From positions 1 through 45,502 of the forward strand of contig JAQUQE010000013.1 of the NCBI GenBank assembly GCA_028716225.1: a stretch of DNA of 45,502 nucleotides, in the 5' to 3' direction. This DNA is from Dehalococcoidales bacterium. Its GTDB lineage: Bacteria > Chloroflexota > Dehalococcoidia > Dehalococcoidales > UBA5760. The notes below the pieces were generated by a model. That model made no database searches. It saw only the letters and a program-made list of their open reading frames with translations, and was not told the DNA's origin. Below are positions 1 to 45,502 of this stretch, in pieces; positions within the stretch are counted from its first letter, which is position 1; every line of letters begins with the position of its first letter. Position numbers and translations under genes: made by a program.

Positions 1-127
1 CTCTGAACTTATAACGAAAGGTCCGACCTGGCCACCCATATGGGGGTTCGTAGCATGAGTGTAGAAACGAAGGGCGGCGGAGTAACAACCCTATCTGCGC
101 TAACCATCGATGCCGACAAGGATTGGG
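1..127. repeat. Terminal direct repeat, copy 1 (circular joint)
   Basis: Bases 1-127 are identical to 45376-45502, the last 127 bases of the window. One gene runs through the joint: bases 1-58 are the 3' end of the small gene that begins at 45194, and the next gene starts at 55. This is the signature of a circular molecule assembled with a 127-base overlap, not a biological terminal repeat. The reading frames continue perfectly across it. Confidence 0.95.
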
Positions 128-981
128 CGGTAAAGGGTATCTCAAACCTGAAAGAGCTGGCCCTTGGCATGATTCAGGGTGACCTGATTGTTAGAGGCGG
201 CGGCGGTATCCTGGTCCGTCTTCCTGCCGGAGTAGCCAATATGGTACTGACATCCGGCGGACCCGGTGTAATACCCACTTGGGCACCGGGCGGCACATAT
301 TTTAATCGCTTCTTCCCTGCAAATATTGGACTATCAAGAACAGTTGCCGTCCACCCCCTCGACCACGCAATAAATAAAAATGGGCCGCTATCTTCAGTCT
401 ACGTTGATACTTACGATGATTTACCGGCAAGTATGTTAAAGCGGCTTACCCCGGCAGTTTCACTAGTAGATGCAGAAACTGTTCTTGCAGCTCCGGACCA
501 GGTAGTTAACAAAAATGGTCCTTTTACCCGCCAATACAGTGTGCAAGTAGTCGTAGCCGGTGCTGTGGCGGATGATGGAGGAGCGCTTACCGATGAAACC
601 GCTGCAGCTCAGAGTGGTGCAGCTAATGATATGCACTTACTACCAGCGGCTCCGGCTGTTGGCGATGCTTATATGCTGGGCTCCCCTTATCTAGCTCAAC
701 GCTTTCCTATCAATATTGGGACAGCGGGAGCCGGGAACTGGACTCTACAAATGTTCTACTGGAACGGAGCTGCTTGGGCAGCCTGTGTTGATGAGTTAGA
801 GACAAGCGCACAGTTTATGGCTGCTGGGCTCAAATATTGGCAGCATACCCCACAGCTAGACTGGGCACTACATGTCGTATCTGGTATGAACTTGTACTGG
901 GTCCGCATAGAAGTAGTAGGATTCGTTAACCTGGTTACACAACCTCTGGGCACTCAAGCATGGTGGGAATTATTTGTTTAG
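55..981 (+). CDS. Putative receptor-binding/virion surface protein
   Basis: 308 aa. The N-terminal ~75 residues closely resemble the 79-aa product of the gene just upstream (45194), sharing the segment around LTIDADK-W and KGISN. That alignment supports the ATG at 55 over the in-frame ATG at 40, and 55 also overlaps the upstream TGA as ATGA. The C-terminal ~110 residues (from about GDAYMLGSP, with FYWNGAAW, a Trp/Pro-rich loop, YWVRIEV and TQPLGTQAW) look like a beta-sandwich of the kind found in phage fibre and baseplate proteins. Two NKNGP motifs lie between the domains. Likely the first of three host-contact proteins in this operon. Family assignment is by pattern only. Confidence 0.6.
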   Translation: MSVETKGGGVTTLSALTIDADKDWAVKGISNLKELALGMIQGDLIVRGGGGILVRLPAGVANMVLTSGGPGVIPTWAPGGTYFNRFFPANIGLSRTVAVHPLDHAINKNGPLSSVYVDTYDDLPASMLKRLTPAVSLVDAETVLAAPDQVVNKNGPFTRQYSVQVVVAGAVADDGGALTDETAAAQSGAANDMHLLPAAPAVGDAYMLGSPYLAQRFPINIGTAGAGNWTLQMFYWNGAAWAACVDELETSAQFMAAGLKYWQHTPQLDWALHVVSGMNLYWVRIEVVGFVNLVTQPLGTQAWWELFV

Positions 982-987
982 GAGGCT

Positions 988-1662
988 ATGATGAATACTC
1001 TAATTAAAGCAAAGGCACCCATTCTTGACGTAATCGACCCTCAAAAAATACCGCATATACTCGAAGAGGGCGAGATGAATGCCGTTCTGGAATGGCGGGT
1101 ATTCGACCCCAAGACTAATAAAACCCTGGAGCACAAGATAAAGCGGTCGGAGAGCTTCACCCAGGCGTTTATGCAACTGCTATATCTTCAGTTTGGAGCC
1201 ATCCCCCATACTGCAAATTACCCGGTTATAGACACGTCAAATGCCACCCATTATTTACACTCAGTCCAAACGTTGTTTGCCGCTGAAGCTGGCCTAGCCA
1301 GTATTTTATACGGTATAGTTGTGGGCACCGGCAATACTGCTCCCGATATTACCGATTATCACCTGGAAACAATAATCTTGCATGATGCTGCTCCGCCCAC
1401 TGCCAACAGGATGCAGTATTCAGCGATGACCTTTGGCGCTCCGTCCAGCGATGCTACTACTAGCCAGTTCACTTTGACCAGGAACTTTGCCAATGCCAGC
1501 GGTGGTGCCATAACTGTTAATGAAATCGGGCTATATGTAAAACACAATGTGTACACTACCAGCTATTACTTTATGACCATACGCGATGTTATTGCCGGGG
1601 GGATCGCTGTCCCCAATGGTCAAACCTTAACAGTAAATTACCGCCCGCAGGCAGTCGTGTAA
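988..1662 (+). CDS. Tail-fibre-like / receptor-binding protein
   Basis: 224 aa, with a GGAGG ribosome site 6 bp after the previous stop. The second half carries a pattern seen in many phage fibre and decoration proteins: GIVVGTGNTAP..TDY near the middle, then SGGAITVNEIGLYV and VPNGQTLTVNYRPQ at the end. The N-terminal ~75 residues are alpha/beta and could attach to the particle. It shares its C-terminal fold with the next gene. Function as a surface or receptor-binding protein is inference from this motif set. Confidence 0.65.
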   Translation: MMNTLIKAKAPILDVIDPQKIPHILEEGEMNAVLEWRVFDPKTNKTLEHKIKRSESFTQAFMQLLYLQFGAIPHTANYPVIDTSNATHYLHSVQTLFAAEAGLASILYGIVVGTGNTAPDITDYHLETIILHDAAPPTANRMQYSAMTFGAPSSDATTSQFTLTRNFANASGGAITVNEIGLYVKHNVYTTSYYFMTIRDVIAGGIAVPNGQTLTVNYRPQAVV

Positions 1663-1679
1663 TAAGGAGAGAAAATACT

Positions 1680-2906
1680 ATGAAAATGCTTCTAACTGTA
1701 AGACGCTTTGACAAGAACTGGAAGTTGTTAGAGACGAGGCAGCAGTTGTCCCGCTCCTGGACCCTCGGGTTGTTACAAATGCTCTACTGCTCCCATTATC
1801 AAATAGTTAATGGTGGGCCTGTGCCTTCTTATGCTGCGACAACCGTAGATAGACAAACGGCCAATATAGATTTGTTAGGGATAGCCGGCGAAGGTTACTA
1901 CACGACCCATAACCGGATATGTGGCCCTGCGGGATTTAGCCCCATTGAATGGCCAGGAAAAGTAGCTGAGGCTGCTGGGTTAGTGGGTTGTGATATTGGC
2001 ATCCAAGTCGGTAACGACAATACGGCTGTTACGCCTACTGATAGAAGGTTAGGCCATAGAATAGGCCATGGGAGAAGGGCAGCGGACGGTGGAGACGTTA
2101 CATTTGAAACCTATATAGCCGGTGATAATGCCGACCTCCAGGTTTATGATACTCAATGGGGTGCCCAGGAGTTTGTGCCTCGAGTTGATTTCCGGTGCAG
2201 CTCTATTACCTTGAGAGTCTGGAAAAGCGGAGCTCCCCCGGCAGATTTAACTGTTGAAATACGAGGAGCTGGGGCTGATACAGACGCCGTTGCTCCTATC
2301 TGGCAACCTGGCGATACCGTATTAGCCACAACAACCATAGCAGTAGCGGATATAAGCGCTGTTACCCCAGGCGACATTGAAGTAGCTACTTTTGCCACGC
2401 CTGTTGATTTATATGCAGGACACAGGTATTTCATAGTATGCCATCAAATTGGAGGGGCAGCTGGTAACCGCTATAACTGGAGATACCAGAGCGGTGGTGC
2501 AACTTATGAAAGAGCCTGGCAGCCCGCCTCGACTCTTTTAGCCCGGCGACAGAATAGTGCTAACTCAGGAGCTACCTGGGGACAAACTACCCAGGATATG
2601 ATGATGTTTACAGCTGTAGGTAGAAGCCAGGGAGAGTTTGAGCATGGCGGAACGTTAGTAGGTAATTTGGTGATAGCCGACCCCAACGCGAGTATGGATA
2701 TAACCAAGTTCTTTGTAAATAATAGCGGTGGTGCCATAACCGTTAATGAAGTCGGGATTCAAAGTTTTAGCTGGCAGGCTGGTAATGGTGGCAATGGCAA
2801 CCAAAGTCAACCCATTCTCATTGCCAGGGACGTAGTAGGTCCAGGCGTAGCAGTTGCCGATACCGAAATCCTATTAGTAACCTACACTCCTCAGATAACA
2901 GTATAA
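1680..2906 (+). CDS. Fibre-like protein with an inserted beta-sandwich domain
   Basis: 408 aa, paralogous to the gene at 988-1662. The N-terminal half holds the VGNDNTAVTPTDRRLG segment and the C-terminus holds NNSGGAITVNEVG...LIARDV...LLVTYTPQ. Between the two halves, residues ~135-300 form an extra domain rich in Thr/Val/Ala with a lectin or jelly-roll look (ITLRVWKSG, YFIVCHQIGG, YNWRYQSGG). The insertion splits one fold in two, as expected if a binding domain was added to a shared scaffold. Strong SD (AAGGAGAG) before the ATG. Role as a host-contact protein is inferred. Confidence 0.6.
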   Translation: MKMLLTVRRFDKNWKLLETRQQLSRSWTLGLLQMLYCSHYQIVNGGPVPSYAATTVDRQTANIDLLGIAGEGYYTTHNRICGPAGFSPIEWPGKVAEAAGLVGCDIGIQVGNDNTAVTPTDRRLGHRIGHGRRAADGGDVTFETYIAGDNADLQVYDTQWGAQEFVPRVDFRCSSITLRVWKSGAPPADLTVEIRGAGADTDAVAPIWQPGDTVLATTTIAVADISAVTPGDIEVATFATPVDLYAGHRYFIVCHQIGGAAGNRYNWRYQSGGATYERAWQPASTLLARRQNSANSGATWGQTTQDMMMFTAVGRSQGEFEHGGTLVGNLVIADPNASMDITKFFVNNSGGAITVNEVGIQSFSWQAGNGGNGNQSQPILIARDVVGPGVAVADTEILLVTYTPQITV

Positions 2907-2925
2907 ATAAAGGAGACCCATAGAC

Positions 2926-3117
2926 ATGTTTAACTTGTGGGCACAGATAGCAACGATAATTGCAATTTTAGGGGTTGGAATCACTGTAGGTAAGATAATG
3001 CAGAAAGTTGATAGCTTGGATAAGAAACTTAACAACGGTTATCAGTGTAAGTTTCATGCCGGGATAACCGAAAAGCTAGGGAATGTCGAGGGTCAATTGG
3101 CAGCTAAAAAGGACTAA
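2926..3117 (+). CDS. Small single-pass membrane protein, holin-like
   Basis: 63 aa. One hydrophobic helix at residues ~7-25 (IATIIAILGVGITVG) is followed by a charged, heptad-like tail (KVDSLDKKL, LGNVEGQLAAKKD) containing a Cys/His pair. Size, topology and position just before a second membrane gene resemble small phage holins or spanin-like proteins, but no family is certain. It follows the fibre genes by 19 bp with an AAGGAG site. Confidence 0.5.
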   Translation: MFNLWAQIATIIAILGVGITVGKIMQKVDSLDKKLNNGYQCKFHAGITEKLGNVEGQLAAKKD

Positions 3118-3123
3118 TAGAAG

Positions 3124-3495
3124 ATGAACGTTTGGATCGTAGCCTTAGCAGCTTTCGGTGGCGGTATAGTTGTAGCACTTTTGGGGTACTTTGACTCGAA
3201 AGAGCACTTTGATAGGCGAAAGTTCGGAGCCTCTGTTATCAGGTCACTGATTGCCGGCGTAATCTGGGCAGCTACATATTCTATGTCCGACCTTCCCCGG
3301 GAGAAGATACTGCTATATGCCTTCCTCGGTGGCGCCGGCTTTGATGTACTAGGTAACAAGATAGCCAGCCAGTTGGGAAACGGGTCCTTCCCCTTTACTA
3401 CCACTAAACCGAAAGACCAGATAACCACTCCAACCACTCCAACTCCTCCAACTGATACAGGAAGCTACACACCACCAGGAGGAAGCGCCGCATGA
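3124..3495 (+). CDS. Multi-pass membrane protein, possible holin
   Basis: 123 aa with about three hydrophobic segments: residues 4-22, ~37-53 and ~60-75. A low-complexity Thr/Pro tail follows (repeats around TTPTTPTPPTD). The size and the position next to another small membrane gene and upstream of a hydrolase suggest a holin, but the sequence does not prove it. The stop overlaps the next start as ATGA (3492-3495). Confidence 0.5.
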   Translation: MNVWIVALAAFGGGIVVALLGYFDSKEHFDRRKFGASVIRSLIAGVIWAATYSMSDLPREKILLYAFLGGAGFDVLGNKIASQLGNGSFPFTTTKPKDQITTPTTPTPPTDTGSYTPPGGSAA

Positions 3496-3668
3496 AAGAT
3501 ATAGTGGAAGTCGCTGAGAGAATCGGATATTGCAAGGCCAAGCTGGAGCTGGCAAGCGCTAATAAAGAGGCCACAGCTATCGTAATGTACGAACATGAAA
3601 TTACGATTTTGGAATGGGTACTGGGTGTTAAATCGACCACGCAGCTAGTTACTGTTTTGGCAGCATAG
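3492..3668 (+). CDS. Hypothetical small helical protein
   Basis: 58 aa, starting at the ATG that overlaps the previous stop. The product is helical and mildly charged (start MKDIVEVAERIGYCKAKLE) with a Val/Leu-rich end. The spacing and ATGA coupling in a tightly packed operon support it as a real gene. No family recognised. Confidence 0.6.
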   Translation: MKDIVEVAERIGYCKAKLELASANKEATAIVMYEHEITILEWVLGVKSTTQLVTVLAA

Positions 3669-3676
3669 GAAGAAAC

Positions 3677-4099
3677 ATGGCTACTGATACCATCATAGTT
3701 GGCATTGGCGACGCTGAACGAGGTTATTACACTATTACCCCGGGAGGGCATTTCGATCCTTATGGACCGAACTTTGCCATTCCTGTGAATGGCGTCAACG
3801 AGATGACATTTGTTATTACTCCTGATGATGGGTACGTCATCGGAGATATTATGGTAACTGGGATTATTCCAGGATACTACTCTTCAGGGTTTGGGTATCT
3901 TGTCAATTCCACTTATACATTTACTGGATTACAAGACCCGGACGCGCCTTTACAACAAGGCATTTTTGCTTACGCCGTCCCATATCCGATAACTCCGGCC
4001 ACTGAAAAACCTTTTCCCTGGTGGTGGCTAGTGGTAGCAGGAGCAGCTGGAGCTATGGTTGGTGCCGCCATTAAGGAAAAAGAGAGAAGCCGTGGTTAA
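3677..4099 (+). CDS. Beta-rich protein with C-terminal membrane anchor
   Basis: 140 aa. Residues 1-110 are rich in Gly/Tyr/Pro with beta-like alternation (ITPDDGYVIGDIMVTG, YTFTGLQDPDAP). Residues ~113-130 (PWWWLVVAGAAGAMVGAA) form a hydrophobic helix followed by a short basic end (KEKERSRG). The layout is an exposed domain tethered by a C-terminal anchor. The same arrangement recurs in the product of 39967-40662. May sit in a virion membrane or the host envelope. No enzyme motifs seen. Confidence 0.55.
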   Translation: MATDTIIVGIGDAERGYYTITPGGHFDPYGPNFAIPVNGVNEMTFVITPDDGYVIGDIMVTGIIPGYYSSGFGYLVNSTYTFTGLQDPDAPLQQGIFAYAVPYPITPATEKPFPWWWLVVAGAAGAMVGAAIKEKERSRG

Positions 4100-4631
4100 A
4101 CTACAGCCCCTCGATATTTTAGTCTTTGAATTAACCAGCTCTCCATGGGACAAGATAGAGAAATGGGCGCTGGGCAATCCATACGGTCATGTGGGTATGT
4201 ACCTGGGCGGGCAGTGGACTGAATTTTATGAAGCGGCTGCCAGAGGAGTACTCCTCACTCCTATACAAAATCAATTCGGCAGGAAATGCGTGGTTATGAG
4301 GCCCGACGCTGATTTTATTGGAGATAAGGCGGAACATATCCTGGCCAATGCCAGAGCCATTGCCGGCAACTACGACGCTTATTACGCATGGGGAGACATC
4401 GCATGGTTCGTATTACCAAAGATAATTTTAACCAAGCTCAATCTACCAATACCACTAAAGTACCATCGAGACAAGTTTATGATATGCAGTGAGGCATGCG
4501 CTGAAGTTTACTGGAGAGCGGGATTAGAGGTACTTCCTCAGGATTTGGTCCCCATGCCAGCAGACTTCATAATAGCACCAGGGCTAACAATTACATGGGA
4601 AGGCATCCTGGGTATAGAGAGTGAGGTCTAA
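4092..4631 (+). CDS. Permuted NlpC/P60 (papain-fold) hydrolase
   Basis: 179 aa from a GTG that overlaps the previous stop by 8 bp; a longer frame opens at the TTG at 4059. It shows the pattern of circularly permuted papain-fold (YiiX/LRAT-like) enzymes. An opening LDILVFELTSSPWDKIEKW is followed by YGHVGMYLGG with the candidate catalytic His33, a downstream Glu (44 or 47), and a late ICSEACAEVYW segment with the nucleophile Cys132. These families cleave cell-wall peptides or modify lipid acyl chains. Next to holin-like genes it may act in lysis or wall penetration (inference). Confidence 0.65.
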   Translation: MVKLQPLDILVFELTSSPWDKIEKWALGNPYGHVGMYLGGQWTEFYEAAARGVLLTPIQNQFGRKCVVMRPDADFIGDKAEHILANARAIAGNYDAYYAWGDIAWFVLPKIILTKLNLPIPLKYHRDKFMICSEACAEVYWRAGLEVLPQDLVPMPADFIIAPGLTITWEGILGIESEV

Positions 4632-4632
4632 A

Positions 4633-5040
4633 ATGAAAGATAAAGAAAAAGCAGGAGTCGCCTTTGCCGTAGTAGGCTCTTTTATACTCGGCTGGATACT
4701 GCATCGGCAAAGGAACGCTGGCATTGTTCTTTCCAACCTGCAGATCAGTACCCCTGGCCCTGTTTTTAATGGCGCCGGCGTTTCGGCTTCCGCCTATGCC
4801 GGCGAAGAAGTCACTATTACCGCAGATGCTCAAAACACAAGCCAGGACTTGACACAGGCAGAAATAGTTTGCCAGGTAGGAGACACGGTACTAGCGCAAA
4901 CAGTTATATTGGGGCCAAGCGGGATACAAACTCTATCGTGGAGTTACACAATGACGCCAACAGGTACCTTGGGGCAACATAACATTTCAGTTAGCGTGGG
5001 TCCATTGCGGGGTACCATAATGGAACGGTTCGCTGGTTAA
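4633..5040 (+). CDS. Membrane-anchored Ig-like beta-sandwich protein
   Basis: 135 aa. Residues 7-25 (GVAFAVVGSFILGWILH) form an N-terminal anchor. The rest is a beta-rich domain resembling CARDB/Ig-like folds (AGEEVTITADAQNTSQDLTQAEIVCQ is the typical start). The start at 4633 is preferred to an upstream in-frame GTG because it follows the previous stop directly and has GAGG upstream. Probably displayed on the virion or cell surface. No enzymatic residues seen. Confidence 0.55.
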   Translation: MKDKEKAGVAFAVVGSFILGWILHRQRNAGIVLSNLQISTPGPVFNGAGVSASAYAGEEVTITADAQNTSQDLTQAEIVCQVGDTVLAQTVILGPSGIQTLSWSYTMTPTGTLGQHNISVSVGPLRGTIMERFAG

Positions 5041-5050
5041 GGAGGGGGTT

Positions 5051-5338
5051 GTGGGAGATAAGAAGGTGGCCATAGGTATAGGAGCGATCTTGACTGCCAT
5101 AGGCATCGCTGTGGTGGCATCCAGGAGGGTTGAGGCGGCTCCACCACCAGGGGAAACAGCAGACCTGTACGGTCAGGTCACCGATGAGCAACATCAGCCC
5201 TTATCAAGTGTTGTAATAACCTTAAATGGGTATCAATCAAGCACAGACTCTAATGGGCTCTTTATTTTCAGTAATATTCCACCGGGAACCTATCCGATAA
5301 CGTTCACCAAGCCAGGGTATGAAACTTTAACTCTGTGA
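5051..5338 (+). CDS. Membrane-anchored CarboxypepD-regulatory-like domain, N-terminal part
   Basis: 95 aa, GTG start after GGAGGGGG. An N-terminal anchor (GIGAILTAIGIAVVAS) and linker precede a carboxypeptidase-regulatory-like beta-sandwich (LYGQVTDEQHQPLSSVVITLNG, DSNGLFIFSNIPPGTYPITFTKPGYETL). The domain stops at TGA (5336-5338) before its last strand. The missing strand (VAIVAGQNTLNVAM) opens the next gene in the same frame, five codons further on. Together they read as one protein with an in-frame UGA. Confidence 0.6.
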   Translation: MGDKKVAIGIGAILTAIGIAVVASRRVEAAPPPGETADLYGQVTDEQHQPLSSVVITLNGYQSSTDSNGLFIFSNIPPGTYPITFTKPGYETLTL

Positions 5339-5350
5339 GGAGGAGTATTT

Positions 5351-6157
5351 ATGGTAGCTATAGTAGCAGGGCAAAACACTCTCAATGTAGCGATGCAACA
5401 AACAGCACCGCCTTCAGGATGGTGGAAGCCCACGCCGGCGGCTCCTATTCACTGGCAGTGGCAGATAGGCACAGACTTCAGCTATCCGTCACACGTTCTA
5501 CCTAATGTCACCGTCTATGATATTGATGGATTCAGCACCTCAGCAGCGACCGTAGCCTCCCTCCACGCTTTGGGCTGCAAGGTCATTGCCTACTTCAGTT
5601 TCGGTACTTATGAGAACTGGCGGCCAGACGCCTCTAAGTTCACTGCCGCCGATAAAGGCAAAAGTAATGGTTGGCCTGGGGAAATCTGGATCGATATTAG
5701 AAGCGCTAACGTGAGAAACATCATGGCGGCTCGCATGGACATAGCAGTGTCAAAGGGTTTCGATGCCCTTGAGCCGGATAATATCGATGGTTACTCAAAT
5801 AATACCGGCTTCCCTCTTACTGCAGCAGACCAGATTAACTTCAATACCTGGATCGCGCAGCAATGCCATGCTCGAGGTCTATCGGTCGGGTTGAAGAACG
5901 ACGTGGACCAAATATCCCAGCTAGTATCGCAATTCGACTGGGTACTGAATGAGGAATGCAATCAGTACTCGGAATGCGGCAACCTTTCTTTGTTCGTCCA
6001 GGCAGGCAAGGCCGTCTTCCAATGTGAGTACAGTGGTAGTGGCTATTGCTCGGCTATGAATTCTGCCCATTTCAACTCAATGAAGAGAGACATGGACCTG
6101 ACGGCCGGTGCATCCAAGAGGGTGCCGTGTATCCCGGATACGCAAAACACCTGGTAG
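5351..6157 (+). CDS. Glycoside hydrolase family 114-like (endo-alpha-1,4-polygalactosaminidase-type)
   Basis: 268 aa. The first ~15 residues complete the beta-sandwich of the preceding gene. Residues ~33-250 match the GH114 TIM-barrel pattern: WQWQIG start, TVYDIDGF (~55-61), GCKVIAYFSFGTYENWRPD (~75-93), GEIWIDIRS, and the EPDNIDGY segment (E141/D143) typical of the active site, then SVGLKND and NEECNQYSEC. GH114 enzymes cleave amino-sugar polymers, so this may degrade host capsule or exopolysaccharide. ATG 5351 has its SD (GGAGGAG) overlapping the upstream stop. Confidence 0.8.
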   Translation: MVAIVAGQNTLNVAMQQTAPPSGWWKPTPAAPIHWQWQIGTDFSYPSHVLPNVTVYDIDGFSTSAATVASLHALGCKVIAYFSFGTYENWRPDASKFTAADKGKSNGWPGEIWIDIRSANVRNIMAARMDIAVSKGFDALEPDNIDGYSNNTGFPLTAADQINFNTWIAQQCHARGLSVGLKNDVDQISQLVSQFDWVLNEECNQYSECGNLSLFVQAGKAVFQCEYSGSGYCSAMNSAHFNSMKRDMDLTAGASKRVPCIPDTQNTW

Positions 6158-6166
6158 GAGACGATT

Positions 6167-6622
6167 ATGGCAAGTATTAGTGGAAAGGTGACAGACCAAA
6201 AAAATAACAGGGGCATGCAGGAAGTTAATATAATGCTCGCGGAGGGTATTGACGCCCGGCGAATGCACTATCATCAAAGCACCGGCCGTAATGGTAATTA
6301 TGAGATTACTCATATAAACGCAGGCTCGCATAATATTATATTTAGTCAAGAAAATTATCAGGAGGTAAGTATGTCAATCGTAATCAATTCAGGACCCAAT
6401 ACCCTCAATATTCAGATGACGGCAGTGGTACCGCCGACCGGGACCTTAACCGGTGTTGTAACCGACTCCGCTACCGGAGCTCCGCTACAGGGTGTGAGTG
6501 TCACTATGGCTGGGACAACTGTTACCACAGCGGCCGATGGCAGCTACGGGTTTACCAACATTACTCCCGGCACATACACCATTACCTTCACCAAGAGCGG
6601 CTACACAACAGTAACCAAGTAG
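6167..6622 (+). CDS. Tandem CarboxypepD-regulatory-like beta-sandwich protein
   Basis: 151 aa with two tandem domains of the carboxypeptidase-regulatory type: residues ~3-80 (SISGKVTDQKN... to LNIQMTA) and ~88-151 (TLTGVVTDSATGAPLQGVSV...GSYGFTNITPGTYTITFTKSGY). No membrane anchor. The second domain ends at VTK before its usual last strand, as the domain at 5051-5338 does. Such domains mediate adhesion on phage and bacterial surface proteins. It follows the GH114 gene and may work with it at the cell surface (inference). Confidence 0.65.
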   Translation: MASISGKVTDQKNNRGMQEVNIMLAEGIDARRMHYHQSTGRNGNYEITHINAGSHNIIFSQENYQEVSMSIVINSGPNTLNIQMTAVVPPTGTLTGVVTDSATGAPLQGVSVTMAGTTVTTAADGSYGFTNITPGTYTITFTKSGYTTVTK

Positions 6623-6638
6623 ATTAAAAGGGGTTAAG

Positions 6639-6758
6639 GTGGATGAGCAGGCGATAAGAACCCACAAAGGTTCGTCTTGCATATATAAACCTGAGATACT
6701 CTGTCAGGAAGGGTACTGTTCCGAGTGTGCAATTTACTTGGAGCTGGAGGAGAAATGA
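6639..6758 (+). CDS. Tiny zinc-binding protein
   Basis: 39 aa from GTG 6639. Four Cys are arranged C-x7-C-x4-C-x2-C (CIYKPEILCQEGYCSEC), which fits a small zinc knuckle. The stop overlaps the next start (ATGA, 6755-6758) and an AAGG lies upstream, supporting a coupled gene. Role unknown. Confidence 0.6.
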   Translation: MDEQAIRTHKGSSCIYKPEILCQEGYCSECAIYLELEEK

Positions 6759-7294
6759 ACAGAAAAAATAAATTAGTACTGGGTGCAGGGATAGCCACAA
6801 TTATAAGTGGTGCTATTTACATGGCAGCGCATAAAAAGGCCGAAGGTGGTGGTGGTGGCGGCGGAGGCGGAGCGCTTACCTTTTCAACGCCTGTAGGAAC
6901 GCTCCAGCCCGCTACAGGAGTAGGCTATGGTTGGCACCTGGCTGAAATATCATGCACACTAACGAATCCCAGCTCATCATCTATAACCCGCCAAATCAAA
7001 GTAGTGTACGATCAATCCGGCTGGCGGGATGATCGGGTTTGGGAGTACGTCAAGGATGTTAATAATATCTGGTCACTAGCACTGAGTCCCAAAATCGTGG
7101 AGGTAACTATACCGGCGAGTGGAAGTCTTACAGTAACACAGCCAGGAGAGTTCATTATTCCGGGGGTCGATCCTTACTTATACGGTAGCCTGTGGAATCC
7201 CCCTGCATTTGGGCCATCATCATCTCACCAGTTCAAGCTGGTAGATGACCTGGGGAATGAATCCCCGATAATCACCTTAACGAGAACCGGGTAA
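6755..7294 (+). CDS. Membrane-anchored beta-rich protein with poly-Gly linker
   Basis: 179 aa. ATG 6755 is chosen because it overlaps the preceding stop and has GGAGG 8 bases upstream. A hydrophobic anchor at residues ~6-21 (LVLGAGIATIISGAIYMA) is followed by a glycine run and a ~140-residue beta-rich domain with no recognised family. The architecture (anchor, linker, exposed beta domain) matches 4633-5040 and 5051-5338, suggesting a set of tethered surface proteins. Confidence 0.55.
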   Translation: MNRKNKLVLGAGIATIISGAIYMAAHKKAEGGGGGGGGGALTFSTPVGTLQPATGVGYGWHLAEISCTLTNPSSSSITRQIKVVYDQSGWRDDRVWEYVKDVNNIWSLALSPKIVEVTIPASGSLTVTQPGEFIIPGVDPYLYGSLWNPPAFGPSSSHQFKLVDDLGNESPIITLTRTG

Positions 7295-7319
7295 TAGAAA
7301 CTTCACTAGAAGGGAGAGT

Positions 7320-7508
7320 ATGTCAGGCAGGCATCTGTCACCGGAATTACAGCAGAAACGGGACAACGTAATCGTAGCTTTGAGGGATAAGCAGCAGCTT
7401 CCCTTTAAGTTAATTGCCGCACAGGTAAGGTTGTCAAAGGGACAGACGGAGAGCATCTACTACAAGATGCACAAGGAGGCGTTAATTGAAGATAACGTCA
7501 GGAGATAA
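7320..7508 (+). CDS. Small helix-turn-helix protein
   Basis: 62 aa. Residues ~18-55 (VIVALRDKQQLPFKLIAAQVRLSKGQTESIYYKMHKE) have the spacing of a helix-turn-helix. AAGGGAG lies 6 bases before the ATG. It sits near the end of the rightward operon and may be a DNA-binding regulator. No specific family recognised. Confidence 0.55.
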   Translation: MSGRHLSPELQQKRDNVIVALRDKQQLPFKLIAAQVRLSKGQTESIYYKMHKEALIEDNVRR

Positions 7509-7707
7509 GTCATTTGAATTCGATATCGAGGGTAATAGGGCTATAGTAAAGGTGAATATAGCCAAGTTTCGAGGGGTAATGAGTGTGGACGACCTACCTC
7601 CCCAGGTAAGCAATGTCAAGGACAAGATTCTCGATGTGGCCTGTCTGGTGGAAGCCATAGCGGGAGAGGTAAGAGCTAAACTGGAAGACAAAAAACCAGA
7701 CGAGTAA
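7486..7707 (+). CDS. Hypothetical protein, TTG start
   Basis: 73 aa. The TTG at 7486 lies 7 bases after AAGGAGG, which fixes this unusual start, and the gene overlaps the end of the HTH gene by 23 bp. The product is alpha/beta (KSFEFDIEGNRAIVKVNIAKF, then a helical VKDKILDVACLVEAIAGEVRAKLE). It is the last gene of the rightward block. Its stop abuts the leftward gene at 7708 with no intergenic base and no visible terminator. Confidence 0.6.
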   Translation: MKITSGDKSFEFDIEGNRAIVKVNIAKFRGVMSVDDLPPQVSNVKDKILDVACLVEAIAGEVRAKLEDKKPDE

Positions 7708-8082
7708 TTACCCTTGCCTTCTCTGGCGTTTCAGTATTTCTTCCATCAATTCGTCTTTCTCTATTAGACTGACTACCTGGCTTATAGTCATTTCCAGCAC
7801 TGCAGCAAGTATTTTTAGAGTACCATTAACATTCTTAAAGGCCATGGCCAGCACTTCTTCGGGGCTGCAGGCACCCCTGGCTAAGAATATTATCCCGCCA
7901 TTCTTCTCGTCTACACCGGTCATTATAAAACGCCGGCAGGTAATTTGCTCCTCTTCACTCAGATGAAGAATAACATGAAAATCGTTAAGCCCGTTACTAC
8001 GCTCCATGTCCTCCATTTTTCTCTTCGATTCGTCAGGGTCTTTAGCTGTATCAAAGTTATGGAATCCTTCTATTTTTGACAC
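7708..8082 (-). CDS. Hypothetical protein, last gene of leftward block
   Basis: 124 aa. The start is set at GTG 8082 because GGAGGAGAAGTAAA directly precedes it; the frame is open further upstream inside the neighbour. The middle (DFHVILHLSEEEQITCRRFIMTG) is beta-like and the C-terminus is helical (VLAMAFKNVNGTLKILAAVLEMTISQVV) and charged. No family recognised. It overlaps the upstream DUF5131-type gene by 13 bp. Confidence 0.55.
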   Translation of the reverse strand: MSKIEGFHNFDTAKDPDESKRKMEDMERSNGLNDFHVILHLSEEEQITCRRFIMTGVDEKNGGIIFLARGACSPEEVLAMAFKNVNGTLKILAAVLEMTISQVVSLIEKDELMEEILKRQRRQG

Positions 8083-8813
8083 TTTACTTCTCCTCCAGGA
8101 AACTCCTGCAATATTTTCCAGACTGGCCATTCCTTTTCTATGAGTGGTTTTAAGTTATCCTTAATGAAAACCGGAATGTCGCCAGCATTGTGGGCGGCTA
8201 CTAATATATCTTGTATCCAGCTTATTTTCGGTGTTGTCTTGGCGCTGACCGGCGTACATTGCCCCAGTATTATCCAGGAGATACCAGCAGTACGCAGAGT
8301 CCATTCAGTATCAGCGACATTCATATCCCAGGAAAGCAAAGGCTCAAAGGAAATAAACTTGACCCTTGCCTGAGTGTCTTTTAAGCCTTCCCATGCGTTA
8401 GTGAACATGGAAGCATCAGTACAACTCACTCCCACCCAACAATTATCGTCAAACTCCCACCTCTTCAATCTCTGTGGTTGTTTGGTAAGAAATATAAACG
8501 TGCGCTGCGGGTATGACTTTACACCCTCGAATATCTCTTTCATACCCCAGGGGTCAATCCAGTCACCGAAGAGCTCCATAGTCGAGCCGACAAAATACTT
8601 ATCCCCCGGCTTTCCCGGTAGCTTGTGCCACACTGTATTGTCGTAGGTAATGGCCGGATTCCACTTAAAACGTTTATACAGCCGGCGGGCGTAGCAGTAA
8701 GATTTACCTTGGGCATCCTTACAATCTACGGGGCATAAACCACGTACAGGGTTTATGGTATAGCCAGACTTACCTGTTGTTGGGTCTTTTAGCCATTCAA
8801 TTTTAGTTTTCAT
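8070..8813 (-). CDS. Phage Gp37/Gp68-like protein (DUF5131)
   Basis: 247 aa. It has the hallmark pattern of the phage Gp37/Gp68 (DUF5131) family: MKTKIEWLKDPTTGKSGYTINP start, an N-terminal cysteine cluster (CPVDCKDAQGKSYCYA), a GDWIDPW segment, FIFLTKQPQRL, NCWVGVSCTD, and KFISFEPLL with WIILGQ. This family is common in phages and resembles radical-SAM proteins in its Cys cluster and barrel-like repeats. Its substrate is not established. The start is coupled (ATGA) to the upstream YkgJ-like gene. Confidence 0.85.
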   Translation of the reverse strand: MKTKIEWLKDPTTGKSGYTINPVRGLCPVDCKDAQGKSYCYARRLYKRFKWNPAITYDNTVWHKLPGKPGDKYFVGSTMELFGDWIDPWGMKEIFEGVKSYPQRTFIFLTKQPQRLKRWEFDDNCWVGVSCTDASMFTNAWEGLKDTQARVKFISFEPLLSWDMNVADTEWTLRTAGISWIILGQCTPVSAKTTPKISWIQDILVAAHNAGDIPVFIKDNLKPLIEKEWPVWKILQEFPGGEVKCQK

Positions 8814-9364
8814 AGATTACCCACCCCTAATCTCATTACCGACCGCCGCAGTTGCCAGCGGTAAAGGAATATCTGCCGGGCAATTCTCCGGCCCTCCGGA
8901 CAGGAAGAAGCCAGGGCGAAGAGGTCTTTCCCCTCGGCCTTGGCCCCAAACTGCAACGGGTATATAAGGCAGGCAAAGGGCTTTTCATCTTGAGCCAGAC
9001 AATGATTCAAATTATCCAAAAGAGTACATGGGTATTGCATATCTATAAAATCCGACCTCTCTCCGGGTTTGTAAACCGATTTAATGACCTGTGTATGATA
9101 CTTCTTAAACAATACCATGTGCTCTTTAACAGAGAGGCTGACGCAGTTATTTGGGCCTCTCTTACAACAGTTGGCATCGCAGGCGTCACACTTTACCTGT
9201 GAGATAAGAGCTGTAATCATACTAAAGCCAATCTCACCGGACTGTACGTTCAACGGCAGCGGAATAACGCTATTTGTTTCCTGAGCTCCCTTCATAAGCT
9301 CGCTGAGCTCTTTCTTGAACTCGTCTTCTTCCAGCTCCCAATCAATCAGAAAATTGAAACTCAT
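8810..9364 (-). CDS. YkgJ-type CxxCxxCC cluster protein
   Basis: 184 aa. The central region has the metal-binding Cys pattern of the YkgJ/CxxCxxCC family: CDACDANCC near residue 60, then CVSL, YPCTLLDNLNHCLAQDEKPFACLIYPL. It probably binds Fe-S or zinc. The basic Arg-rich tail is unlike the core. Good SD (GGAGGAG) before the ATG. Paired by ATGA with the DUF5131 gene, suggesting a shared metal-dependent pathway (inference). Confidence 0.8.
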   Translation of the reverse strand: MSFNFLIDWELEEDEFKKELSELMKGAQETNSVIPLPLNVQSGEIGFSMITALISQVKCDACDANCCKRGPNNCVSLSVKEHMVLFKKYHTQVIKSVYKPGERSDFIDMQYPCTLLDNLNHCLAQDEKPFACLIYPLQFGAKAEGKDLFALASSCPEGRRIARQIFLYRWQLRRSVMRLGVGNL

Positions 9365-9410
9365 TTACTCCTCCTAATATCTTTGCAGTGATTTTACAAA
9401 GGCGTCACGC

Positions 9411-9436
9411 AATTAGTTGGCGACCGGCAACTAATT
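9411..9436. promoter_or_regulatory. 9-bp inverted repeat (operator or recombination-site candidate)
   Basis: AATTAGTTG (9411-9419) and CAACTAATT (9428-9436) form a perfect inverted repeat around an 8-base GC-rich spacer. It lies in the gene-poor stretch 9365-9517 upstream of the YkgJ-like gene. The symmetry fits a dimeric regulator site. A recombinase core site is possible but the integrase is 21 kb away. Confidence 0.5.
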
Positions 9437-9510
9437 ACTCGATTTAGCCTCAGATTTTGTCATTTTGGCACTAATAATATAAGCAGTTTTTAACAAACGA
9501 TTTTACAGTA

Positions 9511-9534
9511 CCCCACATTATGGGGTTTTGTCGT
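9511..9534 (+). terminator. Terminator-like hairpin, rightward orientation
   Basis: CCCCA (9511-9515) pairs with TGGGG (9521-9525) around CATTA and is followed by TTTTG and a TTTTT run. It looks like a weak intrinsic terminator for transcription moving rightward out of the convergent junction at 7.7 kb. It overlaps the 3' end of the small leftward gene 9518-9673. Confidence 0.4.
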
Positions 9535-9673
9535 TTTTATTCTCATAGCGGCGCTTGATAGTAATATCCTTCCAGTATTCAGTGTAGAGCTTAAATACCA
9601 GGGCCGTGATAAGAATGCAGGCTAATACACATATAGCACAGATAATGGTTAGGACTATGACCAGTATTTCCAT
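9518..9673 (-). CDS. Small membrane protein
   Basis: 51 aa. Starts MEILVIVLTIICAICV, with a hydrophobic helix over residues ~3-27, then a charged tail (KDITIKRRYENKNDKTP). The ATG immediately follows the stop of 9674-9991, with GGAGGAG upstream. Typical of small phage membrane proteins; function unknown. Confidence 0.6.
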   Translation of the reverse strand: MEILVIVLTIICAICVLACILITALVFKLYTEYWKDITIKRRYENKNDKTP

Positions 9674-9991
9674 TTACTCCTCTACTCCTCCTAATATCAA
9701 ATCTCCCAGATACATTATCAGCCAGGGGGGCTCTATAATACCTATGCCATTGTACTGCGAGATATCTTTACAATAGAGCAGCTGCCTAGTGAACTGCTCT
9801 CCGGTCGCTGGGTTAGTAAACCTTATCCAATAATCATAACTTATTGGCGGTCCCAAATACTCATATGTTACATTAGCCAATGCCTGGAAGCGGCTATCAC
9901 TATTATCGATAAGCCGGATATCGAAGGGTTTCAAACCGTCCCTGCATTGCTCAAAGAAAGGCGATATTGTCTTGAAATCCAGTATTTTCAT
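9674..9991 (-). CDS. Hypothetical phage protein, possibly ASCH/DUF3850-like
   Basis: 105 aa. FFEQCRDGLKPFDIRLIDNSDSRFQAL resembles the N-terminal signature of small phage proteins with a PUA/ASCH-like fold (usual form: F..V..G.KPFEIR). WIRFTNPATGEQFTRQL and WLIMYLGD follow. This suggests a nucleic-acid-interacting domain, at low certainty. Start coupled by ATGA to the endonuclease gene upstream. Confidence 0.5.
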   Translation of the reverse strand: MKILDFKTISPFFEQCRDGLKPFDIRLIDNSDSRFQALANVTYEYLGPPISYDYWIRFTNPATGEQFTRQLLYCKDISQYNGIGIIEPPWLIMYLGDLILGGVEE

Positions 9992-10419
9992 TGCTCCTCC
10001 TTAAAATTGTATTCCCAGCCGGGGATCAGGGCATCAACTCCTTGTCTCTTGACTGCCTGAAACCACTCCTCTCCGATAACAGTGATTTTTACGTCAGGGT
10101 AGTATTTGGCCATGCGTTTGAGCTTAGTGGCACTCTTTGGGTCCATATAACCTTTAATCTCCACAAACTCTACTGCCGGCGCTTGATTCAGCCCGGTTTG
10201 AATCCAGAGCTTGAAATCTGGGCAGTAAAAGCGAGTACCGCGCTTAACGGGAAACTCGAAAGTCTGGACCTCATACTCCCACTTAACGATATCACCACCC
10301 TGTGCAATTACCCAGTTCAGATATCGACAGTAATTGGCTTCCCAAAGCGACCTTACATAAATACCGATATCCTTCCGGAAACCGCCTTTAGCATGGGGGT
10401 TAATTACGTGGTAGCTCAT
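9988..10419 (-). CDS. PD-(D/E)XK endonuclease, DUF1064/resolvase-like
   Basis: 143 aa. Motifs in order: IYVRSLWEANYCRYL (Glu near residue 29), RFYCPDFKLWI (catalytic Asp) and EFVEIKGYMD (E-x-K). This is the complete PD-(D/E)XK core with the DUF1064-like spacing. Such phage enzymes act on branched DNA or as VSR-like nickases. It lies downstream of the helicase loader, so a role in resolving replication or recombination intermediates is likely (inference). Confidence 0.75.
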   Translation of the reverse strand: MSYHVINPHAKGGFRKDIGIYVRSLWEANYCRYLNWVIAQGGDIVKWEYEVQTFEFPVKRGTRFYCPDFKLWIQTGLNQAPAVEFVEIKGYMDPKSATKLKRMAKYYPDVKITVIGEEWFQAVKRQGVDALIPGWEYNFKEEQ

Positions 10420-10497
10420 AAACTCTTTTTTTGCCCCCCTTTAGTAAAAGGGCTTATGACTATAATTTCTTGTTCATGTCTCCTACTTGTTAGCCAC

Positions 10498-11109
10498 TTA
10501 ATAGTTTTCAATCGTCTGTATTACTTTTAATATGATTTTGGCAAGCTCTTTCTGATTCGCACCCGGGTAAGCTAAAAGATATGCCTCAATAATCTCAACC
10601 TCCATTTCATTATCCATGCCTACGCCCCTGTTTAAAAGCTCCATCGCAGCCTGGTCAAGCTGTCCCAATTTAGTCTGGATATCCGCGAGTATCTTTTCTA
10701 TGTCGCTGGAAAGAGGGGAGCTTTCCCCTAAGACTACCCTAATCATAGGATTGAAATTCCAGCGATTCTTTATTCCCACCCACCCGGAATGTGATATTCC
10801 CCACTTCTCAATAGTCGCCTTATCGCCCATTGATTCGATATCAGCCTCAATGGCTTTCCGGTTGCTATCGTAGTAATTCATTAGTATGCGAGCTCCGCCC
10901 TTCTTATATACCGGCTTCGGCGGGATAGAATTGTTATTTTTTTCCTGTTCAATATGGTCCACTATGATTCCCTCCTTTTCGCTAAGCTCCTTAGCTCTCT
11001 CAATATGTTCTTTTGAAATGATACTTGCTAGATACTGGATAGCGCCACAGGCGCATGTTCCCTTGGCGATGCCTCTCTCAAAGAAAGTAAATTTGTATGT
11101 ATGGTACAT
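10498..11109 (-). CDS. Hypothetical protein with zinc-like motif and HTH-like middle
   Basis: 203 aa with SD AGGAGGT. The N-terminus has a CACG turn (TCACGAIQYLAS). The centre (ATIEKWGISHSGWVGIKNRWNF) reads like a recognition-helix segment. The C-terminal ~70 residues are helical (LSSDIEKILADIQTKLGQLDQAAMEL). It lies between helicase loader and endonuclease and may take part in replication. No family named. Confidence 0.5.
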   Translation of the reverse strand: MYHTYKFTFFERGIAKGTCACGAIQYLASIISKEHIERAKELSEKEGIIVDHIEQEKNNNSIPPKPVYKKGGARILMNYYDSNRKAIEADIESMGDKATIEKWGISHSGWVGIKNRWNFNPMIRVVLGESSPLSSDIEKILADIQTKLGQLDQAAMELLNRGVGMDNEMEVEIIEAYLLAYPGANQKELAKIILKVIQTIENY

Positions 11110-11110
11110 A

Positions 11111-11965
11111 TTACCTCCTGCGGTAATCAGGGGAGGAATTGCATACTAATACAGAGATATCGGGATCAGAAAAGCGAGATAGAATGCGCTCGCTCTTTTT
11201 CTCAAGCTCCGCATAGTCCCGATTAGAAGTCATTACAGTTATACGCCGCTCACGGTACCGCTCATCGATAATCTGCTCAATCTTTGACAGCTCCCACTCT
11301 GTACCATACTCTACGCCAAAATCATCGAGTACAAGCGCAGGTATAGACACCATGGCTCGAACCTTAACCTCAGTGGTGTTATCCCCGATACTCTCTTTAA
11401 GCTGGCTCACCAGATTGGCTACAGTGAAAATGCGAGCATCGATATCCCTACCGTTCATTTCCGTCACAAGCGCCTCACATAAAAACGTCTTACCGTTGCC
11501 TACTACTCCATAGCAAAAGAGGAAGGGCTTATCCGACTCACCCTTAGCCAGGGCTTTAAAAGCGTGAAATGCTTCTTTGTTACCCTTCATCTGCTTAAAG
11601 GTATCGAAGCTAGGGAATTTTCTGCCCAGCCCCTTTTCTCTCAAGCTGTCAGGGGTTTTAATGAATCCCTTGCGTGATTCCTCAACACACCCCTTCCCTG
11701 GGCAGTGGATAACGTTATCATAACAAGTCATTCCCGTAACCGGGTCGCGGGGATGTAGCCAGCCAACGCCGTGGCATACCTCACAGTAGGGATTGGGTCC
11801 GTAGCCATGCTTACTTTTCCACCTTTGTGCAGTCTCCAAGCAAGTCCTGGTCACAAGGGTTGCTTGCGGCATATCTCTGCTTATATTGTCGTCTTCCTTC
11901 CTCTGGACTTGTGTATTGAGTTCCAAAGGACCTTCCTGATTGTTTTGATTCTCCAAATTTACCAT
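11111..11965 (-). CDS. dnaC-like: DnaC-like helicase loader (AAA+ ATPase)
   Basis: 284 aa from the longest start. An N-terminal zinc finger (YCEVCHGVGWLHP...CPGKGC, residues ~60-93) precedes an AAA+ domain with Walker A GVVGNGKT (153-160), Walker B LVLDDFG (211-217) and a late VMTSNRDY sensor segment. This is the layout of phage DnaC/DnaI helicase loaders. The start is uncertain: the frame overlaps the initiator gene by up to 155 bp, and an internal ATG at 11872 is possible. It would load the host helicase onto the origin with the initiator encoded just upstream. Confidence 0.8.
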   Translation of the reverse strand: MVNLENQNNQEGPLELNTQVQRKEDDNISRDMPQATLVTRTCLETAQRWKSKHGYGPNPYCEVCHGVGWLHPRDPVTGMTCYDNVIHCPGKGCVEESRKGFIKTPDSLREKGLGRKFPSFDTFKQMKGNKEAFHAFKALAKGESDKPFLFCYGVVGNGKTFLCEALVTEMNGRDIDARIFTVANLVSQLKESIGDNTTEVKVRAMVSIPALVLDDFGVEYGTEWELSKIEQIIDERYRERRITVMTSNRDYAELEKKSERILSRFSDPDISVLVCNSSPDYRRR

Positions 11966-12791
11966 CCTTCCTTAGAGGAAATATCCCGGTCCAGTTATTC
12001 ACAATGCTCTGGTTGAGAATTTCCGTAACGTCCTGGCCGGATGCCCGTAGTGTATCCAGCTTTTTGATAATGAGGTCTACCGCCTTTGATGTTGGGGGAG
12101 CCCTCTTAAACTTTCTCATTTCTAAATAAGCGTCCCAGGTTTCTTTATTTAACCAATTTGGTAACTCCTTTTTGGTAGCGACTTTATGACCTCCAAATGT
12201 AACGGAATGTAACGACTTGGCCCCGTTACATGACACCTTTTTCAGGCACGACCTTGTAACGACCTTTTCCGTTACAGCCTCAACCTCTGAGTGTGGATGT
12301 AACGCCGTTACGCAATCTTTATCTAACTCTATATATATATCTTTAATATTCTTTTCTGGTTCTCTTTTCTTTACTTCTTCTGTAACGACTTTTCCCGTTA
12401 CACTATGACGGCGGCGGTATTCCCTTACCCTTTCCTTTACCGCTTCAGCGCTATCAGATGGAGCCTTATCCTGTCGTGCTACAAAGTTGACTATGGTTAA
12501 ACATTTGCCATTGCCATTCTCATTCCAGGAAAGACTCCCTTGCCCCTCCATCTTTGTCAGCATGGACTTAAATTGGCTTACTTCCTCGGGCTTACTGATA
12601 TGGAGCGTATCGCACATTTCGTCAATTGATAGAGGGGTGTTGCCGCTGATAATCCTTCCCTCGGTGCTGCAGATGCGTCCGAGGGTTAGTAGCCCACACC
12701 ACGCTCCTCGCTCTGCCAGTGAAAGGCGTATTATCTTTGTGTCACTGGCCCATTCAGTCCACAACTTGAGCCAGGGTTTTGCTCTTGCCAT
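11811..12791 (-). CDS. Replication initiator with internal origin (lambda O-like)
   Basis: 326 aa. The N-terminus (KPWLKLWTEWASDTKIIRLSLAERGAWCGLL) matches the winged-helix domain of phage replisome organisers. The C-terminal ~100 residues (WLNKETWDAYLEMRKFKR...IIKKLDTLRASGQ) resemble the conserved C-terminal block of such initiators. The linker (residues ~131-198) is encoded by DNA packed with nine GTAACG/CGTTAC hexamers. This is the arrangement of lambda O, whose iterons lie inside the gene. A DnaC-type loader follows. It probably binds its own iterons and recruits the loader. Confidence 0.75.
   Translation of the reverse strand: MARAKPWLKLWTEWASDTKIIRLSLAERGAWCGLLTLGRICSTEGRIISGNTPLSIDEMCDTLHISKPEEVSQFKSMLTKMEGQGSLSWNENGNGKCLTIVNFVARQDKAPSDSAEAVKERVREYRRRHSVTGKVVTEEVKKREPEKNIKDIYIELDKDCVTALHPHSEVEAVTEKVVTRSCLKKVSCNGAKSLHSVTFGGHKVATKKELPNWLNKETWDAYLEMRKFKRAPPTSKAVDLIIKKLDTLRASGQDVTEILNQSIVNNWTGIFPLRKDGKFGESKQSGRSFGTQYTSPEEGRRQYKQRYAASNPCDQDLLGDCTKVEK
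12181..12347 (-). repeat. Inverted repeat copy 1 inside the initiator gene
   Basis: Read on the minus strand, this segment is nearly identical to plus-strand 37517-37699. The other copy carries an extra 6-bp GAGTTA unit, an extra 11-bp iteron unit and a few substitutions. Here it is protein-coding; in the other copy the frame is broken, so the DNA rather than the protein is conserved. Iterons lie at 12199, 12209, 12224, 12256, 12270, 12299 and 12306. Confidence 0.92.
12199..12401. other. Candidate replication origin 1 (GTAACG iterons)
   Basis: Nine copies of the hexamer GTAACG or its complement lie at 12199, 12209, 12224, 12256, 12270, 12299, 12306, 12382 and 12396, several as divergent pairs. 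The pair at 12299-12311 forms GTAACG-C-CGTTAC. An AT-rich tract (ATATATATAT) lies alongside at ~12330. Iterons plus AT-rich DNA inside an initiator gene is a classic theta origin design. Confidence 0.75.
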
Positions 12792-12801
12792 AGGAGCTCC
12801 T

Positions 12802-12954
12802 TTATAGATACGTCACGTTTAGCATGACTGATTCATTTGGTTTGGGGTGGCAGCAACCACACACAAACTCTCCAGACCCGCCCCAATAGCTGGGCTCTCT
12901 CCACCACCAATTATTACTCTCACAACACCAACATGGCCTGGTGGGTTTATCCAT
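12802..12954 (-). CDS. Small Trp/Cys-rich zinc protein
   Basis: 50 aa. Cysteines are grouped as PCWCCES and FVCGCCH around an unusually Trp-rich centre (NNWWWREPSYWGG). TGATG overlap couples it to the stop of 12954-13736. Likely a zinc finger in the replication operon, between the annealing-type protein and the initiator. No named family. Confidence 0.6.
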   Translation of the reverse strand: MDKPTRPCWCCESNNWWWREPSYWGGSGEFVCGCCHPKPNESVMLNVTYL

Positions 12955-13736
12955 CAATTATTAGTCTCTGGAGGTAATTCTTTAGGAGCATAGGTTTCCA
13001 TTAAGGTAAGGAAGCTCTGCCAAGCGGGAGTGTCAGCTATATCACTTCTCCCCCCAACCCCTAGCTCTTTATACATATCAGCCGGTTGCTTATGGGTTAG
13101 TTCCCAAAACTTCTTCTCCAGGTTGGGGTAGTCGGGGATATCAGATTCCTTGAATTTTTCCCATTCCTCTCTCGGCTTTACTTGCGCCTTACTAATGGCT
13201 CTTTTAGGGGCAGGACCGGCTACAGCTGGTCTACCGCCGGACCTGAGAAAGCGGTTCAGCATATTTGCCACGTAGCTGGAAGGTATACAGAGCCCAAAGG
13301 CGTTTCGCTGCGCCTTACTGAGCCCTTTTTGAAAGTAGAACGGGTCTGGCTCATAGCGCTCCCCGATGATTTCACCGCCTTCGCCGGTGACATTGATTTT
13401 CTGTTTCTTAGACTGGTGGCACCCGCCGAATACACTGAAATTCCTCTTGAGGTCGGTAACTCTTACCACTATCCTGACTGCATCCTCCCCCTCGATATCG
13501 GATATTACAGGCTGTGGGTCTACAACCAGGTTGCCATAGGATCGCGCTGTCTCCTTCGTCCCTATCCATGATAGTTTCATCTTGTCTACCATGCGCTTGG
13601 TTTTGGGGTCGCGTACTTTGGTAACGTAGTAATACTCGTCTATTGTTTCGCCGGCAAGTTCCTGCATGATTTGTCGCTCATCTCGCTGCTCTATGTCGCG
13701 TATTTGAGAAAGCAATGCACTGGTTATTTCATCCAT
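12954..13736 (-). CDS. Putative recombination/ssDNA-annealing-type protein
   Basis: 260 aa. Residues ~30-170 contain YYYVTKVRDPKTKRMV, RIVVRVTD and a strong KGLSKAQRNAFGLCIPSSYV block. The SKA-RNA-IP pattern occurs in a widespread phage family found beside replication genes and often compared with single-strand annealing proteins. The C-terminus is a charged linker and a small helical end. Position at the head of the replication genes supports a DNA metabolism role. Exact family uncertain. Confidence 0.5.
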   Translation of the reverse strand: MDEITSALLSQIRDIEQRDERQIMQELAGETIDEYYYVTKVRDPKTKRMVDKMKLSWIGTKETARSYGNLVVDPQPVISDIEGEDAVRIVVRVTDLKRNFSVFGGCHQSKKQKINVTGEGGEIIGERYEPDPFYFQKGLSKAQRNAFGLCIPSSYVANMLNRFLRSGGRPAVAGPAPKRAISKAQVKPREEWEKFKESDIPDYPNLEKKFWELTHKQPADMYKELGVGGRSDIADTPAWQSFLTLMETYAPKELPPETNN

Positions 13737-13756
13737 AAATAATCCTCCTTATTTAT

Positions 13757-14125
13757 TTAACCTTTACCGAAGAAGGGACTTACTGGTGGCTGTCCTTGCC
13801 CGGGTTGAACCTGTATCTTTACTGGCTGTTGCATCAGATTAACCTTAGTACAATACCAAGTGAAGCATTCAGCGCATATCTCGAAAGACATACAGAGAAT
13901 AGGCATAACAGGCTTGATGGTGATTAGTTTAGTCTGTAGTACCTCTGTCATGGCTATTTGAACTTGCAAGCCATCAGGGTATGCCTTGGGGCCTATTCTT
14001 CCATCGCTCTTGAGTTCGTCAATATACTGGCGGCCGATACCTTCCTTGCATTTACATGTAGGACACTCCTCAGCTCCCTTAATGGGAAAAACCATGTATT
14101 GATTTTCAGTGTTATTTTCCACCAT
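13757..14125 (-). CDS. Hypothetical phage zinc-binding protein
   Basis: 122 aa. An N-terminal CPTCKCKEG and a later ICAECFTWYC give two Cys pairs that could bind one zinc. Between them lie IDELKSDGRIGPKAYPDGLQVQ and a beta-rich stretch. The tail is Gln/Pro/Gly-rich. This pattern recurs in phages of anaerobic bacteria as I recall it, without known function. SD AAAAGGAGTG. Confidence 0.6.
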   Translation of the reverse strand: MVENNTENQYMVFPIKGAEECPTCKCKEGIGRQYIDELKSDGRIGPKAYPDGLQVQIAMTEVLQTKLITIKPVMPILCMSFEICAECFTWYCTKVNLMQQPVKIQVQPGQGQPPVSPFFGKG

Positions 14126-14141
14126 TCACTCCTTTTTTATT

Positions 14142-14411
14142 TTAAAGTACCGATTTGTCAATTTTAACCTGGGGAAGCGGTGTTTTATCCCGCAGTTTAC
14201 ATAAAACAATCAACCCGATGGGAGCCAGTAAGCCAAATAATCCCCAAGCGATATTCCGGTTTTTCAACTTACACCAGATATAGCATCCCCACAACACCAA
14301 AGCCATGCCCACTACCGCGAATAAAATTCTGGCATCGCTATTGAAAAGATTTCCGATATAGCTTAACACTACCCCAGCCCATATCAACCCTGTCCTTACT
14401 CCTTTTGTCAT
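14142..14411 (-). CDS. Small multi-pass membrane protein
   Basis: 89 aa with about three hydrophobic segments (TGLIWAGVVLSYIGNLF, ILFAVVGMALVLWGCYIW, IAWGLFGLLAPIGLIVL) and a short charged tail. Good SD (GGAAGGAGG). Function unknown; possibly superinfection exclusion or envelope modification (inference). Confidence 0.6.
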   Translation of the reverse strand: MTKGVRTGLIWAGVVLSYIGNLFNSDARILFAVVGMALVLWGCYIWCKLKNRNIAWGLFGLLAPIGLIVLCKLRDKTPLPQVKIDKSVL

Positions 14412-14424
14412 CGCATCCTCCTTC

Positions 14425-14676
14425 CTAAAATTTTACTTTCATGCAGCTCTTATAATGTTCCATAAACTTTTCTGGCGTAAATAATTGCTTACAGTTCTGG
14501 CAGATGACGCCGGCAGGTTGACACTTTAATAGATGCTCGGTCACTCGAGATTCCGGCATTACCGTATGACACTTACCACAGCACATTTCTAGCTCAGAAG
14601 GTAATTCGAGCTGCCTGAAGGGCTTATCAATGCCGGCAGCGACCGCCAGCCGATGCTCCCTGCTTCTTTTACCCAT
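14425..14676 (-). CDS. C2H2-like zinc finger protein
   Basis: 83 aa with two finger-like units: CCGKCHTVMPESRVTEHLLKC (~32-52) and CQNCKQLFTPEKFMEHYKSC (~59-78). Each has C-x2-C followed by H-x4-C (HLLKC, HYKSC). The N-terminus is basic. Likely DNA- or RNA-binding. Its start overlaps the end of the next zinc-ribbon gene by 8 bp. Confidence 0.65.
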   Translation of the reverse strand: MGKRSREHRLAVAAGIDKPFRQLELPSELEMCCGKCHTVMPESRVTEHLLKCQPAGVICQNCKQLFTPEKFMEHYKSCMKVKF

Positions 14677-14851
14677 AACTTATCTCCTTTCCATATCTAT
14701 CGACTTTTATAGTACGCATACTTTTTTCATTTAATATACTGGTAGCTCGACAGCCTTTGGTTTGGCACTTATACTCTATCTCCATACGAGTACCGAATCC
14801 TATGCAGACAAGACGACCGCCACATTTAGGACATCTCGGATTTTTATACAT
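14669..14851 (-). CDS. Zinc ribbon protein
   Basis: 60 aa. PRCPKCGGRLVCIGFG and YKCQTKGCRATS form a typical two-knuckle zinc ribbon. The SD is of the GAGGGGG type. Role unknown; one of many small zinc proteins in the leftward block. Confidence 0.65.
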   Translation of the reverse strand: MYKNPRCPKCGGRLVCIGFGTRMEIEYKCQTKGCRATSILNEKSMRTIKVDRYGKEISYG

Positions 14852-14901
14852 AATTGCCCCCTCAGATAGTTACTTGCTCCCTTGTAGATGGTCACCAGAC
14901 G

Positions 14902-15114
14902 TTAGCCCTGGCCTTTTATCTCTTCTTGCGGGGCTAACTCCCTTCGCAACCGACCTACCTCTGTTTTAGGCACCAGTGTTCTGCCGACCATTCTTATCAC
15001 AATCATCTTGCCGGACCTCACCCAGCGCCACGCCGTTGGGATGCTGATACCGATGGCGGCGGCGGCTTCATCCACACTATAAACATCATCGAGGTTAACG
15101 ATAACTTCCGGCAT
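14902..15114 (-). CDS. Excisionase/MerR-type HTH protein
   Basis: 70 aa from ATG 15114, which lies 9 bases after AAAAGGAG. The in-frame TTG at 15123 is too close to that site. VYSVDEAAAAIGISIPTAWRWVRSGKMIVIRMVGRTLVPKTEV is the HTH_17/excisionase pattern with a wing. Could control excision directionality with the integrase at 30.4-31.3 kb, or act as a repressor. The family fit is good; the specific role is inferred. Confidence 0.75.
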   Translation of the reverse strand: MPEVIVNLDDVYSVDEAAAAIGISIPTAWRWVRSGKMIVIRMVGRTLVPKTEVGRLRRELAPQEEIKGQG

Positions 15115-15164
15115 TTCTATCAACTCCTTTTACCAGTACGATAGAGAGTCTATCATTAAATTTC

Positions 15165-15506
15165 CTACTTTGCAATGGCCTTCTTTTTCTTCCTTTCTTG
15201 CTTGGCTACTACCTTCTCGTCTGGCAATACGGGTACATCAATTACTTCCTGCAGCAGCTCCTCGAGTGACCGTTTCTCTTCTACCAGCCGGTCACTGATT
15301 TTCTTCCTGCCCAGGATATATAGTTTCTCTGCCTCGAGTGCCCTACTTACGTCTTCCAGTACCTTCTGAATGGATGTAGCCAGTGGGCTTTCTGCTGGCG
15401 GCTTGCTAGCTATAGCGATGGCCTCATTTAGTTCATTGAGCGCTGTTCGCAACGAGCCAGCGATCGCGCTACGACCCCAATACTTGCGCCTGGTTGTTTT
15501 TCTCAT
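15165..15506 (-). CDS. Hypothetical helical protein with basic ends
   Basis: 113 aa. A basic N-terminus (MRKTTRRKYWGR) is followed by long helices (LRTALNELNEAIAIAS, IQKVLEDVSRALEAEKLYILGRKK) and a Lys-rich end (KQERKKKKAIAK). Possible coiled-coil nucleic-acid-binding protein. No family recognised. Confidence 0.5.
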   Translation of the reverse strand: MRKTTRRKYWGRSAIAGSLRTALNELNEAIAIASKPPAESPLATSIQKVLEDVSRALEAEKLYILGRKKISDRLVEEKRSLEELLQEVIDVPVLPDEKVVAKQERKKKKAIAK

Positions 15507-15518
15507 TGTCCTATCTCC

Positions 15519-15797
15519 TTATCTAGCCCACATGCCGAAGAAATACATTGACCCTGTGTAGATAACGACACACAGCATACCAATGAGCAATCCCCACTTT
15601 ACCCAACCCCTCTGGTCGAAGTGAACAACGACCGCCATTATTATAGCTGCCACTATCCCGCGCCATAACATATTGCTACCAAAATGCTGCGCTATGGGCG
15701 ATGGATTTCCCTCAATGAATTGTCCAGAGGCCAGACCGAGCTTAGTAATAAAGGCATCAAGTACGTTCAGACCGGCGAATAAAATGACCTCTATCAT
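15519..15797 (-). CDS. DUF5658-like membrane protein
   Basis: 92 aa with three membrane segments. LNVLDAFITKLGLASGQFIEGNP is the N-D-x-T-x-G-x-E-x-NP pattern typical of DUF5658-type small membrane proteins. Good SD (GTAGGAGGG). Function unknown. Confidence 0.6.
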   Translation of the reverse strand: MIEVILFAGLNVLDAFITKLGLASGQFIEGNPSPIAQHFGSNMLWRGIVAAIIMAVVVHFDQRGWVKWGLLIGMLCVVIYTGSMYFFGMWAR

Positions 15798-15807
15798 ATT
15801 TTATCCC

Positions 15808-15882
15808 TCCTACAAAAATAACCCCCGGGAGTCGAGAAACACGGTGGTCACTCCGTAAAACTCAACTACCCAGGGGGGTAGG
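15808..15882 (-). terminator. GC-rich hairpins upstream of the DUF5658-like gene
   Basis: On the minus strand, CTACCC-CCCT-GGGTAG can fold locally. Alternatively ACCCCC..GGG can pair with CCCGGGGGT about 40 bases later, followed by TATTTTT. This may be an attenuator or terminator in the 197-base gap 15798-15994, which holds no convincing gene. Confidence 0.4.
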
Positions 15883-15994
15883 GCTCGGTGGGCTTCCTGC
15901 TGCTAGCTACCAAGAAAAACGGGTGCTTTTAGCCAGCAGAGCAGTTTTATCTCACCGTAGAGGCTCCCAGCCACGCCCAGCAACCTTAATTATA

Positions 15995-17236
15995 CTACTT
16001 ACGTCCAGCCCTTGTTAACTCCACAGCCTTAACTTCAACTATCCCCAGGGCAGCTCTCGCTTGTCTCACGATGCCATTAGCCGGCGCTACGGGTATGCCC
16101 ACGTCTCTGGCGCTCCGGGGGTTATCACCCAGCGCGATTAAAGAAGCCCGGGTAAGAATGCCAATATCTTTCAGGACTCCTGTTACCTGGTCAATGTTGC
16201 GGTCTTTGACCTCTCCCAGCGTGGCTTTTACTTTTGCCATCATTGCGTCTATATCTCTATCCCCATAGAAATTAAGAGACGCAACTTTATCCATCAATGC
16301 GGCGAGCTGTGAAGCGCTCTTGCCCACCAGTTTACCGTCGTTTCTCTTGATGCTGTCCAGCACGTCGGTCACCGCATCGTAAATCTGGCTTCGTACTTGT
16401 CGTGCTACGTCGGAGATGAAAGAGTCAATGAGCTGCTCTTTCTTCTCTTTAGCCTGGCGTACCACATCGTCGTTCATTCTGCGAAGGAGCTGCAGCTTGT
16501 TCATGGCTGCCTCGTCTTTAACCTCTTGCTCGAGACGTATTGACTTGGCTTTAGCCATGTCCCTCTCAACTTCTGAGGGCAGCGGAATATAGGTAGCAGT
16601 GGTTTCGTAGTCGAATGATGCCTTAATGATGTCAGCGGAGGGTACCAGGCTGAGGACGTGGCCGACAAACTTCTCTATGAAATTCTCCTCGGTCGCCGAG
16701 GTCTTACCCAGTGCCTTTACTCGACGGTAGGCTACAATCGCCATGGCGCCGTACTCTTGTCTTAACTGGATTTTGATATTGTCATACTTCGAGTAAATCT
16801 CGTCGCGAAGCTCGTAATACTTCCGCTCGAATTCTTTATTGCCCTTCTTCCACTCCTCATACTTGGTGAAGGGAACAAAGCGCCCCCAGTGTGTTTCAAA
16901 GCTATTCCTGTCAAGCCAGTCCCGAGTCGAGGAGTCGAGATTATCCAGGAGGTCAACATAACTTACTTTTCTGCCGTTGATTTCCTTTGCCGGCAGTAGC
17001 TTTTTGTCACCCAATCGCATCAAGTGGGCATAAGTGTCATCCTCTATGTTTTTAGGGAGCCCAAGGTCTGATAAGTCAAGCCTCGCTCGACCTCTCCAGC
17101 GCCGGATGTGAAGCTCTACAATTACTCCCTGCTCCATCATTGTCAGCCACTTGGGATTGCCTACCCCTACATTATCCTCGCCCAAGATGCGGGCTATTTC
17201 CGCTCTCTTTTGGTCCAGTGTAGATTCAGTTACCAC
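15995..17236 (-). CDS. AAA-module partner, DUF3150-like helical protein
   Basis: 413 aa, GTG start after GGGAGGATAAAA. Mostly helical with a conserved-looking core: HWGRFVPFTKYEEWKKGNKEFERKYYELRDEIYSKY, then IKIQLRQEYGAMAIVAYRR. This pattern resembles DUF3150-type proteins that accompany AAA ATPases. The C-terminal half is coiled coil and Val/Ala-rich. Two genes downstream of the Ycf46-like ATPase, it is a candidate substrate adaptor or complex partner. Family assignment is tentative. Confidence 0.5.
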   Translation of the reverse strand: MVTESTLDQKRAEIARILGEDNVGVGNPKWLTMMEQGVIVELHIRRWRGRARLDLSDLGLPKNIEDDTYAHLMRLGDKKLLPAKEINGRKVSYVDLLDNLDSSTRDWLDRNSFETHWGRFVPFTKYEEWKKGNKEFERKYYELRDEIYSKYDNIKIQLRQEYGAMAIVAYRRVKALGKTSATEENFIEKFVGHVLSLVPSADIIKASFDYETTATYIPLPSEVERDMAKAKSIRLEQEVKDEAAMNKLQLLRRMNDDVVRQAKEKKEQLIDSFISDVARQVRSQIYDAVTDVLDSIKRNDGKLVGKSASQLAALMDKVASLNFYGDRDIDAMMAKVKATLGEVKDRNIDQVTGVLKDIGILTRASLIALGDNPRSARDVGIPVAPANGIVRQARAALGIVEVKAVELTRAGRK

Positions 17237-17238
17237 TT

Positions 17239-17502
17239 TTATCCTCCCTTATGCTTTAGCATTTGCATCCAGCCTCTTTCTTCAGGCGGTATGGGGGGCC
17301 CCATCTCGTTGTAATCAGCACAGGTTTGGCAAATCCTGCGTTCCAAAGGCTTCCCACTCATTAGTTGTTCGATATTTAACTTCCCTCCCTTACCAGTGCC
17401 AATCGCTTTACCCTTGGCACAATATATTTCCTTCCCATTAACCTTGGCATTACTGCATTGATACAGACTCCGAACTACCGATTCAGTCTTTTTCTTACTC
17501 AC
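17239..17502 (-). CDS. Small Cys-containing protein of the AAA module
   Basis: 87 aa, GTG start overlapping the AAA gene's end. Four Cys are spaced as pairs: YQC...YC near 16-28 and RICQTCADY near 58-61, separated by a Gly/Lys loop. It may bind zinc or an Fe-S cluster. The tight packing between the AAA ATPase and its DUF3150-like neighbour suggests a common complex (inference). Confidence 0.55.
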   Translation of the reverse strand: MSKKKTESVVRSLYQCSNAKVNGKEIYCAKGKAIGTGKGGKLNIEQLMSGKPLERRICQTCADYNEMGPPIPPEERGWMQMLKHKGG

Positions 17503-19117
17503 TTTTATTACTCTCCTTTGTTAAATTTCGGTACTTTTCCGGTATGAATTCGAGGTCGTCACAGTCCTCGATAGCTACCCTGGTCATCATTTCAATATTC
17601 TGAGTGCGAGCTCTTGTGAGCTTAAGGGCTTCAGTGATTGCTTTATCAGACTTCAGCCCCCTATCTTCCATCAACCCTTTAGCCTTGATAACTACCTTTT
17701 CAATCTCAGCTCCGGTCCAGCCCTCAGTGGAAGCGGAGTAACTCTTACCGGTCAGCTTAAAGGGAACCTTATACTTGGCACACATGACTCTAAAGATATC
17801 CAGTCTGGCTTTCTGGTCCGGCACCAGGAAGGGAATCTTGGCATCGAAGCGCCCAGGTCTTTTAAGCGCGGCGTCCATCAAGTCAGGCCGGTTAGTAGCG
17901 GCCAGAAACACGACTTGTCCTCGATGCCCGGTATCGCTCATAAACTCCATAAGGCGTTTGAAGACGCGATTCGATACCCCCGAGTCACCTGCCTCACCCC
18001 TCTGAAGCTGCTGGTCTATTTCGTCAATCAGGATAATTATGGGAGCCAGTGACTTAACGGCCTCTAGTGCCTTGTCTAAGTTTCTCTCGCTCTCGCCTAC
18101 CCACTTACTGAATATCTTGGCCGGGTTTAAGACAGCCATGTTTAAGCCGCTTTCCTTGGCAACCGCCTCGGCCATAATAGTCTTACCGGTACCCGCAGGT
18201 CCAGTCATTAAAACGCCCATTGGTACACGGCCATAATTGCCTATCTTGACCGGGTTAATTACATTGCGGTAGAAGAATTCCTTGACGTTATCAAGTCCAC
18301 CCACAGCATCGAAGCCGTACCGTGGCTCCATCATTTCCAGCACGTCCCCAAACTCACTCTTCATAATATCGCGCTTACGCTCTCTGATTAACTCCCAAGT
18401 TAATCTACCTTCCTGTTTGGCTCGAAGAAAGATATCCTCGATGTGCACCAGAGACAGACCTGCAGTAGCCCTGGCAATATCACTATTTGATAATTCAGTG
18501 GTACCTACCATGAACTGTGGCTGCTTATCCACAAAGGATTTTCGCTCCTCGATGTTGGGTATGGGTATTCTTATAGCCTCATACTTAGAACTGGCAGCCC
18601 TTACTGCCTGGTGGATATCTGAGACGTTATTGGTGATAAGAAAGATAGGATTGCCGGCAGCGACTATACCCGGGTCCCTGGCCCAGCTCTCGATGGTCAC
18701 TAAAGCATCCCTGTCCTCTGGTATCATCATTGCCATATCGGCAGCCGGCACTAAAGACTCGGCGTATTCTATAATTACCACCGAGGCTTTGCCTCCCTCT
18801 ATTTGTTTCCTTAGAAGTTTCTCCAGCACCGGTAGCGCCTCTTTAGGTGACTTTGGTATAACAAGGTCACCGGTGATAGGGTCTGGCTGTAAGCCGGTAT
18901 ACTCAATGAATGTCTTTCTCATTGTCTCGAGGGGGAAGGTTATTCCCTTTGCCCTGTTATAGATAGCTATAACCTTGTAAGCGGAAAGGGCTTGTGACAG
19001 GTAGCTGATAAGATTAACCCCCGGCTCCACATAGTCGGAAATATTTAGATGAAGTAGAAAACCAATCGCTACCCCGCTTACATATTTTTGCTTCCATTCA
19101 TCAAACCATGCTGGCAT
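17495..19117 (-). CDS. Ycf46-like AAA+ ATPase
   Basis: 540 aa, the typical length of the Ycf46/FtsH-type AAA family. Residues 1-250 are a degenerate AAA-like domain (VVIIEYAESL in place of Walker B). Residues ~265-500 are a full AAA domain: GFDAVGGLDNVKEFF, Walker A GPAGTGKT (306-313), Walker B IILIDEID (~361-368), AATNRPDL and the arginine-finger segment RPGRFD. Known from cyanobacteria, plastids and phages, with no defined substrate. It heads a five-gene cluster behind promoter B1. Confidence 0.85.
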   Translation of the reverse strand: MPAWFDEWKQKYVSGVAIGFLLHLNISDYVEPGVNLISYLSQALSAYKVIAIYNRAKGITFPLETMRKTFIEYTGLQPDPITGDLVIPKSPKEALPVLEKLLRKQIEGGKASVVIIEYAESLVPAADMAMMIPEDRDALVTIESWARDPGIVAAGNPIFLITNNVSDIHQAVRAASSKYEAIRIPIPNIEERKSFVDKQPQFMVGTTELSNSDIARATAGLSLVHIEDIFLRAKQEGRLTWELIRERKRDIMKSEFGDVLEMMEPRYGFDAVGGLDNVKEFFYRNVINPVKIGNYGRVPMGVLMTGPAGTGKTIMAEAVAKESGLNMAVLNPAKIFSKWVGESERNLDKALEAVKSLAPIIILIDEIDQQLQRGEAGDSGVSNRVFKRLMEFMSDTGHRGQVVFLAATNRPDLMDAALKRPGRFDAKIPFLVPDQKARLDIFRVMCAKYKVPFKLTGKSYSASTEGWTGAEIEKVVIKAKGLMEDRGLKSDKAITEALKLTRARTQNIEMMTRVAIEDCDDLEFIPEKYRNLTKESNKSE

Positions 19118-19126
19118 GTTTCCTCC

Positions 19127-19393
19127 TTAAAAGATATCTTTATTCAGTCTCCGGGCAGCCAGGTAGCCGACCGCTGCGGCAATAAAGGCGACTTTCCCTT
19201 CTTCACCGAAGCGCTCAGTCGCCCACTCAAACAGCGCCATGCGAATCTTGGGGGTGACTTCCCATACTTTAGGTAAGTCCTTATAAGCCTTGCAAAGCGC
19301 AGTATAAAGCTCTTTGTCAGGAACGCTCTCCCGATCGGCTATAGCGGTCAAGAGAATCTTTTCTTCATCAGACAGTGGCTCCCTTTGTTCCAT
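19127..19393 (-). CDS. Hypothetical helical protein of the AAA module
   Basis: 88 aa, all-helical (EEKILLTAIADRESVPDKELYTALCKAYKDL...VAFIAAAVGYLAARRL), with a mildly hydrophobic C-terminus. TGATG coupling to the gene upstream and 9 bp from the AAA start. Likely part of the AAA operon. No family recognised. Confidence 0.55.
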   Translation of the reverse strand: MEQREPLSDEEKILLTAIADRESVPDKELYTALCKAYKDLPKVWEVTPKIRMALFEWATERFGEEGKVAFIAAAVGYLAARRLNKDIF

Positions 19394-19704
19394 CAGTGTC
19401 CTACTCTCTGCTGTGGCGCTGTTGGCTGATGAATATGTGTCTCAGGTTGGTCCACCTTCTCAAACTTCACTCCCTTGACTGATAATAGCACTATGATTGA
19501 TTTTAGCTGGGTAACTCCTAAGTCCCACTCGGCTTGCGACCGCAGTGTTAGGGTATTACCCTCCAGTGTGGCATTGACCATGGGTGACATGATTATTTTA
19601 TCCCCGACTACTTTCCATCCCATTTCTTTGGCTATCTTTTTTATATCAGCAATGTTTTGCGCTGATAAAGTAGTACGCATTACTACCCGCGAATTGCATG
19701 ACAT
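19393..19704 (-). CDS. First gene of the AAA operon, possibly DUF1257/Ycf35-like
   Basis: 103 aa. TTLSAQNIADIKKIAKEMGWKVVGDKIIMSP and TLTLRSQAEWDLGVTQLKSIIVLLSVKGVKFEKV read like a small alpha/beta sandwich. Its position next to a Ycf46-like ATPase recalls the Ycf35 (DUF1257) partner seen in some phages and plastids; this is a suggestion from context, not a match. It lies 17 bases downstream of family-B promoter B1, with SD GGAGGG. Confidence 0.5.
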   Translation of the reverse strand: MSCNSRVVMRTTLSAQNIADIKKIAKEMGWKVVGDKIIMSPMVNATLEGNTLTLRSQAEWDLGVTQLKSIIVLLSVKGVKFEKVDQPETHIHQPTAPQQRVGH

Positions 19705-19720
19705 GTTTTCCCTCCTATAT

Positions 19721-19753
19721 AGCTAATCGTTTAACTCTCTCAAAATGTGACAG
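19721..19753 (-). promoter_or_regulatory. Family-B promoter element B1
   Basis: Minus strand: CTGTCACA, 16 bases, CGATTAGCT, then TATATAGGAGGG and the ATG of the gene at 19704. It is identical in both boxes and spacing to B2 and shares the 16-base spacing with B3-B5. Confidence 0.7.
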
Positions 19754-19769
19754 GCTTAAAAGTATATAA

Positions 19770-19788
19770 AGGTGTCTAAAAGTTAGGC
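19770..19788 (-). terminator. Weak terminator-like hairpin before B1
   Basis: GTGTCTAA and TTAGGCAC pair (8 bp with one wobble) around AAG. In the leftward direction the stem is followed by CTTTATATACTTTT. It sits at the end of the operon ending at 19811 and just before promoter B1, consistent with separating two transcription units. Confidence 0.45.
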
Positions 19789-19810
19789 ACTTCATTACCT
19801 CTGCCCATCA

Positions 19811-19960
19811 CTATCCAATCTTCCCATTAAGTCTCATTGTCTCTGCTATTATTAGCTCCAGCCGCCAGTGGTGAATCAGGTATAAGTGAAGTCCGTATCG
19901 GGCCACCACTGGCAAGTCACCTAAGTCGAAACTACGGCCGCAGACCGGGCACACATACAT
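19811..19960 (-). CDS. Small C2H2-type zinc finger protein
   Basis: 49 aa. VCPVCGRSFDLGDLPVVARYGLHLYLIHHW gives C-x2-C and a late H-x-x-x-H/H pair, the plan of a C2H2 finger. ATG directly follows the upstream stop (TAAATG). Last gene of the operon driven by B2. Confidence 0.6.
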   Translation of the reverse strand: MYVCPVCGRSFDLGDLPVVARYGLHLYLIHHWRLELIIAETMRLNGKIG

Positions 19961-20305
19961 TTAGGCGTCTTCGTCGAATATACCCGGGAAATATTCCTCT
20001 GCTAACTCCATTTCTTCGTGGCCAAGCCCATCGTAGCCAGACTTGCCAGATTTCCGTAGCAACATTTGTTTTGCCTCATCGTCTGTAATCAGGTTGTAAC
20101 TAGACATCACGCCCTCCCACATCGACCAGGTATAGGTGTAGAAGTAGGCTTTCCCGGACCGCGCCTTATGGGCGTAGATGTCAGTGCCGCTTGTGTAGGA
20201 TGTCCCTGTATTAGGTGGGTTGCGCGGTGCACCGAACAGACACACATCCGTATTCACGTCGATAGCAACCTTTTTCTCCTCGGGAGTCATCAAAATATGT
20301 TTCAC
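19961..20305 (-). CDS. Hypothetical protein
   Basis: 114 aa, GTG start after GGAGGG. The middle (GTDIYAHKARSGKAYFYTYTWSMWEGVMSSYNLITDDEAKQMLLRK) is aromatic-rich and the C-terminus is acidic. It is preceded by the FTR-like gene and followed by a zinc finger gene. No family recognised. Confidence 0.55.
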   Translation of the reverse strand: MKHILMTPEEKKVAIDVNTDVCLFGAPRNPPNTGTSYTSGTDIYAHKARSGKAYFYTYTWSMWEGVMSSYNLITDDEAKQMLLRKSGKSGYDGLGHEEMELAEEYFPGIFDEDA

Positions 20306-20362
20306 TTTGGCCCTCCGTTTTGCTGTGCCTGCCTTACGGTCAGGTCTTACAAGCTAAACTTT

Positions 20363-20668
20363 TTAACTCGGTTTGTAACCTGGATTCTTAGCCTTTTTCT
20401 TTGCCAGCCGTCTCATGGCTATTTCAAGCCCGCGATGGTCCACAAACAGCCAGCAGCAGCAATGCCCATCCTTTTGTATTTCCCCCTGGGCTTCCGGGCA
20501 TGGGCAATACTCGCGCTCAGCCTTACAGGCGCAGTGTTTGACTGTTCTCTGGCGCTTGAGAAAATTAGCCAGGTGCTTCTCCGGATTTATTGTCACCCCT
20601 AACTTAGTGGCAAAGGTTTTCACTGCCTCGAGCATTTCTTTCTCACTGCATTCGGCTATCTTTTTCAT
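20363..20668 (-). CDS. ftrB-like: Ferredoxin:thioredoxin reductase catalytic-like protein
   Basis: 101 aa. Cysteine motifs occur in the order of the FTR catalytic (beta) subunit: HCAC (C46/C48), YCPCP (C55/C57) and GHCCCWLFV (C70-C72). NPEKHLANFLKRQ upstream is also typical (the usual motif is NP-x-L). FTR uses a 4Fe-4S cluster plus a redox-active disulfide to reduce thioredoxin. The spacing is shorter than in plant enzymes (CxC-x6-CPC-x12-CCC), closer to minimal archaeal/bacterial forms. Possible auxiliary redox gene for the host. The electron donor is unknown. Confidence 0.7.
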   Translation of the reverse strand: MKKIAECSEKEMLEAVKTFATKLGVTINPEKHLANFLKRQRTVKHCACKAEREYCPCPEAQGEIQKDGHCCCWLFVDHRGLEIAMRRLAKKKAKNPGYKPS

Positions 20669-20670
20669 AG

Positions 20671-20871
20671 CTAATTCCCGTTGACTAGCTCAAGATAGAC
20701 TATGTTGGCCTTGCCCTTGTTGTACTGTTGATAATCTCTTTCAAATTGTTCTGGCTCATTTTGCCGATAAAGCGTTCCTTGATGTTTGCCCCATTTTAGA
20801 TTACGGCCAGCCCAATAAAGATTAGTTAACTCGGCATTTATCCTTCTCTCATATTCTTTACGAGTCATCAT
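20671..20871 (-). CDS. Hypothetical small basic protein
   Basis: 66 aa, starting at one of two adjacent ATGs (20871/20868) behind GGAGG. RKEYERRINAELTNLYWAGRNLKWGKHQ is amphipathic helix and YRQNEPEQFERDYQQYNKGKANIVYLE is polar. No family recognised; real by packing and SD. Confidence 0.55.
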   Translation of the reverse strand: MMTRKEYERRINAELTNLYWAGRNLKWGKHQGTLYRQNEPEQFERDYQQYNKGKANIVYLELVNGN

Positions 20872-20872
20872 T

Positions 20873-21028
20873 CTATATATCCTCCTTATACCTTTCTACT
20901 TCATCCACGATTGAGTCAGGTTGCTCATCTGCCATAGCGCCACATATCGGACAACTCTTTTGCGTCTTTGGGTGAATGTAATTATACTCACATTCGCAGT
21001 CCCAATATTCCTCAGTTGTATCTATCAT
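20873..21028 (-). CDS. Small zinc ribbon protein
   Basis: 51 aa. WDCECEYNYIHPKTQKSCPICGAM gives C-x-C and C-x2-C pairs separated by 13 residues, a rubredoxin-like zinc knuckle. SD is the G-rich type (AAAAAGGGGGGG). It sits between DnaX and the next small gene. Confidence 0.6.
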   Translation of the reverse strand: MIDTTEEYWDCECEYNYIHPKTQKSCPICGAMADEQPDSIVDEVERYKEDI

Positions 21029-21040
21029 GGCCCCCCCTTT

Positions 21041-21712
21041 TTAAATTATTTTGGCTTGTAAGAATTTCTTGATATCCTTTGTCCTTGGAGAACCGTGGTC
21101 CAAGTTTACTACCTGTTCCAACATTCCCTCGGCAATTCTCAGGTTACCGGAAGCCATGCCGGCAATGAAGCGCACAGCCTCATTAGTGACGCCCAGCCGC
21201 TCCCGTTTAACTATTATCTGTAATTTAGCCAGGGTAGCCTTTTCATTGATGGCCTGAAACTCGAAGAGCTGACACCGGCTCCGCACTGTCTCAGGTATGG
21301 CACTTAGTTTAGTAGTGCATAGGATTATTATCAAGTATGGCGGTGGCTCTTCGAGAGTCTTGAGTAACCCGTTCCATGCGGCACTCGATAACTCATGCAC
21401 TTCATCAAGAATCCAGACTTTATGGGCGCCGCCCAGGGGGCCGAAGTTGGCTTTATAGACCAACTCTTTTACTTCCTCTATCCCCCGCAATAGCCTGGCT
21501 GAATCAATCTCGGTAATATCCCAGTTACTTCCGGCCAGGGCATTGGCCATGATTCTGGCGCAAGTGGTCTTACCAGTACCGGAGGGACCGGCAAACAGAT
21601 ATGAGTTAGCCACTTTCCGGCGTTTGACCTGGTTAGCCAGAATATAGGTTATTGAATCCTGACCGACTACATCCTTGAAATGCACTGGCCTGTACTTCTG
21701 ATAATAGCTCAC
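21041..21712 (-). CDS. dnaX-like: DnaX-like clamp loader ATPase
   Basis: 223 aa. The start is set at GTG 21712 (MSYYQKYRP, the usual DnaX start) because the GTG at 21721 lies inside the SD sequence AAAAGGGGTGAG. It shows KYRPVHFKDVVGQ, Walker A GPSGTGKT (42-49), Walker B VWILDEVH, TLEEPPPYLIIIL and the sensor SRC motif (VRSRCQLFEF). It lacks the zinc module usual in DnaX and stops after domain II/III. It may form a phage-specific clamp loader or modify the host one. Confidence 0.8.
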   Translation of the reverse strand: MSYYQKYRPVHFKDVVGQDSITYILANQVKRRKVANSYLFAGPSGTGKTTCARIMANALAGSNWDITEIDSARLLRGIEEVKELVYKANFGPLGGAHKVWILDEVHELSSAAWNGLLKTLEEPPPYLIIILCTTKLSAIPETVRSRCQLFEFQAINEKATLAKLQIIVKRERLGVTNEAVRFIAGMASGNLRIAEGMLEQVVNLDHGSPRTKDIKKFLQAKII

Positions 21713-21726
21713 AACGCTCACCCCTT

Positions 21727-21858
21727 TTAATTTACGTTATAGGACACCCATTCAGTCCAGTAGATAATGTCACTTGTAAAATAATCCTCGTAATATTGCA
21801 TTTCCTTGAGACAATCCCTCTCAACAATGGTATCGGAGACAAATTCTTTTTTGGGCAT
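21727..21858 (-). CDS. Tiny acidic protein behind promoter B2
   Basis: 43 aa (starts MPKKEFVSDTIVERDCLKE), acidic and aromatic-rich. SD AGGGGGTGAA lies between the family-B element B2 and the ATG, and the stop is 15 bases before the DnaX start. First gene of the clamp-loader operon. No family recognised. Confidence 0.6.
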   Translation of the reverse strand: MPKKEFVSDTIVERDCLKEMQYYEDYFTSDIIYWTEWVSYNVN

Positions 21859-21874
21859 ATTTCACCCCCTATAT

Positions 21875-21907
21875 AGCTAATCGTTTGAGAGGCAAAAAGT
21901 GTGACAG
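21875..21907 (-). promoter_or_regulatory. Family-B promoter element B2
   Basis: Minus strand: CTGTCACA, 16 bases, CGATTAGCT, then TATATAGGGGGTG and the ATG of the gene at 21858. Same boxes and spacing as B1, and also the next seven bases (TATATAG). Confidence 0.7.
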
Positions 21908-21909
21908 GC

Positions 21910-22242
21910 TCACTTTACCTCCACGATTCGGCGGAGAGGTCGAGTATATCTGTCGTGCCTTATAGCAGTCTTATTTGGTGCCCAATACTTTTGAATATGC
22001 CCATAGGTGAATTCGACATAATACTGCCGGCAGTAGTCACTAAAGTCGAACATCCACCCGCCCAGGGGGATTCCTGACCTGCTGAATATATTCCGGCTTA
22101 TGTCGGCAAATATGTTGTCCTTCTCTTCCTGAGTAAGCGCTTCTCCATTGTTGAGCTTGAGGCGCATCCGGTAAGGGAAAGAGTCCTTTAGAGTATCCAA
22201 CTCTTGGACATCCCATTGCACAAACTTCCAAGCATTATCCAT
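21910..22242 (-). CDS. Hypothetical protein
   Basis: 110 aa. LDTLKDSFPYRMRLKLNNGEALTQEEKDNIFADISRNIFSRSGIPLGGWMFDFSDYCRQYYVEFTYG is a pattern I recall from phage early regions without known role. Rich in Trp/Tyr. SD AAGGGGTGA. The end is only 2 bases from the B2 -35 box. Confidence 0.6.
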   Translation of the reverse strand: MDNAWKFVQWDVQELDTLKDSFPYRMRLKLNNGEALTQEEKDNIFADISRNIFSRSGIPLGGWMFDFSDYCRQYYVEFTYGHIQKYWAPNKTAIRHDRYTRPLRRIVEVK

Positions 22243-22252
22243 AACTCACCCC

Positions 22253-22351
22253 TTAACTTAAAATATTGGCAACTGTTACCCCTATGTAAATAAATTCCAG
22301 AGCTATTATGACCAGTAGGCTGACAACCAGATAGAATTCACGCTTGCTCAT
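22253..22351 (-). CDS. Tiny single-pass membrane protein
   Basis: 32 aa: a basic start MSKREFY, then a hydrophobic helix (LVVSLLVIIALEFIYIGVTV). Coupled by ATGA to the stop of 22348-22566. Small membrane peptide, function unknown. Confidence 0.55.
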   Translation of the reverse strand: MSKREFYLVVSLLVIIALEFIYIGVTVANILS

Positions 22352-22566
22352 GTCTTGCACTTCCTGTGGTTGATGCAACACAGGCCGGTGACCTCTTCTT
22401 CATGCGCTATGTCTCCGTCTTCCCAGCGCTCCAGATTCATCATTATATCTTCGGTCGAAATATCCTCTTGCTCGTTGGCCTGAGATAGAGCCTCTTGCTC
22501 AGTATCAGCCTCAATCTCCATTGTCTCGAATGTCGAGTAATACTTATGAACTACGTACTTCATCAT
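22348..22566 (-). CDS. Small protein, paralog of the 22544-22831 product
   Basis: 72 aa (ATG 22566, or 22563). MKYVVHKYYSTFETMEIEADTEQEALSQAN shares the frame MKY-V-Y...E-D-EA..AN with the next upstream gene, suggesting an ancient duplication. The Cys/His tail (LCCINHRKCK) may bind metal. The SD is GGGGGTGA, one of the G-rich variants of this block. Confidence 0.6.
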   Translation of the reverse strand: MMKYVVHKYYSTFETMEIEADTEQEALSQANEQEDISTEDIMMNLERWEDGDIAHEEEVTGLCCINHRKCKT

Positions 22567-22831
22567 TCACCCCCAAATGTTCTAAACCTCGCTCTAGCTC
22601 TGGCTCATCCTTATCGTTTATTACCCACAAACAGCTCTTGCCGTAGTCAGTATCTCCGACCTCATCAACGTAGAAGTCCTGTACCTCATCGGCAAATTCC
22701 ACTTGTGCGTAGCTAAAGAGCTGGTTCATATCCATAGCGTTAGCCCTCTTTACAGCTTCCGCTTGGCTCTCGGCGTCCTCGATTAGAACTGTGCGCCGAC
22801 ATACGGCGTAGATACGGACAAGGTATTTCAT
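22544..22831 (-). CDS. Small protein, MKY family
   Basis: 95 aa from ATG 22831, with SD AAGGGGGCGA just upstream. MKYLVRIYAVCRRTVLIEDAESQAEAVKRANAMD is paralogous to the preceding entry. The C-terminus is acidic. It overlaps the next gene by 23 bp. Role unknown. Confidence 0.6.
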   Translation of the reverse strand: MKYLVRIYAVCRRTVLIEDAESQAEAVKRANAMDMNQLFSYAQVEFADEVQDFYVDEVGDTDYGKSCLWVINDKDEPELERGLEHLGVNDEVRSS

Positions 22832-22842
22832 TATTCGCCCCC

Positions 22843-23067
22843 TTATTTGAGTTCTGTCACGCATTCAGATAGTAGCTTGGCAAGTTTAGCCATTTCAGTA
22901 AACTCAAGGTCTATGTATATTGCCGGCTCTCCATCCGTCCGTCTACTCCAGATAGACAACATTAGCTTTCCGCTGGTAGTCTTAAAGCAGTCGGCGGTAC
23001 GTGGAGTAAATACCCCATTACGGCCTCTAGCCTCGCCTGATTCTCCCTTGAATTTAATCTCCTTCAT
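22843..23067 (-). CDS. Hypothetical small protein
   Basis: 74 aa from ATG 23067 (SD AAGGAGGAG), inside a longer open frame. KLMLSIWSRRTDGEPAIYIDLEFTEMAKLAKLLSECV is beta then helix, the layout of small phage regulators. It overlaps the next gene by 14 bp. Confidence 0.55.
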   Translation of the reverse strand: MKEIKFKGESGEARGRNGVFTPRTADCFKTTSGKLMLSIWSRRTDGEPAIYIDLEFTEMAKLAKLLSECVTELK

Positions 23068-23314
23068 CCGGCTCCTCCTTCCGTTTACATACGTCCTGAA
23101 TGTAGCAGAGCAAAGTATCCCAGCAGATGCCGTAATTGGCATCCCTGTGTCGGTCTACGTCTTCCAGAATCGCCTCTGCCTGTTCTTTGGTGCAGATATA
23201 GCCATCTTCATCGGCCTTCTGGAGAATATCTTCCACCTGCCAGATGTCATAGGCGATTATGTCCTCATCGTTATATCCCTTGAGATGTTCTTTTAGCTCT
23301 TTTACGCTTGGCAT
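23054..23314 (-). CDS. Hypothetical phage early protein
   Basis: 86 aa. VKELKEHLKGYNDEDIIAYDIWQVEDILQKADEDGYICTKEQAEAILEDVDRHRDANYGICWDTL matches a pattern frequent in phage accessory regions (acidic, helical, ending in GI-WDT). No activity known. SD AAGGGGGT. Confidence 0.65.
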   Translation of the reverse strand: MPSVKELKEHLKGYNDEDIIAYDIWQVEDILQKADEDGYICTKEQAEAILEDVDRHRDANYGICWDTLLCYIQDVCKRKEEPDEGD

Positions 23315-23532
23315 GATTCTACCCCCTTCTTTAATTCGGTTAGAGGCTCCCTGTCTAATTCAGCCCGCCTCTCGTTGACCTCTTCGAGAGTCAGATAATC
23401 CTCAGATGTCCAGTAGTGGAAGCCACATTCGAGGCACTCTCCGCTATTGGTATCAAACGGCTTCCAGTCGGAGTAACAGTCCATGTCAGCTCCGCAGTTT
23501 GGGCAAGTGCCATTATACCCACATCCACTCAT
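23302..23532 (-). CDS. Zinc ribbon protein
   Basis: 76 aa. GTCPNCGADMDCYSDWKPFDTNSGECLECGFHYW gives two CxxC knuckles separated by ~20 residues. An LTLEEVNERRAELD tail follows. Recurrent in phage early regions; likely binds zinc and protein or nucleic acid partners. Confidence 0.65.
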   Translation of the reverse strand: MSGCGYNGTCPNCGADMDCYSDWKPFDTNSGECLECGFHYWTSEDYLTLEEVNERRAELDREPLTELKKGVESCQA

Positions 23533-23747
23533 TCTTCTTCCTCCTCGTCACGTTTCCTGAAACTGATTGACTGAACGGCCTCGTATCCCCTGCGCTCCAG
23601 CTCACCACGCACAGCATCAAAGCGGAGGAGGTCGTGTGTGCCAAAGCACTCAACCACGTTTATCATCTGGTCGAGGCCAGTCGCTTCCTGAATCAAGTCT
23701 TGGTCAGATTTACCCTTGAAATAGTCAGCCCATGTTTGTTTTTTCAT
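23529..23747 (-). CDS. Hypothetical small helical protein
   Basis: 72 aa: TWADYFKGKSDQDLIQEATGLDQMINVVECFGTHDLLRFDAVRGELERRGYE, a helical pattern, then an acidic end (KRDEEEEE). ATGA coupling at both ends. No family recognised. Confidence 0.55.
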   Translation of the reverse strand: MKKQTWADYFKGKSDQDLIQEATGLDQMINVVECFGTHDLLRFDAVRGELERRGYEAVQSISFRKRDEEEEE

Positions 23748-23953
23748 ATCTCCCCCTCTTCTTCTGGTAATACTTCCTCTACATCAACGAGTTTGTAGTA
23801 ATCCCACCAGCTCCTACAACACTTTCGGCAAGTGATTTTCTGTGCGGCTAACTCTCCGTCCCATTCCAGTGCGTCAATCTCACGGACTCCGCAGAAAGGA
23901 CACTCGTATGGAGACTGGAGGTACTTTGCTCTTTGCTCATCAGTTAATGCCAT
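23744..23953 (-). CDS. Zinc ribbon protein
   Basis: 69 aa from ATG 23953 with SD AAAGGGGGGAA. LTDEQRAKYLQSP is followed by ECPFCGVREIDALEWDG and ITCRKCCRSWWDYY, a two-knuckle zinc ribbon. The tail is acidic. Unknown partner. Confidence 0.65.
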   Translation of the reverse strand: MALTDEQRAKYLQSPYECPFCGVREIDALEWDGELAAQKITCRKCCRSWWDYYKLVDVEEVLPEEEGEI

Positions 23954-23980
23954 ATTCCCCCCTTTACTAAAGACTCCGCT

Positions 23981-24010
23981 ACTAGCGGCCAGCTCCTCCT
24001 GACCGCTAGT
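23981..24010. other. 12-bp stem-loop with GAGGAG loop
   Basis: ACTAGCGGCCAG and CTGACCGCTAGT pair over 12 positions (one G-T wobble on the minus transcript), with a 6-base loop reading GAGGAG on the minus strand. It lies between the stop of 24021 and the SD of 23953. Possible RNA regulatory or processing site. Confidence 0.55.
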
Positions 24011-24020
24011 TACCGAGCGT

Positions 24021-24338
24021 TTAGCCATCGGTGAAGCAGTTGGTATACTTGATTGCCTTAACATCTATTACCCACCCGCAGTTTTGGCAAGCATCATTAC
24101 AGTAAGCTATTTCAGTGGAGATGTTTGAGCCACACTCAGGACAACGTGAGATAAGCTCTTCACAGGACTTTACGCAGTCTTCCAGCTCCAGCTCCGTGAC
24201 ATAGCGCCACTTATGACCGAGATGCCCAGCTTCATAGATGTCGTGGTCATACTTCCAGAAATCCTCGAATTGTTTGCAATCCTCGCAGTAGATATAATCG
24301 GCCTTGGTCTTACCATGCAGGTCTACTTTTGTTGGCAT
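24021..24338 (-). CDS. Cys-rich zinc protein
   Basis: 105 aa from ATG 24338 with SD GAGGAGGT. Three knuckles: YCEDCKQF, RCPECGSN and YCNDACQNCGW. Two zinc ribbons are probable. The centre is acidic. Role unknown. Confidence 0.6.
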   Translation of the reverse strand: MPTKVDLHGKTKADYIYCEDCKQFEDFWKYDHDIYEAGHLGHKWRYVTELELEDCVKSCEELISRCPECGSNISTEIAYCNDACQNCGWVIDVKAIKYTNCFTDG

Positions 24339-24610
24339 AGATATACCTCCTCGGATAGTGCGTTCCATGCGCCCTGTAAGTCGTCGATTGCTCTCTGAAT
24401 TGCCCGCATAGCTTCAGCTAGCTGTGCATAGTCAAGGGCATCAGCGTCATAGGTTTCCGCTATCTCTATGGCCAGAAACCACTCCAGCGTGTCCCCTGTG
24501 TGCCATTCGACAGGCAATCCTGTCGTTGGATTGAAATAGTCGCCTTCACCCATGCTCTCACCATGAGCGTAGCCTTTAATGGCTATTCGCTGTAATTTTA
24601 CTAACTTCAA
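24323..24610 (-). CDS. Hypothetical protein, TTG start
   Basis: 95 aa. The TTG at 24610 lies 6 bases after AAAGGGGGTGA, which decides the start. The N-terminus is KLVKLQRIAIKGYAHGESMGEGDYF and the C-terminal half is helical (YAQLAEAMRAIQRAIDDLQGAWNAL). It overlaps the next tiny gene by 35 bp in another frame. Confidence 0.55.
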   Translation of the reverse strand: MKLVKLQRIAIKGYAHGESMGEGDYFNPTTGLPVEWHTGDTLEWFLAIEIAETYDADALDYAQLAEAMRAIQRAIDDLQGAWNALSEEVYLCQQK

Positions 24611-24716
24611 CTTTCACCCCCTTTCCCAGCTCCAGCTTGGCTCCGATTCTATCCGCCCATTCACAGAGCTTGAGGTACTCCGAGTAACCGATTGCACACT
24701 TTATTCTTTTAGCCAT
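24576..24716 (-). CDS. Tiny hypothetical protein
   Basis: 46 aa, starting MAKRIKCAIGYSEYLKLCEW, with SD AAGGGGGG. It overlaps the next gene's start region by 35 bp and contains that gene's SD. Plausible but very short; no family. Confidence 0.5.
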   Translation of the reverse strand: MAKRIKCAIGYSEYLKLCEWADRIGAKLELGKGVKVEVSKITANSH

Positions 24717-24728
24717 ATCTCCCCCCTT

Positions 24729-25025
24729 CTAGTAGAATATGAAATCGTTATTAACGAATTCCCAGTCGTGAACTTCGCACCATCCGCAGTAGGGCTTCTC
24801 TGAGTCCCCGCAATTGTCGTCTTTAATATATCCTTTGAGCGTAGGACTCCAGCGCCATGTAATAAATGTACGTTGGTTCTCCTTGACCTCATTGAGAGGT
24901 TTCCCACAGTAGACACACTTTGGCTGTCTCCCTTCTTTTTGAGCCAGCGTGAATTCCTGAGCCTGTTCGCCGCCCTCATTGACGAAGATGATATTCCCCT
25001 TGGAGTCTTTTTCCCGAAGTACCAT
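24729..25025 (-). CDS. Zinc ribbon protein
   Basis: 98 aa. FTLAQKEGRQPKCVYCGKPLNEV and PYCGWCEVHDWEFV are the two Cys pairs. WRWSPTLKGYIKDD lies between. SD AAAGGGGGTGG. Pattern common in small phage proteins; function unknown. Confidence 0.6.
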   Translation of the reverse strand: MVLREKDSKGNIIFVNEGGEQAQEFTLAQKEGRQPKCVYCGKPLNEVKENQRTFITWRWSPTLKGYIKDDNCGDSEKPYCGWCEVHDWEFVNNDFIFY

Positions 25026-25037
25026 AGTCCACCCCCT

Positions 25038-25205
25038 TTATAAAATTACTCTATGATGATTCACGGGCTTACCCGTACATCGTGTATAGCTTATCTCGGA
25101 ACATTTACCACCGAGGCGATGGGTGCAATAATCCACACCGTTGCCAACATACGGGCATCTTACTTGACGGACTTCCACCGTCTTTTTCTTGCGGAATATA
25201 TTCAT
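25038..25205 (-). CDS. Small basic Cys/His protein
   Basis: 55 aa: basic N-terminus MNIFRKKKTVEVRQVRCPYV, then CTHRLGGKC and YTRCTGKPVNHH. Four Cys and three His could hold one zinc. SD GAGGGGGGAA. An open frame on the plus strand here is a shadow. Confidence 0.55.
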   Translation of the reverse strand: MNIFRKKKTVEVRQVRCPYVGNGVDYCTHRLGGKCSEISYTRCTGKPVNHHRVIL

Positions 25206-25276
25206 ATTCCCCCCTCAGAGCTAACAGCTCCACGTCTACGGGCAAGGGGTATCCTTACCCGCAGGTTATCGAGCTT

Positions 25277-25474
25277 TTAGCCTGCTATCTCGACAGCGCC
25301 GACTATCTGGTACTTTTTGCCAGTGGCGGGATTGATAGCCTTGCCGAAGAAGCCACCCTTCCCTGAAGAGAATGTTTTGGCGTAAGCAGCGGTAATAACG
25401 AGCTGGGTAACATCATACTTCGCCGCTTTGGGCTTATCGCCCTTGACCTCAGTTACCTTTGACTTTGTGACCAT
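25277..25474 (-). CDS. Hypothetical phage protein
   Basis: 65 aa. Lys-rich N-terminus, then VTQLVITAAYAKTFSSGKGGFFGKAINPATGKKYQIVGAVEI, which reads like a small beta barrel with a conserved GGFFGK turn. SD AAAGGGGGAAA. Possibly nucleic-acid-binding; unproven. Confidence 0.5.
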   Translation of the reverse strand: MVTKSKVTEVKGDKPKAAKYDVTQLVITAAYAKTFSSGKGGFFGKAINPATGKKYQIVGAVEIAG

Positions 25475-25862
25475 TAGACTTTCCCCCTTTATCGTTTTTT
25501 ACTATCTTGACTGGCTCTTTAACCAGTAGATGCCCACCGAGATGGAGACATATACCCTTGAAGCGCTTGACTTGCTCCCTCGTATAGCCGTCGAGCCACG
25601 TATTGAGGTCGAGTGTCCTGCCTTTAGGGAGCTTCTCCGCTGACTTTTGGGAGAGCTTAGTTGTGAATGTGTCCCCACGATTGTAACAGGCGACAACTAT
25701 TCCCCTGTACGTGAAGAACTTCTCAGGCTGTGGCTCTCGATGAGAGCCTTCACGCCTGATAGCGTCAATTTTGCCAGTGCAATTATGGCAGTAACCAGTC
25801 TCAGGTATAGCTGGCCGCTTGTCGCAGATAATACAATGATATGTTCTTGTTTTCGTTACCAC
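25449..25862 (-). CDS. Zinc finger protein with C-terminal basic domain
   Basis: 137 aa, GTG start 3 bases after AAGGGGGTGA. The N-terminus YHCIICDKRPAIPETGYCHNCTGKID is a zinc ribbon. The rest (FFTYRGIVVACYNRGDTFTTKLSQKSAEKLPKGRTLDLNTWLDGYTREQVKRFKGICLHLGG) recurs in phage early genes as far as I recall. The tail is highly basic. Confidence 0.6.
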   Translation of the reverse strand: MVTKTRTYHCIICDKRPAIPETGYCHNCTGKIDAIRREGSHREPQPEKFFTYRGIVVACYNRGDTFTTKLSQKSAEKLPKGRTLDLNTWLDGYTREQVKRFKGICLHLGGHLLVKEPVKIVKNDKGGKSNGHKVKGN

Positions 25863-25876
25863 GGTTCACCCCCTTA

Positions 25877-25885
25877 TGTTATAAT
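25877..25885 (+). promoter_or_regulatory. Extended -10 promoter for the HNH gene
   Basis: TG-T-TATAAT on the plus strand, 28 bases before the HNH start codon. It is in the opposite direction to every surrounding gene, so the HNH gene appears to carry its own promoter. Confidence 0.6.
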
Positions 25886-25913
25886 ATAAGTGATTATCAG
25901 TGTGAGGAATTAA

Positions 25914-26252
25914 ATGACACATTGGTCAAAGTCTGATAAAAGAACAACGGTAATACAGCAAAGATTACAGACGTGTCGCCAGCGTGGAGTGTTCGATAAG
26001 TTCAGTCAGGAGCGTGTTGGTGAAGCTAACCCTAACTGGAAAGGCGACCATATTAAGCATGACTCTGGACGTGCAAGGGCAAGGCGACAATTTATCGAAT
26101 TACAGCCTTGTAGATATTGTGGTAGTCTAAAAACAGAGCACCACCATAAAGATAGTGACGAATTTAACAATGTGGCTGATAACCTCGAATGGGTATGCCG
26201 CCGATGCCACATGAGGCTTGATGGTCGAATTCATAACTTACGCCATCAATGA
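25914..26252 (+). CDS. Free-standing HNH homing endonuclease
   Basis: 112 aa. GEANPNWKGDHIKHDSGRARARRQF (DNA-contacting NUMOD-like start) is followed by the HNH core: CRYCGSLKTEHHHKDSDEFNNVADNLEWVCRRCHMRLDG, with zinc CxxC pairs and the His-Asn-His residues. It is the only rightward gene in the leftward block, with its own extended -10 and GAGG site. Its 3' end runs antisense to the end of 26164-26385. Likely a selfish insertion. Confidence 0.8.
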   Translation: MTHWSKSDKRTTVIQQRLQTCRQRGVFDKFSQERVGEANPNWKGDHIKHDSGRARARRQFIELQPCRYCGSLKTEHHHKDSDEFNNVADNLEWVCRRCHMRLDGRIHNLRHQ

Positions 26253-26385
26253 CACCCCCCTTAATTTTATTCAGGCAGTCACTACACACTAAGAGCTTGA
26301 CACGCCTATTTTGGAGGCGCTCATAGTCCTTAGTTTCCGCCCGCTTAGTACCGCAGGCTTGACACAGTTTTTGCCCATAGTACAT
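26164..26385 (-). CDS. Small zinc ribbon protein, 3' end possibly altered by HNH insertion
   Basis: 73 aa. LCQACGTKRAETKDYERLQNRRVKLLVCSDCLNKI is a zinc ribbon. After about residue 47 the frame runs antisense to the HNH gene and ends GGIPIRGYQPHC, which looks unlike a natural domain. The original 3' end may have been displaced. SD GGAAGGGGGTG. Confidence 0.55.
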   Translation of the reverse strand: MYYGQKLCQACGTKRAETKDYERLQNRRVKLLVCSDCLNKIKGGVIDGVSYEFDHQASCGIGGIPIRGYQPHC

Positions 26386-26400
26386 AGCGCACCCCCTTCC

Positions 26401-27130
26401 ACTTATAGACTCATTACTGAGGCCAAGCCGAAACTCAGCCTCAGTCTATCAGGCTAGAAGTTAAGAAAAACCTAATACTCCCTTCAGTCAAGAGGGAGTC
26501 TGTCTTGAAAGTTAGATGATATACATGATGTCACAGGAAAGTGAAATTGTCGGAAGCTCTTTCCGTGACTTTTGCGGAAAGACCCCTGAGCCGGTTAGAG
26601 CCGTGGTGACTTGCTACCTGTCACTGTCTACCTGCCATTAGTCATACTCCGATATTTCCCATAGAGCCTCTTACAAAGGATATGAGCAGAGCATGGCTTG
26701 ACCTGATAGACCGCGCTCTCAACCTCTTGATGATGGGAGATGCCATCACAGCCGTACTCAGGCTTGAGCCTCGTAGGCGGATTACCGCCATCTTTGCCTT
26801 ATTTAACGCCGCAGGCGTAGGCGTCCCTTCAAAGCTGTGGATAGCTTGCCAAGATTTAGGACTCAGCACTTCCCCGTATGGTTTTAGGTGGTTACGGCCA
26901 TCCTTGCAACATGGAGCTAGTCTCCCCGCCACAGTTCCCACGTAGGAGGACGAAGTGCAAGATGTCCCCTGTGACCAGGGCGCTGTGCCAGACTCCGAGC
27001 GTTGAGTTAGCATGAGTGCTTACGACTCCCACGTTTAGTCAGCCCCAAGAGCTAACAGGCATGGGCATAAGCTCGTTTTCCTCTATTCCCGTTATCGAGC
27101 CTATTGCTAAGAGTGATTTTTGTCACTCTA
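26401..27130 (-). ncRNA. Candidate large structured non-coding RNA
   Basis: About 730 bases without a credible gene, downstream of three tandem family-B promoters. At least ten local perfect stems follow one another: 27110-27129 (7 bp), 26967-26980 (5 bp, 4-base loop), 26806-26818, 26776-26789, 26760-26771, 26731-26748, 26606-26624, 26559-26582 (8 bp), 26477-26499 (7 bp) and 26406-26448 (5+6 bp). The only open frames (87 aa plus, 123 aa minus) lack SD and protein-like composition. Length and setting recall large phage RNAs such as GOLLD or ROOL, but I cannot match either. Ends are approximate. Confidence 0.55.
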
Positions 27131-27133
27131 TCA

Positions 27134-27166
27134 AGCTAATCGAACGAGCCTTCAAAAATGTGACAA
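27134..27166 (-). promoter_or_regulatory. Family-B promoter element B3
   Basis: Minus strand: TTGTCACA, 16 bases, CGATTAGCT. It points into the gene-free hairpin-rich region; the first stem (27110-27129) begins about 5 bases later. Confidence 0.65.
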
Positions 27167-27219
27167 GCTCAATTCGCTTGATAGAATGACAAGCCGCTAT
27201 TCAAATTCGCTGTATACTA

Positions 27220-27252
27220 AGCTAATCGTATGAGCGTTAAACTTTGTGACAA
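27220..27252 (-). promoter_or_regulatory. Family-B promoter element B4
   Basis: Minus strand: TTGTCACA, 16 bases, CGATTAGCT, then TAGTATAC. Second of three tandem copies 86 bases apart from B3. Confidence 0.65.
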
Positions 27253-27301
27253 GCTCAATAACAGGCATAAAAAAGCTGGTTAGTAAATTGCCCTACTAAC
27301 C

Positions 27302-27334
27302 AGCTAATCGAGTGACAGCGTGATAATGTGACTA
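27302..27334 (-). promoter_or_regulatory. Family-B promoter element B5
   Basis: Minus strand: TAGTCACA, 16 bases, CGATTAGCT. It begins at the base after the stop codon of the sigma-like gene (27335). Upstream box slightly diverged. Confidence 0.6.
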
Positions 27335-27949
27335 TTATGCCTGCATTGACTCTAGCACCATAGGATTATTTTTAATCCAGCGACATAATACTTGCCTGTC
27401 ATTAGCGTTTAGAGCTTGGCCTAACATACGCTTGACGCCTATTGATTTAATGTTTTTGGGTATTATGTCGAGTATGCGTTGTGCGTCAAGTTTAGCGCAA
27501 ATTTTAGACTCGAATTCCATCTCTCCGACTAGCAATTCTGATAATTCAGCGCTGGCTGATTCAGGCTCATTATCAGCCTGCTTTACTGGTGCATCAAGCC
27601 TTGCCATGTGAGAGCGTGTTGTATATTTTCTCCACCAGTCTACCCAATCGCATTTTGCCATCGCATAACTTAGTCTTTCGTCGGGTGTCGTTTTTGTTAG
27701 CAGTGTTGAGACTAACTCTTGGAATAAGTCTTGACGTTCTTCTGATGGAGCTTTACTAGCAAAAATATATGCGCTCCGAATTGCTATACGCTGATTAGCT
27801 GACAGGTATTTAATTTGGTGTAAGTATGATTCCGTTGTTTCCGCCATATCAACCTTGCATGATTCTGGTATATGTCTGGCAAACATTAAAGCTATGTCCC
27901 GTAAACTGACCTTGATTTTTCCATTGGCTTGAATCTGTTCCGTTTTCAT
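27335..27949 (-). CDS. Sigma-70-like (region 2) transcription factor candidate
   Basis: 204 aa. Residues ~70-125 read like sigma region 2: SEERQDLFQELVSTLLTKTT, then CDWVDWWRKYTTRSHMARLDAP, in the order DLFQE...W.RKY.R..LD. The last ~45 residues (LDAQRILDIIPKNIKS...LGQALNANDRQVLCRWIKNN) could be a region-4-like HTH. It has its own TTGACA-17-TATTGT promoter with a palindrome in the leader. It ends directly at promoter B5. It may direct RNA polymerase to family-B promoters (inference). Confidence 0.5.
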   Translation of the reverse strand: MKTEQIQANGKIKVSLRDIALMFARHIPESCKVDMAETTESYLHQIKYLSANQRIAIRSAYIFASKAPSEERQDLFQELVSTLLTKTTPDERLSYAMAKCDWVDWWRKYTTRSHMARLDAPVKQADNEPESASAELSELLVGEMEFESKICAKLDAQRILDIIPKNIKSIGVKRMLGQALNANDRQVLCRWIKNNPMVLESMQA

Positions 27950-27976
27950 TTTGTGACCATCCTTTAGTTTTTTAGT

Positions 27977-27992
27977 CGCTGGAATTCCAGCG
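27977..27992. promoter_or_regulatory. 16-bp perfect palindrome, operator candidate
   Basis: CGCTGGAATTCCAGCG lies at the expected transcription start of the sigma-like gene, 12-27 bases downstream of its -10. A repressor bound here would block transcription, or the RNA could fold into a leader hairpin. Confidence 0.55.
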
Positions 27993-28000
27993 CCATAAAA

Positions 28001-28029
28001 ACAATATCACCGATTAGAGCACTTGTCAA
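28001..28029 (-). promoter_or_regulatory. Promoter of the sigma-like gene
   Basis: Minus strand: -35 TTGACA (28029-28024), 17-base spacer, -10 TATTGT (28006-28001). ATTAGAG and CTCTAAT form an inverted repeat around the -35 (28013-28041), a second operator candidate. Confidence 0.65.
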
Positions 28030-28049
28030 TAGTACTCTAATACTATCTA

Positions 28050-28061
28050 TCCGTATACGGA
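28050..28061. promoter_or_regulatory. 12-bp palindrome
   Basis: TCCGTATACGGA, perfect, about 20 bases upstream of the -35 of the sigma-like gene promoter. Regulatory protein site is possible. Confidence 0.45.
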
Positions 28062-28204
28062 ATATGAGGCTAAAATGGCTGTGTGGGTAAAATTATGTCA
28101 CATTTTAGGGGTAAAATATTTTAGCTTTGAATAGCTTCGAAACAATAATAAAATGAGCCTATATGGTGCTAATTGATTCTAAGTGATGCTAACAGAGGCG
28201 GGGA

Positions 28205-28229
28205 GAGGGGAGAGGGAGCCTCTCCCCTC
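28205..28229 (-). terminator. 11-bp GC-rich hairpin ending the upstream operon
   Basis: GAGGGGAGAGG and CCTCTCCCCTC pair perfectly around a 3-base loop, just after the stop of 28236-28433. No T-run follows on the minus strand, so it may be a pause, stabiliser or factor-dependent end. Bases 28063-28204 hold no gene; nothing else seen except one degenerate family-B-like site. Confidence 0.5.
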
Positions 28230-28235
28230 GGATGG

Positions 28236-28433
28236 CTACTTGCTGGCTGGCCGGATATCTTCCTGGAAGTGGGTATGTGTCTTTGAGTGCTCCTCGCAGT
28301 ACCAGACTCTACACCTTCCGCAATACTGCCGGGGGCTCCCCTGGCAGGAGAGGACTCCGCAGACCTCAGCTCGCTTGGCCCTCTCCGCCCATGTGGCTTC
28401 TTCACCGGCGCCGCCTACTTTAAATACTGGCAT
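28236..28433 (-). CDS. Small Cys/His zinc protein
   Basis: 65 aa. VCGVLSCQGSPRQYCGRCRVWYCEEHSKTHTH has C-x5-C, C-x2-C and C-x2-H pairs typical of a small treble-clef or ribbon. SD GGAGGAAAG. It overlaps the end of the nuclease-like gene by 14 bp. Several open frames on the other strand here are shadows. Confidence 0.55.
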   Translation of the reverse strand: MPVFKVGGAGEEATWAERAKRAEVCGVLSCQGSPRQYCGRCRVWYCEEHSKTHTHFQEDIRPASK

Positions 28434-29052
28434 GGCTTTCCTCCTTTCGATACAGGATTAGCTCCTGTCTCAGCTCCTTTAACTCTTCCTGCTGCTGGGC
28501 TACGGTCCTTTGGTTTTGCGCCAGGTCCCGGGCCAGTCGGCATAAAGTACCGCTTTGCTGATAGGACATCCGTAGTATATACTTGAACGATATTCCCTCA
28601 CAGGACAGTGGCTTCGGGCGCCGGTAGGATTTCAGGTCGGCCAGGTAGCCATCGGTCGCCCAGATGCCGGCATAGGGGTAGATATCGTCACAGATTAGCT
28701 TGGCATCATTGCCCAGGTTAATGGGTACCGCGAAGTAGAAGAAGTGGGTCGGATAAGGTCCCGGCTCGATAATCCGGGTATTGCCGAAGTAATGCTCCTC
28801 GCGCTTCTTATATTCCAGGCCGGCCATCTTCCGGAAGGACTGATGTTTCATCTTTTCTGCGTCTCTCTTTAGGTCGGCAAGGCTTAGTTTAACTTCGACC
28901 TCGATGAGCAGCCTTTCCTCAGTAATGACCAGGACATCGGCCAGCTCATCCCCATACCCTAACCGGCTGGAAGCCTCGAAGGCTATGACCGGGCACTGTT
29001 TGTTATAGCGGTAATACTGGGCAATATTGGCCTTTATCTCGTCGCTGTTCAT
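28420..29052 (-). CDS. PD-(D/E)XK-type nuclease-like protein
   Basis: 210 aa. IAQYYRYNKQCPVIAFEASSR (Glu) is followed by DELADVLVITEERLLIEVEVKLSLADLKRD, which carries D...E-x-K in the MmcB/restriction-like order. THFFYFAVP and a Gln/Glu-rich coiled coil (ARDLAQNQRTVAQQQEELKELRQE) follow. Likely a DNA-repair or restriction-type nuclease fold. TAATG coupling to the gene upstream. Confidence 0.65.
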   Translation of the reverse strand: MNSDEIKANIAQYYRYNKQCPVIAFEASSRLGYGDELADVLVITEERLLIEVEVKLSLADLKRDAEKMKHQSFRKMAGLEYKKREEHYFGNTRIIEPGPYPTHFFYFAVPINLGNDAKLICDDIYPYAGIWATDGYLADLKSYRRPKPLSCEGISFKYILRMSYQQSGTLCRLARDLAQNQRTVAQQQEELKELRQELILYRKEESHASI

Positions 29053-29246
29053 TATGATTCAAGCGCCTCGTCTAAAAGCTGCTCAATTTTTTTCTTGGGG
29101 TCGGTATAAATACCTGGTCCTATTACACAGGCCGTAACTATTAGCCAGGTTGCCAGGTTGAAGGCATCATCCTTCGATATTGTTGGCGGCAACGGGCAGG
29201 AAAAGGTAATCTTATCCCCCATGACTCCTACTTGAAATTTGTTCAT
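29052..29246 (-). CDS. Hypothetical protein
   Basis: 64 aa from ATG 29246, with SD AAAAGGAGGAG; an in-frame ATG further upstream lies within the neighbour. MNKFQVGVMGDKITFSCPLPPTISKDDAFNLATWLIVTACV has a beta start and a hydrophobic helix. This PP-T-S-DAFNLA-WL pattern recurs in phages in my recollection. Function unknown. Confidence 0.6.
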   Translation of the reverse strand: MNKFQVGVMGDKITFSCPLPPTISKDDAFNLATWLIVTACVIGPGIYTDPKKKIEQLLDEALES

Positions 29247-29587
29247 AACTCCTCCTTTTTCATCCATCCTTTATCGATAAAGGTCTGTATAGCAGTGAGT
29301 AGACGCTGTTTGACTATCTCTGCCACTTCTGGCTCGGTGTCAGGGGTGAGCTCGCCAATAACTGCGAGACTCCCCCTGCCGCTGGCCTCCTTGATAGTAC
29401 CAAATCGTTGCTGGGGCGGGTAAGCAGCGGCGCGCTCCCAATATTTGGAGCCATGCGATATTCCACAACAAGGGCACACAACCTCTCTTATCTCCGACCA
29501 GTATTTACTCGGGGCCTTAGTGACAACGGGCCTGGTTGCTTCAGTGGTCTTTTGTTTGAGTCGTTGGCTACGCGGTTCTTTTGGCAT
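29243..29587 (-). CDS. Hypothetical protein with zinc knuckle
   Basis: 114 aa. VVCPCCGISHGSKYWER has a C-x2-C plus His, with one unmatched pair. The N-terminus is basic and the C-terminus helical (EVAEIVKQRLLTAIQTFIDKGW). ATGA coupled with the gene downstream. No family recognised. Confidence 0.55.
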   Translation of the reverse strand: MPKEPRSQRLKQKTTEATRPVVTKAPSKYWSEIREVVCPCCGISHGSKYWERAAAYPPQQRFGTIKEASGRGSLAVIGELTPDTEPEVAEIVKQRLLTAIQTFIDKGWMKKEEL

Positions 29588-29617
29588 TTAGTTATCCTTC
29601 CCTTGTAGTTTTCTATA

Positions 29618-30208
29618 TTAAGCGATATATGCCCCTGCGGGGCTAGCTACGAAACCGCCAATTGCTATTTGGTCGCTCCCGAGGAGAATTCCACCATCAG
29701 CTTTAAGTGTAACTGACATAATCTGACCATATCTGTAAATTATCGGCTCGGAGAGCAAGCCTACCAGACAGAGCCTCCGGGCATTCTTTAGAAGTAAGTT
29801 TTGAAACGGCCTATCTCCCTTTGCCCTTCTTATTACGGGCAGAATAACTTTCAATCCATCAAGGCTGTAAAAACCACGCATAGGCCCAAAGCTACAACCG
29901 CTACGGAATTGGATTATGGAAGTTATAGGCTCTATGGATAAAAGCATTACCTCCGTGATGGCATAGATATACCCGGGGGGTATTTCTTTAGTAAACCACG
30001 CCGTTGTCTCATAGCTGAGATTCGGTGTTCTCCATGAAGATAATCCTAAGTCCTCATATGTCAAACCAGTAATATCAAGATGTTTAGGGTCATCTACTAT
30101 ACGTAACCGTTTTGCCTCGTCAACTATTTGCTTAATGGTGTCTAAGCGATACTGATTCGCTTGACCATTCATCATTAAATGCTTGGGTATCAAATAACTC
30201 GTAGACAA
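29618..30208 (-). CDS. Hypothetical beta-rich protein, TTG start
   Basis: 196 aa; TTG 30208 lies ~9 bases after AAAGGAG. Helical N-terminus (ANQYRLDTIKQIVDEAKRLRI), then a beta-rich region (GYIYAITEVMLLSIEPITSIIQFRSG) ending GGILLGSDQIAIGGFVASPAGAYIA. The composition resembles particle proteins of the rightward block but it sits with leftward genes. No family recognised. Confidence 0.5.
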   Translation of the reverse strand: MSTSYLIPKHLMMNGQANQYRLDTIKQIVDEAKRLRIVDDPKHLDITGLTYEDLGLSSWRTPNLSYETTAWFTKEIPPGYIYAITEVMLLSIEPITSIIQFRSGCSFGPMRGFYSLDGLKVILPVIRRAKGDRPFQNLLLKNARRLCLVGLLSEPIIYRYGQIMSVTLKADGGILLGSDQIAIGGFVASPAGAYIA

Positions 30209-30234
30209 TTTATTTACTCCTTTATCTTTCTATT

Positions 30235-30396
30235 TTACCTTTCTATCCGACCAGTACCGCCACACAGGTCACATCTACTGGTCCATGGGTCAGTCTTTGA
30301 TATGTTCCACCACGTCGGAATGCCAGGATGATAAATCTTGCCGTCTCCCTTGCACCGGGGGCACCGCCTACCTTTTCTCGTTTTTGCAGTCTTCAT
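30235..30396 (-). CDS. DnaJ-type zinc finger protein
   Basis: 53 aa. RRCPRCKGDGKIY and SRCDLCGGTGRIER are two CxxCxGxG repeats, the DnaJ central-domain signature, with a Trp-rich spacer. ATGA overlap with the integrase stop. Probably a small zinc-binding accessory protein. Confidence 0.7.
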   Translation of the reverse strand: MKTAKTRKGRRCPRCKGDGKIYHPGIPTWWNISKTDPWTSRCDLCGGTGRIER

Positions 30397-31259
30397 TCCC
30401 AAAACCTCAAAAAAGGATGATTCTTGAATATCTCCTGGTCAACTATCTCGTCAGCACCCTCCATGACAGCATACGAGTCTTCGTCGCCGCCCACAATCTG
30501 GAAGGCTGTGCTGTAGCGAGAAGTCATGTTGCTGCCGGACCGCTTCCACCTGTAGAAAGCCTCAATAGTGTTGTCCGCGATATGAGCCTGGCGGGCCACC
30601 ATAATACATGCTCTTCTAATCGCGTGCCAGCCAACATCTCCCCCCACCTTTACCTCGGCCATCTCTAATATCTGGTGGAAGATAAGGTTAATCATCGAAG
30701 AACTGAAGCGTCTGTCGAAGCCCCATTCTTTCAGGTAGGGTAATATAGATTCAGGAATCATGTGATACCGCTCCCTGCCATGTTTCTCTGTCTCGATGAA
30801 TATAAGTTTATGGGTAAAATCAAGGGACTCCGCTGTGATACTCTGCAGCTCCCCCTGCCGTAGTCCGTACACTGTTGACAGCGCCAGGAGGGCCTTCTGA
30901 TAAGGAGTAGCTACCCTTGCATTACGCATGACATCGACCATGGTATGAATCGACGTTGGTGCCAGTGTGGGAGCCCATACGTGTCTCTCTCTGATTACCG
31001 GAGCATCATTTCTCCGGAACGGCCAGTCCATTTTATTCCGGATAAAAAGACTCCGGAGTATGCGGAAATCTTTAGCCAGGCTACCATCGGCGTAGCCCTT
31101 GTGTTTTAGCAGGTCCATCCATTTACGGACATTCTCTGCGGACATTTCTCTGTCTCCAAGCCAATCGAGGAAAGCCCTGGCTCTCGCCGTTTGCCCGGCG
31201 CGGCTCTTATCCGGCAGTGACAGCTCGTAAACTGTTAGTAGTTTATTTTGCTTTGACAA
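30393..31259 (-). CDS. int: Tyrosine recombinase (integrase)
   Basis: 288 aa, TTG start behind AAAGGAG. An N-terminal SAM-like domain (ARAFLDWLGDREMSAENVRKWMDLL) precedes the catalytic domain: R134 in YGLRQGEL, K159 in TEKHGRERYH, H212-x-x-R215 in WHAIRR, W238 in place of the second His, and Tyr249 in SRYS. Complete catalytic set for integration, excision or dimer resolution. No attachment site found near it. Confidence 0.85.
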   Translation of the reverse strand: MSKQNKLLTVYELSLPDKSRAGQTARARAFLDWLGDREMSAENVRKWMDLLKHKGYADGSLAKDFRILRSLFIRNKMDWPFRRNDAPVIRERHVWAPTLAPTSIHTMVDVMRNARVATPYQKALLALSTVYGLRQGELQSITAESLDFTHKLIFIETEKHGRERYHMIPESILPYLKEWGFDRRFSSSMINLIFHQILEMAEVKVGGDVGWHAIRRACIMVARQAHIADNTIEAFYRWKRSGSNMTSRYSTAFQIVGGDEDSYAVMEGADEIVDQEIFKNHPFLRFWE

Positions 31260-31752
31260 TGTTCACCGTCTCCTTTCTCATCTTTATGAGAATATAAGAT
31301 ATAACCCCGATGTCTATCCCTAACATCCTACTTAAACGGCTCGGACCGAAACCGGTTTCAAGATGTTTCTCCCATATTGCCTTGTAGTCATGCTTACGGC
31401 GGGAACTGCCGTTAGTATTCTCTGGATGAACTGCAAAACCATAATGTTTCCCAGCCCATCTACCAAAGCAAGTGTTGTTACAGAAAAAAATTTTCTGGCC
31501 ATGGGTTAATTTGTTAATAACCTTTCTTTCACTCCATTCAGTTATCTTACCGCACTCATCACAAGCAACGGGGATTAAGTGGCGATGCCTGCAGCCTGCC
31601 TTTGTCATATTTTTACCGCAGATAGGACACGTTGGCAGTTTTGGATATTTTAAGGGAAGGTTGTATTTGGCTCGTATGATGTCAGGGTCCTCGCCGAAAA
31701 CTGCTGCTAACAAGTCTGCTGCCCCACAGGGCGATTTTACATTATTATTCAT
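31243..31752 (-). CDS. Zinc-finger/HTH DNA-binding protein
   Basis: 169 aa. TCPICGKNMTKAGCRHRH, VACDECGKITEW and FFCNNTCFGRWAG are three zinc knuckles, the last of a type seen with HNH-like and transposon proteins. The C-terminus (YKAIWEKHLETGFGPSRLSRMLGIDIGVISYILIKMRKE) is a helix-turn-helix. Overlaps both neighbours by a few bases. Candidate recombination directionality or repressor protein. Confidence 0.6.
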   Translation of the reverse strand: MNNNVKSPCGAADLLAAVFGEDPDIIRAKYNLPLKYPKLPTCPICGKNMTKAGCRHRHLIPVACDECGKITEWSERKVINKLTHGQKIFFCNNTCFGRWAGKHYGFAVHPENTNGSSRRKHDYKAIWEKHLETGFGPSRLSRMLGIDIGVISYILIKMRKETVNIVKAK

Positions 31753-31942
31753 GTTTGATTCGTCTCATTTCTCCAAATTTACCTTGCTTCCAATTTCTGC
31801 CCAGGCCGCCTATGATAATAGACCAGCCATCATAGGGTAAATATATCCTCTTCACGTAGCGTGAGGCTATATCACGATCCGCTGGAATCTCCCAGGCTAC
31901 CTCTCCGTTGGTTAACCAGACTGAATCGTACCATTTAAACAT
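31745..31942 (-). CDS. Hypothetical small protein
   Basis: 65 aa, beta-rich and aromatic (KWYDSVWLTNGEVAWEIPAD...YLPYDGWSIIIGG) with a basic tail. SD GGGAGG. It is the first gene after the TTGACT promoter at ~31.99 kb and the terminator at 32.1 kb. Confidence 0.55.
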   Translation of the reverse strand: MFKWYDSVWLTNGEVAWEIPADRDIASRYVKRIYLPYDGWSIIIGGLGRNWKQGKFGEMRRIKHE

Positions 31943-31968
31943 TCGGCCTCCCTAATGGATGATACAGA

Positions 31969-31997
31969 TGTACTATCGCATAAAGATACACAAAAGT
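31969..31997 (-). promoter_or_regulatory. Sigma70-type promoter
   Basis: Minus strand: TTGACT, 17-base spacer, GATAGT, ending about 27 bases before the ATG at 31942. Likely drives the 31942-30.2 kb genes including the integrase. Confidence 0.55.
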
Positions 31998-32075
31998 CAA
32001 TGCTTATAAAAAATAGGCGATTTTGAGGCTAAGTGGACTAGCTTTTGACGTTTAACAACAACAAGAAGTCCACAA

Positions 32076-32110
32076 ATAAAGAAAGCCCCAGGAGGAGTAA
32101 GCCTGGGGCT
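32076..32110 (-). terminator. Strong intrinsic terminator
   Basis: AGCCCCAGG (32084-32092) and CCTGGGGCT (32102-32110) form a 9-bp stem with a 9-base loop, followed on the minus strand by TTCTTTATTTG. It ends the 33.0-32.2 kb genes and any transcript from the promoter at 32153-32181. Confidence 0.8.
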
Positions 32111-32126
32111 TGACTAAGGAGGATAT

Positions 32127-32177
32127 ATGAAGAATATAAGCGGGCAACTTATATATACACCATTGTTGCCACGGTAG
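32127..32177 (+). other. Very short plus-strand frame with perfect SD
   Basis: AAGGAGG lies 7 bases before an ATG opening a 16-codon frame (MKNISGQLIYTPLLPR). It is on the plus strand between leftward genes. Either a peptide or a by-product of the anti-SD-like sequence in the opposite transcript. Confidence 0.3.
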
Positions 32178-32181
32178 TCAA
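32153..32181 (-). promoter_or_regulatory. Family-A promoter P1
   Basis: Minus strand: TTGACTACCGTGG with -35 TTGACT and -10 GTATAT/TATATA after 17-18 bases, preceded by a C-run. Transcription would start ~60 bases before the strong terminator, giving a short RNA. Confidence 0.6.
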
Positions 32182-32218
32182 GGGGGGGCAACAAATATTA
32201 TTTACTGAAATTATGCCA

Positions 32219-32482
32219 CTATTGGGATATCTCAGGCTCATCGCCGGGGCAAACTATCTGGATATCCTGGGTACCTTCCTCAACCATTATCTTACATTTC
32301 TGGCCCTCTTTATAGGCTGAGGGAACGGCACCATCGCCCTTAGCAAGGACTGCAGCGGTAAAGTCAGCGAAGCCCTCATCGGTCTCAATGTCCACTATCT
32401 GCACATCATTACCGAGCTTCGCTACTCTCTCTCTGATTTCCTTACATGGTCCGCAATGCTCGGATACATAGACCTTAATCAT
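32219..32482 (-). CDS. Thioredoxin/glutaredoxin-like protein
   Basis: 87 aa. IKVYVSEHCGPCKEIRERV places a CGPC redox motif at residues 10-13 after the first strand, the thioredoxin/glutaredoxin plan. Two further Cys lie in the C-terminal half. The usual cis-Pro is likely VPSAY (~53-57). It may act with the FTR-like protein at 20.4 kb. ATGA coupled to the gene upstream. Confidence 0.75.
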   Translation of the reverse strand: MIKVYVSEHCGPCKEIRERVAKLGNDVQIVDIETDEGFADFTAAVLAKGDGAVPSAYKEGQKCKIMVEEGTQDIQIVCPGDEPEISQ

Positions 32483-32679
32483 TTAGTAACATCCTTGTGC
32501 TGCCGGTAAAATTCAGGGATGCAGTTCTTCATTTTATCCAGTAACTCAGCTTTAGTGATACCCTTCTTGATCCCACAGTGCTCAGCGGCTTCTTTGAATA
32601 GCTTTTGCTGGGGTGTCTGCTCATACTCCCGAGGGGCTTGATGTACGATTAGACCGCCATGCCCACCGCTTTTTGTCAT
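32479..32679 (-). CDS. Small protein, paralog of 32794-33036; likely leaderless mRNA
   Basis: 66 aa. QTPQQKLFKEAAEHCGIKKGITKAELLDKMKNCIPEF aligns closely with the next gene's end. No SD is visible and the -10 of promoter P2 ends 6 bases before the ATG, so translation is probably leaderless. Function unknown; the Cys pair and Gln/Lys pattern recur in small phage proteins. Confidence 0.6.
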   Translation of the reverse strand: MTKSGGHGGLIVHQAPREYEQTPQQKLFKEAAEHCGIKKGITKAELLDKMKNCIPEFYRQHKDVTK

Positions 32680-32685
32680 GACTTA

Positions 32686-32715
32686 GTTATAACTTGGAAT
32701 GAGGATGGTTGTCAA
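32686..32715 (-). promoter_or_regulatory. Family-A promoter P2
   Basis: Minus strand: TTGACA (32715-32710), ACCATCC.. spacer of 17-18, -10 TTATAA/TATAAC (32692-32686). Near-consensus. Start of transcription is predicted at the A of the ATG at 32679. Confidence 0.7.
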
Positions 32716-32793
32716 TAGAAAAACAGCAGGCCCCCGGACTGCAAGTGTTGTATGCTCACTAACCCGAGGGCCTTTTTAAAAGTTGTCGATGGA

Positions 32794-33036
32794 TTAGAAT
32801 TTGCCGGGGATGCAGTCCTTCATCTTGGTCATCAGCTCTGATTTGCTGATGCCAGATTTGATGCCACAGTCCTTGGCAGCTGCAGCAACTTTCTTTTGCT
32901 GTGAAGTCTTGGGATATGGTTTCGGTTTCATCGAAACGATGATGCCGCCATTCCCACCCACAGCATAGGGGGCATCCTTCGCCTTGTAGCGCTTCGGTGC
33001 ACCCTTCATATAGGTAGAACCACCACTAAGTCTCAT
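32794..33036 (-). CDS. Small protein, paralog of 32479-32679
   Basis: 80 aa. A basic, Gly/Pro/Lys-rich N-terminus (GGSTYMKGAPKRYKAKDAP) is followed by the shared domain GGIIVSMKPKPYPKTSQQKKVAAAAKDCGIKSGISKSELMTKMKDCIPGKF. SD AAAGGGAG. Each of the two paralogs has its own family-A promoter. Confidence 0.65.
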   Translation of the reverse strand: MRLSGGSTYMKGAPKRYKAKDAPYAVGGNGGIIVSMKPKPYPKTSQQKKVAAAAKDCGIKSGISKSELMTKMKDCIPGKF

Positions 33037-33109
33037 TTAAGTTCTCCCTTTCGAGTGTTCCAGCCTTTAGTAGCCTAATAATGGCCTTCATGGCTTTATC
33101 GACATTTTG

Positions 33110-33139
33110 ATTGTGTACCCTGGTTACCACGGTTGTCAA
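33110..33139 (-). promoter_or_regulatory. Family-A promoter P3
   Basis: Minus strand: TTGACAACCGTGGTAAC with -35 TTGACA (33139-33134), 18 bases, -10 CACAAT. About 27 of 30 positions match the plus-strand promoter at 37981, on the other side of the genome. Confidence 0.65.
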
Positions 33140-33146
33140 GGGGGGG

Positions 33147-33344
33147 TTATTCGGGTAGGACCTCGATGATGGTCCACTTCTTACATTTAGGGCAGAGGAA
33201 CTCGACAGCTCCCAGCATTATAGCCTGGTTGCCCAAGAAGCGGCCGCAAGAAGAGCAGTACATAGGTTGTGTCTCGCACATTTTATTGAGAAGGACTTTA
33301 CCTGAAACATCCTGGATGACTTCCGTTGTTTCTTTCACAACCAT
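33147..33344 (-). CDS. Com-like zinc ribbon protein
   Basis: 65 aa from ATG 33344, SD AAAAGGAG; the frame is open upstream inside the neighbour. YCSSCGRFLGNQAIMLGAVEFLCPKCKKWTII matches the Com/rubredoxin-like ribbon (CxxC, G-VEF-CP-C). Phage Mu Com is a translational activator. Here the role is unproven. Confidence 0.65.
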   Translation of the reverse strand: MVVKETTEVIQDVSGKVLLNKMCETQPMYCSSCGRFLGNQAIMLGAVEFLCPKCKKWTIIEVLPE

Positions 33345-33345
33345 C

Positions 33346-33699
33346 TTATACTCCTTTTCCCTGGCACCGGCATTCGTGAATAGCGTTGAATATATTTTGC
33401 TGAAGTTCCTGCCTGTTTTTGGGCAGGGGGTAATCGACGATATTAACCATGCAGCCGGCCAGCTCTGCAGCCTCCTGCTCACAAGGCACTACACCCTTAA
33501 CCCTGCGAGACTTTCTCTCTTTAGGAGGCTTGGGTGGCTGCGACCGGCATATCTTTTCTGCCTCTTCTCGGGTCCCAGCTTTCCCTGAACATAATTTACT
33601 ACCACTACAGAAGTCCAACTTGCGCTGCTCTTTAGTCTTACCTGTACCCGTTATAAACGGGACCATGCATTTTCGATACTCGTCAAGTTTAAGGGGCAT
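33346..33699 (-). CDS. Cys-rich phage protein
   Basis: 117 aa. LDEYRKCMVPFITGTGKTKEQRKLDFCSGSKLCSGKAGTREEAEKIC is a recurrent Cys-containing segment. RVKGVVPCEQEAAELAGCMVN and ECRC follow. Pro/Lys linker between. It overlaps the ferritin-like gene's end by 11 bp. Possibly metal-binding, with unknown function. Confidence 0.6.
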   Translation of the reverse strand: MPLKLDEYRKCMVPFITGTGKTKEQRKLDFCSGSKLCSGKAGTREEAEKICRSQPPKPPKERKSRRVKGVVPCEQEAAELAGCMVNIVDYPLPKNRQELQQNIFNAIHECRCQGKGV

Positions 33700-34015
33700 C
33701 TTCTTTTCCCTTCGTGCACTCTTTTATAGCAGCTATGAAGTCATCTTTGGTAACAGGCTTCTTAGATATGAGACACTCCGCTGTCTCGGCCAGCTTAGAT
33801 TCTTCCGGCTTCAGGTCTAATACCCTCTGGCTAAACTCTATGGCATGCTGTTCTTCCTCGCCGGCAATGTGCTCAAATAAATTAGCTGTATCCAAGTCTC
33901 CCACACTCCTTGCTACTAAAGCTCTATCGATGTACGCTTTCCGCGCCATTATTTCCTCATCGACGCTCTTCTTGAGGTATTGAATAATCTTGGGGTAAAC
34001 GTATTTATCAGCCAT
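33689..34015 (-). CDS. Ferritin-like / rubrerythrin-type protein
   Basis: 108 aa. YLKKSVDEEIMARKAYIDRALVARSVGDLDTANLFEHIAGEEEQHAIEFSQRV has the paired-helix iron-site residues (E20/E21, E48 and the EEEQH motif) of half-length ferritin-like domains. It may bind iron or handle oxidants. The C-terminal ~30 residues form a separate helix-rich tail. SD AAGGAG. Confidence 0.7.
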   Translation of the reverse strand: MADKYVYPKIIQYLKKSVDEEIMARKAYIDRALVARSVGDLDTANLFEHIAGEEEQHAIEFSQRVLDLKPEESKLAETAECLISKKPVTKDDFIAAIKECTKGKEDAP

Positions 34016-34124
34016 GGGGCTGCTCCTTACTCTTCACAGTCTCCCAGTATTTTAACAAAGTACATTTCTCACAGACTCCCATATCTTTTCCCGGACAAGT
34101 TTTGCACTTATCCGGTCTGTCCAC
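34008..34124 (-). CDS. Tiny zinc-binding protein
   Basis: 38 aa from GTG 34124. KCKTCPGKDMGVCEKCTLL has two CxxC pairs. It overlaps the end of the intein-bearing gene and the start of the ferritin-like gene. The AAGGAG upstream is rather far, so the start is tentative. Confidence 0.5.
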   Translation of the reverse strand: MDRPDKCKTCPGKDMGVCEKCTLLKYWETVKSKEQPHG

Positions 34125-35775
34125 TTAGTTTACCGGCTCCTTGTAACTGTTTCTGTTGCTCCAGGGTAAGAAGTGATGTCACCTTTTCGGTACCCATAAC
34201 ATCCTTCCTGTAAGCTCTTACCTGGGGGATAAGACCCCGGTAATACTCAGGGTCGTGTTTCATAATCTCTGTGGGCTGAAAATCAGGTACATGGGATTTA
34301 TACCAGCCGATAATCTGGCCATAGACCGGCTTGTGCTCATAGGACATGATTTCCTCAGCCGTAGCCTCAACGCCGAAGTGGTGTTTATCAGCAAGACAGT
34401 TATGGGCAATACCGTGTGGAGTTAGATAACTTTCATCCTCGGCTACGCAGACGTTATAAACTGGTCCATTGTACTCTTCATCTTTTACGCAGCGTACCGG
34501 CAGGAACATATAACCTTCACCAGCCCACCCTTTGTTACGGAGTGTCCGTGATTGAACCACTCGCCAGCCAAAATCGCAAATAGCATTTAAACGGGACATC
34601 GCATCACCCGCAATAGAAATGGTATATGTATTACTTTCCGTCTTTATTAATCTACCCTCAATTATGCCATCTGGAGTCTTACTACATCTGAAACCATGCA
34701 GAATACCCAAGCGAAAAAGCATCATATGAATTTGATAAGCAAGGTCCTTTGAAACGGTAGCGTAATGCATTTCATTACTCGTAATGCATCCATCTCCCGA
34801 GAAGAGACCTTTTAGCAGCCTTCCTTGTTTTTCTGAGGGAAGATACATAAACCATGGGGGCAAGTGCTTTTCTAGGGCATTGCTGCCGAAGGCTTCAAAA
34901 AATAAGCAGAATTCTTTGTGGGTATAAGCGAGATGTAAGCATGTTCTTCTATGATATGTTTTCGGCTCGACTCCAAAGGTTTTGACAAATAATTGAATCA
35001 CTCTGTCTATGTGGTTAAGCTCATGATATCCTAAGCTGATAGTAATACGATTTTCAACCTTACAACCTTCTGCGAGATACCACCCAAGTATCTCCGCGAG
35101 GTCAGGTGTAATGATATCCATATCGCGGGTTTCTAATATTCTAGGAAAAACCATGAAGTCCCCATCGGTTATGTCTCTAGCATGTACCCAAGCTAGTTGG
35201 GATTCATTTAATCCTCCATGAGTGCGCCAATTCCAGCGCCATCCATCTTTTGCTACCAATACTGGATGTTCTGGTGTAGCCCGGAACGGGGAGCCAAAAT
35301 ATACTAGGTCGATATTTCGCATTATGCCAGTATGGTTTCGCACCATATGGTCGGTAATGCGTTGCACCTGTCCTCTATGGCTGAAGATTCTCCTGGCTCG
35401 ATTTTTGTAAACTTCAGCTAGTGTAATAACAGGGTGCATATCTCCATTTACGTAAACTAAAGAGTCACCAGGTTGACAGTCACAGGGTTTGCCGGCGATC
35501 CGCCCGCCCCCGGCAAGGTCCAGCTCCATCTTGTAGAGCTCTTTGCCCAGCCGGCGCCGGAGCTCTTCGATTGTTTCCTGGGTATTGGCCAGTTTAGGCT
35601 TGGTCACTATGGCTGGAGTAGTGCCGGATATGACTTGAGTAGATGAGGGTTGGATATGAAATACTTCTTCGCCCGGGTATGGTGGAAATTTCACTTCTGG
35701 CGGCGTATTTAACCCTTTAACGATGACGCTCACCAGCAGTTTAAGACCGACAATGGGTAAATTACCAAGGTCCAT
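34108..35775 (-). CDS. CDC...KHH-motif protein interrupted by an intein
   Basis: 555 aa precursor, 195 aa after splicing. The start is set at ATG 35775 with SD GGGAGGTGG; the upstream ATG at 35802 lies in the -10 box. Host parts: a hydrophobic N-terminus (LPIVGLKLLVSVIVKGL), a Pro/Thr linker, then KPCD joined to CLADKHHFGVEATAEEIMSYE and a helical C-terminus. Splicing restores CDCLADKHH, a probable metal site. First gene behind the leftward divergent promoter. Family not recognised. Confidence 0.75.
   Translation of the reverse strand: MDLGNLPIVGLKLLVSVIVKGLNTPPEVKFPPYPGEEVFHIQPSSTQVISGTTPAIVTKPKLANTQETIEELRRRLGKELYKMELDLAGGGRIAGKPCDCQPGDSLVYVNGDMHPVITLAEVYKNRARRIFSHRGQVQRITDHMVRNHTGIMRNIDLVYFGSPFRATPEHPVLVAKDGWRWNWRTHGGLNESQLAWVHARDITDGDFMVFPRILETRDMDIITPDLAEILGWYLAEGCKVENRITISLGYHELNHIDRVIQLFVKTFGVEPKTYHRRTCLHLAYTHKEFCLFFEAFGSNALEKHLPPWFMYLPSEKQGRLLKGLFSGDGCITSNEMHYATVSKDLAYQIHMMLFRLGILHGFRCSKTPDGIIEGRLIKTESNTYTISIAGDAMSRLNAICDFGWRVVQSRTLRNKGWAGEGYMFLPVRCVKDEEYNGPVYNVCVAEDESYLTPHGIAHNCLADKHHFGVEATAEEIMSYEHKPVYGQIIGWYKSHVPDFQPTEIMKHDPEYYRGLIPQVRAYRKDVMGTEKVTSLLTLEQQKQLQGAGKLSGQTG
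34399..35478 (-). mobile_element. Intein with LAGLIDADG homing endonuclease
   Basis: 360 aa inside the protein above. Starts at Cys (CQPGDSLVYVNGD, block A). Block B is ATPEHPVLV. LAEILGWYLAEG and LLKGLFSGDGC are the two LAGLIDADG helices. It ends DESYLTPHGIAHN (blocks F/G), followed by Cys+1. All splicing residues are present, so it should be active. It sits exactly between the two Cys of a CDC motif. Confidence 0.92.
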
Positions 35776-35797
35776 AGCTACCACCTCCCGTTTCGCT

Positions 35798-35827
35798 ATC
35801 ATATAACCACTTTACCATGGTAGTCAA
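35798..35827 (-). promoter_or_regulatory. Family-A promoter P4 (leftward)
   Basis: Minus strand: TTGACTACCATGGTAA with -35 at 35827-35822, 18-base spacer, -10 TATGAT (35803-35798). Drives the intein-bearing gene. Back-to-back with P5; only 7 bases lie between the two -35 boxes. Confidence 0.7.
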
Positions 35828-35834
35828 CCCCCTC

Positions 35835-35864
35835 TTGACAACCATGATGAAAGAGATACATGAT
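35835..35864 (+). promoter_or_regulatory. Family-A promoter P5 (rightward)
   Basis: Plus strand: TTGACAACCATG, -35 at 35835-35840, 17-18-base spacer, -10 ACATGA/CATGAT. The predicted start lies within about two bases of the ATG at 35873, so the mRNA may be leaderless. P4/P5 form the divergent control point of the two transcription blocks. Confidence 0.6.
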
Positions 35865-35872
35865 AAAAGGCA

Positions 35873-36595
35873 ATGACTGACAAAAAGCCACAGACGACAA
35901 CGGAAAATGAACCTGTTAGTAAATGCCCTTTTTGCGACAAAGCCATATTACTTGGTGAGTATAAAAACGTAGGAGCTGCCCTGACAGCGCACAAGTGGGC
36001 TGCCCATGCCAGGGAAATGAATACGCAACTTGACGCTGCCCGACAGAAATCAGCAGAAACACGAAAGATTAAAAGTATGGCCAAAAAGGAAAAGAAAAAC
36101 AAACCCTTACAGACCACTATCGAAAAAGCCATAGAGCCAGAGTCCAATACAGAGCCTCCTGTCACCTCCATAGAAGAAGAGCCAGTTACTCAAAAGGACA
36201 CTGAAGCAGTGGCTCCTCCACCAAGAAAGACCGAGGAAGAAAAGGCAGAGGTGGAGAGACTAAAGAGACTAAAAGTAGAAACCGAGCGGAAATTAAGAGC
36301 AGGTCCGGGGATTATCGCTACTGCTACCGCTCCCAAGCCCGGTGCCATTCAATTCCAGCTTGGTGCTCTTTTGATAGAGGTCGATCCATTAAGCCTGGTA
36401 GAGTGCTACCAACTCTACAAAGACATGGTTACCCGCTGTGGACTGACCAGTACGTTCTCGGAGGCCATGGTTGATTCATTTGGCATGGCATGGCGGATGC
36501 TGGCAGCCGAGCTACCAGCAATGGAGCCGCGGCATAACGGTAATGGACACCATGAAGTTTCCCAGGAACAAATAACCAGAGTAAGAATTGCTTGA
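35873..36595 (+). CDS. C2H2 zinc finger and coiled-coil protein
   Basis: 240 aa. CPFCDKAILLGEYKNVGAALTAHKWAAHA (residues ~18-46) is a C2H2 finger. Then comes a long Glu/Lys/Pro linker, a helical EEEKAEVERLKRLKVETERKLR and a globular C-terminal part (GAIQFQLGALLIEVDPLSLVECYQLYKDM). First gene of the rightward block. Possibly a regulator or scaffold protein. Confidence 0.6.
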   Translation: MTDKKPQTTTENEPVSKCPFCDKAILLGEYKNVGAALTAHKWAAHAREMNTQLDAARQKSAETRKIKSMAKKEKKNKPLQTTIEKAIEPESNTEPPVTSIEEEPVTQKDTEAVAPPPRKTEEEKAEVERLKRLKVETERKLRAGPGIIATATAPKPGAIQFQLGALLIEVDPLSLVECYQLYKDMVTRCGLTSTFSEAMVDSFGMAWRMLAAELPAMEPRHNGNGHHEVSQEQITRVRIA

Positions 36596-36608
36596 ACAAG
36601 GAGGAATC

Positions 36609-37469
36609 ATGTCTAGTATAGGTGAATTGCTTGGCAAGAAGTACGGTGATACCAAAACTCAAAGTGGGGAAGGTAAGACTGACAAGGACAAATTCCAGGA
36701 AACATTAGACTTGGCGAATGATGCCGCCAAACTACGCATTGTTGAGGGAATTGGCGGCACTAAAGGCGTTGTAGAGAAACAAGCTGATAAAACTACCCTC
36801 GATATCTCCGGTGTCATTAAGGCCCAGTCTGAACAGATTAACAGCCTTATGACTAACCTGGTGACCCTTATCACTGCAAAGAAAGATAACGTTGACCCGT
36901 TCTTTGAGTACATGAAGGGTGAACTCAGGGACATGAAAGAACAACTGAGTGGCAACGACCCACTGGCGGCTATAGCTAATAACATGGCGGTAATGAAAAG
37001 CCTTACTGACCAGATGAAACAGCATCTTGGTATCGGTGCTCCAGTGGCCGGTACCGGCGACAACATAAATCTTATGCTGGAGATTGAGAAACTAAAGGGT
37101 GACAGAGAGGAATCAGCTCGACGCTGGCAGGCAGAGAGAGACGATATCCACCATCGCTGGGAGATAGAGGACAAGAAATGGACTGCCGATTATAACATGG
37201 CAGTAAACAAACTCTCCAGCGATAGCAAAGGGAGAGAAGGCGCTGCTACCATGGCTCAAGACTTGATTGGTTCAGCAATTGAGGCTTTCGATGCCGGGCG
37301 TCGAGGAGTAGCGGCAGGGGCGCAGGCTACACCACCGGTACAATACAAGCTCCCCAAGAGTATTATCTGCGAAGAATGCAAGAAAGAGATAGTTGTTCCC
37401 GAAGACCATAATCCTAGTCAGCCTGTAGTATGTGCCTGTGGCGAAAAATACAACTTTGGACCAAAATAA
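36609..37469 (+). CDS. Coiled-coil protein with C-terminal zinc ribbon
   Basis: 286 aa from ATG 36609 (SD AAGGAGG). Helical throughout: IKAQSEQINSLMTNLVTLITAKK, FFEYMKGELRDMKEQL, and a charged stretch LEIEKLKGDREESARRWQAERDD. It ends with a zinc ribbon (IICEECKKEIVVPEDHNPSQPVVCACGEKYNF). Composition suits a scaffold or DNA-associated particle protein. No family named. Confidence 0.55.
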   Translation: MSSIGELLGKKYGDTKTQSGEGKTDKDKFQETLDLANDAAKLRIVEGIGGTKGVVEKQADKTTLDISGVIKAQSEQINSLMTNLVTLITAKKDNVDPFFEYMKGELRDMKEQLSGNDPLAAIANNMAVMKSLTDQMKQHLGIGAPVAGTGDNINLMLEIEKLKGDREESARRWQAERDDIHHRWEIEDKKWTADYNMAVNKLSSDSKGREGAATMAQDLIGSAIEAFDAGRRGVAAGAQATPPVQYKLPKSIICEECKKEIVVPEDHNPSQPVVCACGEKYNFGPK

Positions 37470-37516
37470 TGGGAAAACATCCGGCAGAATCTTTAACCCC
37501 CCACACCCCCCATAAG

Positions 37517-37699
37517 ATTAAAGATATATATATAGAGTTAGAGTTAGATAAAGATTATGTAACGGCGTTACATCCACGCCTGAGTTTGAGGCTGTAACGG
37601 AAAAGGTCGTTACAAGGTCGTGCCTAGAAAAAGTGTCATGTAACGGGGCCAAGTCGTTACATTCCGTTACATTTCCGTTACATTTGGAGGTCATAAAGT
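37517..37699 (+). repeat. Inverted repeat copy 2 in an intergenic region
   Basis: Near-identical to the minus strand of 12181-12347. Differences: an extra GAGTTA at ~37537, an extra 11-bp unit (ATTTCCGTTAC) at ~37671 and a few substitutions. The initiator frame is broken here. It ends 2 bases before the GTG at 37701 and supplies that gene's SD (GGAGG). Confidence 0.92.
37559..37681. other. Candidate replication origin 2 (GTAACG iterons)
   Basis: Eight hexamers: GTAACG at 37559, 37594 and 37640, and CGTTAC at 37566, 37608, 37655, 37665 and 37676. The last three are spaced 10-11 bp, one helical turn. An AT-rich tract (ATATATATATAG) lies 30 bases upstream. This is the only gene-free DNA of the two arrays (37470-37700). 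Confidence 0.7.
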
Positions 37700-37700
37700 A

Positions 37701-38057
37701 GTGGGTAAACTACAAGATATTTTAGACAAATTCGATGGAGTGACTTTTGCCAAGTCTCTTATACTTAAACAGATAAAACGCAAGATCGACCCCTTCCTGG
37801 AAAAGTGGGGACCTGAACGATGCGATGCTATGATATTAGCTAACAAGGACTTCGGTGATGTTATACCTCCGGAGCTGGTAGCCAAATATGCCCCTGAAGG
37901 GAAGAAGTGGTCGTTCTTACTGGAGAAATTAACCGACGATGACTTTATTTCGATACTGCCGCCCTGGTTTATTCAAACTGTTGACAACCGTGGTAATCAG
38001 GGTACAGAATGGGCGGGTAGGCAAATAAAATGGCTGAAGGGATTTCTTGGCGAATAG
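37701..38057 (+). CDS. Hypothetical protein downstream of the iteron array
   Basis: 118 aa, GTG start with SD inside the repeat. Helical (LQDILDKFDGVTFAKSLILKQIKRKIDPFLEKWG), then PPELVAKYAPEGKKWSFLLEKLTDDDFISILPPW. No family recognised. Its last codons contain the TTGACAACCG promoter for the next gene. Confidence 0.55.
   Translation: MGKLQDILDKFDGVTFAKSLILKQIKRKIDPFLEKWGPERCDAMILANKDFGDVIPPELVAKYAPEGKKWSFLLEKLTDDDFISILPPWFIQTVDNRGNQGTEWAGRQIKWLKGFLGE
37981..38010 (+). promoter_or_regulatory. Family-A promoter P6 inside a coding region
   Basis: Plus strand: TTGACAACCGTGGTAAT with -35 37981-37986, 18 bases, -10 CAGAAT. Nearly identical over 30 bases to P3 (33110-33139). It lies in the last ~75 bases of 37701-38057 and would feed 38030 onwards. 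Confidence 0.55.
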
Positions 38058-38701
38058 ACCCCAAAACAGGTAAAAAACTGCTTATCACCGCAGCTGTAGC
38101 AGTTGGGGTTGGCATATTCCTGAGTCAGATTTCTTCAAAACCATCAGGCGCTTCAGTTAAATACCCCACTAATTATCTGGTAGACCCGGACTCCGTATCT
38201 GAAATAGCGACACAGCTGCCCAATGATGAGGATGACTTCATTCTATCGGCATGGGATTATGTCCACAATAAAGTGCGCTATTCCAGCTATAACACTGATA
38301 TTTTTCTCATCAATTCCGGCGTAGAATGTACCCGCTGCTATCATCCGATATCAGTGCTTCAAAGCGGCAGCGGTAACTGTGTAGCTTCGGCCTCATTGCT
38401 GACATCTCTTCTCAGAGCCAAATTATCCCCTGACCGGGTATATGAAGCGGTAGGGTATCTCGATACCGGCAAAGGTGATTTTGGTCATGCCTGGGTGGAA
38501 GCCAAAAGGAACGATGGTAACTGGTACCTATTAGAATCAACTTCGGCTCCCTGGGGATGGCAGTCGAGGAACGCTGCTAACAACTATGAAACTTTAGCCA
38601 AGTTTAACGATGCCAAGTTTGAGTGCTATAGCCATGAAATGTGCCAGGTCGCCATGGGGTGCCCCTGTGAGCAACGGAGTGAAAGATGGCGCGGCCTTTA
38701 G
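38030..38701 (+). CDS. Membrane-anchored transglutaminase-like protein
   Basis: 223 aa. Residues ~15-33 (KKLLITAAVAVGVGIFLS) form an anchor. Residues ~70-175 follow the transglutaminase-like (papain-fold) core: GSGNCVASASLLTSLLRA with Cys117, DFGHAWVEAK with His153, and WYLLESTS with Glu169 in the third position. It could cleave or cross-link protein or peptidoglycan peptides. Extra Cys near the end (CYSHEMC, GCPCEQ) may form disulfides. Shares the anchored plan of other proteins here. Confidence 0.7.
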   Translation: MAEGISWRIDPKTGKKLLITAAVAVGVGIFLSQISSKPSGASVKYPTNYLVDPDSVSEIATQLPNDEDDFILSAWDYVHNKVRYSSYNTDIFLINSGVECTRCYHPISVLQSGSGNCVASASLLTSLLRAKLSPDRVYEAVGYLDTGKGDFGHAWVEAKRNDGNWYLLESTSAPWGWQSRNAANNYETLAKFNDAKFECYSHEMCQVAMGCPCEQRSERWRGL

Positions 38702-39027
38702 TTGTAACCGGTAATACTCTTAATGAGCTGCAGCACCAGCTAGAAGCCTGGTACAAGCCCGGTGCCAAGATGCACCTTTACCTGGGCGTTCAGAGAGACA
38801 TGACTGCCGAGATACTTGCTGATATCCAGCAAAGTTTGCTAAAAGGCGGAGTGAAACTTACCTCCCCTCTTGATATAGGTAATGGCAAATGGCCCAATAC
38901 TTTACGCATACAGTTTGAGAAAGGTATAGGCCCACTGCCGCTGGATAGCCTAACCAGTAAACCTTTAGGCTGGATACTGATAAATGTAAATGCTGTTAAT
39001 GCCAGGCTGGGAGGTAATCTCCGTTAG
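38686..39027 (+). CDS. Hypothetical protein
   Basis: 113 aa, overlapping the previous gene by 16 bp. LNELQHQLEAWYKPGAKMHLYLGVQRDMTAEILADIQQSLLKGGVKLTSPLDIGNGKWPNTLRIQFEKG is alpha/beta. This order of helix-strand-helix-strand repeats in the neighbouring 39036 product (DNLRDTLTFAGVEDLQVSSSGSQVNVTWRKG). Possibly particle proteins of one type. No family recognised. Confidence 0.5.
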   Translation: MARPLVVTGNTLNELQHQLEAWYKPGAKMHLYLGVQRDMTAEILADIQQSLLKGGVKLTSPLDIGNGKWPNTLRIQFEKGIGPLPLDSLTSKPLGWILINVNAVNARLGGNLR

Positions 39028-39035
39028 GAGGAATT

Positions 39036-39449
39036 ATGGCTTGGGAACAAATAGGTGAAGGTGGCAATACTGACATAATGGATGTTGTCAGTTATGAGAA
39101 TAATCAGGTCGCTGAGGGTCAGAGGGCAATGCTTCAGTGTGAATTTGCCCTGCCGGTACCGACCTGGCAGATAGATAATTTACGTGACACTCTGACATTT
39201 GCGGGGGTGGAGGATTTACAGGTTTCGAGCAGCGGTTCTCAAGTAAATGTAACCTGGAGGAAGGGGTTTGCCTGGGCTGCGGTCATTATTGCAGCTCTAG
39301 TAGTTATAGCACTTATCATTATCTGGCGAATGTTCAAGGATGTGCCAGCGCCGGTACAATCGTTTGCACTTATTGGCATAGTAATAGCAGCTCTAGCCGT
39401 TGTCGGCGTGGTCGTATATAAAGCAGTAAAAAGTGGGAGGGCACCCTGA
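39036..39449 (+). CDS. Two-pass membrane protein
   Basis: 137 aa. N-terminal ~75 residues form a small alpha/beta domain. Two membrane helices follow (WAAVIIAALVVIALIIIW and FALIGIVIAALAVVGVVVY) with a short basic end. SD AGGAGGAA. TGATG coupled to the next gene. Candidate integral protein of a viral or host membrane. Confidence 0.6.
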   Translation: MAWEQIGEGGNTDIMDVVSYENNQVAEGQRAMLQCEFALPVPTWQIDNLRDTLTFAGVEDLQVSSSGSQVNVTWRKGFAWAAVIIAALVVIALIIIWRMFKDVPAPVQSFALIGIVIAALAVVGVVVYKAVKSGRAP

Positions 39450-39955
39450 TGAATGAAAATGCAAGAATCAGTAGACTCAATATGAGGCCGGTAGCGTTCA
39501 GGCCAATGGAGGCGAGTTATGAGGCTGGGGCTCTAATCCCAGGCCCACGTAATCATATTCTCGATGCGTGGGTGGAAGTGAACAGCGCTCGCGTAAATCA
39601 AGTAGTGGTGGGCGGTACTTTCAATATCGGGGTTCAATTTGAGGCCGAGAATATCAATGGCAATACCTGGCATCTGGCCATAACGGGAATTGACCCCACT
39701 GGCGCTGTAGCTTGTTTTTGGGATGAGAGTGTTGGTTTCCCCATACAAAAGAGCTATGTAACCGACACTCGATTGTTAAATAAGCCCAGCTCACCCATAA
39801 TGCCTGCCGGCACCGGAGCACTGGTGGTAACACTCAGGTTGTGGCTTAACGATGATTTCAACGTTAGCCCTTCAGCTCCGCCGCAAAATCTGTGGCTCAA
39901 TGGGATATCCGGTCAATCGCCTCCTCCAAACACTAATGGCCCGTTTACAGCCTAA
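39449..39955 (+). CDS. Beta-rich hypothetical protein
   Basis: 168 aa. HILDAWVEVNSARVNQVVVGGTFNIGVQFEAENINGNTWHLAITGIDPTGAVACF reads as an Ig-like or jelly-roll strand pattern. GTGALVVTLRLWLNDDF follows. Pro/Ser/Asn-rich end. Probably a structural protein by composition and setting. Confidence 0.5.
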   Translation: MNENARISRLNMRPVAFRPMEASYEAGALIPGPRNHILDAWVEVNSARVNQVVVGGTFNIGVQFEAENINGNTWHLAITGIDPTGAVACFWDESVGFPIQKSYVTDTRLLNKPSSPIMPAGTGALVVTLRLWLNDDFNVSPSAPPQNLWLNGISGQSPPPNTNGPFTA

Positions 39956-39966
39956 TAAGGAGTGTC

Positions 39967-40662
39967 ATGGCAACTTTAACGATTGCCGATAGTATTATAA
40001 ACCAAGGCGGGAACATTACCTTTAGCCTCACTGGCTTTTATGGAGGATATGCTATTTATGTTGGAGTGGTAGGCGGCGGCTATGCCACCTTCTACGCTCC
40101 GACTGGTAACTTATCTAATGCAGTTATGGGACCTATCGGAGAGGCTCCTGGAGGTCCATACACTTTAAGGGCTTGGCAAGAAGACGAATACGGCTCACTA
40201 ATAGCTCAAGCTACTGCCCCCTTTTATATAGAGGCAGTCGGCTGGTGGAATGTAGTGGTAGCCCAACTTTCTGTAGGACGCCCGGCAACTTATAGTGGCT
40301 GGTACAACTCAGCCTATGCCCAGTTTTCGATCGCTCGAATAGTCGGCGTCTTAGGTTGGTACAACTCAGCTTATGCCCAGTTATCAGTTACTCGAATGGC
40401 AGCCTCTAGCGGCTGGTATAACAGCGCTGTGGCCATCTTGAATGTGAGTCGCGGCGCAGCCTCATCTGGCTGGTACAACTCAGCCTTAGCTCAATTTTCA
40501 ATCGCTCGAAAGGGAGTAGAGCCGCCCCCTCCGGATGGTGAGGGTGGTATAAACTGGCCGGCAGTGGCCATAGCCGGCGGTGTCGTAGTTACCCTTGCGG
40601 CTGTTGCTGCCACTCACAAAGGGCAAATAAAGAGCGTAGTATCTAAAATCAAGCGCAAGTAA
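39967..40662 (+). CDS. Repeat protein with C-terminal membrane anchor
   Basis: 231 aa. Residues 1-90 form a beta-rich domain (YAIYVGVVGGGYATFYAP). Residues 92-186 are five tandem 19-aa units beginning GWYNSA-AQ-S--R. After a Pro/Gly linker, residues ~197-216 (WPAVAIAGGVVVTLAAVAA) are an anchor followed by a basic tail (SKIKRK). Likely a tethered spike: head, repeat stalk, anchor. Confidence 0.65.
   Translation: MATLTIADSIINQGGNITFSLTGFYGGYAIYVGVVGGGYATFYAPTGNLSNAVMGPIGEAPGGPYTLRAWQEDEYGSLIAQATAPFYIEAVGWWNVVVAQLSVGRPATYSGWYNSAYAQFSIARIVGVLGWYNSAYAQLSVTRMAASSGWYNSAVAILNVSRGAASSGWYNSALAQFSIARKGVEPPPPDGEGGINWPAVAIAGGVVVTLAAVAATHKGQIKSVVSKIKRK
40240..40524 (+). repeat. Five tandem 57-bp units coding 19-aa repeats
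   Basis: Units start at 40240, 40297, 40354, 40411 and 40468. The common pattern is G-W-Y-N-S-A-x-A-Q-x-S-x-x-R plus five variable residues. The first unit is the most diverged (GWWNVVVAQ). DNA between units is similar enough for copy-number change by slippage. Confidence 0.85.
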
Positions 40663-40666
40663 CCTA

Positions 40667-40696
40667 TTGACAACCATGTTATTGCTGGTAAAGAAT
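40667..40696 (+). promoter_or_regulatory. Family-A promoter P7, capsid operon
   Basis: Plus strand: TTGACAACCATG, -35 40667-40672, -10 AAGAAT after 18 bases. It precedes a ~110-base leader and the gene at 40816. The -10 is weak, so activation by a viral factor is possible. Confidence 0.55.
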
Positions 40697-40731
40697 TACT
40701 GCATGTCTTAAATAAAATAAGGTTTTCTAAA

Positions 40732-40792
40732 AGAGGGGATCAGATTTATCTGAAGATGCTTCCCCTCTGCAACCTTCAGGTCGAGAGGTTGC
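40732..40792 (+). promoter_or_regulatory. Structured mRNA leader with two hairpins
   Basis: AGAGGGGA (40732) pairs with TCCCCTCT (40761-40768), enclosing a second stem TCAGA/TCTGA. Immediately after, GCAACCT (40769) pairs with AGGTTGC (40786-40792). The stems lie between P7 and the SD of 40816. Probably stabilises or controls the structural mRNA. Confidence 0.65.
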
Positions 40793-40815
40793 CACTATCT
40801 AAAGGAGGTAGAAAA

Positions 40816-41196
40816 ATGATTGATGTAACCAAAACCATTACCTCGGTAGTAGAGGGCGCAGTCGATATCGGCATGGTCAAATGGGATGAGAAAGCCATCG
40901 CGGCTAATGCAGCCTCAACCAGAGGCGCTCCCTTCAAAGGGGCTGTTGATATCTCACGACTGGCAATCACCATCGGCGGATACGCTGCATGGGCCTTGGG
41001 CAAAGGGAAAGTGGCAGTTATTGGCGAGGCGGCAGCCCTGTCAACAACTCCTCTCTTGATTCACTCGATTTATAATGCCATGCAGAAGCCCTCGGTAGCC
41101 CCTGTAGTGCGTGAGTACGTACAGCGAAGGGTTGCCAATCCGGTACCTGCAGGACGCACCTATGAGCCGGAACTGAAAAAAGCCTACGCAATGTAA
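40816..41196 (+). CDS. Hydrophobic protein at the head of the putative capsid operon
   Basis: 126 aa from ATG 40816 (SD AAAGGAGG); the frame is open upstream to 40756 within the leader hairpins. IDVTKTITSVVEGAVDIGMVKW is amphipathic and DISRLAITIGGYAAWALGKGKVAVIGEAAALSTTPLLIHSIY has two weak membrane segments. Tail basic. Probably particle-associated. No family recognised. Confidence 0.5.
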   Translation: MIDVTKTITSVVEGAVDIGMVKWDEKAIAANAASTRGAPFKGAVDISRLAITIGGYAAWALGKGKVAVIGEAAALSTTPLLIHSIYNAMQKPSVAPVVREYVQRRVANPVPAGRTYEPELKKAYAM

Positions 41197-41239
41197 AAAG
41201 CATAAATAGTAAATTTAGCTCTGAAGGAGGAATACACGG

Positions 41240-41893
41240 ATGAGCTCTAAAGCATTTCTTATCGAAACCGATTCCATGACCTATAGCGACCAGCAACGGC
41301 TAAGAACCGCTGCACTCGCTGGCGCTGTTCAGCGAGCATATAACCAGGGTATCGCACCCTGGGACAAAGAGGACCTTCCCCTGAAAAACGATTCCAAATT
41401 TGCCGATACCCCTGACCTGAGTGAACTTATTGACTACATAGCCAGGGGTGGATGGCCCAAGAATCTGGACGCCCGCGAATTCCAGCCCACGCTTGATGCT
41501 GGTGCTGGTGCTGCTGCGGACTTCTGGAATACCCCTGTCCTGGCTGCAGTCGGCACCGAATACAGCTGTCTTGGCGCTGTTGGTGTTGCCCCCGCTGCCA
41601 GCCGTACCAATAAGATAGTTGTCTGGTACAAAATTCAGATAATCACGACCCCATTACCGGTGAACCGGCTTCTCTTCCGCCGCAATACGGCGACTGGTTT
41701 ACTCCAGGCAGAGTTTGACCTGGAGCAGGTTTCCGGTGGTGAGAGAGTCGATGGTTACTTCTCTGAGCCCCAGGTATGGGACAAGACTACCCCCTACGCC
41801 ATCAACGCTATGTGCATGCTTCTCACTAATGCAGCGTGCAAAGTCGTTCTTGGCAATTTCGTTGTTGAACCTGCCGGACAGACTAACGTCTAG
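41240..41893 (+). CDS. Putative structural (capsid-type) protein
   Basis: 217 aa, strong SD (GAAGGAGG). N-terminal ~75 residues are helical. Then Ala/Gly-rich AGAGAAADFWNTPVLAAVGTEYS and a beta-rich end (TNKIVVWYKIQIITTPLPVNRLLFRR...CKVVLGNFVVEPAGQ) suggest a jelly-roll-like subunit. It is in the best-expressed looking part of the operon. No match to HK97-type capsids seen. Confidence 0.45.
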   Translation: MSSKAFLIETDSMTYSDQQRLRTAALAGAVQRAYNQGIAPWDKEDLPLKNDSKFADTPDLSELIDYIARGGWPKNLDAREFQPTLDAGAGAAADFWNTPVLAAVGTEYSCLGAVGVAPAASRTNKIVVWYKIQIITTPLPVNRLLFRRNTATGLLQAEFDLEQVSGGERVDGYFSEPQVWDKTTPYAINAMCMLLTNAACKVVLGNFVVEPAGQTNV

Positions 41894-41907
41894 TTGAATA
41901 ACGCACC

Positions 41908-41932
41908 GGGGGGATGCGTAATTCCCCCCTTC
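41908..41932 (+). other. Hairpin between two structural genes
   Basis: GGGGGG and CCCCCC (with AT/ATT inside) pair about 15 bases after the stop at 41893. Sited between putative capsid genes, it may adjust their relative expression or protect the upstream mRNA end. Confidence 0.5.
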
Positions 41933-41997
41933 CCTACTTATGGGGCGTGCTGGAGAGGCCGTAATCCTCTTACTTTATTCAAACTGGAGGTAATCAG

Positions 41998-42456
41998 ATG
42001 GGTCAATATTCTCGTAGAGTACAACAGTTACTTTTGGGTCAGCAAGGTGCTAGTTATCAAATATGGCCAGCTCCGACCGGTGTCCCCGCGACTGGTGTTG
42101 CGGTAGTTTCCGGTGCCGGTGCCTGGGGTAACGTAGCGGATATCGTGGCTGCTGGTGCTATAGCTACTGAGTTCTGGTGTGTTGGGTTGTTCATCCAGAC
42201 ACTAGGCGGTGGTGCTATTCAGGCAATGGAATTCATTGTTGCCAGCACTGGTCCTGCCGCTGGTAACCCCGGTCCTGTAACTACCCCCTTTATCTTCCAA
42301 TTCAGGGTAGACCCCAGCCTGGTAACACTGGACTATGGCTTCTTCCCGTTGCCTTACCCGGTGTATAAGCCAGCTGGTACTCGCGTTTGCTACTGCGCCG
42401 GCGGTGCTGCCGCCAGAAGCATGGCCGTCAGTTTGGCCTACGCAATCAACTTATAG
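41998..42456 (+). CDS. Putative major structural protein, beta-sandwich
   Basis: 152 aa. Gly/Ala-rich strands (ATEFWCVGLFIQTLGGGAIQAMEFIVAS, PFIFQFRVDPSLVTLDYGFFPLPYPVYKPAGTRVCYCAGGAAARSMAVSLAYAINL). The FPLPYPVYKPAGTR then repeated Ala/Val strand is typical of phage jelly-roll proteins. Small, framed by hairpins at both ends of its mRNA: candidate major coat subunit. Confidence 0.45.
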   Translation: MGQYSRRVQQLLLGQQGASYQIWPAPTGVPATGVAVVSGAGAWGNVADIVAAGAIATEFWCVGLFIQTLGGGAIQAMEFIVASTGPAAGNPGPVTTPFIFQFRVDPSLVTLDYGFFPLPYPVYKPAGTRVCYCAGGAAARSMAVSLAYAINL

Positions 42457-42463
42457 CTCAGTC

Positions 42464-42498
42464 GTACCATGCACCCGGATAATCCGGGTGCATGGTAC
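42464..42498 (+). terminator. Perfect 15-bp hairpin after the putative coat gene
   Basis: GTACCATGCACCCGG (42464-42478) pairs without mismatch with 42484-42498 around ATAAT. It begins 8 bases after the stop. No T-run follows, so partial terminator, RNase barrier or mRNA stabiliser. The rest of the gap to 42575 is AT-rich with no gene. Confidence 0.75.
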
Positions 42499-42575
42499 CT
42501 TACTAAAGTAATTGAATATTGAATAAGGCTATCTAATCACTCTTTGAGAAAAGAGAGAAAAAAGGAGTGTGAAGT

Positions 42576-43199
42576 ATGTCACAAGATTTTATGCGCCGAG
42601 CCTACAAAGCATCGGACGCGATGGAACCCGTTGCCCTGCTCGATGATTTTGTCCGGGTCATTACCAACGGCCAGGAATATTTCGGCAAGGTAGATTTCTT
42701 TGAAGCTATCCCCCCATTTCAGTGTATCGACTTTTGCGCTGTTCCTCCATGGGGACCGCTGGCAGTAGCCACTCCCATGCCGGCAGCCACCAGCCCAGGC
42801 AAATATAATGTAACCAATCTTGACCTGGACGACGACGAGTTTGGTCAGTGGCGCTGGTTCCCGCTCGATAATATCCAGGTAGGATTATATCTGCCCTCCG
42901 GTGTTGCCAAATGGTCGCTGAAGAATATTCAAGGCGCTCTTGACAGGGCAATCGTCTATCGCGATCCGCTACTGGTATCAACAGAGTTTTACTCATGGGA
43001 AGACCAGCGGCCGGCAATGCAGCCTACCAACTTCTCTGGATATGTTCAGAATGCCGCTCGGATTGTCGCCTTTGGCTATCGATATCATATTTCACAGATC
43101 AAGGTGGGCAACCCACTGTACACAAACCTGTTGAACGGCAACACTCCATGCACACCGGTAATCTGCAAGGGCTTCATTGGGCAGCCTTCAAGAACGTAA
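42576..43199 (+). CDS. Putative structural protein
   Basis: 207 aa, SD AAAAAAGGAG. FFEAIPPFQCIDFCAVPPWGPLAVATPMP, WRWFPLDNIQVGLYLPSGVAKWSLKNIQ, then VSTEFYSWEDQRPAMQPTNFSGYVQNAARIVAFGYRYHI. Aromatic- and Pro-rich beta protein without enzyme motifs. Position suggests a minor capsid or vertex component. Family unknown. Confidence 0.45.
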   Translation: MSQDFMRRAYKASDAMEPVALLDDFVRVITNGQEYFGKVDFFEAIPPFQCIDFCAVPPWGPLAVATPMPAATSPGKYNVTNLDLDDDEFGQWRWFPLDNIQVGLYLPSGVAKWSLKNIQGALDRAIVYRDPLLVSTEFYSWEDQRPAMQPTNFSGYVQNAARIVAFGYRYHISQIKVGNPLYTNLLNGNTPCTPVICKGFIGQPSRT

Positions 43200-43231
43200 A
43201 ATCGAGGTTTATTAAATAAAGGAGGAATTCT

Positions 43232-43615
43232 ATGCCAGCTTTAACTGAGCTTGATAGAGGATATAAGGTTACTGGTCCAGTAGTAAATTTGGCGGTGGCT
43301 GGAGTTGGAACAGCAGCAGTGGTATTTATCCGCTCCAACTTTGCCGGGCAGATAGGCACAAAGAGCTTCAGAATTAAAAAGGTCATCTGCCGTAACAATG
43401 CGGCGGGCGCTACCTTCTTAAACATCGGCACCGGTGTTGGGGGCCTTTTTGTCGCTGCTATCCCCGCTCTAATGACCTTAAACAACATGGATCAAGAGTT
43501 TGGTCCGGAAGAGCTGGGAAATGCGGAATTTTTCGCTAGTGCGACGGCTTGGCCTACTGCCCTGGCCGCTGGTGGTACACTCGATGTGCAAATAGAAGTT
43601 GAAGAAATAGGCTAA
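43232..43615 (+). CDS. Putative structural protein, single beta domain
   Basis: 127 aa. GYKVTGPVVNLAVAGVGTAAVVFIRSNF, SFRIKKVICRNNAAGATFLNIGTGVGGLFVAAIPALMTLNN, then GGTLDVQIEVEEIG. Regular strand pattern of a jelly-roll-like domain. SD AAAGGAGGAA. Probably a particle protein. Confidence 0.45.
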   Translation: MPALTELDRGYKVTGPVVNLAVAGVGTAAVVFIRSNFAGQIGTKSFRIKKVICRNNAAGATFLNIGTGVGGLFVAAIPALMTLNNMDQEFGPEELGNAEFFASATAWPTALAAGGTLDVQIEVEEIG

Positions 43616-43628
43616 AGGAGGCTCCACT

Positions 43629-44177
43629 ATGGCTGACCGCCAAGATTATACGGCTATAGCCGCAACTGGGGCCGCCGTTATGGCTGCTCTGGCCTGGTCT
43701 AAAAGTCCGGCAGCCGCCTCAAGCCAGTTTCCGCCGGAGCTTATGCAGCTTTTGACTGCAATGGCCAGTGACCTGAATGATGCTGACAGGGTTAAACTTG
43801 CCGACATTCTGGTAGCCATTCAACAATTGAATCCTGAATTGAATCCTGCAGTTGGGGGCTTAAAAGGTTACCCCGCAAATCTACCGAGACTTAGTACAAC
43901 AAGGGTGCAAATACTGGCTGTTAATACAGCGGTACAGCTTCCAGATATTGTCATACCGGATGGTTTCGCTGTTAAAATCAAGGCATATCCAACTAATGCC
44001 GGCATAGTGCGCGTCGGACCAGGCAAAACTGGAGCTATCGACCCTAACCAGGCCGAGACGCTTCTGGCTAATGAAGCCACTTTTTACAACATACAGAATA
44101 CCAATATTCTATATGTGACGAGCACAGCTCTGGCCGTTGTCGGAGAATATGTTACAGTGACAGCGGAGCAATCATAA
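43629..44177 (+). CDS. Putative structural protein with N-terminal hydrophobic segment
   Basis: 182 aa. AIAATGAAVMAALAWSKSPAAASS is a weak membrane or anchor helix. Then a helical PPELMQLLTAMASDLNDADRVKLADILVAI, and a beta domain TRVQILAVNTAVQLPDIVIPDGFAVKIKAYPTNAGIVRVG...ILYVTSTALAVVGEYVTVTAEQ. The DIVIPDGFAVKIKA pattern recurs in phage particle proteins. SD AAAGGAGG. Confidence 0.5.
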   Translation: MADRQDYTAIAATGAAVMAALAWSKSPAAASSQFPPELMQLLTAMASDLNDADRVKLADILVAIQQLNPELNPAVGGLKGYPANLPRLSTTRVQILAVNTAVQLPDIVIPDGFAVKIKAYPTNAGIVRVGPGKTGAIDPNQAETLLANEATFYNIQNTNILYVTSTALAVVGEYVTVTAEQS

Positions 44178-44189
44178 TGGAGGTGTAAT

Positions 44190-45194
44190 ATGGCAGGCGG
44201 TACTACTGTTACCCCGGTATCCCCCGGCCTTACTTTTTACGGTATTGTTTCTAATGTAATCTCTGCCACCCAGTTTACAGTACCATTGCTGGTAGGCAGA
44301 GGGGATACTTTTTTTAATAACTGGATGGTATACGTGCTGCGTAAAGGCACCGGTACCGGTGCCGCCCCCCAGGGCGAGCAGCAAATAGCCACTGCCTTTG
44401 TCAGTAACAGTGGCCTGGTTACATGCCCGGCCTTCACCGCAGTTCTCGCTCCAGGCGATGAGATACTGATGCTGCACCCGGATATCTCAACAGTATTGGC
44501 AGCCGGCATCGCCGCAGTCCTGGCAGCTATCGGAGGCGTAGCAGCCGGTGTAGGTCTTTGCTACCGTGGCATAGTTACTGGGGTTCCTGGAGCTGGCCAA
44601 TTCACCATTGCAACCCTAGCCGGTCAAGGGGGTAACTCATTTATAGACCTCAGTGGAATAAATCCCTACTACGCTTTTGTTAAAACAATCGCTGCCGGCA
44701 CTGGTGCCCCTCCGGAGGGAGAGCTCCAGCCAATCACAGGTTATGCCACCTTAACCGGAAACTTCAGCGCGGGCGCTTTTACAGTCCCAGTTGGTATTGG
44801 CGATGAGATTCTCATTATACATCCCATGCTGGCCAGAATATTTAACATGTACGGAACGCCTCCGGCCACCGGAAGCCTAGTGGCTAACTGGCAGGCTGCA
44901 GAGCAGACCTTAGTTAACATCGGCGCAGCCAATACCAGGAACAAGGTCAATACCTTAATGATTGACATGAATGCTATCGGTGGTACACTCACTATCCGTA
45001 TGTATCATGCTATAGCCGGTGTTCAAAGACAAATCTACAGCCAGGCTTTTACTGTTGCACTCGATGGACCCGGACGATGGACAATTAACGGCCCTGTTGG
45101 AATATTCGATATTCTCCGGGTAACCTGCCAAAGCAATCTTGTTGGTGACAACGGTGTAGCCATAGCCTACAGCTATATGTTGGAGCACATGTAA
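44190..45194 (+). CDS. Putative structural protein with repeated beta domains
   Basis: 334 aa. Two related N-terminal units: TFYGIVSNVISATQFTVPLLVGRGDTFFNNWMVYVLRKGTGTGAAPQGEQQIATAF and CYRGIVTGVPGAGQFTIATLAGQGGNSFIDLSGINPYYAFVKTIAAGTGAPPEGELQPITGY, both ending near GDEIL-IHP. The C-terminal ~90 residues (LMIDMNAIGGTLTIRMYHAIAGVQRQIYSQAFTVALDGP) resemble phage decoration or tail domains. TAATG coupling to the next gene. Confidence 0.55.
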   Translation: MAGGTTVTPVSPGLTFYGIVSNVISATQFTVPLLVGRGDTFFNNWMVYVLRKGTGTGAAPQGEQQIATAFVSNSGLVTCPAFTAVLAPGDEILMLHPDISTVLAAGIAAVLAAIGGVAAGVGLCYRGIVTGVPGAGQFTIATLAGQGGNSFIDLSGINPYYAFVKTIAAGTGAPPEGELQPITGYATLTGNFSAGAFTVPVGIGDEILIIHPMLARIFNMYGTPPATGSLVANWQAAEQTLVNIGAANTRNKVNTLMIDMNAIGGTLTIRMYHAIAGVQRQIYSQAFTVALDGPGRWTINGPVGIFDILRVTCQSNLVGDNGVAIAYSYMLEHM

Positions 45195-45433
45195 TGAGTC
45201 TTGAAATCAAGAGCGGCGGAGTAACCGCCATATCAGGGTTAACCATAGACGCCGATAAAGGCTGGGCGGCTAAAGGTATCTCTAATATTAAAGAGGTAGT
45301 TGCCGGCATGGCTGAAGGTGACATGATTTACCATGACGGCACAAGAATAGTCAAGATAACTCCTGGCGTTATAAACTCTGAACTTATAACGAAAGGTCCG
45401 ACCTGGCCACCCATATGGGGGTTCGTAGCATGA
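45194..45433 (+). CDS. Small paralog of the fibre protein N-terminus
   Basis: 79 aa, spanning the circular joint. SLEIKSGGVTAISGLTIDADKGWAAKGISNIKEVVAGMAEGDMIYHDG aligns along its whole length with residues 1-75 of the next gene (55-981). A tandem duplication in which only one copy gained the distal domain. It may be a connector shared by the receptor proteins. Confidence 0.65.
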   Translation: MSLEIKSGGVTAISGLTIDADKGWAAKGISNIKEVVAGMAEGDMIYHDGTRIVKITPGVINSELITKGPTWPPIWGFVA

Positions 45434-45502
45434 GTGTAGAAACGAAGGGCGGCGGAGTAACAACCCTATCTGCGCTAACCATCGATGCCGACAAGGATTG
45501 GG
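45376..45502. repeat. Terminal direct repeat, copy 2 (circular joint)
   Basis: This is the exact copy of bases 1-127. It contains the last 58 bases of the gene at 45194 and the first codons of the gene annotated at 55-981. It should be removed when the circular sequence is counted, giving 45,375 bp. Confidence 0.95.

Follow-up and report, generated by a model that had tools for sequence, protein, structure and literature searches.

A large structured noncoding RNA beside a sigma-like gene in mobile elements of Dehalococcoidia

The window, by which we mean the whole stretch of DNA that was analysed (45,502 nt), is an entire circular contig (contig C13 of a 2.6 Mb bin), with a 127-bp direct repeat common to both ends. 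Its longest gene-free stretch raises the question of what about 730 bases without a gene might be doing in such an element. The original prediction placed there a large structured RNA read from the minus strand, with at least ten perfect hairpins and three tandem promoters reading into it, and likened it to the GOLLD and ROOL RNAs of phages. The coordinates given for the gene-free region proved almost exact and no credible gene was found in it.

Fold, relatives and covariation of the RNA

We counted perfect hairpins (stem of at least 5, loop of 3-9) on the minus strand of 26401-27130. Ten non-overlapping hairpins were present, as predicted, compared to a mean of 3.8 in dinucleotide shuffles, and ten or more were reached in only 1 of 200 shuffles. 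The minus strand of 26390-27330 folded at -350 kcal/mol (z=-6.2; -6.7 in a repeat run) and no shuffle equalled this fold, whereas the fold of the plus strand was weaker (z=-2.5; -3.3 in the repeat run). The RNA is about 700-730 nt long and multi-domain, with the following parts:

26400..27128, minus strand: large structured noncoding RNA (fold z about -6.5, model matches inside, G-U versus A-C exceptions); the 5' end is an estimate, just past the third promoter-like element, and the 3' end is the last conserved stem
27018..27072, minus strand: 5' domain, branched hairpin GCCCA ... UUGGGGCUGAC ... GUGGG (similar fold in relatives)
26849..26866, minus strand: hairpin with the conserved loop NCCUAAAU (sequence comparison)
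26559..26763, minus strand: conserved 3' core, 63 base pairs in 10 helices (model R1 and compensatory changes)
26400..26502, minus strand: 3' terminal domain, one hairpin and a long closing stem (model R3)

Relatives were reached through the gene adjoining the RNA (27335-27949), which was matched in genomes of the class. At four loci (L019 to L022), both flanking genes were found in the same order and orientation around a gap of about 0.9-1.2 kb of noncoding DNA, and three of these gaps gave weak collinear matches to the RNA of the window. The species genome collection yielded a fifth relative, L034, whose noncoding gap lies in the same place and within this size range. The shared arrangement is a sigma-like gene, promoter-like elements, the RNA and a zinc-ribbon gene. 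For all six sequences, the sense strand folded with z between -4.0 and -7.8, each better than its own antisense.

For the 3' core, we made a covariance model from L021, L022 and L034 only (R1; 209 positions, 63 pairs). It matched the window at full length and at the expected place, 26559-26763 (E=4e-24), as well as L019 and L020 at full length (E=1.6e-25); these E-values are rough (short calibration), and the bit scores of 94-99 are unambiguous. In the model-fitted alignment of the six sequences, three of which are close to one another, 96.8% of cells were paired and double-sided changes occurred in 38 of the 63 pairs, compared to at most 8 such pairs when the structure was slid along the alignment; none of 500 shuffles reached the observed values. 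A structure-blind MAFFT alignment gave 91.8% of paired cells and 35 of 63 double-changed pairs (slid controls, at most 11). Exceptions to pairing were G-U in 45 cells and A-C in 3, which indicates an RNA read from the minus strand, and a structured RNA rather than a structured DNA. The RNA is almost certainly real: the large minus-strand structure of the original prediction has homologs, and the base-pair covariation, whose absence from homologs had been named as a refutation, is strong.

An open reading frame of 123 aa (26642-27013) on the RNA's own strand could speak for an unrecognised protein gene among chance hairpins. This frame had no match in Pfam or PHROGs, and tblastn against the relatives gave none either. 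No open reading frame within the RNA region had a database match, and no conserved frame was common to the open reading frames listed for the relatives there. With the covariation and the R1 E-values also against it, we reject the explanation by chance or a protein gene, which is refuted by the R1 matches and the 38 of 63 compensatory pairs.

The loops and joints conserved in the 3' core are CGGCUGUG, CAAGAG, AGAGGCUC, GUAGCAA and CAAAAGUC. Model R3, made from the 3' terminal domain of three relatives, matched L019 (1e-8), L020 (5e-5) and the window (E=3.6e-5 in an unfiltered search of 1 kb). Model R2, covering the middle domain, matched L019 (1.4e-17) and L020 (4.6e-5) and gave no match to the window copy, even without filters. 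The middle domain is thus divergent among elements and unrecognisable in the window copy, while conservation of the 3' end extends to all six elements; taken together, the R1 and R3 matches and the R2 miss in the window describe a well conserved 3' half and a variable 5' half. The 5' branched hairpin and the hairpin with loop NCCUAAAU were nevertheless visible in six of the six. The stem of the latter is CUGAG/CUUGG in the window, and GGCUG/CAGCC, CGUUG/CAACG or GCAG/CUGC in relatives; in the 5' stretch, a similar long stem is formed from different pairs in each of the six.

The RNA-bearing relatives are Dehalococcoidia/Chloroflexota genomes. Over 393 genomes of the class, R1 gave strong matches only in the known loci, and 121 genomes sampled from the phylum gave no further match. 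Blastn of the RNA against phages, plasmids and 100 related genomes found no match, and no relative turned up among viral contigs in protein searches with the sigma-like gene, an AAA protein, the clamp loader and two conserved proteins of the element. Within the collections searched, the RNA appears to be rare and confined to these elements. One further genome contained weak R1 matches (G199:C138:4952-5099, E 0.04; G199:C17:1313-1419, E 0.06). Searches of viral contigs with motif patterns returned 14 matches, which we discarded as chance: the other motifs were absent and nearly all the matches lay in open reading frames.

Sigma-like gene, promoter-like elements and downstream genes

The genes and elements around the RNA are as follows:

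27335..27949, minus strand: sigma-like protein gene (synteny and predicted fold)
27303..27332, minus strand: promoter-like element copy 1, exact copy of GTCACA-N16-CGATTAGC
27274..27305, minus strand: terminator-like hairpin and T-run between copies 1 and 2 (14-pair stem)
27221..27250, minus strand: promoter-like element copy 2, exact copy
27135..27164, minus strand: promoter-like element copy 3, exact copy, directly upstream of the RNA
26164..26385, minus strand: cysteine-rich open reading frame of 73 aa (sequence)
25914-26252, plus strand: HNH endonuclease gene, between the RNA and the zinc-ribbon gene
25449..25862, minus strand: zinc-ribbon-like gene, the first longer gene past the RNA in relatives (synteny)
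21876..21905, minus strand: promoter-like element, exact copy, before the ribosome-binding site of another early gene
19722..19751, minus strand: promoter-like element, exact copy, before the ribosome-binding site of another early gene

The sigma-like gene is located directly upstream of the RNA in six of the six elements. The AlphaFold model of its protein is all-helical (mean pLDDT 70), and residues 49-120 of this moderate model resemble region 2 of ECF sigma factors with Z of 4.8-5.8. The best 13 structure matches (Z of 5.1-5.8) were nearly all sigma factors or sigma-containing complexes, mostly over these residues. A region 2-like helical domain would thereby be shared with the ECF sigma factors SigE, SigH, SigW and SigL; unlike them, the protein has no Pfam match of its own and was found here only in Dehalococcoidia mobile elements. 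We observed no match of the window protein to Pfam Sigma70_r2 or Sigma70_r4, and no significant match using Foldseek alone. The distant relative L026 matched Sigma70_r2 at 5.3e-5 (23.4 bits), just below the cut-off of 24. As Z stays below 6 and a Pfam match, itself under the cut-off, occurs only in a distant relative, we call the protein sigma-like and not a sigma factor. A shorter sigma-like subfamily was observed in other elements of the class, at L023, L025, L027, L028 and L029, including single-contig genomes of 1.5-2 Mb; we looked for the RNA beside these shorter genes and it was absent.

The pattern GTCACA-N16-CGATTAGC occurs five times exactly in the window, always on the minus strand, compared to 0.19 occurrences expected (up to two mismatches). 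Besides the three copies before the RNA, it is found only twice, both times directly upstream of genes. The exact-pattern test was significant, whereas weight-matrix scoring of the element in the window was not significant compared to shuffles. Diverged copies (TGTAACA-N15/16-TCGGATTAGC and similar) precede the RNA in every relative; in several they also precede other early genes. The original prediction of three tandem promoters held in part. Three exact copies are indeed present, but we rejected their reading as good sigma-70 promoters, since only one passes a sigma-70 scan (9/12), and only two of them read directly into the RNA because copy 1 lies upstream of the terminator-like hairpin. 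Promoters of ECF sigma factors consist of two short halves with a spacing like that of GTCACA-N16-CGATTAGC, and by their sequence the three copies look like an ECF-type promoter belonging to the element itself. We infer that the sigma-like protein is an ECF-like sigma factor reading these repeated elements.

A hairpin is found at the equivalent place in every relative, and the arrangement of copy 1 followed immediately by the terminator-like hairpin (27274-27332, minus strand) is kept. Such a unit could produce a very short RNA or serve as a read-through control. L021 and L022 lack the second promoter copy, so that a start at copy 1, passing a hairpin with a weak T-run, would be needed there.

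The RNA is the first item after the promoter-like elements, and its position between the sigma-like gene and the early operon is the same in all six elements. In each of them no more than tens of bases separate the end of the RNA from the following ribosome-binding site, with no terminator between; in the window, this site belongs to the 73-aa open reading frame and directly follows the RNA. The zinc-ribbon-like gene has 33-42% identity in L019-L022, and its Pfam matches lie only below the cut-off. No open reading frame like the HNH gene was found in the matching gap of the relatives. The extra open reading frame and the opposite-strand HNH gene between the RNA and the zinc-ribbon gene suggest that this spacing is not critical.

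Elements carrying the RNA

The RNA is carried by Dehalococcoidia mobile elements of a virus-like or plasmid-like kind, some circular and some integrated. At L020, L021, L022 and L034, the RNA is kept on contigs bearing chromosomal genes. The bin of the window contains a second circular element, contig C11 (G000:C11; loci L019, L069, L070; 49.6 kb, 127-bp overlap), which also carries the large RNA and whose structural module is related to that of the window with at most 61% amino-acid identity. In the window, the presumed structural genes (36000-45502 and 1-7700, plus strand) are almost without PHROGs or Pfam matches, except for a transglutaminase-like protein. As none of them could be recognised as the gene of a terminase, portal or major capsid protein, the element may be either an unusual virus or a plasmid. 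No tRNA or tmRNA was detected in the whole circular element.

Two further genes of these elements were observed. A 564-aa open reading frame of the window (34108-35802, minus strand) seems to be a protein of about 209 aa split by a LAGLIDADG intein-like insert, and its homolog at L019 (12635-13264) has no insert. Five elements have in common a conserved ATPase (L034, 12233-13006; L019, 4312-5043; and relatives), possibly of Zot or packaging type by sequence, of which we found no homolog in the window.

Known large RNAs and possible functions

To our knowledge, few RNAs as large and complex as this have been described from bacteria or their viruses. In the covariance-model search proposed with the original prediction, GOLLD and ROOL included, no Rfam family matched the window at gathering score. 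The window, L034 and L019 gave no match to the GOLLD and ROOL models even with the E limit raised to 10, and GOLLD and other Rfam models gave none at gathering score in L020-L022. The near-misses, SorY (E=0.04), CsrC (E=0.02) and miRNAs, were far under their gathering scores and mostly covered single hairpins, and we rejected them.

GOLLD and ROOL, found in phages and prophages, are large ornate RNAs of unknown function that often lie close to tRNA islands; the 3' region of GOLLD is universally conserved and its 5' region less so (PMC12286853). The RNA described here shares with GOLLD (RF01998) a very large size, an origin in mobile elements and a conserved 3' with a less conserved 5' region. 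Unlike GOLLD, it matches no model, has no tRNA nearby, heads an early operon behind a sigma-like gene and was found here only in Dehalococcoidia/Chloroflexota. With ROOL (RF03087) it shares the character of a large ornate RNA, and differs by the lack of a model match, by not being near tRNAs and by another genome position. The likeness to both that was originally proposed is thus one of kind (size, mobile-element origin, conserved 3' and variable 5' regions) and does not extend to membership. GOLLD forms a homo-oligomeric RNA cage and ROOL an RNA-only cage with a conserved kissing loop. OLE RNA, an ornate bacterial RNA of about 600 nt (PMC12054373), is likewise large and ornate; the Dehalococcoidia RNA does not match its model and is carried by mobile elements, whereas OLE is a host gene. 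No large structured RNA of Dehalococcoidia elements was described in the literature searched.

We consider it probable (about 0.58) that the RNA represents a new noncoding RNA family, large, ornate and free-standing, which is transcribed by the element's sigma-like factor. The ECF-like sigma factor of the element would read the promoter-like elements before the RNA and before other early genes, and the RNA would then be made early, together with the replication genes. It would form the head of the operon transcript, with no terminator after it, and the 3' stem may be the site where it is cut free. Once freed, the RNA would be a trans-acting scaffold or RNA-based particle, in the way of GOLLD and ROOL. 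We lean slightly towards such action in trans, because the RNA is large, has many stems with conserved loops and contains no conserved reading frame. Somewhat short of even odds, we propose a giant trans-acting RNA-only or RNA-protein particle of the early phase, with a dedicated sigma factor and an origin independent of GOLLD and ROOL.

The same position before the early operon could belong to a giant cis-acting 5' leader, a riboregulator or antitermination RNA controlling transcription or translation of this operon. The conserved gene order and the close, terminator-free spacing to the next ribosome-binding site in all six elements are in agreement with a leader, whereas 700 nt with many stems is far above the usual leader size, an extra open reading frame and an opposite-strand HNH gene intervene in the window, and genes further downstream own separate copies of the promoter element. 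This tolerance of inserted downstream genes also favours a free-standing RNA, and we regard the leader as rather unlikely. A role in replication, as primer, copy-control RNA or structured origin of the circular element, would fit the largest gene-free stretch of the genome, the repeats and hairpins preceding the RNA and a clamp-loader gene not far away, accompanied in relatives by a clamp gene. However, the G-U rather than A-C exceptions mark a structured RNA, the origin itself was not located in the element, and four relatives keep the RNA on contigs with chromosomal genes, which makes this role quite improbable. It would be more surprising still if the RNA were a very divergent GOLLD, ROOL or other known large RNA, invisible to present models: its size, mobile-element origin and conserved 3' and variable 5' regions fit the description of GOLLD (PMC12286853), against which stand the lack of such a match at E values as high as 10 in three elements and a window devoid of tRNA.

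As a free-standing family transcribed by the element's sigma-like factor, unrelated to GOLLD and ROOL, from another phylum, served by a dedicated promoter system and placed at the early operon, the RNA would be an independent case that also informs on timing. Mobile elements would then seem to have reached giant structured RNAs more than once. The sigma-like gene and its promoter-like element would also provide a testable, apparently self-contained expression system of an uncultured group.

Follow-up and report, generated by a model that had tools for sequence, protein, structure and literature searches.

An inverted, non-coding duplicate of an initiator-gene origin among the structural genes of a virus-like circle: a candidate second initiator-bound site

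The window, by which we mean the whole 45,502-nt stretch of DNA that was analysed, is contig C13 of a 2.64-Mb MAG whose host order is probably Dehalococcoidales. Its ends carry a perfect 127-bp direct repeat, so that the window probably represents a circle of 45,375 bp. Terminal repeats of 127 bp were also present on a second circle of the same MAG (G000:C11, hereafter the sister circle) and on IMG/VR record IMGVR_UViG_3300024353_000002 (G200), and because all three are of one length, the repeat size looks like an assembly k-mer length. Two segments of the circle, copy A and copy B, share inverted TGTAACG/CGTTACA iterons adjoining extremely A+T-rich tracts, and are separated by 25.3 kb along one arc and 20.0 kb along the other. 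The features of the circle that bear on these two segments are as follows.

1-127 (+): 127-bp terminal repeat, same as 45376-45502; marks the circle.
9988-10419 (-): Holliday-junction-resolvase-like protein (phrog_190, E 1.7e-9), in an early gene group shared with the initiator and loader.
11111-11965 (-): DnaC/DnaA-type helicase loader (phrog_50, E 9.5e-33; PF00308, E 2.7e-11), directly downstream of the initiator gene, which it overlaps.
11811-12791 (-): O-like replication initiator, 326 aa, with a winged-helix-like N-terminus, disordered linker and C-terminal domain (phrog_678, E 9.5e-21; AlphaFold2; Foldseek).
12181-12350 (-): copy A, the origin segment within the linker codons of the initiator gene (blastn, alignment; linker predicted disordered).
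12198-12312 (-): main iteron array of copy A (site positions).
12314-12355 (-): A+T-rich tract of copy A, 86% and the top 42-nt window of the circle for A+T (42-nt window scan).
12381-12402 (-): additional iteron pair, TGTAACGG-N6-TCGTTACA, upstream of copy A and absent from copy B (site positions).
36588-37469 (+): gene before copy B, encoding a coiled coil and a C-terminal zinc ribbon (a weak A4-family hit by profile, E 0.016).
37514-37699 (+): copy B, a 186-bp non-coding duplicate of the origin segment (blastn E 1.7e-57; alignment; broken frame).
37517-37557 (+): A+T-rich tract of copy B, lengthened by a 6-bp insertion and a possible unwinding element (42-nt window at 37517, 83% A+T).
37558-37682 (+): iteron array of copy B, eight TGTAACG/CGTTACA sites, one gained via an 11-bp insertion (site positions; cluster test).
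37686-37703 (+): GGAGGT at the 3' end of copy B, a 9-nt spacer, then the GTG start of 37701-38057, a probable translation start (sequence; inference).
37701-38057 (+): gene after copy B, 118 aa (a weak A3-family hit by profile, with E 0.003 and a probability of 10%).

The gene content of the circle appears virus-like and is not recognisably related to that of known tailed phages: among the proteins scanned none could be assigned to a tail, terminase or capsid family, and neither an Rfam family nor a tRNA was found. Two conserved structural-type proteins common to related circles and with no PHROGs counterpart (41240-41893 and 42576-43199) may be a pair of major capsid proteins. For the product of 42576-43199 the AlphaFold2 model (pLDDT 44) was too poor to tell the fold; a scan of viral contigs with the putative capsid protein gave no match, and the capsid alignment as query matched two viral and two genome loci. 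A near-perfect palindrome of 35 nt (42464-42498) lies between structural genes. Elsewhere the circle encodes a transglutaminase-like protein (38030-38701), a GH114-family protein (5351-6157) and an AAA ATPase (17495-19117; 46% identical to one on contig G047:C71), and a LAGLIDADG intein seems to split a short gene at 34108-35802 (-), homologues of which in four relatives (about 196-220 aa) are without the insert. Four repeats of 41-55 nt with the core AGCTAATCG...TGTGACA(G/A)GCT, at 19702-19760, 21856-21914, 27115-27173 and 27219-27259, are possibly an operator or promoter common to early genes.

Copy A lies inside a real initiator gene, in agreement with the original prediction of an initiator-gene origin. 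The phrog_678 family, which is described as 'replication initiation O-like', and the adjoining loader gene are both present, and the iterons fall within the part of the gene that encodes the linker, with 10 CGTTAC sites in the gene where 0.27 are expected. In the AlphaFold2 model, which was built from five sequences and has a mean pLDDT of only 56, a folded N-terminus (helices and a two-stranded wing) is followed by a disordered segment at residues 131-208, the linker encoded by copy A, and by a helical C-terminal domain. The best Foldseek matches were mostly winged-helix regulators (MarR/TrmB/RbkR-type) with probabilities mostly of 0.8-1.0, and since their E values were only 0.05-0.1 we treat the winged-helix identity of the modelled N-terminus as a lead rather than proof. 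Scans of viral contigs with the initiator as query gave no match. Taken on its sequence features, the assignment of copy A as a lambda/SPP1-type origin, with its iteron array in the initiator gene, is well supported.

Copy B was predicted to be a nearly identical inverted copy of this segment with 6-bp and 11-bp additions, and self-comparison of the window by blastn, together with a global alignment, confirmed it. The blastn alignment paired 37514-37699 (+) with 12350-12181 (-) at 85.6% over 187 columns (E 1.7e-57), placing the true edges of the copies slightly beyond those first proposed (37517-37699 and 12181-12347). The global alignment comprised 168 aligned columns, 96% of them identical, with six substitutions and five indels, namely the 6-bp and 11-bp insertions in copy B and three 1-nt indels; in an alternative alignment, three substitutions, all in a GTGCCT segment, take the place of two of the 1-nt indels. 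Because the copies differ by both substitutions and indels, a duplicated-assembly artefact is unlikely. Copy B shifts among all three reading frames, so that the protein frame is indeed destroyed there, and every iteron that it shares with copy A is intact, again as had been claimed.

The two copies are also the densest repeat clusters of the circle. Of the 17 TGTAACG/CGTTACA sites, eight fall in one 200-bp stretch at 37.5 kb, a count that was unchanged when copy A was masked, whereas the densest 200-bp stretch for CGTTACA held at most two in 200 Markov-1 simulations. Ranked by occurrences of any one 7-mer per 200 bp, copy B came first (8) and copy A second (6), with the rest at three or fewer among the stretches listed. 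The A+T content of the copy B tract is reached by only 0.011% of 42-nt windows, and that of the copy A tract is the highest of all. Copy B thus combines, in a non-coding region, the repeats of copy A with an A+T-rich element; that region is 'late' as inferred from its structural-type neighbours. Mapping of an origin by GC skew was tried and rejected: the minimum, at 36,222, lies near copy B, and the sister circle, which is without copy B, shows the same pattern, which indicates that the skew follows gene direction.

Whether the initiator would recognise these iterons was approached through ten initiator genes, in each of which the CGTTAC and CGTGAC counts were compared with 1,000 Markov simulations. 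Those encoding the N-terminal domain of the window's protein were enriched (10 CGTTAC in the window's gene, 4 in G081 and, with p 0.006, 2 in G186), and a further gene with this domain (G040) had six CGTGAC. Three initiators that have only the C-terminal domain in common with the window's (G131:C49, G049 and G018) had neither hexamer. The initiator of the sister circle, another O-like protein, carried 10 CGTTAC, and an initiator-like gene of G200 had neither hexamer and ACTAC(C/G)TAGT-type repeats of its own instead. Another initiator-like gene (L065) held four CGTTAC, a count biased by the fact that L065 was found through its iteron pattern. Two distant matches to the N-terminal domain (G408 and G482) had two CGTTAC and 0-1 CGTGAC, so few that the rule linking domain and iteron does not extend to them. 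Since these iterons track the N-terminal domain and are absent from the genes that share only the C-terminal one, the initiator probably binds both copies. The paired-iteron pattern was found in just one of 395 relatives, the window's own genome, where its five sites are all in or beside copies A and B; among viral contigs it was found in eight records, and in only one of these (L065) does it fall within a gene resembling an initiator, and nowhere else in that 37.6-kb record.

Copy B sits among the structural genes, where 36588-37469 and 37701-38057 are 231 bp apart, and its end at 37699 is 1 bp before a start codon. The counterpart junctions abut or overlap in all four relatives examined (2 nt in the sister circle; overlapping in G131:C173, G131:C187 and G200), the homology of the flanking genes to the relatives' gene pair being weak (E 0.003 and 0.016). 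A gap where the junction is closed in four relatives suggests that copy B is probably derived, an insertion into the operon from copy A, and the GGAGGT placed 9 nt before the GTG suggests that the insertion now supplies the ribosome-binding site, or translation start, of 37701-38057, as it seems from the sequence. Searches with copy B gave no match in 50,697 phage records, a collection without the SPP1 records NC_004166 and X97918, nor among the plasmids searched, and a viral-contig scan with the 37701-38057 product likewise gave no match.

Such a history could have come about without any replicative role. Copy B may be a neutral relic, a fragment of the initiator gene copied recently and by accident (e.g., through template switching) that is functionless save as the start site of 37701-38057 and intact because it is young, a possibility that we take seriously and hold to be somewhat unlikely. 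It fits the observations that only 6-9 substitutions separate the copies in about 168 columns, that the match runs past the iterons into the spacers and ends abruptly, that, of three differences within the GTGCCT segment, two would leave the amino acid unchanged in the copy A frame (as read from the alignment), and that copy B is not found in relatives. Nor were the iterons significantly spared. One of six substitutions fell in the 49 iteron columns, where it completes a repeat in copy B (Fisher p 0.67); under the alternative alignment it was one of nine (Fisher p 0.45), and the probability of at most one of 12 events falling in the cores was 0.097. The claim that selection acts on the DNA is therefore not borne out, the lack of significance following from copies that are too alike or young and have too few differences. 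Against a relic, however, both large differences enlarge parts of an origin (an extra iteron and a longer A+T tract), no iteron is damaged, and 186 bp are retained in an operon whose counterpart junction has no gap in relatives. The original prediction had named two signs that would speak against it, absence of the second copy from all relatives and neutral decay of its hexamers. The latter was not seen; the former holds in part, in that the sister circle and G200, which are the two circular relatives whose initiator gene was recognised, lack a second array of their own initiator's repeats.

The copies form inverted, near-identical arms (170-186 bp) on a single circle and might also recombine, and it was proposed that they may let the circle invert, flipping one arm. 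We consider such a switch scarcely credible and rejected it on the ground that both orientations should be viable: modelled crossovers in all five aligned blocks break the initiator gene, leaving an initiator of 172-207 aa or, in one case, a 322-aa fusion to 37701-38057, against 326 aa for the intact protein.

The position of copy B, inside the structural operon and just before a start codon, would suit a regulatory site, at which bound initiator represses or times the structural operon, or which titrates initiator or pairs with copy A to limit copy number. Such handcuffing of iterons is established for plasmids. Three relatives have repeat arrays, different ones, at the start of that operon. 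G131:C173 (L030), a 44,178-bp circle from another genome of the same order, carries a directly oriented pair of related GTGTCA arrays, at 1210-1310 and 9320-9425 (66 nt, 82%, E 1.2e-8), one of them immediately preceding a helix-turn-helix gene that heads the structural operon, and the homologous gene of G131:C187 is also preceded by GTGTCA repeats. G200 has CAAGACA/TGTCTTG arrays at 15398-15820 and 18239-18290, of which one precedes the structural operon and the other lies between divergent genes. No O-like initiator was found in G131:C173, and the G200 arrays differ from the repeats of its own initiator, which suggests that these arrays are operators rather than origins; with repeat arrays so common at the operon head in this family, location by itself is no ground for assuming an origin role. 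For copy B itself we nonetheless judge a regulatory site quite unlikely, as no sigma-70-like promoter was found in 37300-37900 and copy B retains an A+T-rich tract that an operator or titration site would not need.

Within the family, a second initiator-bound site is not general. The sister circle (L027-L029; 49,555 bp), whose structural genes are up to 61% identical to the window's, has 12 CGTTACC sites, 10 of them in its different O-like initiator gene and two single, and the initiator repeats of G200 cluster only within its initiator gene. Self-comparison of G000:C11, G131:C173, G131:C187 and G047:C71 (long contigs) and of G018:C114 revealed no inverted pair like A and B.

Proximity to structural genes, much as pac of tailed phages lies close to the terminase genes, might mark a packaging (pac/cos-like) site at their head, which we regard as very improbable. 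Among the proteins scanned no terminase or packaging gene was recognised beside copy B, and the sequence is a duplicate of an origin. With no terminase recognised, a need for concatemers, or packaging from them, is likewise not established for the circle.

An origin role is plausible for copy B. It keeps every part needed for initiator binding, and our preferred reading, to which we give a probability of roughly 45%, is that it is a second initiator-bound site resembling oriR of phage SPP1 and copied from the primary origin, copy A. Under this model copy A would be a theta-type origin: binding of the O-like initiator to the TGTAACG/CGTTACA iterons within its own gene would go with melting of the neighbouring A+T-rich tract, and the DnaC-like loader encoded next door would bring in the host helicase. 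Duplication of this origin, inverted, into a gene junction of the structural operon would have given copy B, which could be filled late in infection when initiator levels are high, stalling forks from copy A and seeding recombination-dependent replication; alternatively, copy B might fire as a late origin within the structural genes. The Holliday-junction-resolvase-like gene of the circle counts in favour of this reading. A bolder version, which we find rather doubtful, would have this second initiator-controlled origin couple late replication, and with it local gene dosage, to structural-gene expression, as an independent and very recent arrival at the SPP1-like oriL/oriR layout.

To our knowledge, SPP1 has been the main basis for arguments on why some phages retain two initiator-bound origins and on how the second one arises. 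Here copy B is so recent that the sequence still shows where it came from and where it was inserted, and a sister circle in the same assembly, without copy B, has the counterpart junction closed. Should copy B work, it would show that an origin embedded in a gene can be relocated as a unit and shed its coding function, and the circle would offer a simple two-site system in which late origins, fork barriers and handcuffing can be tested.

Phage lambda has its origin inside gene O, a single such origin with an iteron sequence different from the circle's. What lambda-type origins share with the circle is an O-like initiator gene whose linker codons contain the iterons, next to a loader gene. Phage P1, like the circle, has an origin inside an initiator gene with an A+T-rich tract: in the part of the published account drawn on here, oriL lies within repL, its A+T-rich tract is critical, and a non-coding version of the repL sequence can act in trans (PMC9948254). 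The P1 oriR, however, belongs to a separate plasmid-stage replicon and is no duplicate of oriL, whereas copy B duplicates copy A. For the Vibrio phage ICP1, read coverage suggests an extra late origin and a change to rolling-circle mode, and the excerpt of that source used here describes no duplicate of initiator iterons, unlike what we see in the circle (PMC7145576). Our literature search found no phage with a second initiator-repeat origin beyond SPP1, P1 and ICP1, which is no proof of absence.

The closest parallel is SPP1. According to the portions of the two accounts on which we draw, its oriL lies in gene 38 and its oriR in an intergenic late region, both are bound by G38P, and bound oriR has been proposed to stall forks, leading to recombination-dependent, concatemer-forming replication (PMC6316719, PMC3485210). 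Two inverted origins on one circle had been called unusual, which is fair as far as it goes, with SPP1 as a precedent for the pairing. In SPP1 as in the circle, an origin within the initiator gene is paired with a non-coding late-region counterpart, in the circle a candidate one, and each has repeats and an A+T-rich element; the SPP1 genome is of similar size (~44 kb), and both encode a helicase loader among early replication genes (PMC6316719, PMC3485210). As far as those portions go, the SPP1 origins are ~12-13 kb apart and similarly organised, whereas copies A and B are inverted duplicates that agree in 96% of aligned columns and lie 25 or 20 kb apart. SPP1 is moreover a tailed phage, unlike anything recognised on the circle, and its initiator is G38P, that of the circle matching phrog_678. 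In layout, the arrangement of copies A and B has a known parallel in SPP1.

Follow-up and report, generated by a model that had tools for sequence, protein, structure and literature searches.

To our knowledge, nearly all capsid-bearing dsDNA viruses of bacteria pump their genome by means of a terminase or an FtsK/HerA-type motor. SPV1 (Portogloboviridae), a virus of an archaeal hyperthermophile with a circular dsDNA genome of 20 kb, combines single-jelly-roll capsid proteins with an inner lipid layer and a nucleoprotein core (PMC8459092) and has no packaging ATPase (PMC8812541). FLiP (Finnlakeviridae) is tailless, membrane-containing and also devoid of a packaging ATPase, and such ATPases have been proposed to be a later addition to jelly-roll viruses (PMC8812541). 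The stretch of DNA analysed here (the window, 45,502 nucleotides) resembles SPV1 in its circular dsDNA, its few recognisable genes, its many membrane proteins and the absence of a recognised packaging ATPase, and low-confidence models suggest a single-jelly-roll shell for its protein A (and C); however, at ~45 kb the window is more than twice the size of SPV1, and it carries bacterial-type replication genes, fibres, a GH114 glycoside hydrolase and an integrase. With FLiP it shares the lack of a packaging ATPase and, as we infer, a tailless particle with a membrane, but FLiP has ssDNA and a double-jelly-roll capsid, for which the conserved shell candidates of the window (120–220 aa; F has 334 aa) are short. 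Helvetiavirae (Thermus phage P23-77, Haloarcula virus SH1) have two small capsid-protein genes close by each other and a small membrane-protein gene before them (VP15-VP16-VP17 in P23-77, comparable to P33-A-B-C in the window). In contrast to our lineage, they encode an FtsK/HerA-type packaging ATPase in genomes of 17–31 kb, and profile–profile comparison of A and C with the SH1 and P23-77 capsid proteins (VP4, VP7, VP16, VP17) gave no match, although capsid proteins of this kind can become too dissimilar for sequence comparison to detect. Caudoviricetes share the integrase, fibre-like proteins, the DnaC/clamp-loader replication set and, in a relative of the window, a DGR-linked lectin, whereas terminase, portal, HK97-head and convincing tape-measure genes were not recognised in the window. 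These data are best read as pointing to dsDNA viruses of bacteria that form a new lineage, tailless and membrane-associated, with a putative single-jelly-roll shell, and that would load their genome without a classical motor.

The window (positions 1–45502) is a single circular contig with ends identical over 127 bp and ~45,375 bp of unique sequence, and is the complete genome of an unclassified virus-like element. The identical ends are most likely an overlap left by the assembler on a circular molecule; they recur with 127 bp in the related contigs C11 and V538 and with 141 bp in D173, and a biological terminal repeat was rejected because other circular contigs have end overlaps of exactly this length. 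Relatives comprise three further complete circular genomes (42–50 kb) and several fragments, in which the P33-A-B-C-D-E block (40816–44177 in the window), P25 and P18 recur: A, C, D, E, P25, P33 and P18 are kept in all four complete circular genomes, B and P30–P32 in three of the four. These relatives were recovered only via the bin and alignments; scanning viral and genome collections with the single protein C found none, and alignments of 8–10 diverse members were too variable to serve pattern scans. Pattern scans of 2.9 million IMG/VR contigs found the C gene in only two, which shows that whole lineages can be overlooked when virus detection depends on hallmark genes. The proteins tested had no relative among 50,697 phage records (a collection without SPV1), nor had A among 72,556 plasmid records (PLSDB), which supports the suggestion in the first-pass annotation of a particle of an unknown type. 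That annotation had placed a particle-like gene block at 38030–45433; a contiguous block is indeed present, but it is larger, running rightward from 35873 to 45433 and on across the circular junction to about 7700:

35873–36595, plus strand: P30, zinc finger here, HTH in relatives, conserved C-terminal domain; candidate DNA-binding protein
36588–37469, plus strand: P31, coiled coil, zinc ribbon at the C-terminus
37701–38057, plus strand: P32, common to relatives
38030–38701, plus strand: transglutaminase-fold protein with N-terminal membrane anchor (Pfam 1.9e-9; homologues in C27 and V538)
39036–39449, plus strand: P25, membrane protein, two transmembrane helices at the C-terminus
39967–40662, plus strand: beta-repeat protein with C-terminal membrane anchor
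40816–41196, plus strand: P33, small, moderately hydrophobic, directly before A; likely start 40816 (AAGGAGG)
41240–41893, plus strand: A, capsid candidate, 217 aa, N-terminal helices and beta-sandwich; found on 10 contigs
41998–42456, plus strand: B, small conserved protein
42464–42498, no strand: perfect palindrome separating B from C (stem of 16 bp), probably a terminator or a processing hairpin
42576–43199, plus strand: C, best-conserved virion candidate, 207 aa, eight predicted strands, single-jelly-roll-like; 12 contigs
43232–43615, plus strand: D, small, beta-rich; found on 11 contigs
43629–44177, plus strand: E, hydrophobic N-terminal segment followed by a beta domain
44190–45194, plus strand: F, large fibre/spike-like protein, 59–63% identity between complete genomes
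45194–45433, plus strand: short adaptor-domain copy (MSxExxxGGVTxLSxLTIDADK); a second copy opens the gene at 40
40–2906, plus strand: three fibre/receptor-binding-like proteins (313, 224 and 408 aa)
5351–6157, plus strand: GH114 glycoside hydrolase (Pfam 2.5e-79), candidate surface-sugar degrader

A and C, the two best-conserved proteins of the block, were modelled, and both gave beta-sandwiches of low confidence (mean pLDDT 59–60, built from 5–6 sequences). For A the top row of the VIA comparison was the SPV1 capsid protein 6oj0 (Z 5.9, 132 residues, rmsd 3.7), many further matches being CBM/discoidin-type beta-sandwiches, and the structures nearest to C were mostly single-jelly-roll capsids (bromoviruses, picornaviruses, circovirus; Z 4.5–6 at a pLDDT of about 60) together with cupins; every Z for A and C lies below 8, a range that common beta arrangements reach. 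Families missing from the VIA rows were not counted as evidence. Foldseek with the two models gave no significant match, a BFVD search with A only weak mixed matches, and PDB sequence-profile searches (A, C, E, F and the fibre families) no credible one; no match to any known capsid protein came up by sequence or profile. The models suggest a single-jelly-roll-type fold for A and C at low confidence; the earlier description of the block as rich in jelly-roll-like proteins is confirmed only in part, through these two.

Strongly hydrophobic 19-mers are found in 12 of 30 rightward and 6 of 48 leftward genes (Fisher p=0.011), with membrane anchors above threshold in 38030, 39036, 39967, 5051, 6725, 2926 and 3124. 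Of the single-anchor membrane proteins proposed earlier, 39036 has two segments, and those at 3677 and 4621 show an anchor that can be seen but lies below the hydrophobicity threshold. The gene set, the fold hints from low-confidence models and the conserved anchors are consistent with a tailless, perhaps membrane-containing particle, as first proposed. A different use of the same membrane proteins, to which we give a minor share of the probability, would be a spindle-shaped or pleomorphic membrane virus with a coat made mainly of the small hydrophobic P25 and P33 and with A–F as external spikes and fibres: both the two C-terminal helices of P25 and the hydrophobicity of P33 are kept in all complete genomes, single-anchor proteins are numerous, and viruses of this kind need no packaging motor. 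However, no terminal anchors are present in A, B, C and D, which form the best-conserved block, as a shell would, and P25, although its two helices recall the small hydrophobic coat protein of spindle-shaped viruses, belongs to a family whose members are larger and have an N-terminal domain (HELGH in C11, D173 and D187). This motif, together with the transglutaminase/papain fold of 38030, makes the earlier statement that no protease is present too strong.

We searched the 79 window proteins with PHROG and Pfam profiles, and the virion-block proteins in addition separately. Replication, integrase and enzyme families were matched, but terminase, portal, HK97 head and tape measure were absent from the Pfam matches and from the best 25 of the 44 PHROG families that passed, and a tape-measure match of 36588 reached just E=0.03. 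The virion-block scans likewise gave no HK97 head match, and the models of A and C are beta, at low confidence. Over the whole bin, terminase (PHROG 2) and portal (PHROG 12) profiles matched the contigs C14, C24, C62 and C68, so the profile test works, but never the lineage contigs C13, C11 and C27, which likewise had no match to the HerA-type DUF87 profile. Nor did a Walker A survey reveal an FtsK/HerA-type packaging ATPase: in D173, a complete relative, every gene-sized protein lacks the motif, and no ordinary P-loop ATPase is present. On the opposing side, the window itself encodes three P-loop ATPases, which belong to none of the packaging families, and C11 encodes a small P-loop protein at 32311–33042. 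The earlier claim that terminase, portal and HK97 capsid are missing has stood up to sequence profiles on the window and three more complete relatives. Since no motor, portal or tailed-phage capsid gene is recognisable in a particle-like gene block, a tailless capsid may be built here in an unusual way.

Missing packaging genes would also fit a non-autonomous element, large and plasmid-like or a phage satellite, with adhesion proteins, moved by conjugation or in the capsids of helper tailed phages; four contigs of the bin carry terminase and portal genes and come from tailed phages, and an integrase is present. We rate this slightly below the spindle-shaped or pleomorphic virus: satellites are usually smaller and as a rule retain a gene for a small terminase or for capsid remodelling, divergent genomes have the conserved block in common and one of them has a receptor-diversifying system, the PHROG/Pfam matches listed for the window included neither relaxases nor conjugation families, and A was not found in PLSDB. 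A tailed phage with terminase, portal, head and tail genes diverged past recognition is improbable, as the resemblance of the fibre-like proteins to tail-fibre families, the PHROG 'tail protein' of D187 and the weak match of 36588 stand against the lack of any terminase- or portal-sized gene conserved across the complete genomes, the lack of Walker A proteins in D173, longest conserved block proteins of about 330 aa without a long tape-measure gene, and profiles that work on neighbouring contigs of the same bin.

For the tailless virus preferred here, A and C, both of single-jelly-roll type, would form the shell together with the minor beta proteins B, D and E, and P25, P33 and E would hold the lipid membrane beneath it. 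For adsorption the particle would carry fibres mounted on adaptors (F and the products of the genes at 40–2906) and sugar-cutting proteins such as GH114. Since no packaging motor is encoded, the genome would probably be enclosed by condensation, with DNA-binding virion proteins (candidates P30, P31 and P18) compacting it while the shell assembles around, as in SPV1; pumping into a preformed head would not be used. Expression in concert may be reflected in seven TTGACWACCRTG promoter-like sites of the window, every one at 32.2–40.7 kb (the scan gave 8 sites against 0.62 expected, with none of 100 shuffles reaching this number):

32152–32181, minus strand: promoter-like site TTGACTACCGTG
32686–32715, minus strand: promoter-like site TTGACAACCATC, before 32679
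33110–33139, minus strand: promoter-like TTGACAACCGTGGTAACCAGGGTACACAAT
35798–35827, minus strand: promoter-like site before P18
35835–35864, plus strand: promoter-like site before P30
37981–38010, plus strand: promoter-like TTGACAACCGTGGTAATCAGGGTACAGAAT, before 38030
40667–40696, plus strand: promoter-like site before P33-A-B-C-D-E

The sites at 33110 and 37981 are inverted copies of 30 bp and were also considered as recombination sites of an invertible segment; we read them as promoters because each lies ahead of genes and matches TTGACA-18-xAxAAT, the left part of which recurs in five more sites. The seven sites suggest a shared virion regulon, in which the P18 operon, P30–P32 and the shell operon would be switched on together from one promoter type. 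The leftward genes include:

34108–35775, minus strand: P18, core gene family present in each of the four complete genomes, here split by an intein; start probably ATG 35775, preceded by GGAGG
34399–35478, minus strand: intein in P18, 360 aa, LAGLIDADG (Pfam LAGLIDADG_3 1.3e-12), inside the conserved KPCD/C motif; absent from relatives
33689–34015, minus strand: ferritin/rubrerythrin-like protein adjoining P18
32219–33036, minus strand: three small genes, glutaredoxin-like (32219–32482; named by eye) and two AAxxCGIKxGxS...CIP proteins, common to C11, V538 and C27
30393–31259, minus strand: tyrosine integrase (profile match)
21041–21721, minus strand: bacterial-type clamp loader (PolIII delta'/DnaX-like; Pfam 1.8e-29)
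17495–19117, minus strand: Cdc48-type AAA ATPase outside the packaging families, common only to E71
11111–11965, minus strand: DnaC-like helicase loader (profile match)

The replication genes are of bacterial type (the clamp loader in the window, a sliding clamp in D173), and the host is probably a member of the Dehalococcoidia (Chloroflexota), among uncultured bacteria of Dehalococcoidales type, to judge from the bins; the window comes from a metagenome bin that is assigned to the order Dehalococcoidales but is mixed. A search of 156 Dehalococcoidales genomes for CRISPR-spacer-like matches (two candidates per genome scored) gave just short chance-level matches and related phage DNA, and therefore no spacer-based link to a host. 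Dehalococcoidia are an important group in organohalide bioremediation, and the lineage would supply viral candidates for them. We give about even chances to an undescribed lineage of viruses infecting bacteria that combines the complete circular dsDNA genome with a tailless particle, a jelly-roll shell, a membrane and motor-less genome enclosure; that it has realm- or phylum-level novelty, with 42–50 kb of dsDNA in a membrane-lined jelly-roll shell and no ATP-driven packaging motor, is a more doubtful proposition. If true, a motor-less bacterial dsDNA lineage of 42–50 kb would extend what is considered possible, would parallel in bacteria the ancestor without ATPase that has been proposed for the kingdom of single-jelly-roll viruses, and would bear on the proposal of later-added packaging ATPases (PMC8812541). 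The related D187 has a diversity-generating-type reverse transcriptase (PHROG E=2.9e-124) beside a member of the lectin-like 'tail protein' family (4.2e-58). This arrangement is typical of receptor-binding proteins.

The order of the gene block P33-A-B-C-D-E, followed by fibre-like proteins, is maintained in the complete genomes of the lineage, of which there are four: the window (contig C13 of bin G000), C11 of the same bin (49,555 bp, circular), D173 (G142:C173, 44,178 bp, in a genome of the order Dehalococcoidales) and V538 (IMGVR_UViG_3300024353_000002). The window genes concerned are:

34108-35775, minus strand: P18, a core gene interrupted by an intein
35873-38057, plus strand: P30-P32
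from 38030: transglutaminase-fold protein
39036-39449: P25, a membrane protein
40816-44177, plus strand: the conserved block, comprising P33 (40816-41196), capsid candidate A (41240-41893), B (41998-42456), capsid candidate C (42576-43199) and the small beta proteins D and E
44190-45194: F, a fibre- or spike-like protein

F is 59-63% identical across three complete genomes. By rebuilt profiles C is the most widespread, with 12 contigs, ahead of D (11), A (10), B (9), P33 (8), P25 and E (7 each) and P18 (6); B was not confirmed by these profiles in D173, where a gene of fitting size occupies its place. The same profiles found P30-P32 in C13, C11 and D173, and not securely in V538. Relatives of C occur on two further G000 contigs (C11 and C27), in 5 of 156 Dehalococcoidales genomes, in 5 of 393 sampled genomes of the class Dehalococcoidia, in bins labelled Halothiobacillus and Chitinivibrionales, and on two IMG/VR contigs, one of them circular (42,252 bp). 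P18 led to the more distant IMG/VR contigs L061 and L063, which both retain it; L061 also retains P30-P33 and P25 and, in collinear position, a C of weak similarity (hhalign E=6e-4 at 28% probability). In the window a perfect 35-base palindrome with 16-bp arms (42464-42498) separates B and C; in C11, D187 (G142:C187), L050 and E71 (G125:C71) a YkgJ-like (Zn/Fe-binding) cysteine-rich protein lies between them (L050:9154-9897; also L014:7649-8440), and a comparable window gene stands at 8810-9364.

The first-pass annotation had described a virion-like block without terminase or portal, and our searches agree. The 79 window proteins were compared with PHROGs and Pfam. The matches (best 25 of 44 PHROG families) cover replication, with a DnaC-like loader, a clamp loader and a replication initiator, and further a Holliday resolvase, an integrase, GH114 and a transglutaminase; none is to a gene for head, packaging or tail shaft, and most virion-block proteins were also inspected individually. 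Terminase and portal profiles, applied to every contig of the bin as a control, matched both genes together on C14, C24, C62 and C68; they gave no match on C13, C11 or C27, and neither gene was found in V538 or V537. HerA-type ATPases are absent from C13, C11 and C27. By Walker A pattern, the window has three ATPases, all of other families, and C11 two P-loop proteins; no gene-sized protein of D173 carries the pattern, and V538 has only a DnaC-like protein, with a variant motif. Because profile and Walker A searches gave none, the lineage is, judged from sequence, without a common packaging motor.

Structures were predicted from six sequences for C and five for A (mean pLDDT 59 and 60). The C model has eight strands. 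Foldseek returned no significant match for it; bromovirus and circovirus capsids, cupins, Ena2A and a phage cement protein are its structural neighbours, with jelly-roll or related beta folds. The A model combines N-terminal helices with a beta-sandwich, and a VIA second look ranks the capsid 6oj0 of Sulfolobus polyhedral virus 1 (SPV1) first (Z 5.9, 132 residues, rmsd 3.7), with CBM32 and discoidin domains tied within 1. We take the neighbours of both predicted models as leads only. Members of E have a hydrophobic N-terminal segment, P25 has two C-terminal helices, and strongly hydrophobic segments are commoner in the rightward block (12 of 30 versus 6 of 48 genes, p=0.011).

What we infer beyond a conserved block without a motor is a tailless particle in which a shell of A and C would lie over a membrane, fibres would serve adsorption, and DNA-binding proteins would condense the genome during assembly, as in SPV1, whose nucleocapsid protein wraps the DNA (PMC8459092) and which has no packaging ATPase (PMC8812541). 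A spindle or pleomorphic membrane virus seems unlikely to us, and a plasmid or satellite slightly more so. A divergent tailed phage is improbable. In its proposed mode of working the lineage comes closest to portogloboviruses, but it departs from them in genome size and replication genes and has no demonstrated homology to them. Helvetiaviruses are defined by a motor and tailed phages by a terminase and a portal, all of which are missing here. We call the lineage a member of the tailless dsDNA viruses without a packaging motor; that it is a deeper novelty is conceivable, if doubtful.

A 30-bp sequence stands at 37981 (plus strand), directly ahead of the gene at 38030, and at 33110 (minus strand), with no chance match in 100 shuffles. 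Its left part, TTGACWACCRTG, recurs exactly at 32170, 33128, 35816, 35835, 37981 and 40667 and with one mismatch at 32704; allowing up to one mismatch, the whole window holds 8 sites versus 0.62 expected, a number reached in 0 of 100 shuffles. Five of the sites, standing ahead of P18, P30, the gene at 38030, P33 and the small-gene operon, resemble promoters with a spacer of 18 bases, although sites of promoter type in general are no more frequent than in shuffled sequence. One regulon may unite P18 and its neighbours with the virion genes. In relatives, the motif did not turn up in this role.

The window is the entire contig, and its first 127 bases are identical to its last 127. Since the end overlap is exactly 127 in two other contigs (this sample and another) and 141 in one, the repeat most likely reflects an overlap introduced by the assembler on a circular molecule of about 45,375 bp. 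Bin G000, classed in Dehalococcoidales, is mixed although it rates as 96% complete and 3% contaminated: C3 and C92 each carry a bacterial 16S gene, C49 carries an archaeal one, and several contigs are virus-like. Its tailed-phage terminase and portal matches span in-frame TAA/TGA codons (C14:18334-21607; C62:1407-3955), which may reflect stop-codon recoding, an intron or frameshifts.

Among single genes, a 360-aa LAGLIDADG intein (34399-35478) splits the conserved KPCD-C motif of P18 and has no counterpart in relatives, and an intein-like insert was seen by eye in an apparent papain-fold protein of C11 (L012:8372-10201). The window pair of a Cdc48-type AAA ATPase (17495-19117) and a DUF3150 protein (15995-17236) is common only to E71. 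In D187 (L035:2261-5100) a diversity-generating-type reverse transcriptase adjoins a lectin-like receptor-binding protein, and D173 (L033:17215-19265) and the matching part of D187 encode a ThiF/E1-like protein whose neighbours, by eye, resemble a bacterial ubiquitin-type conjugation cassette.
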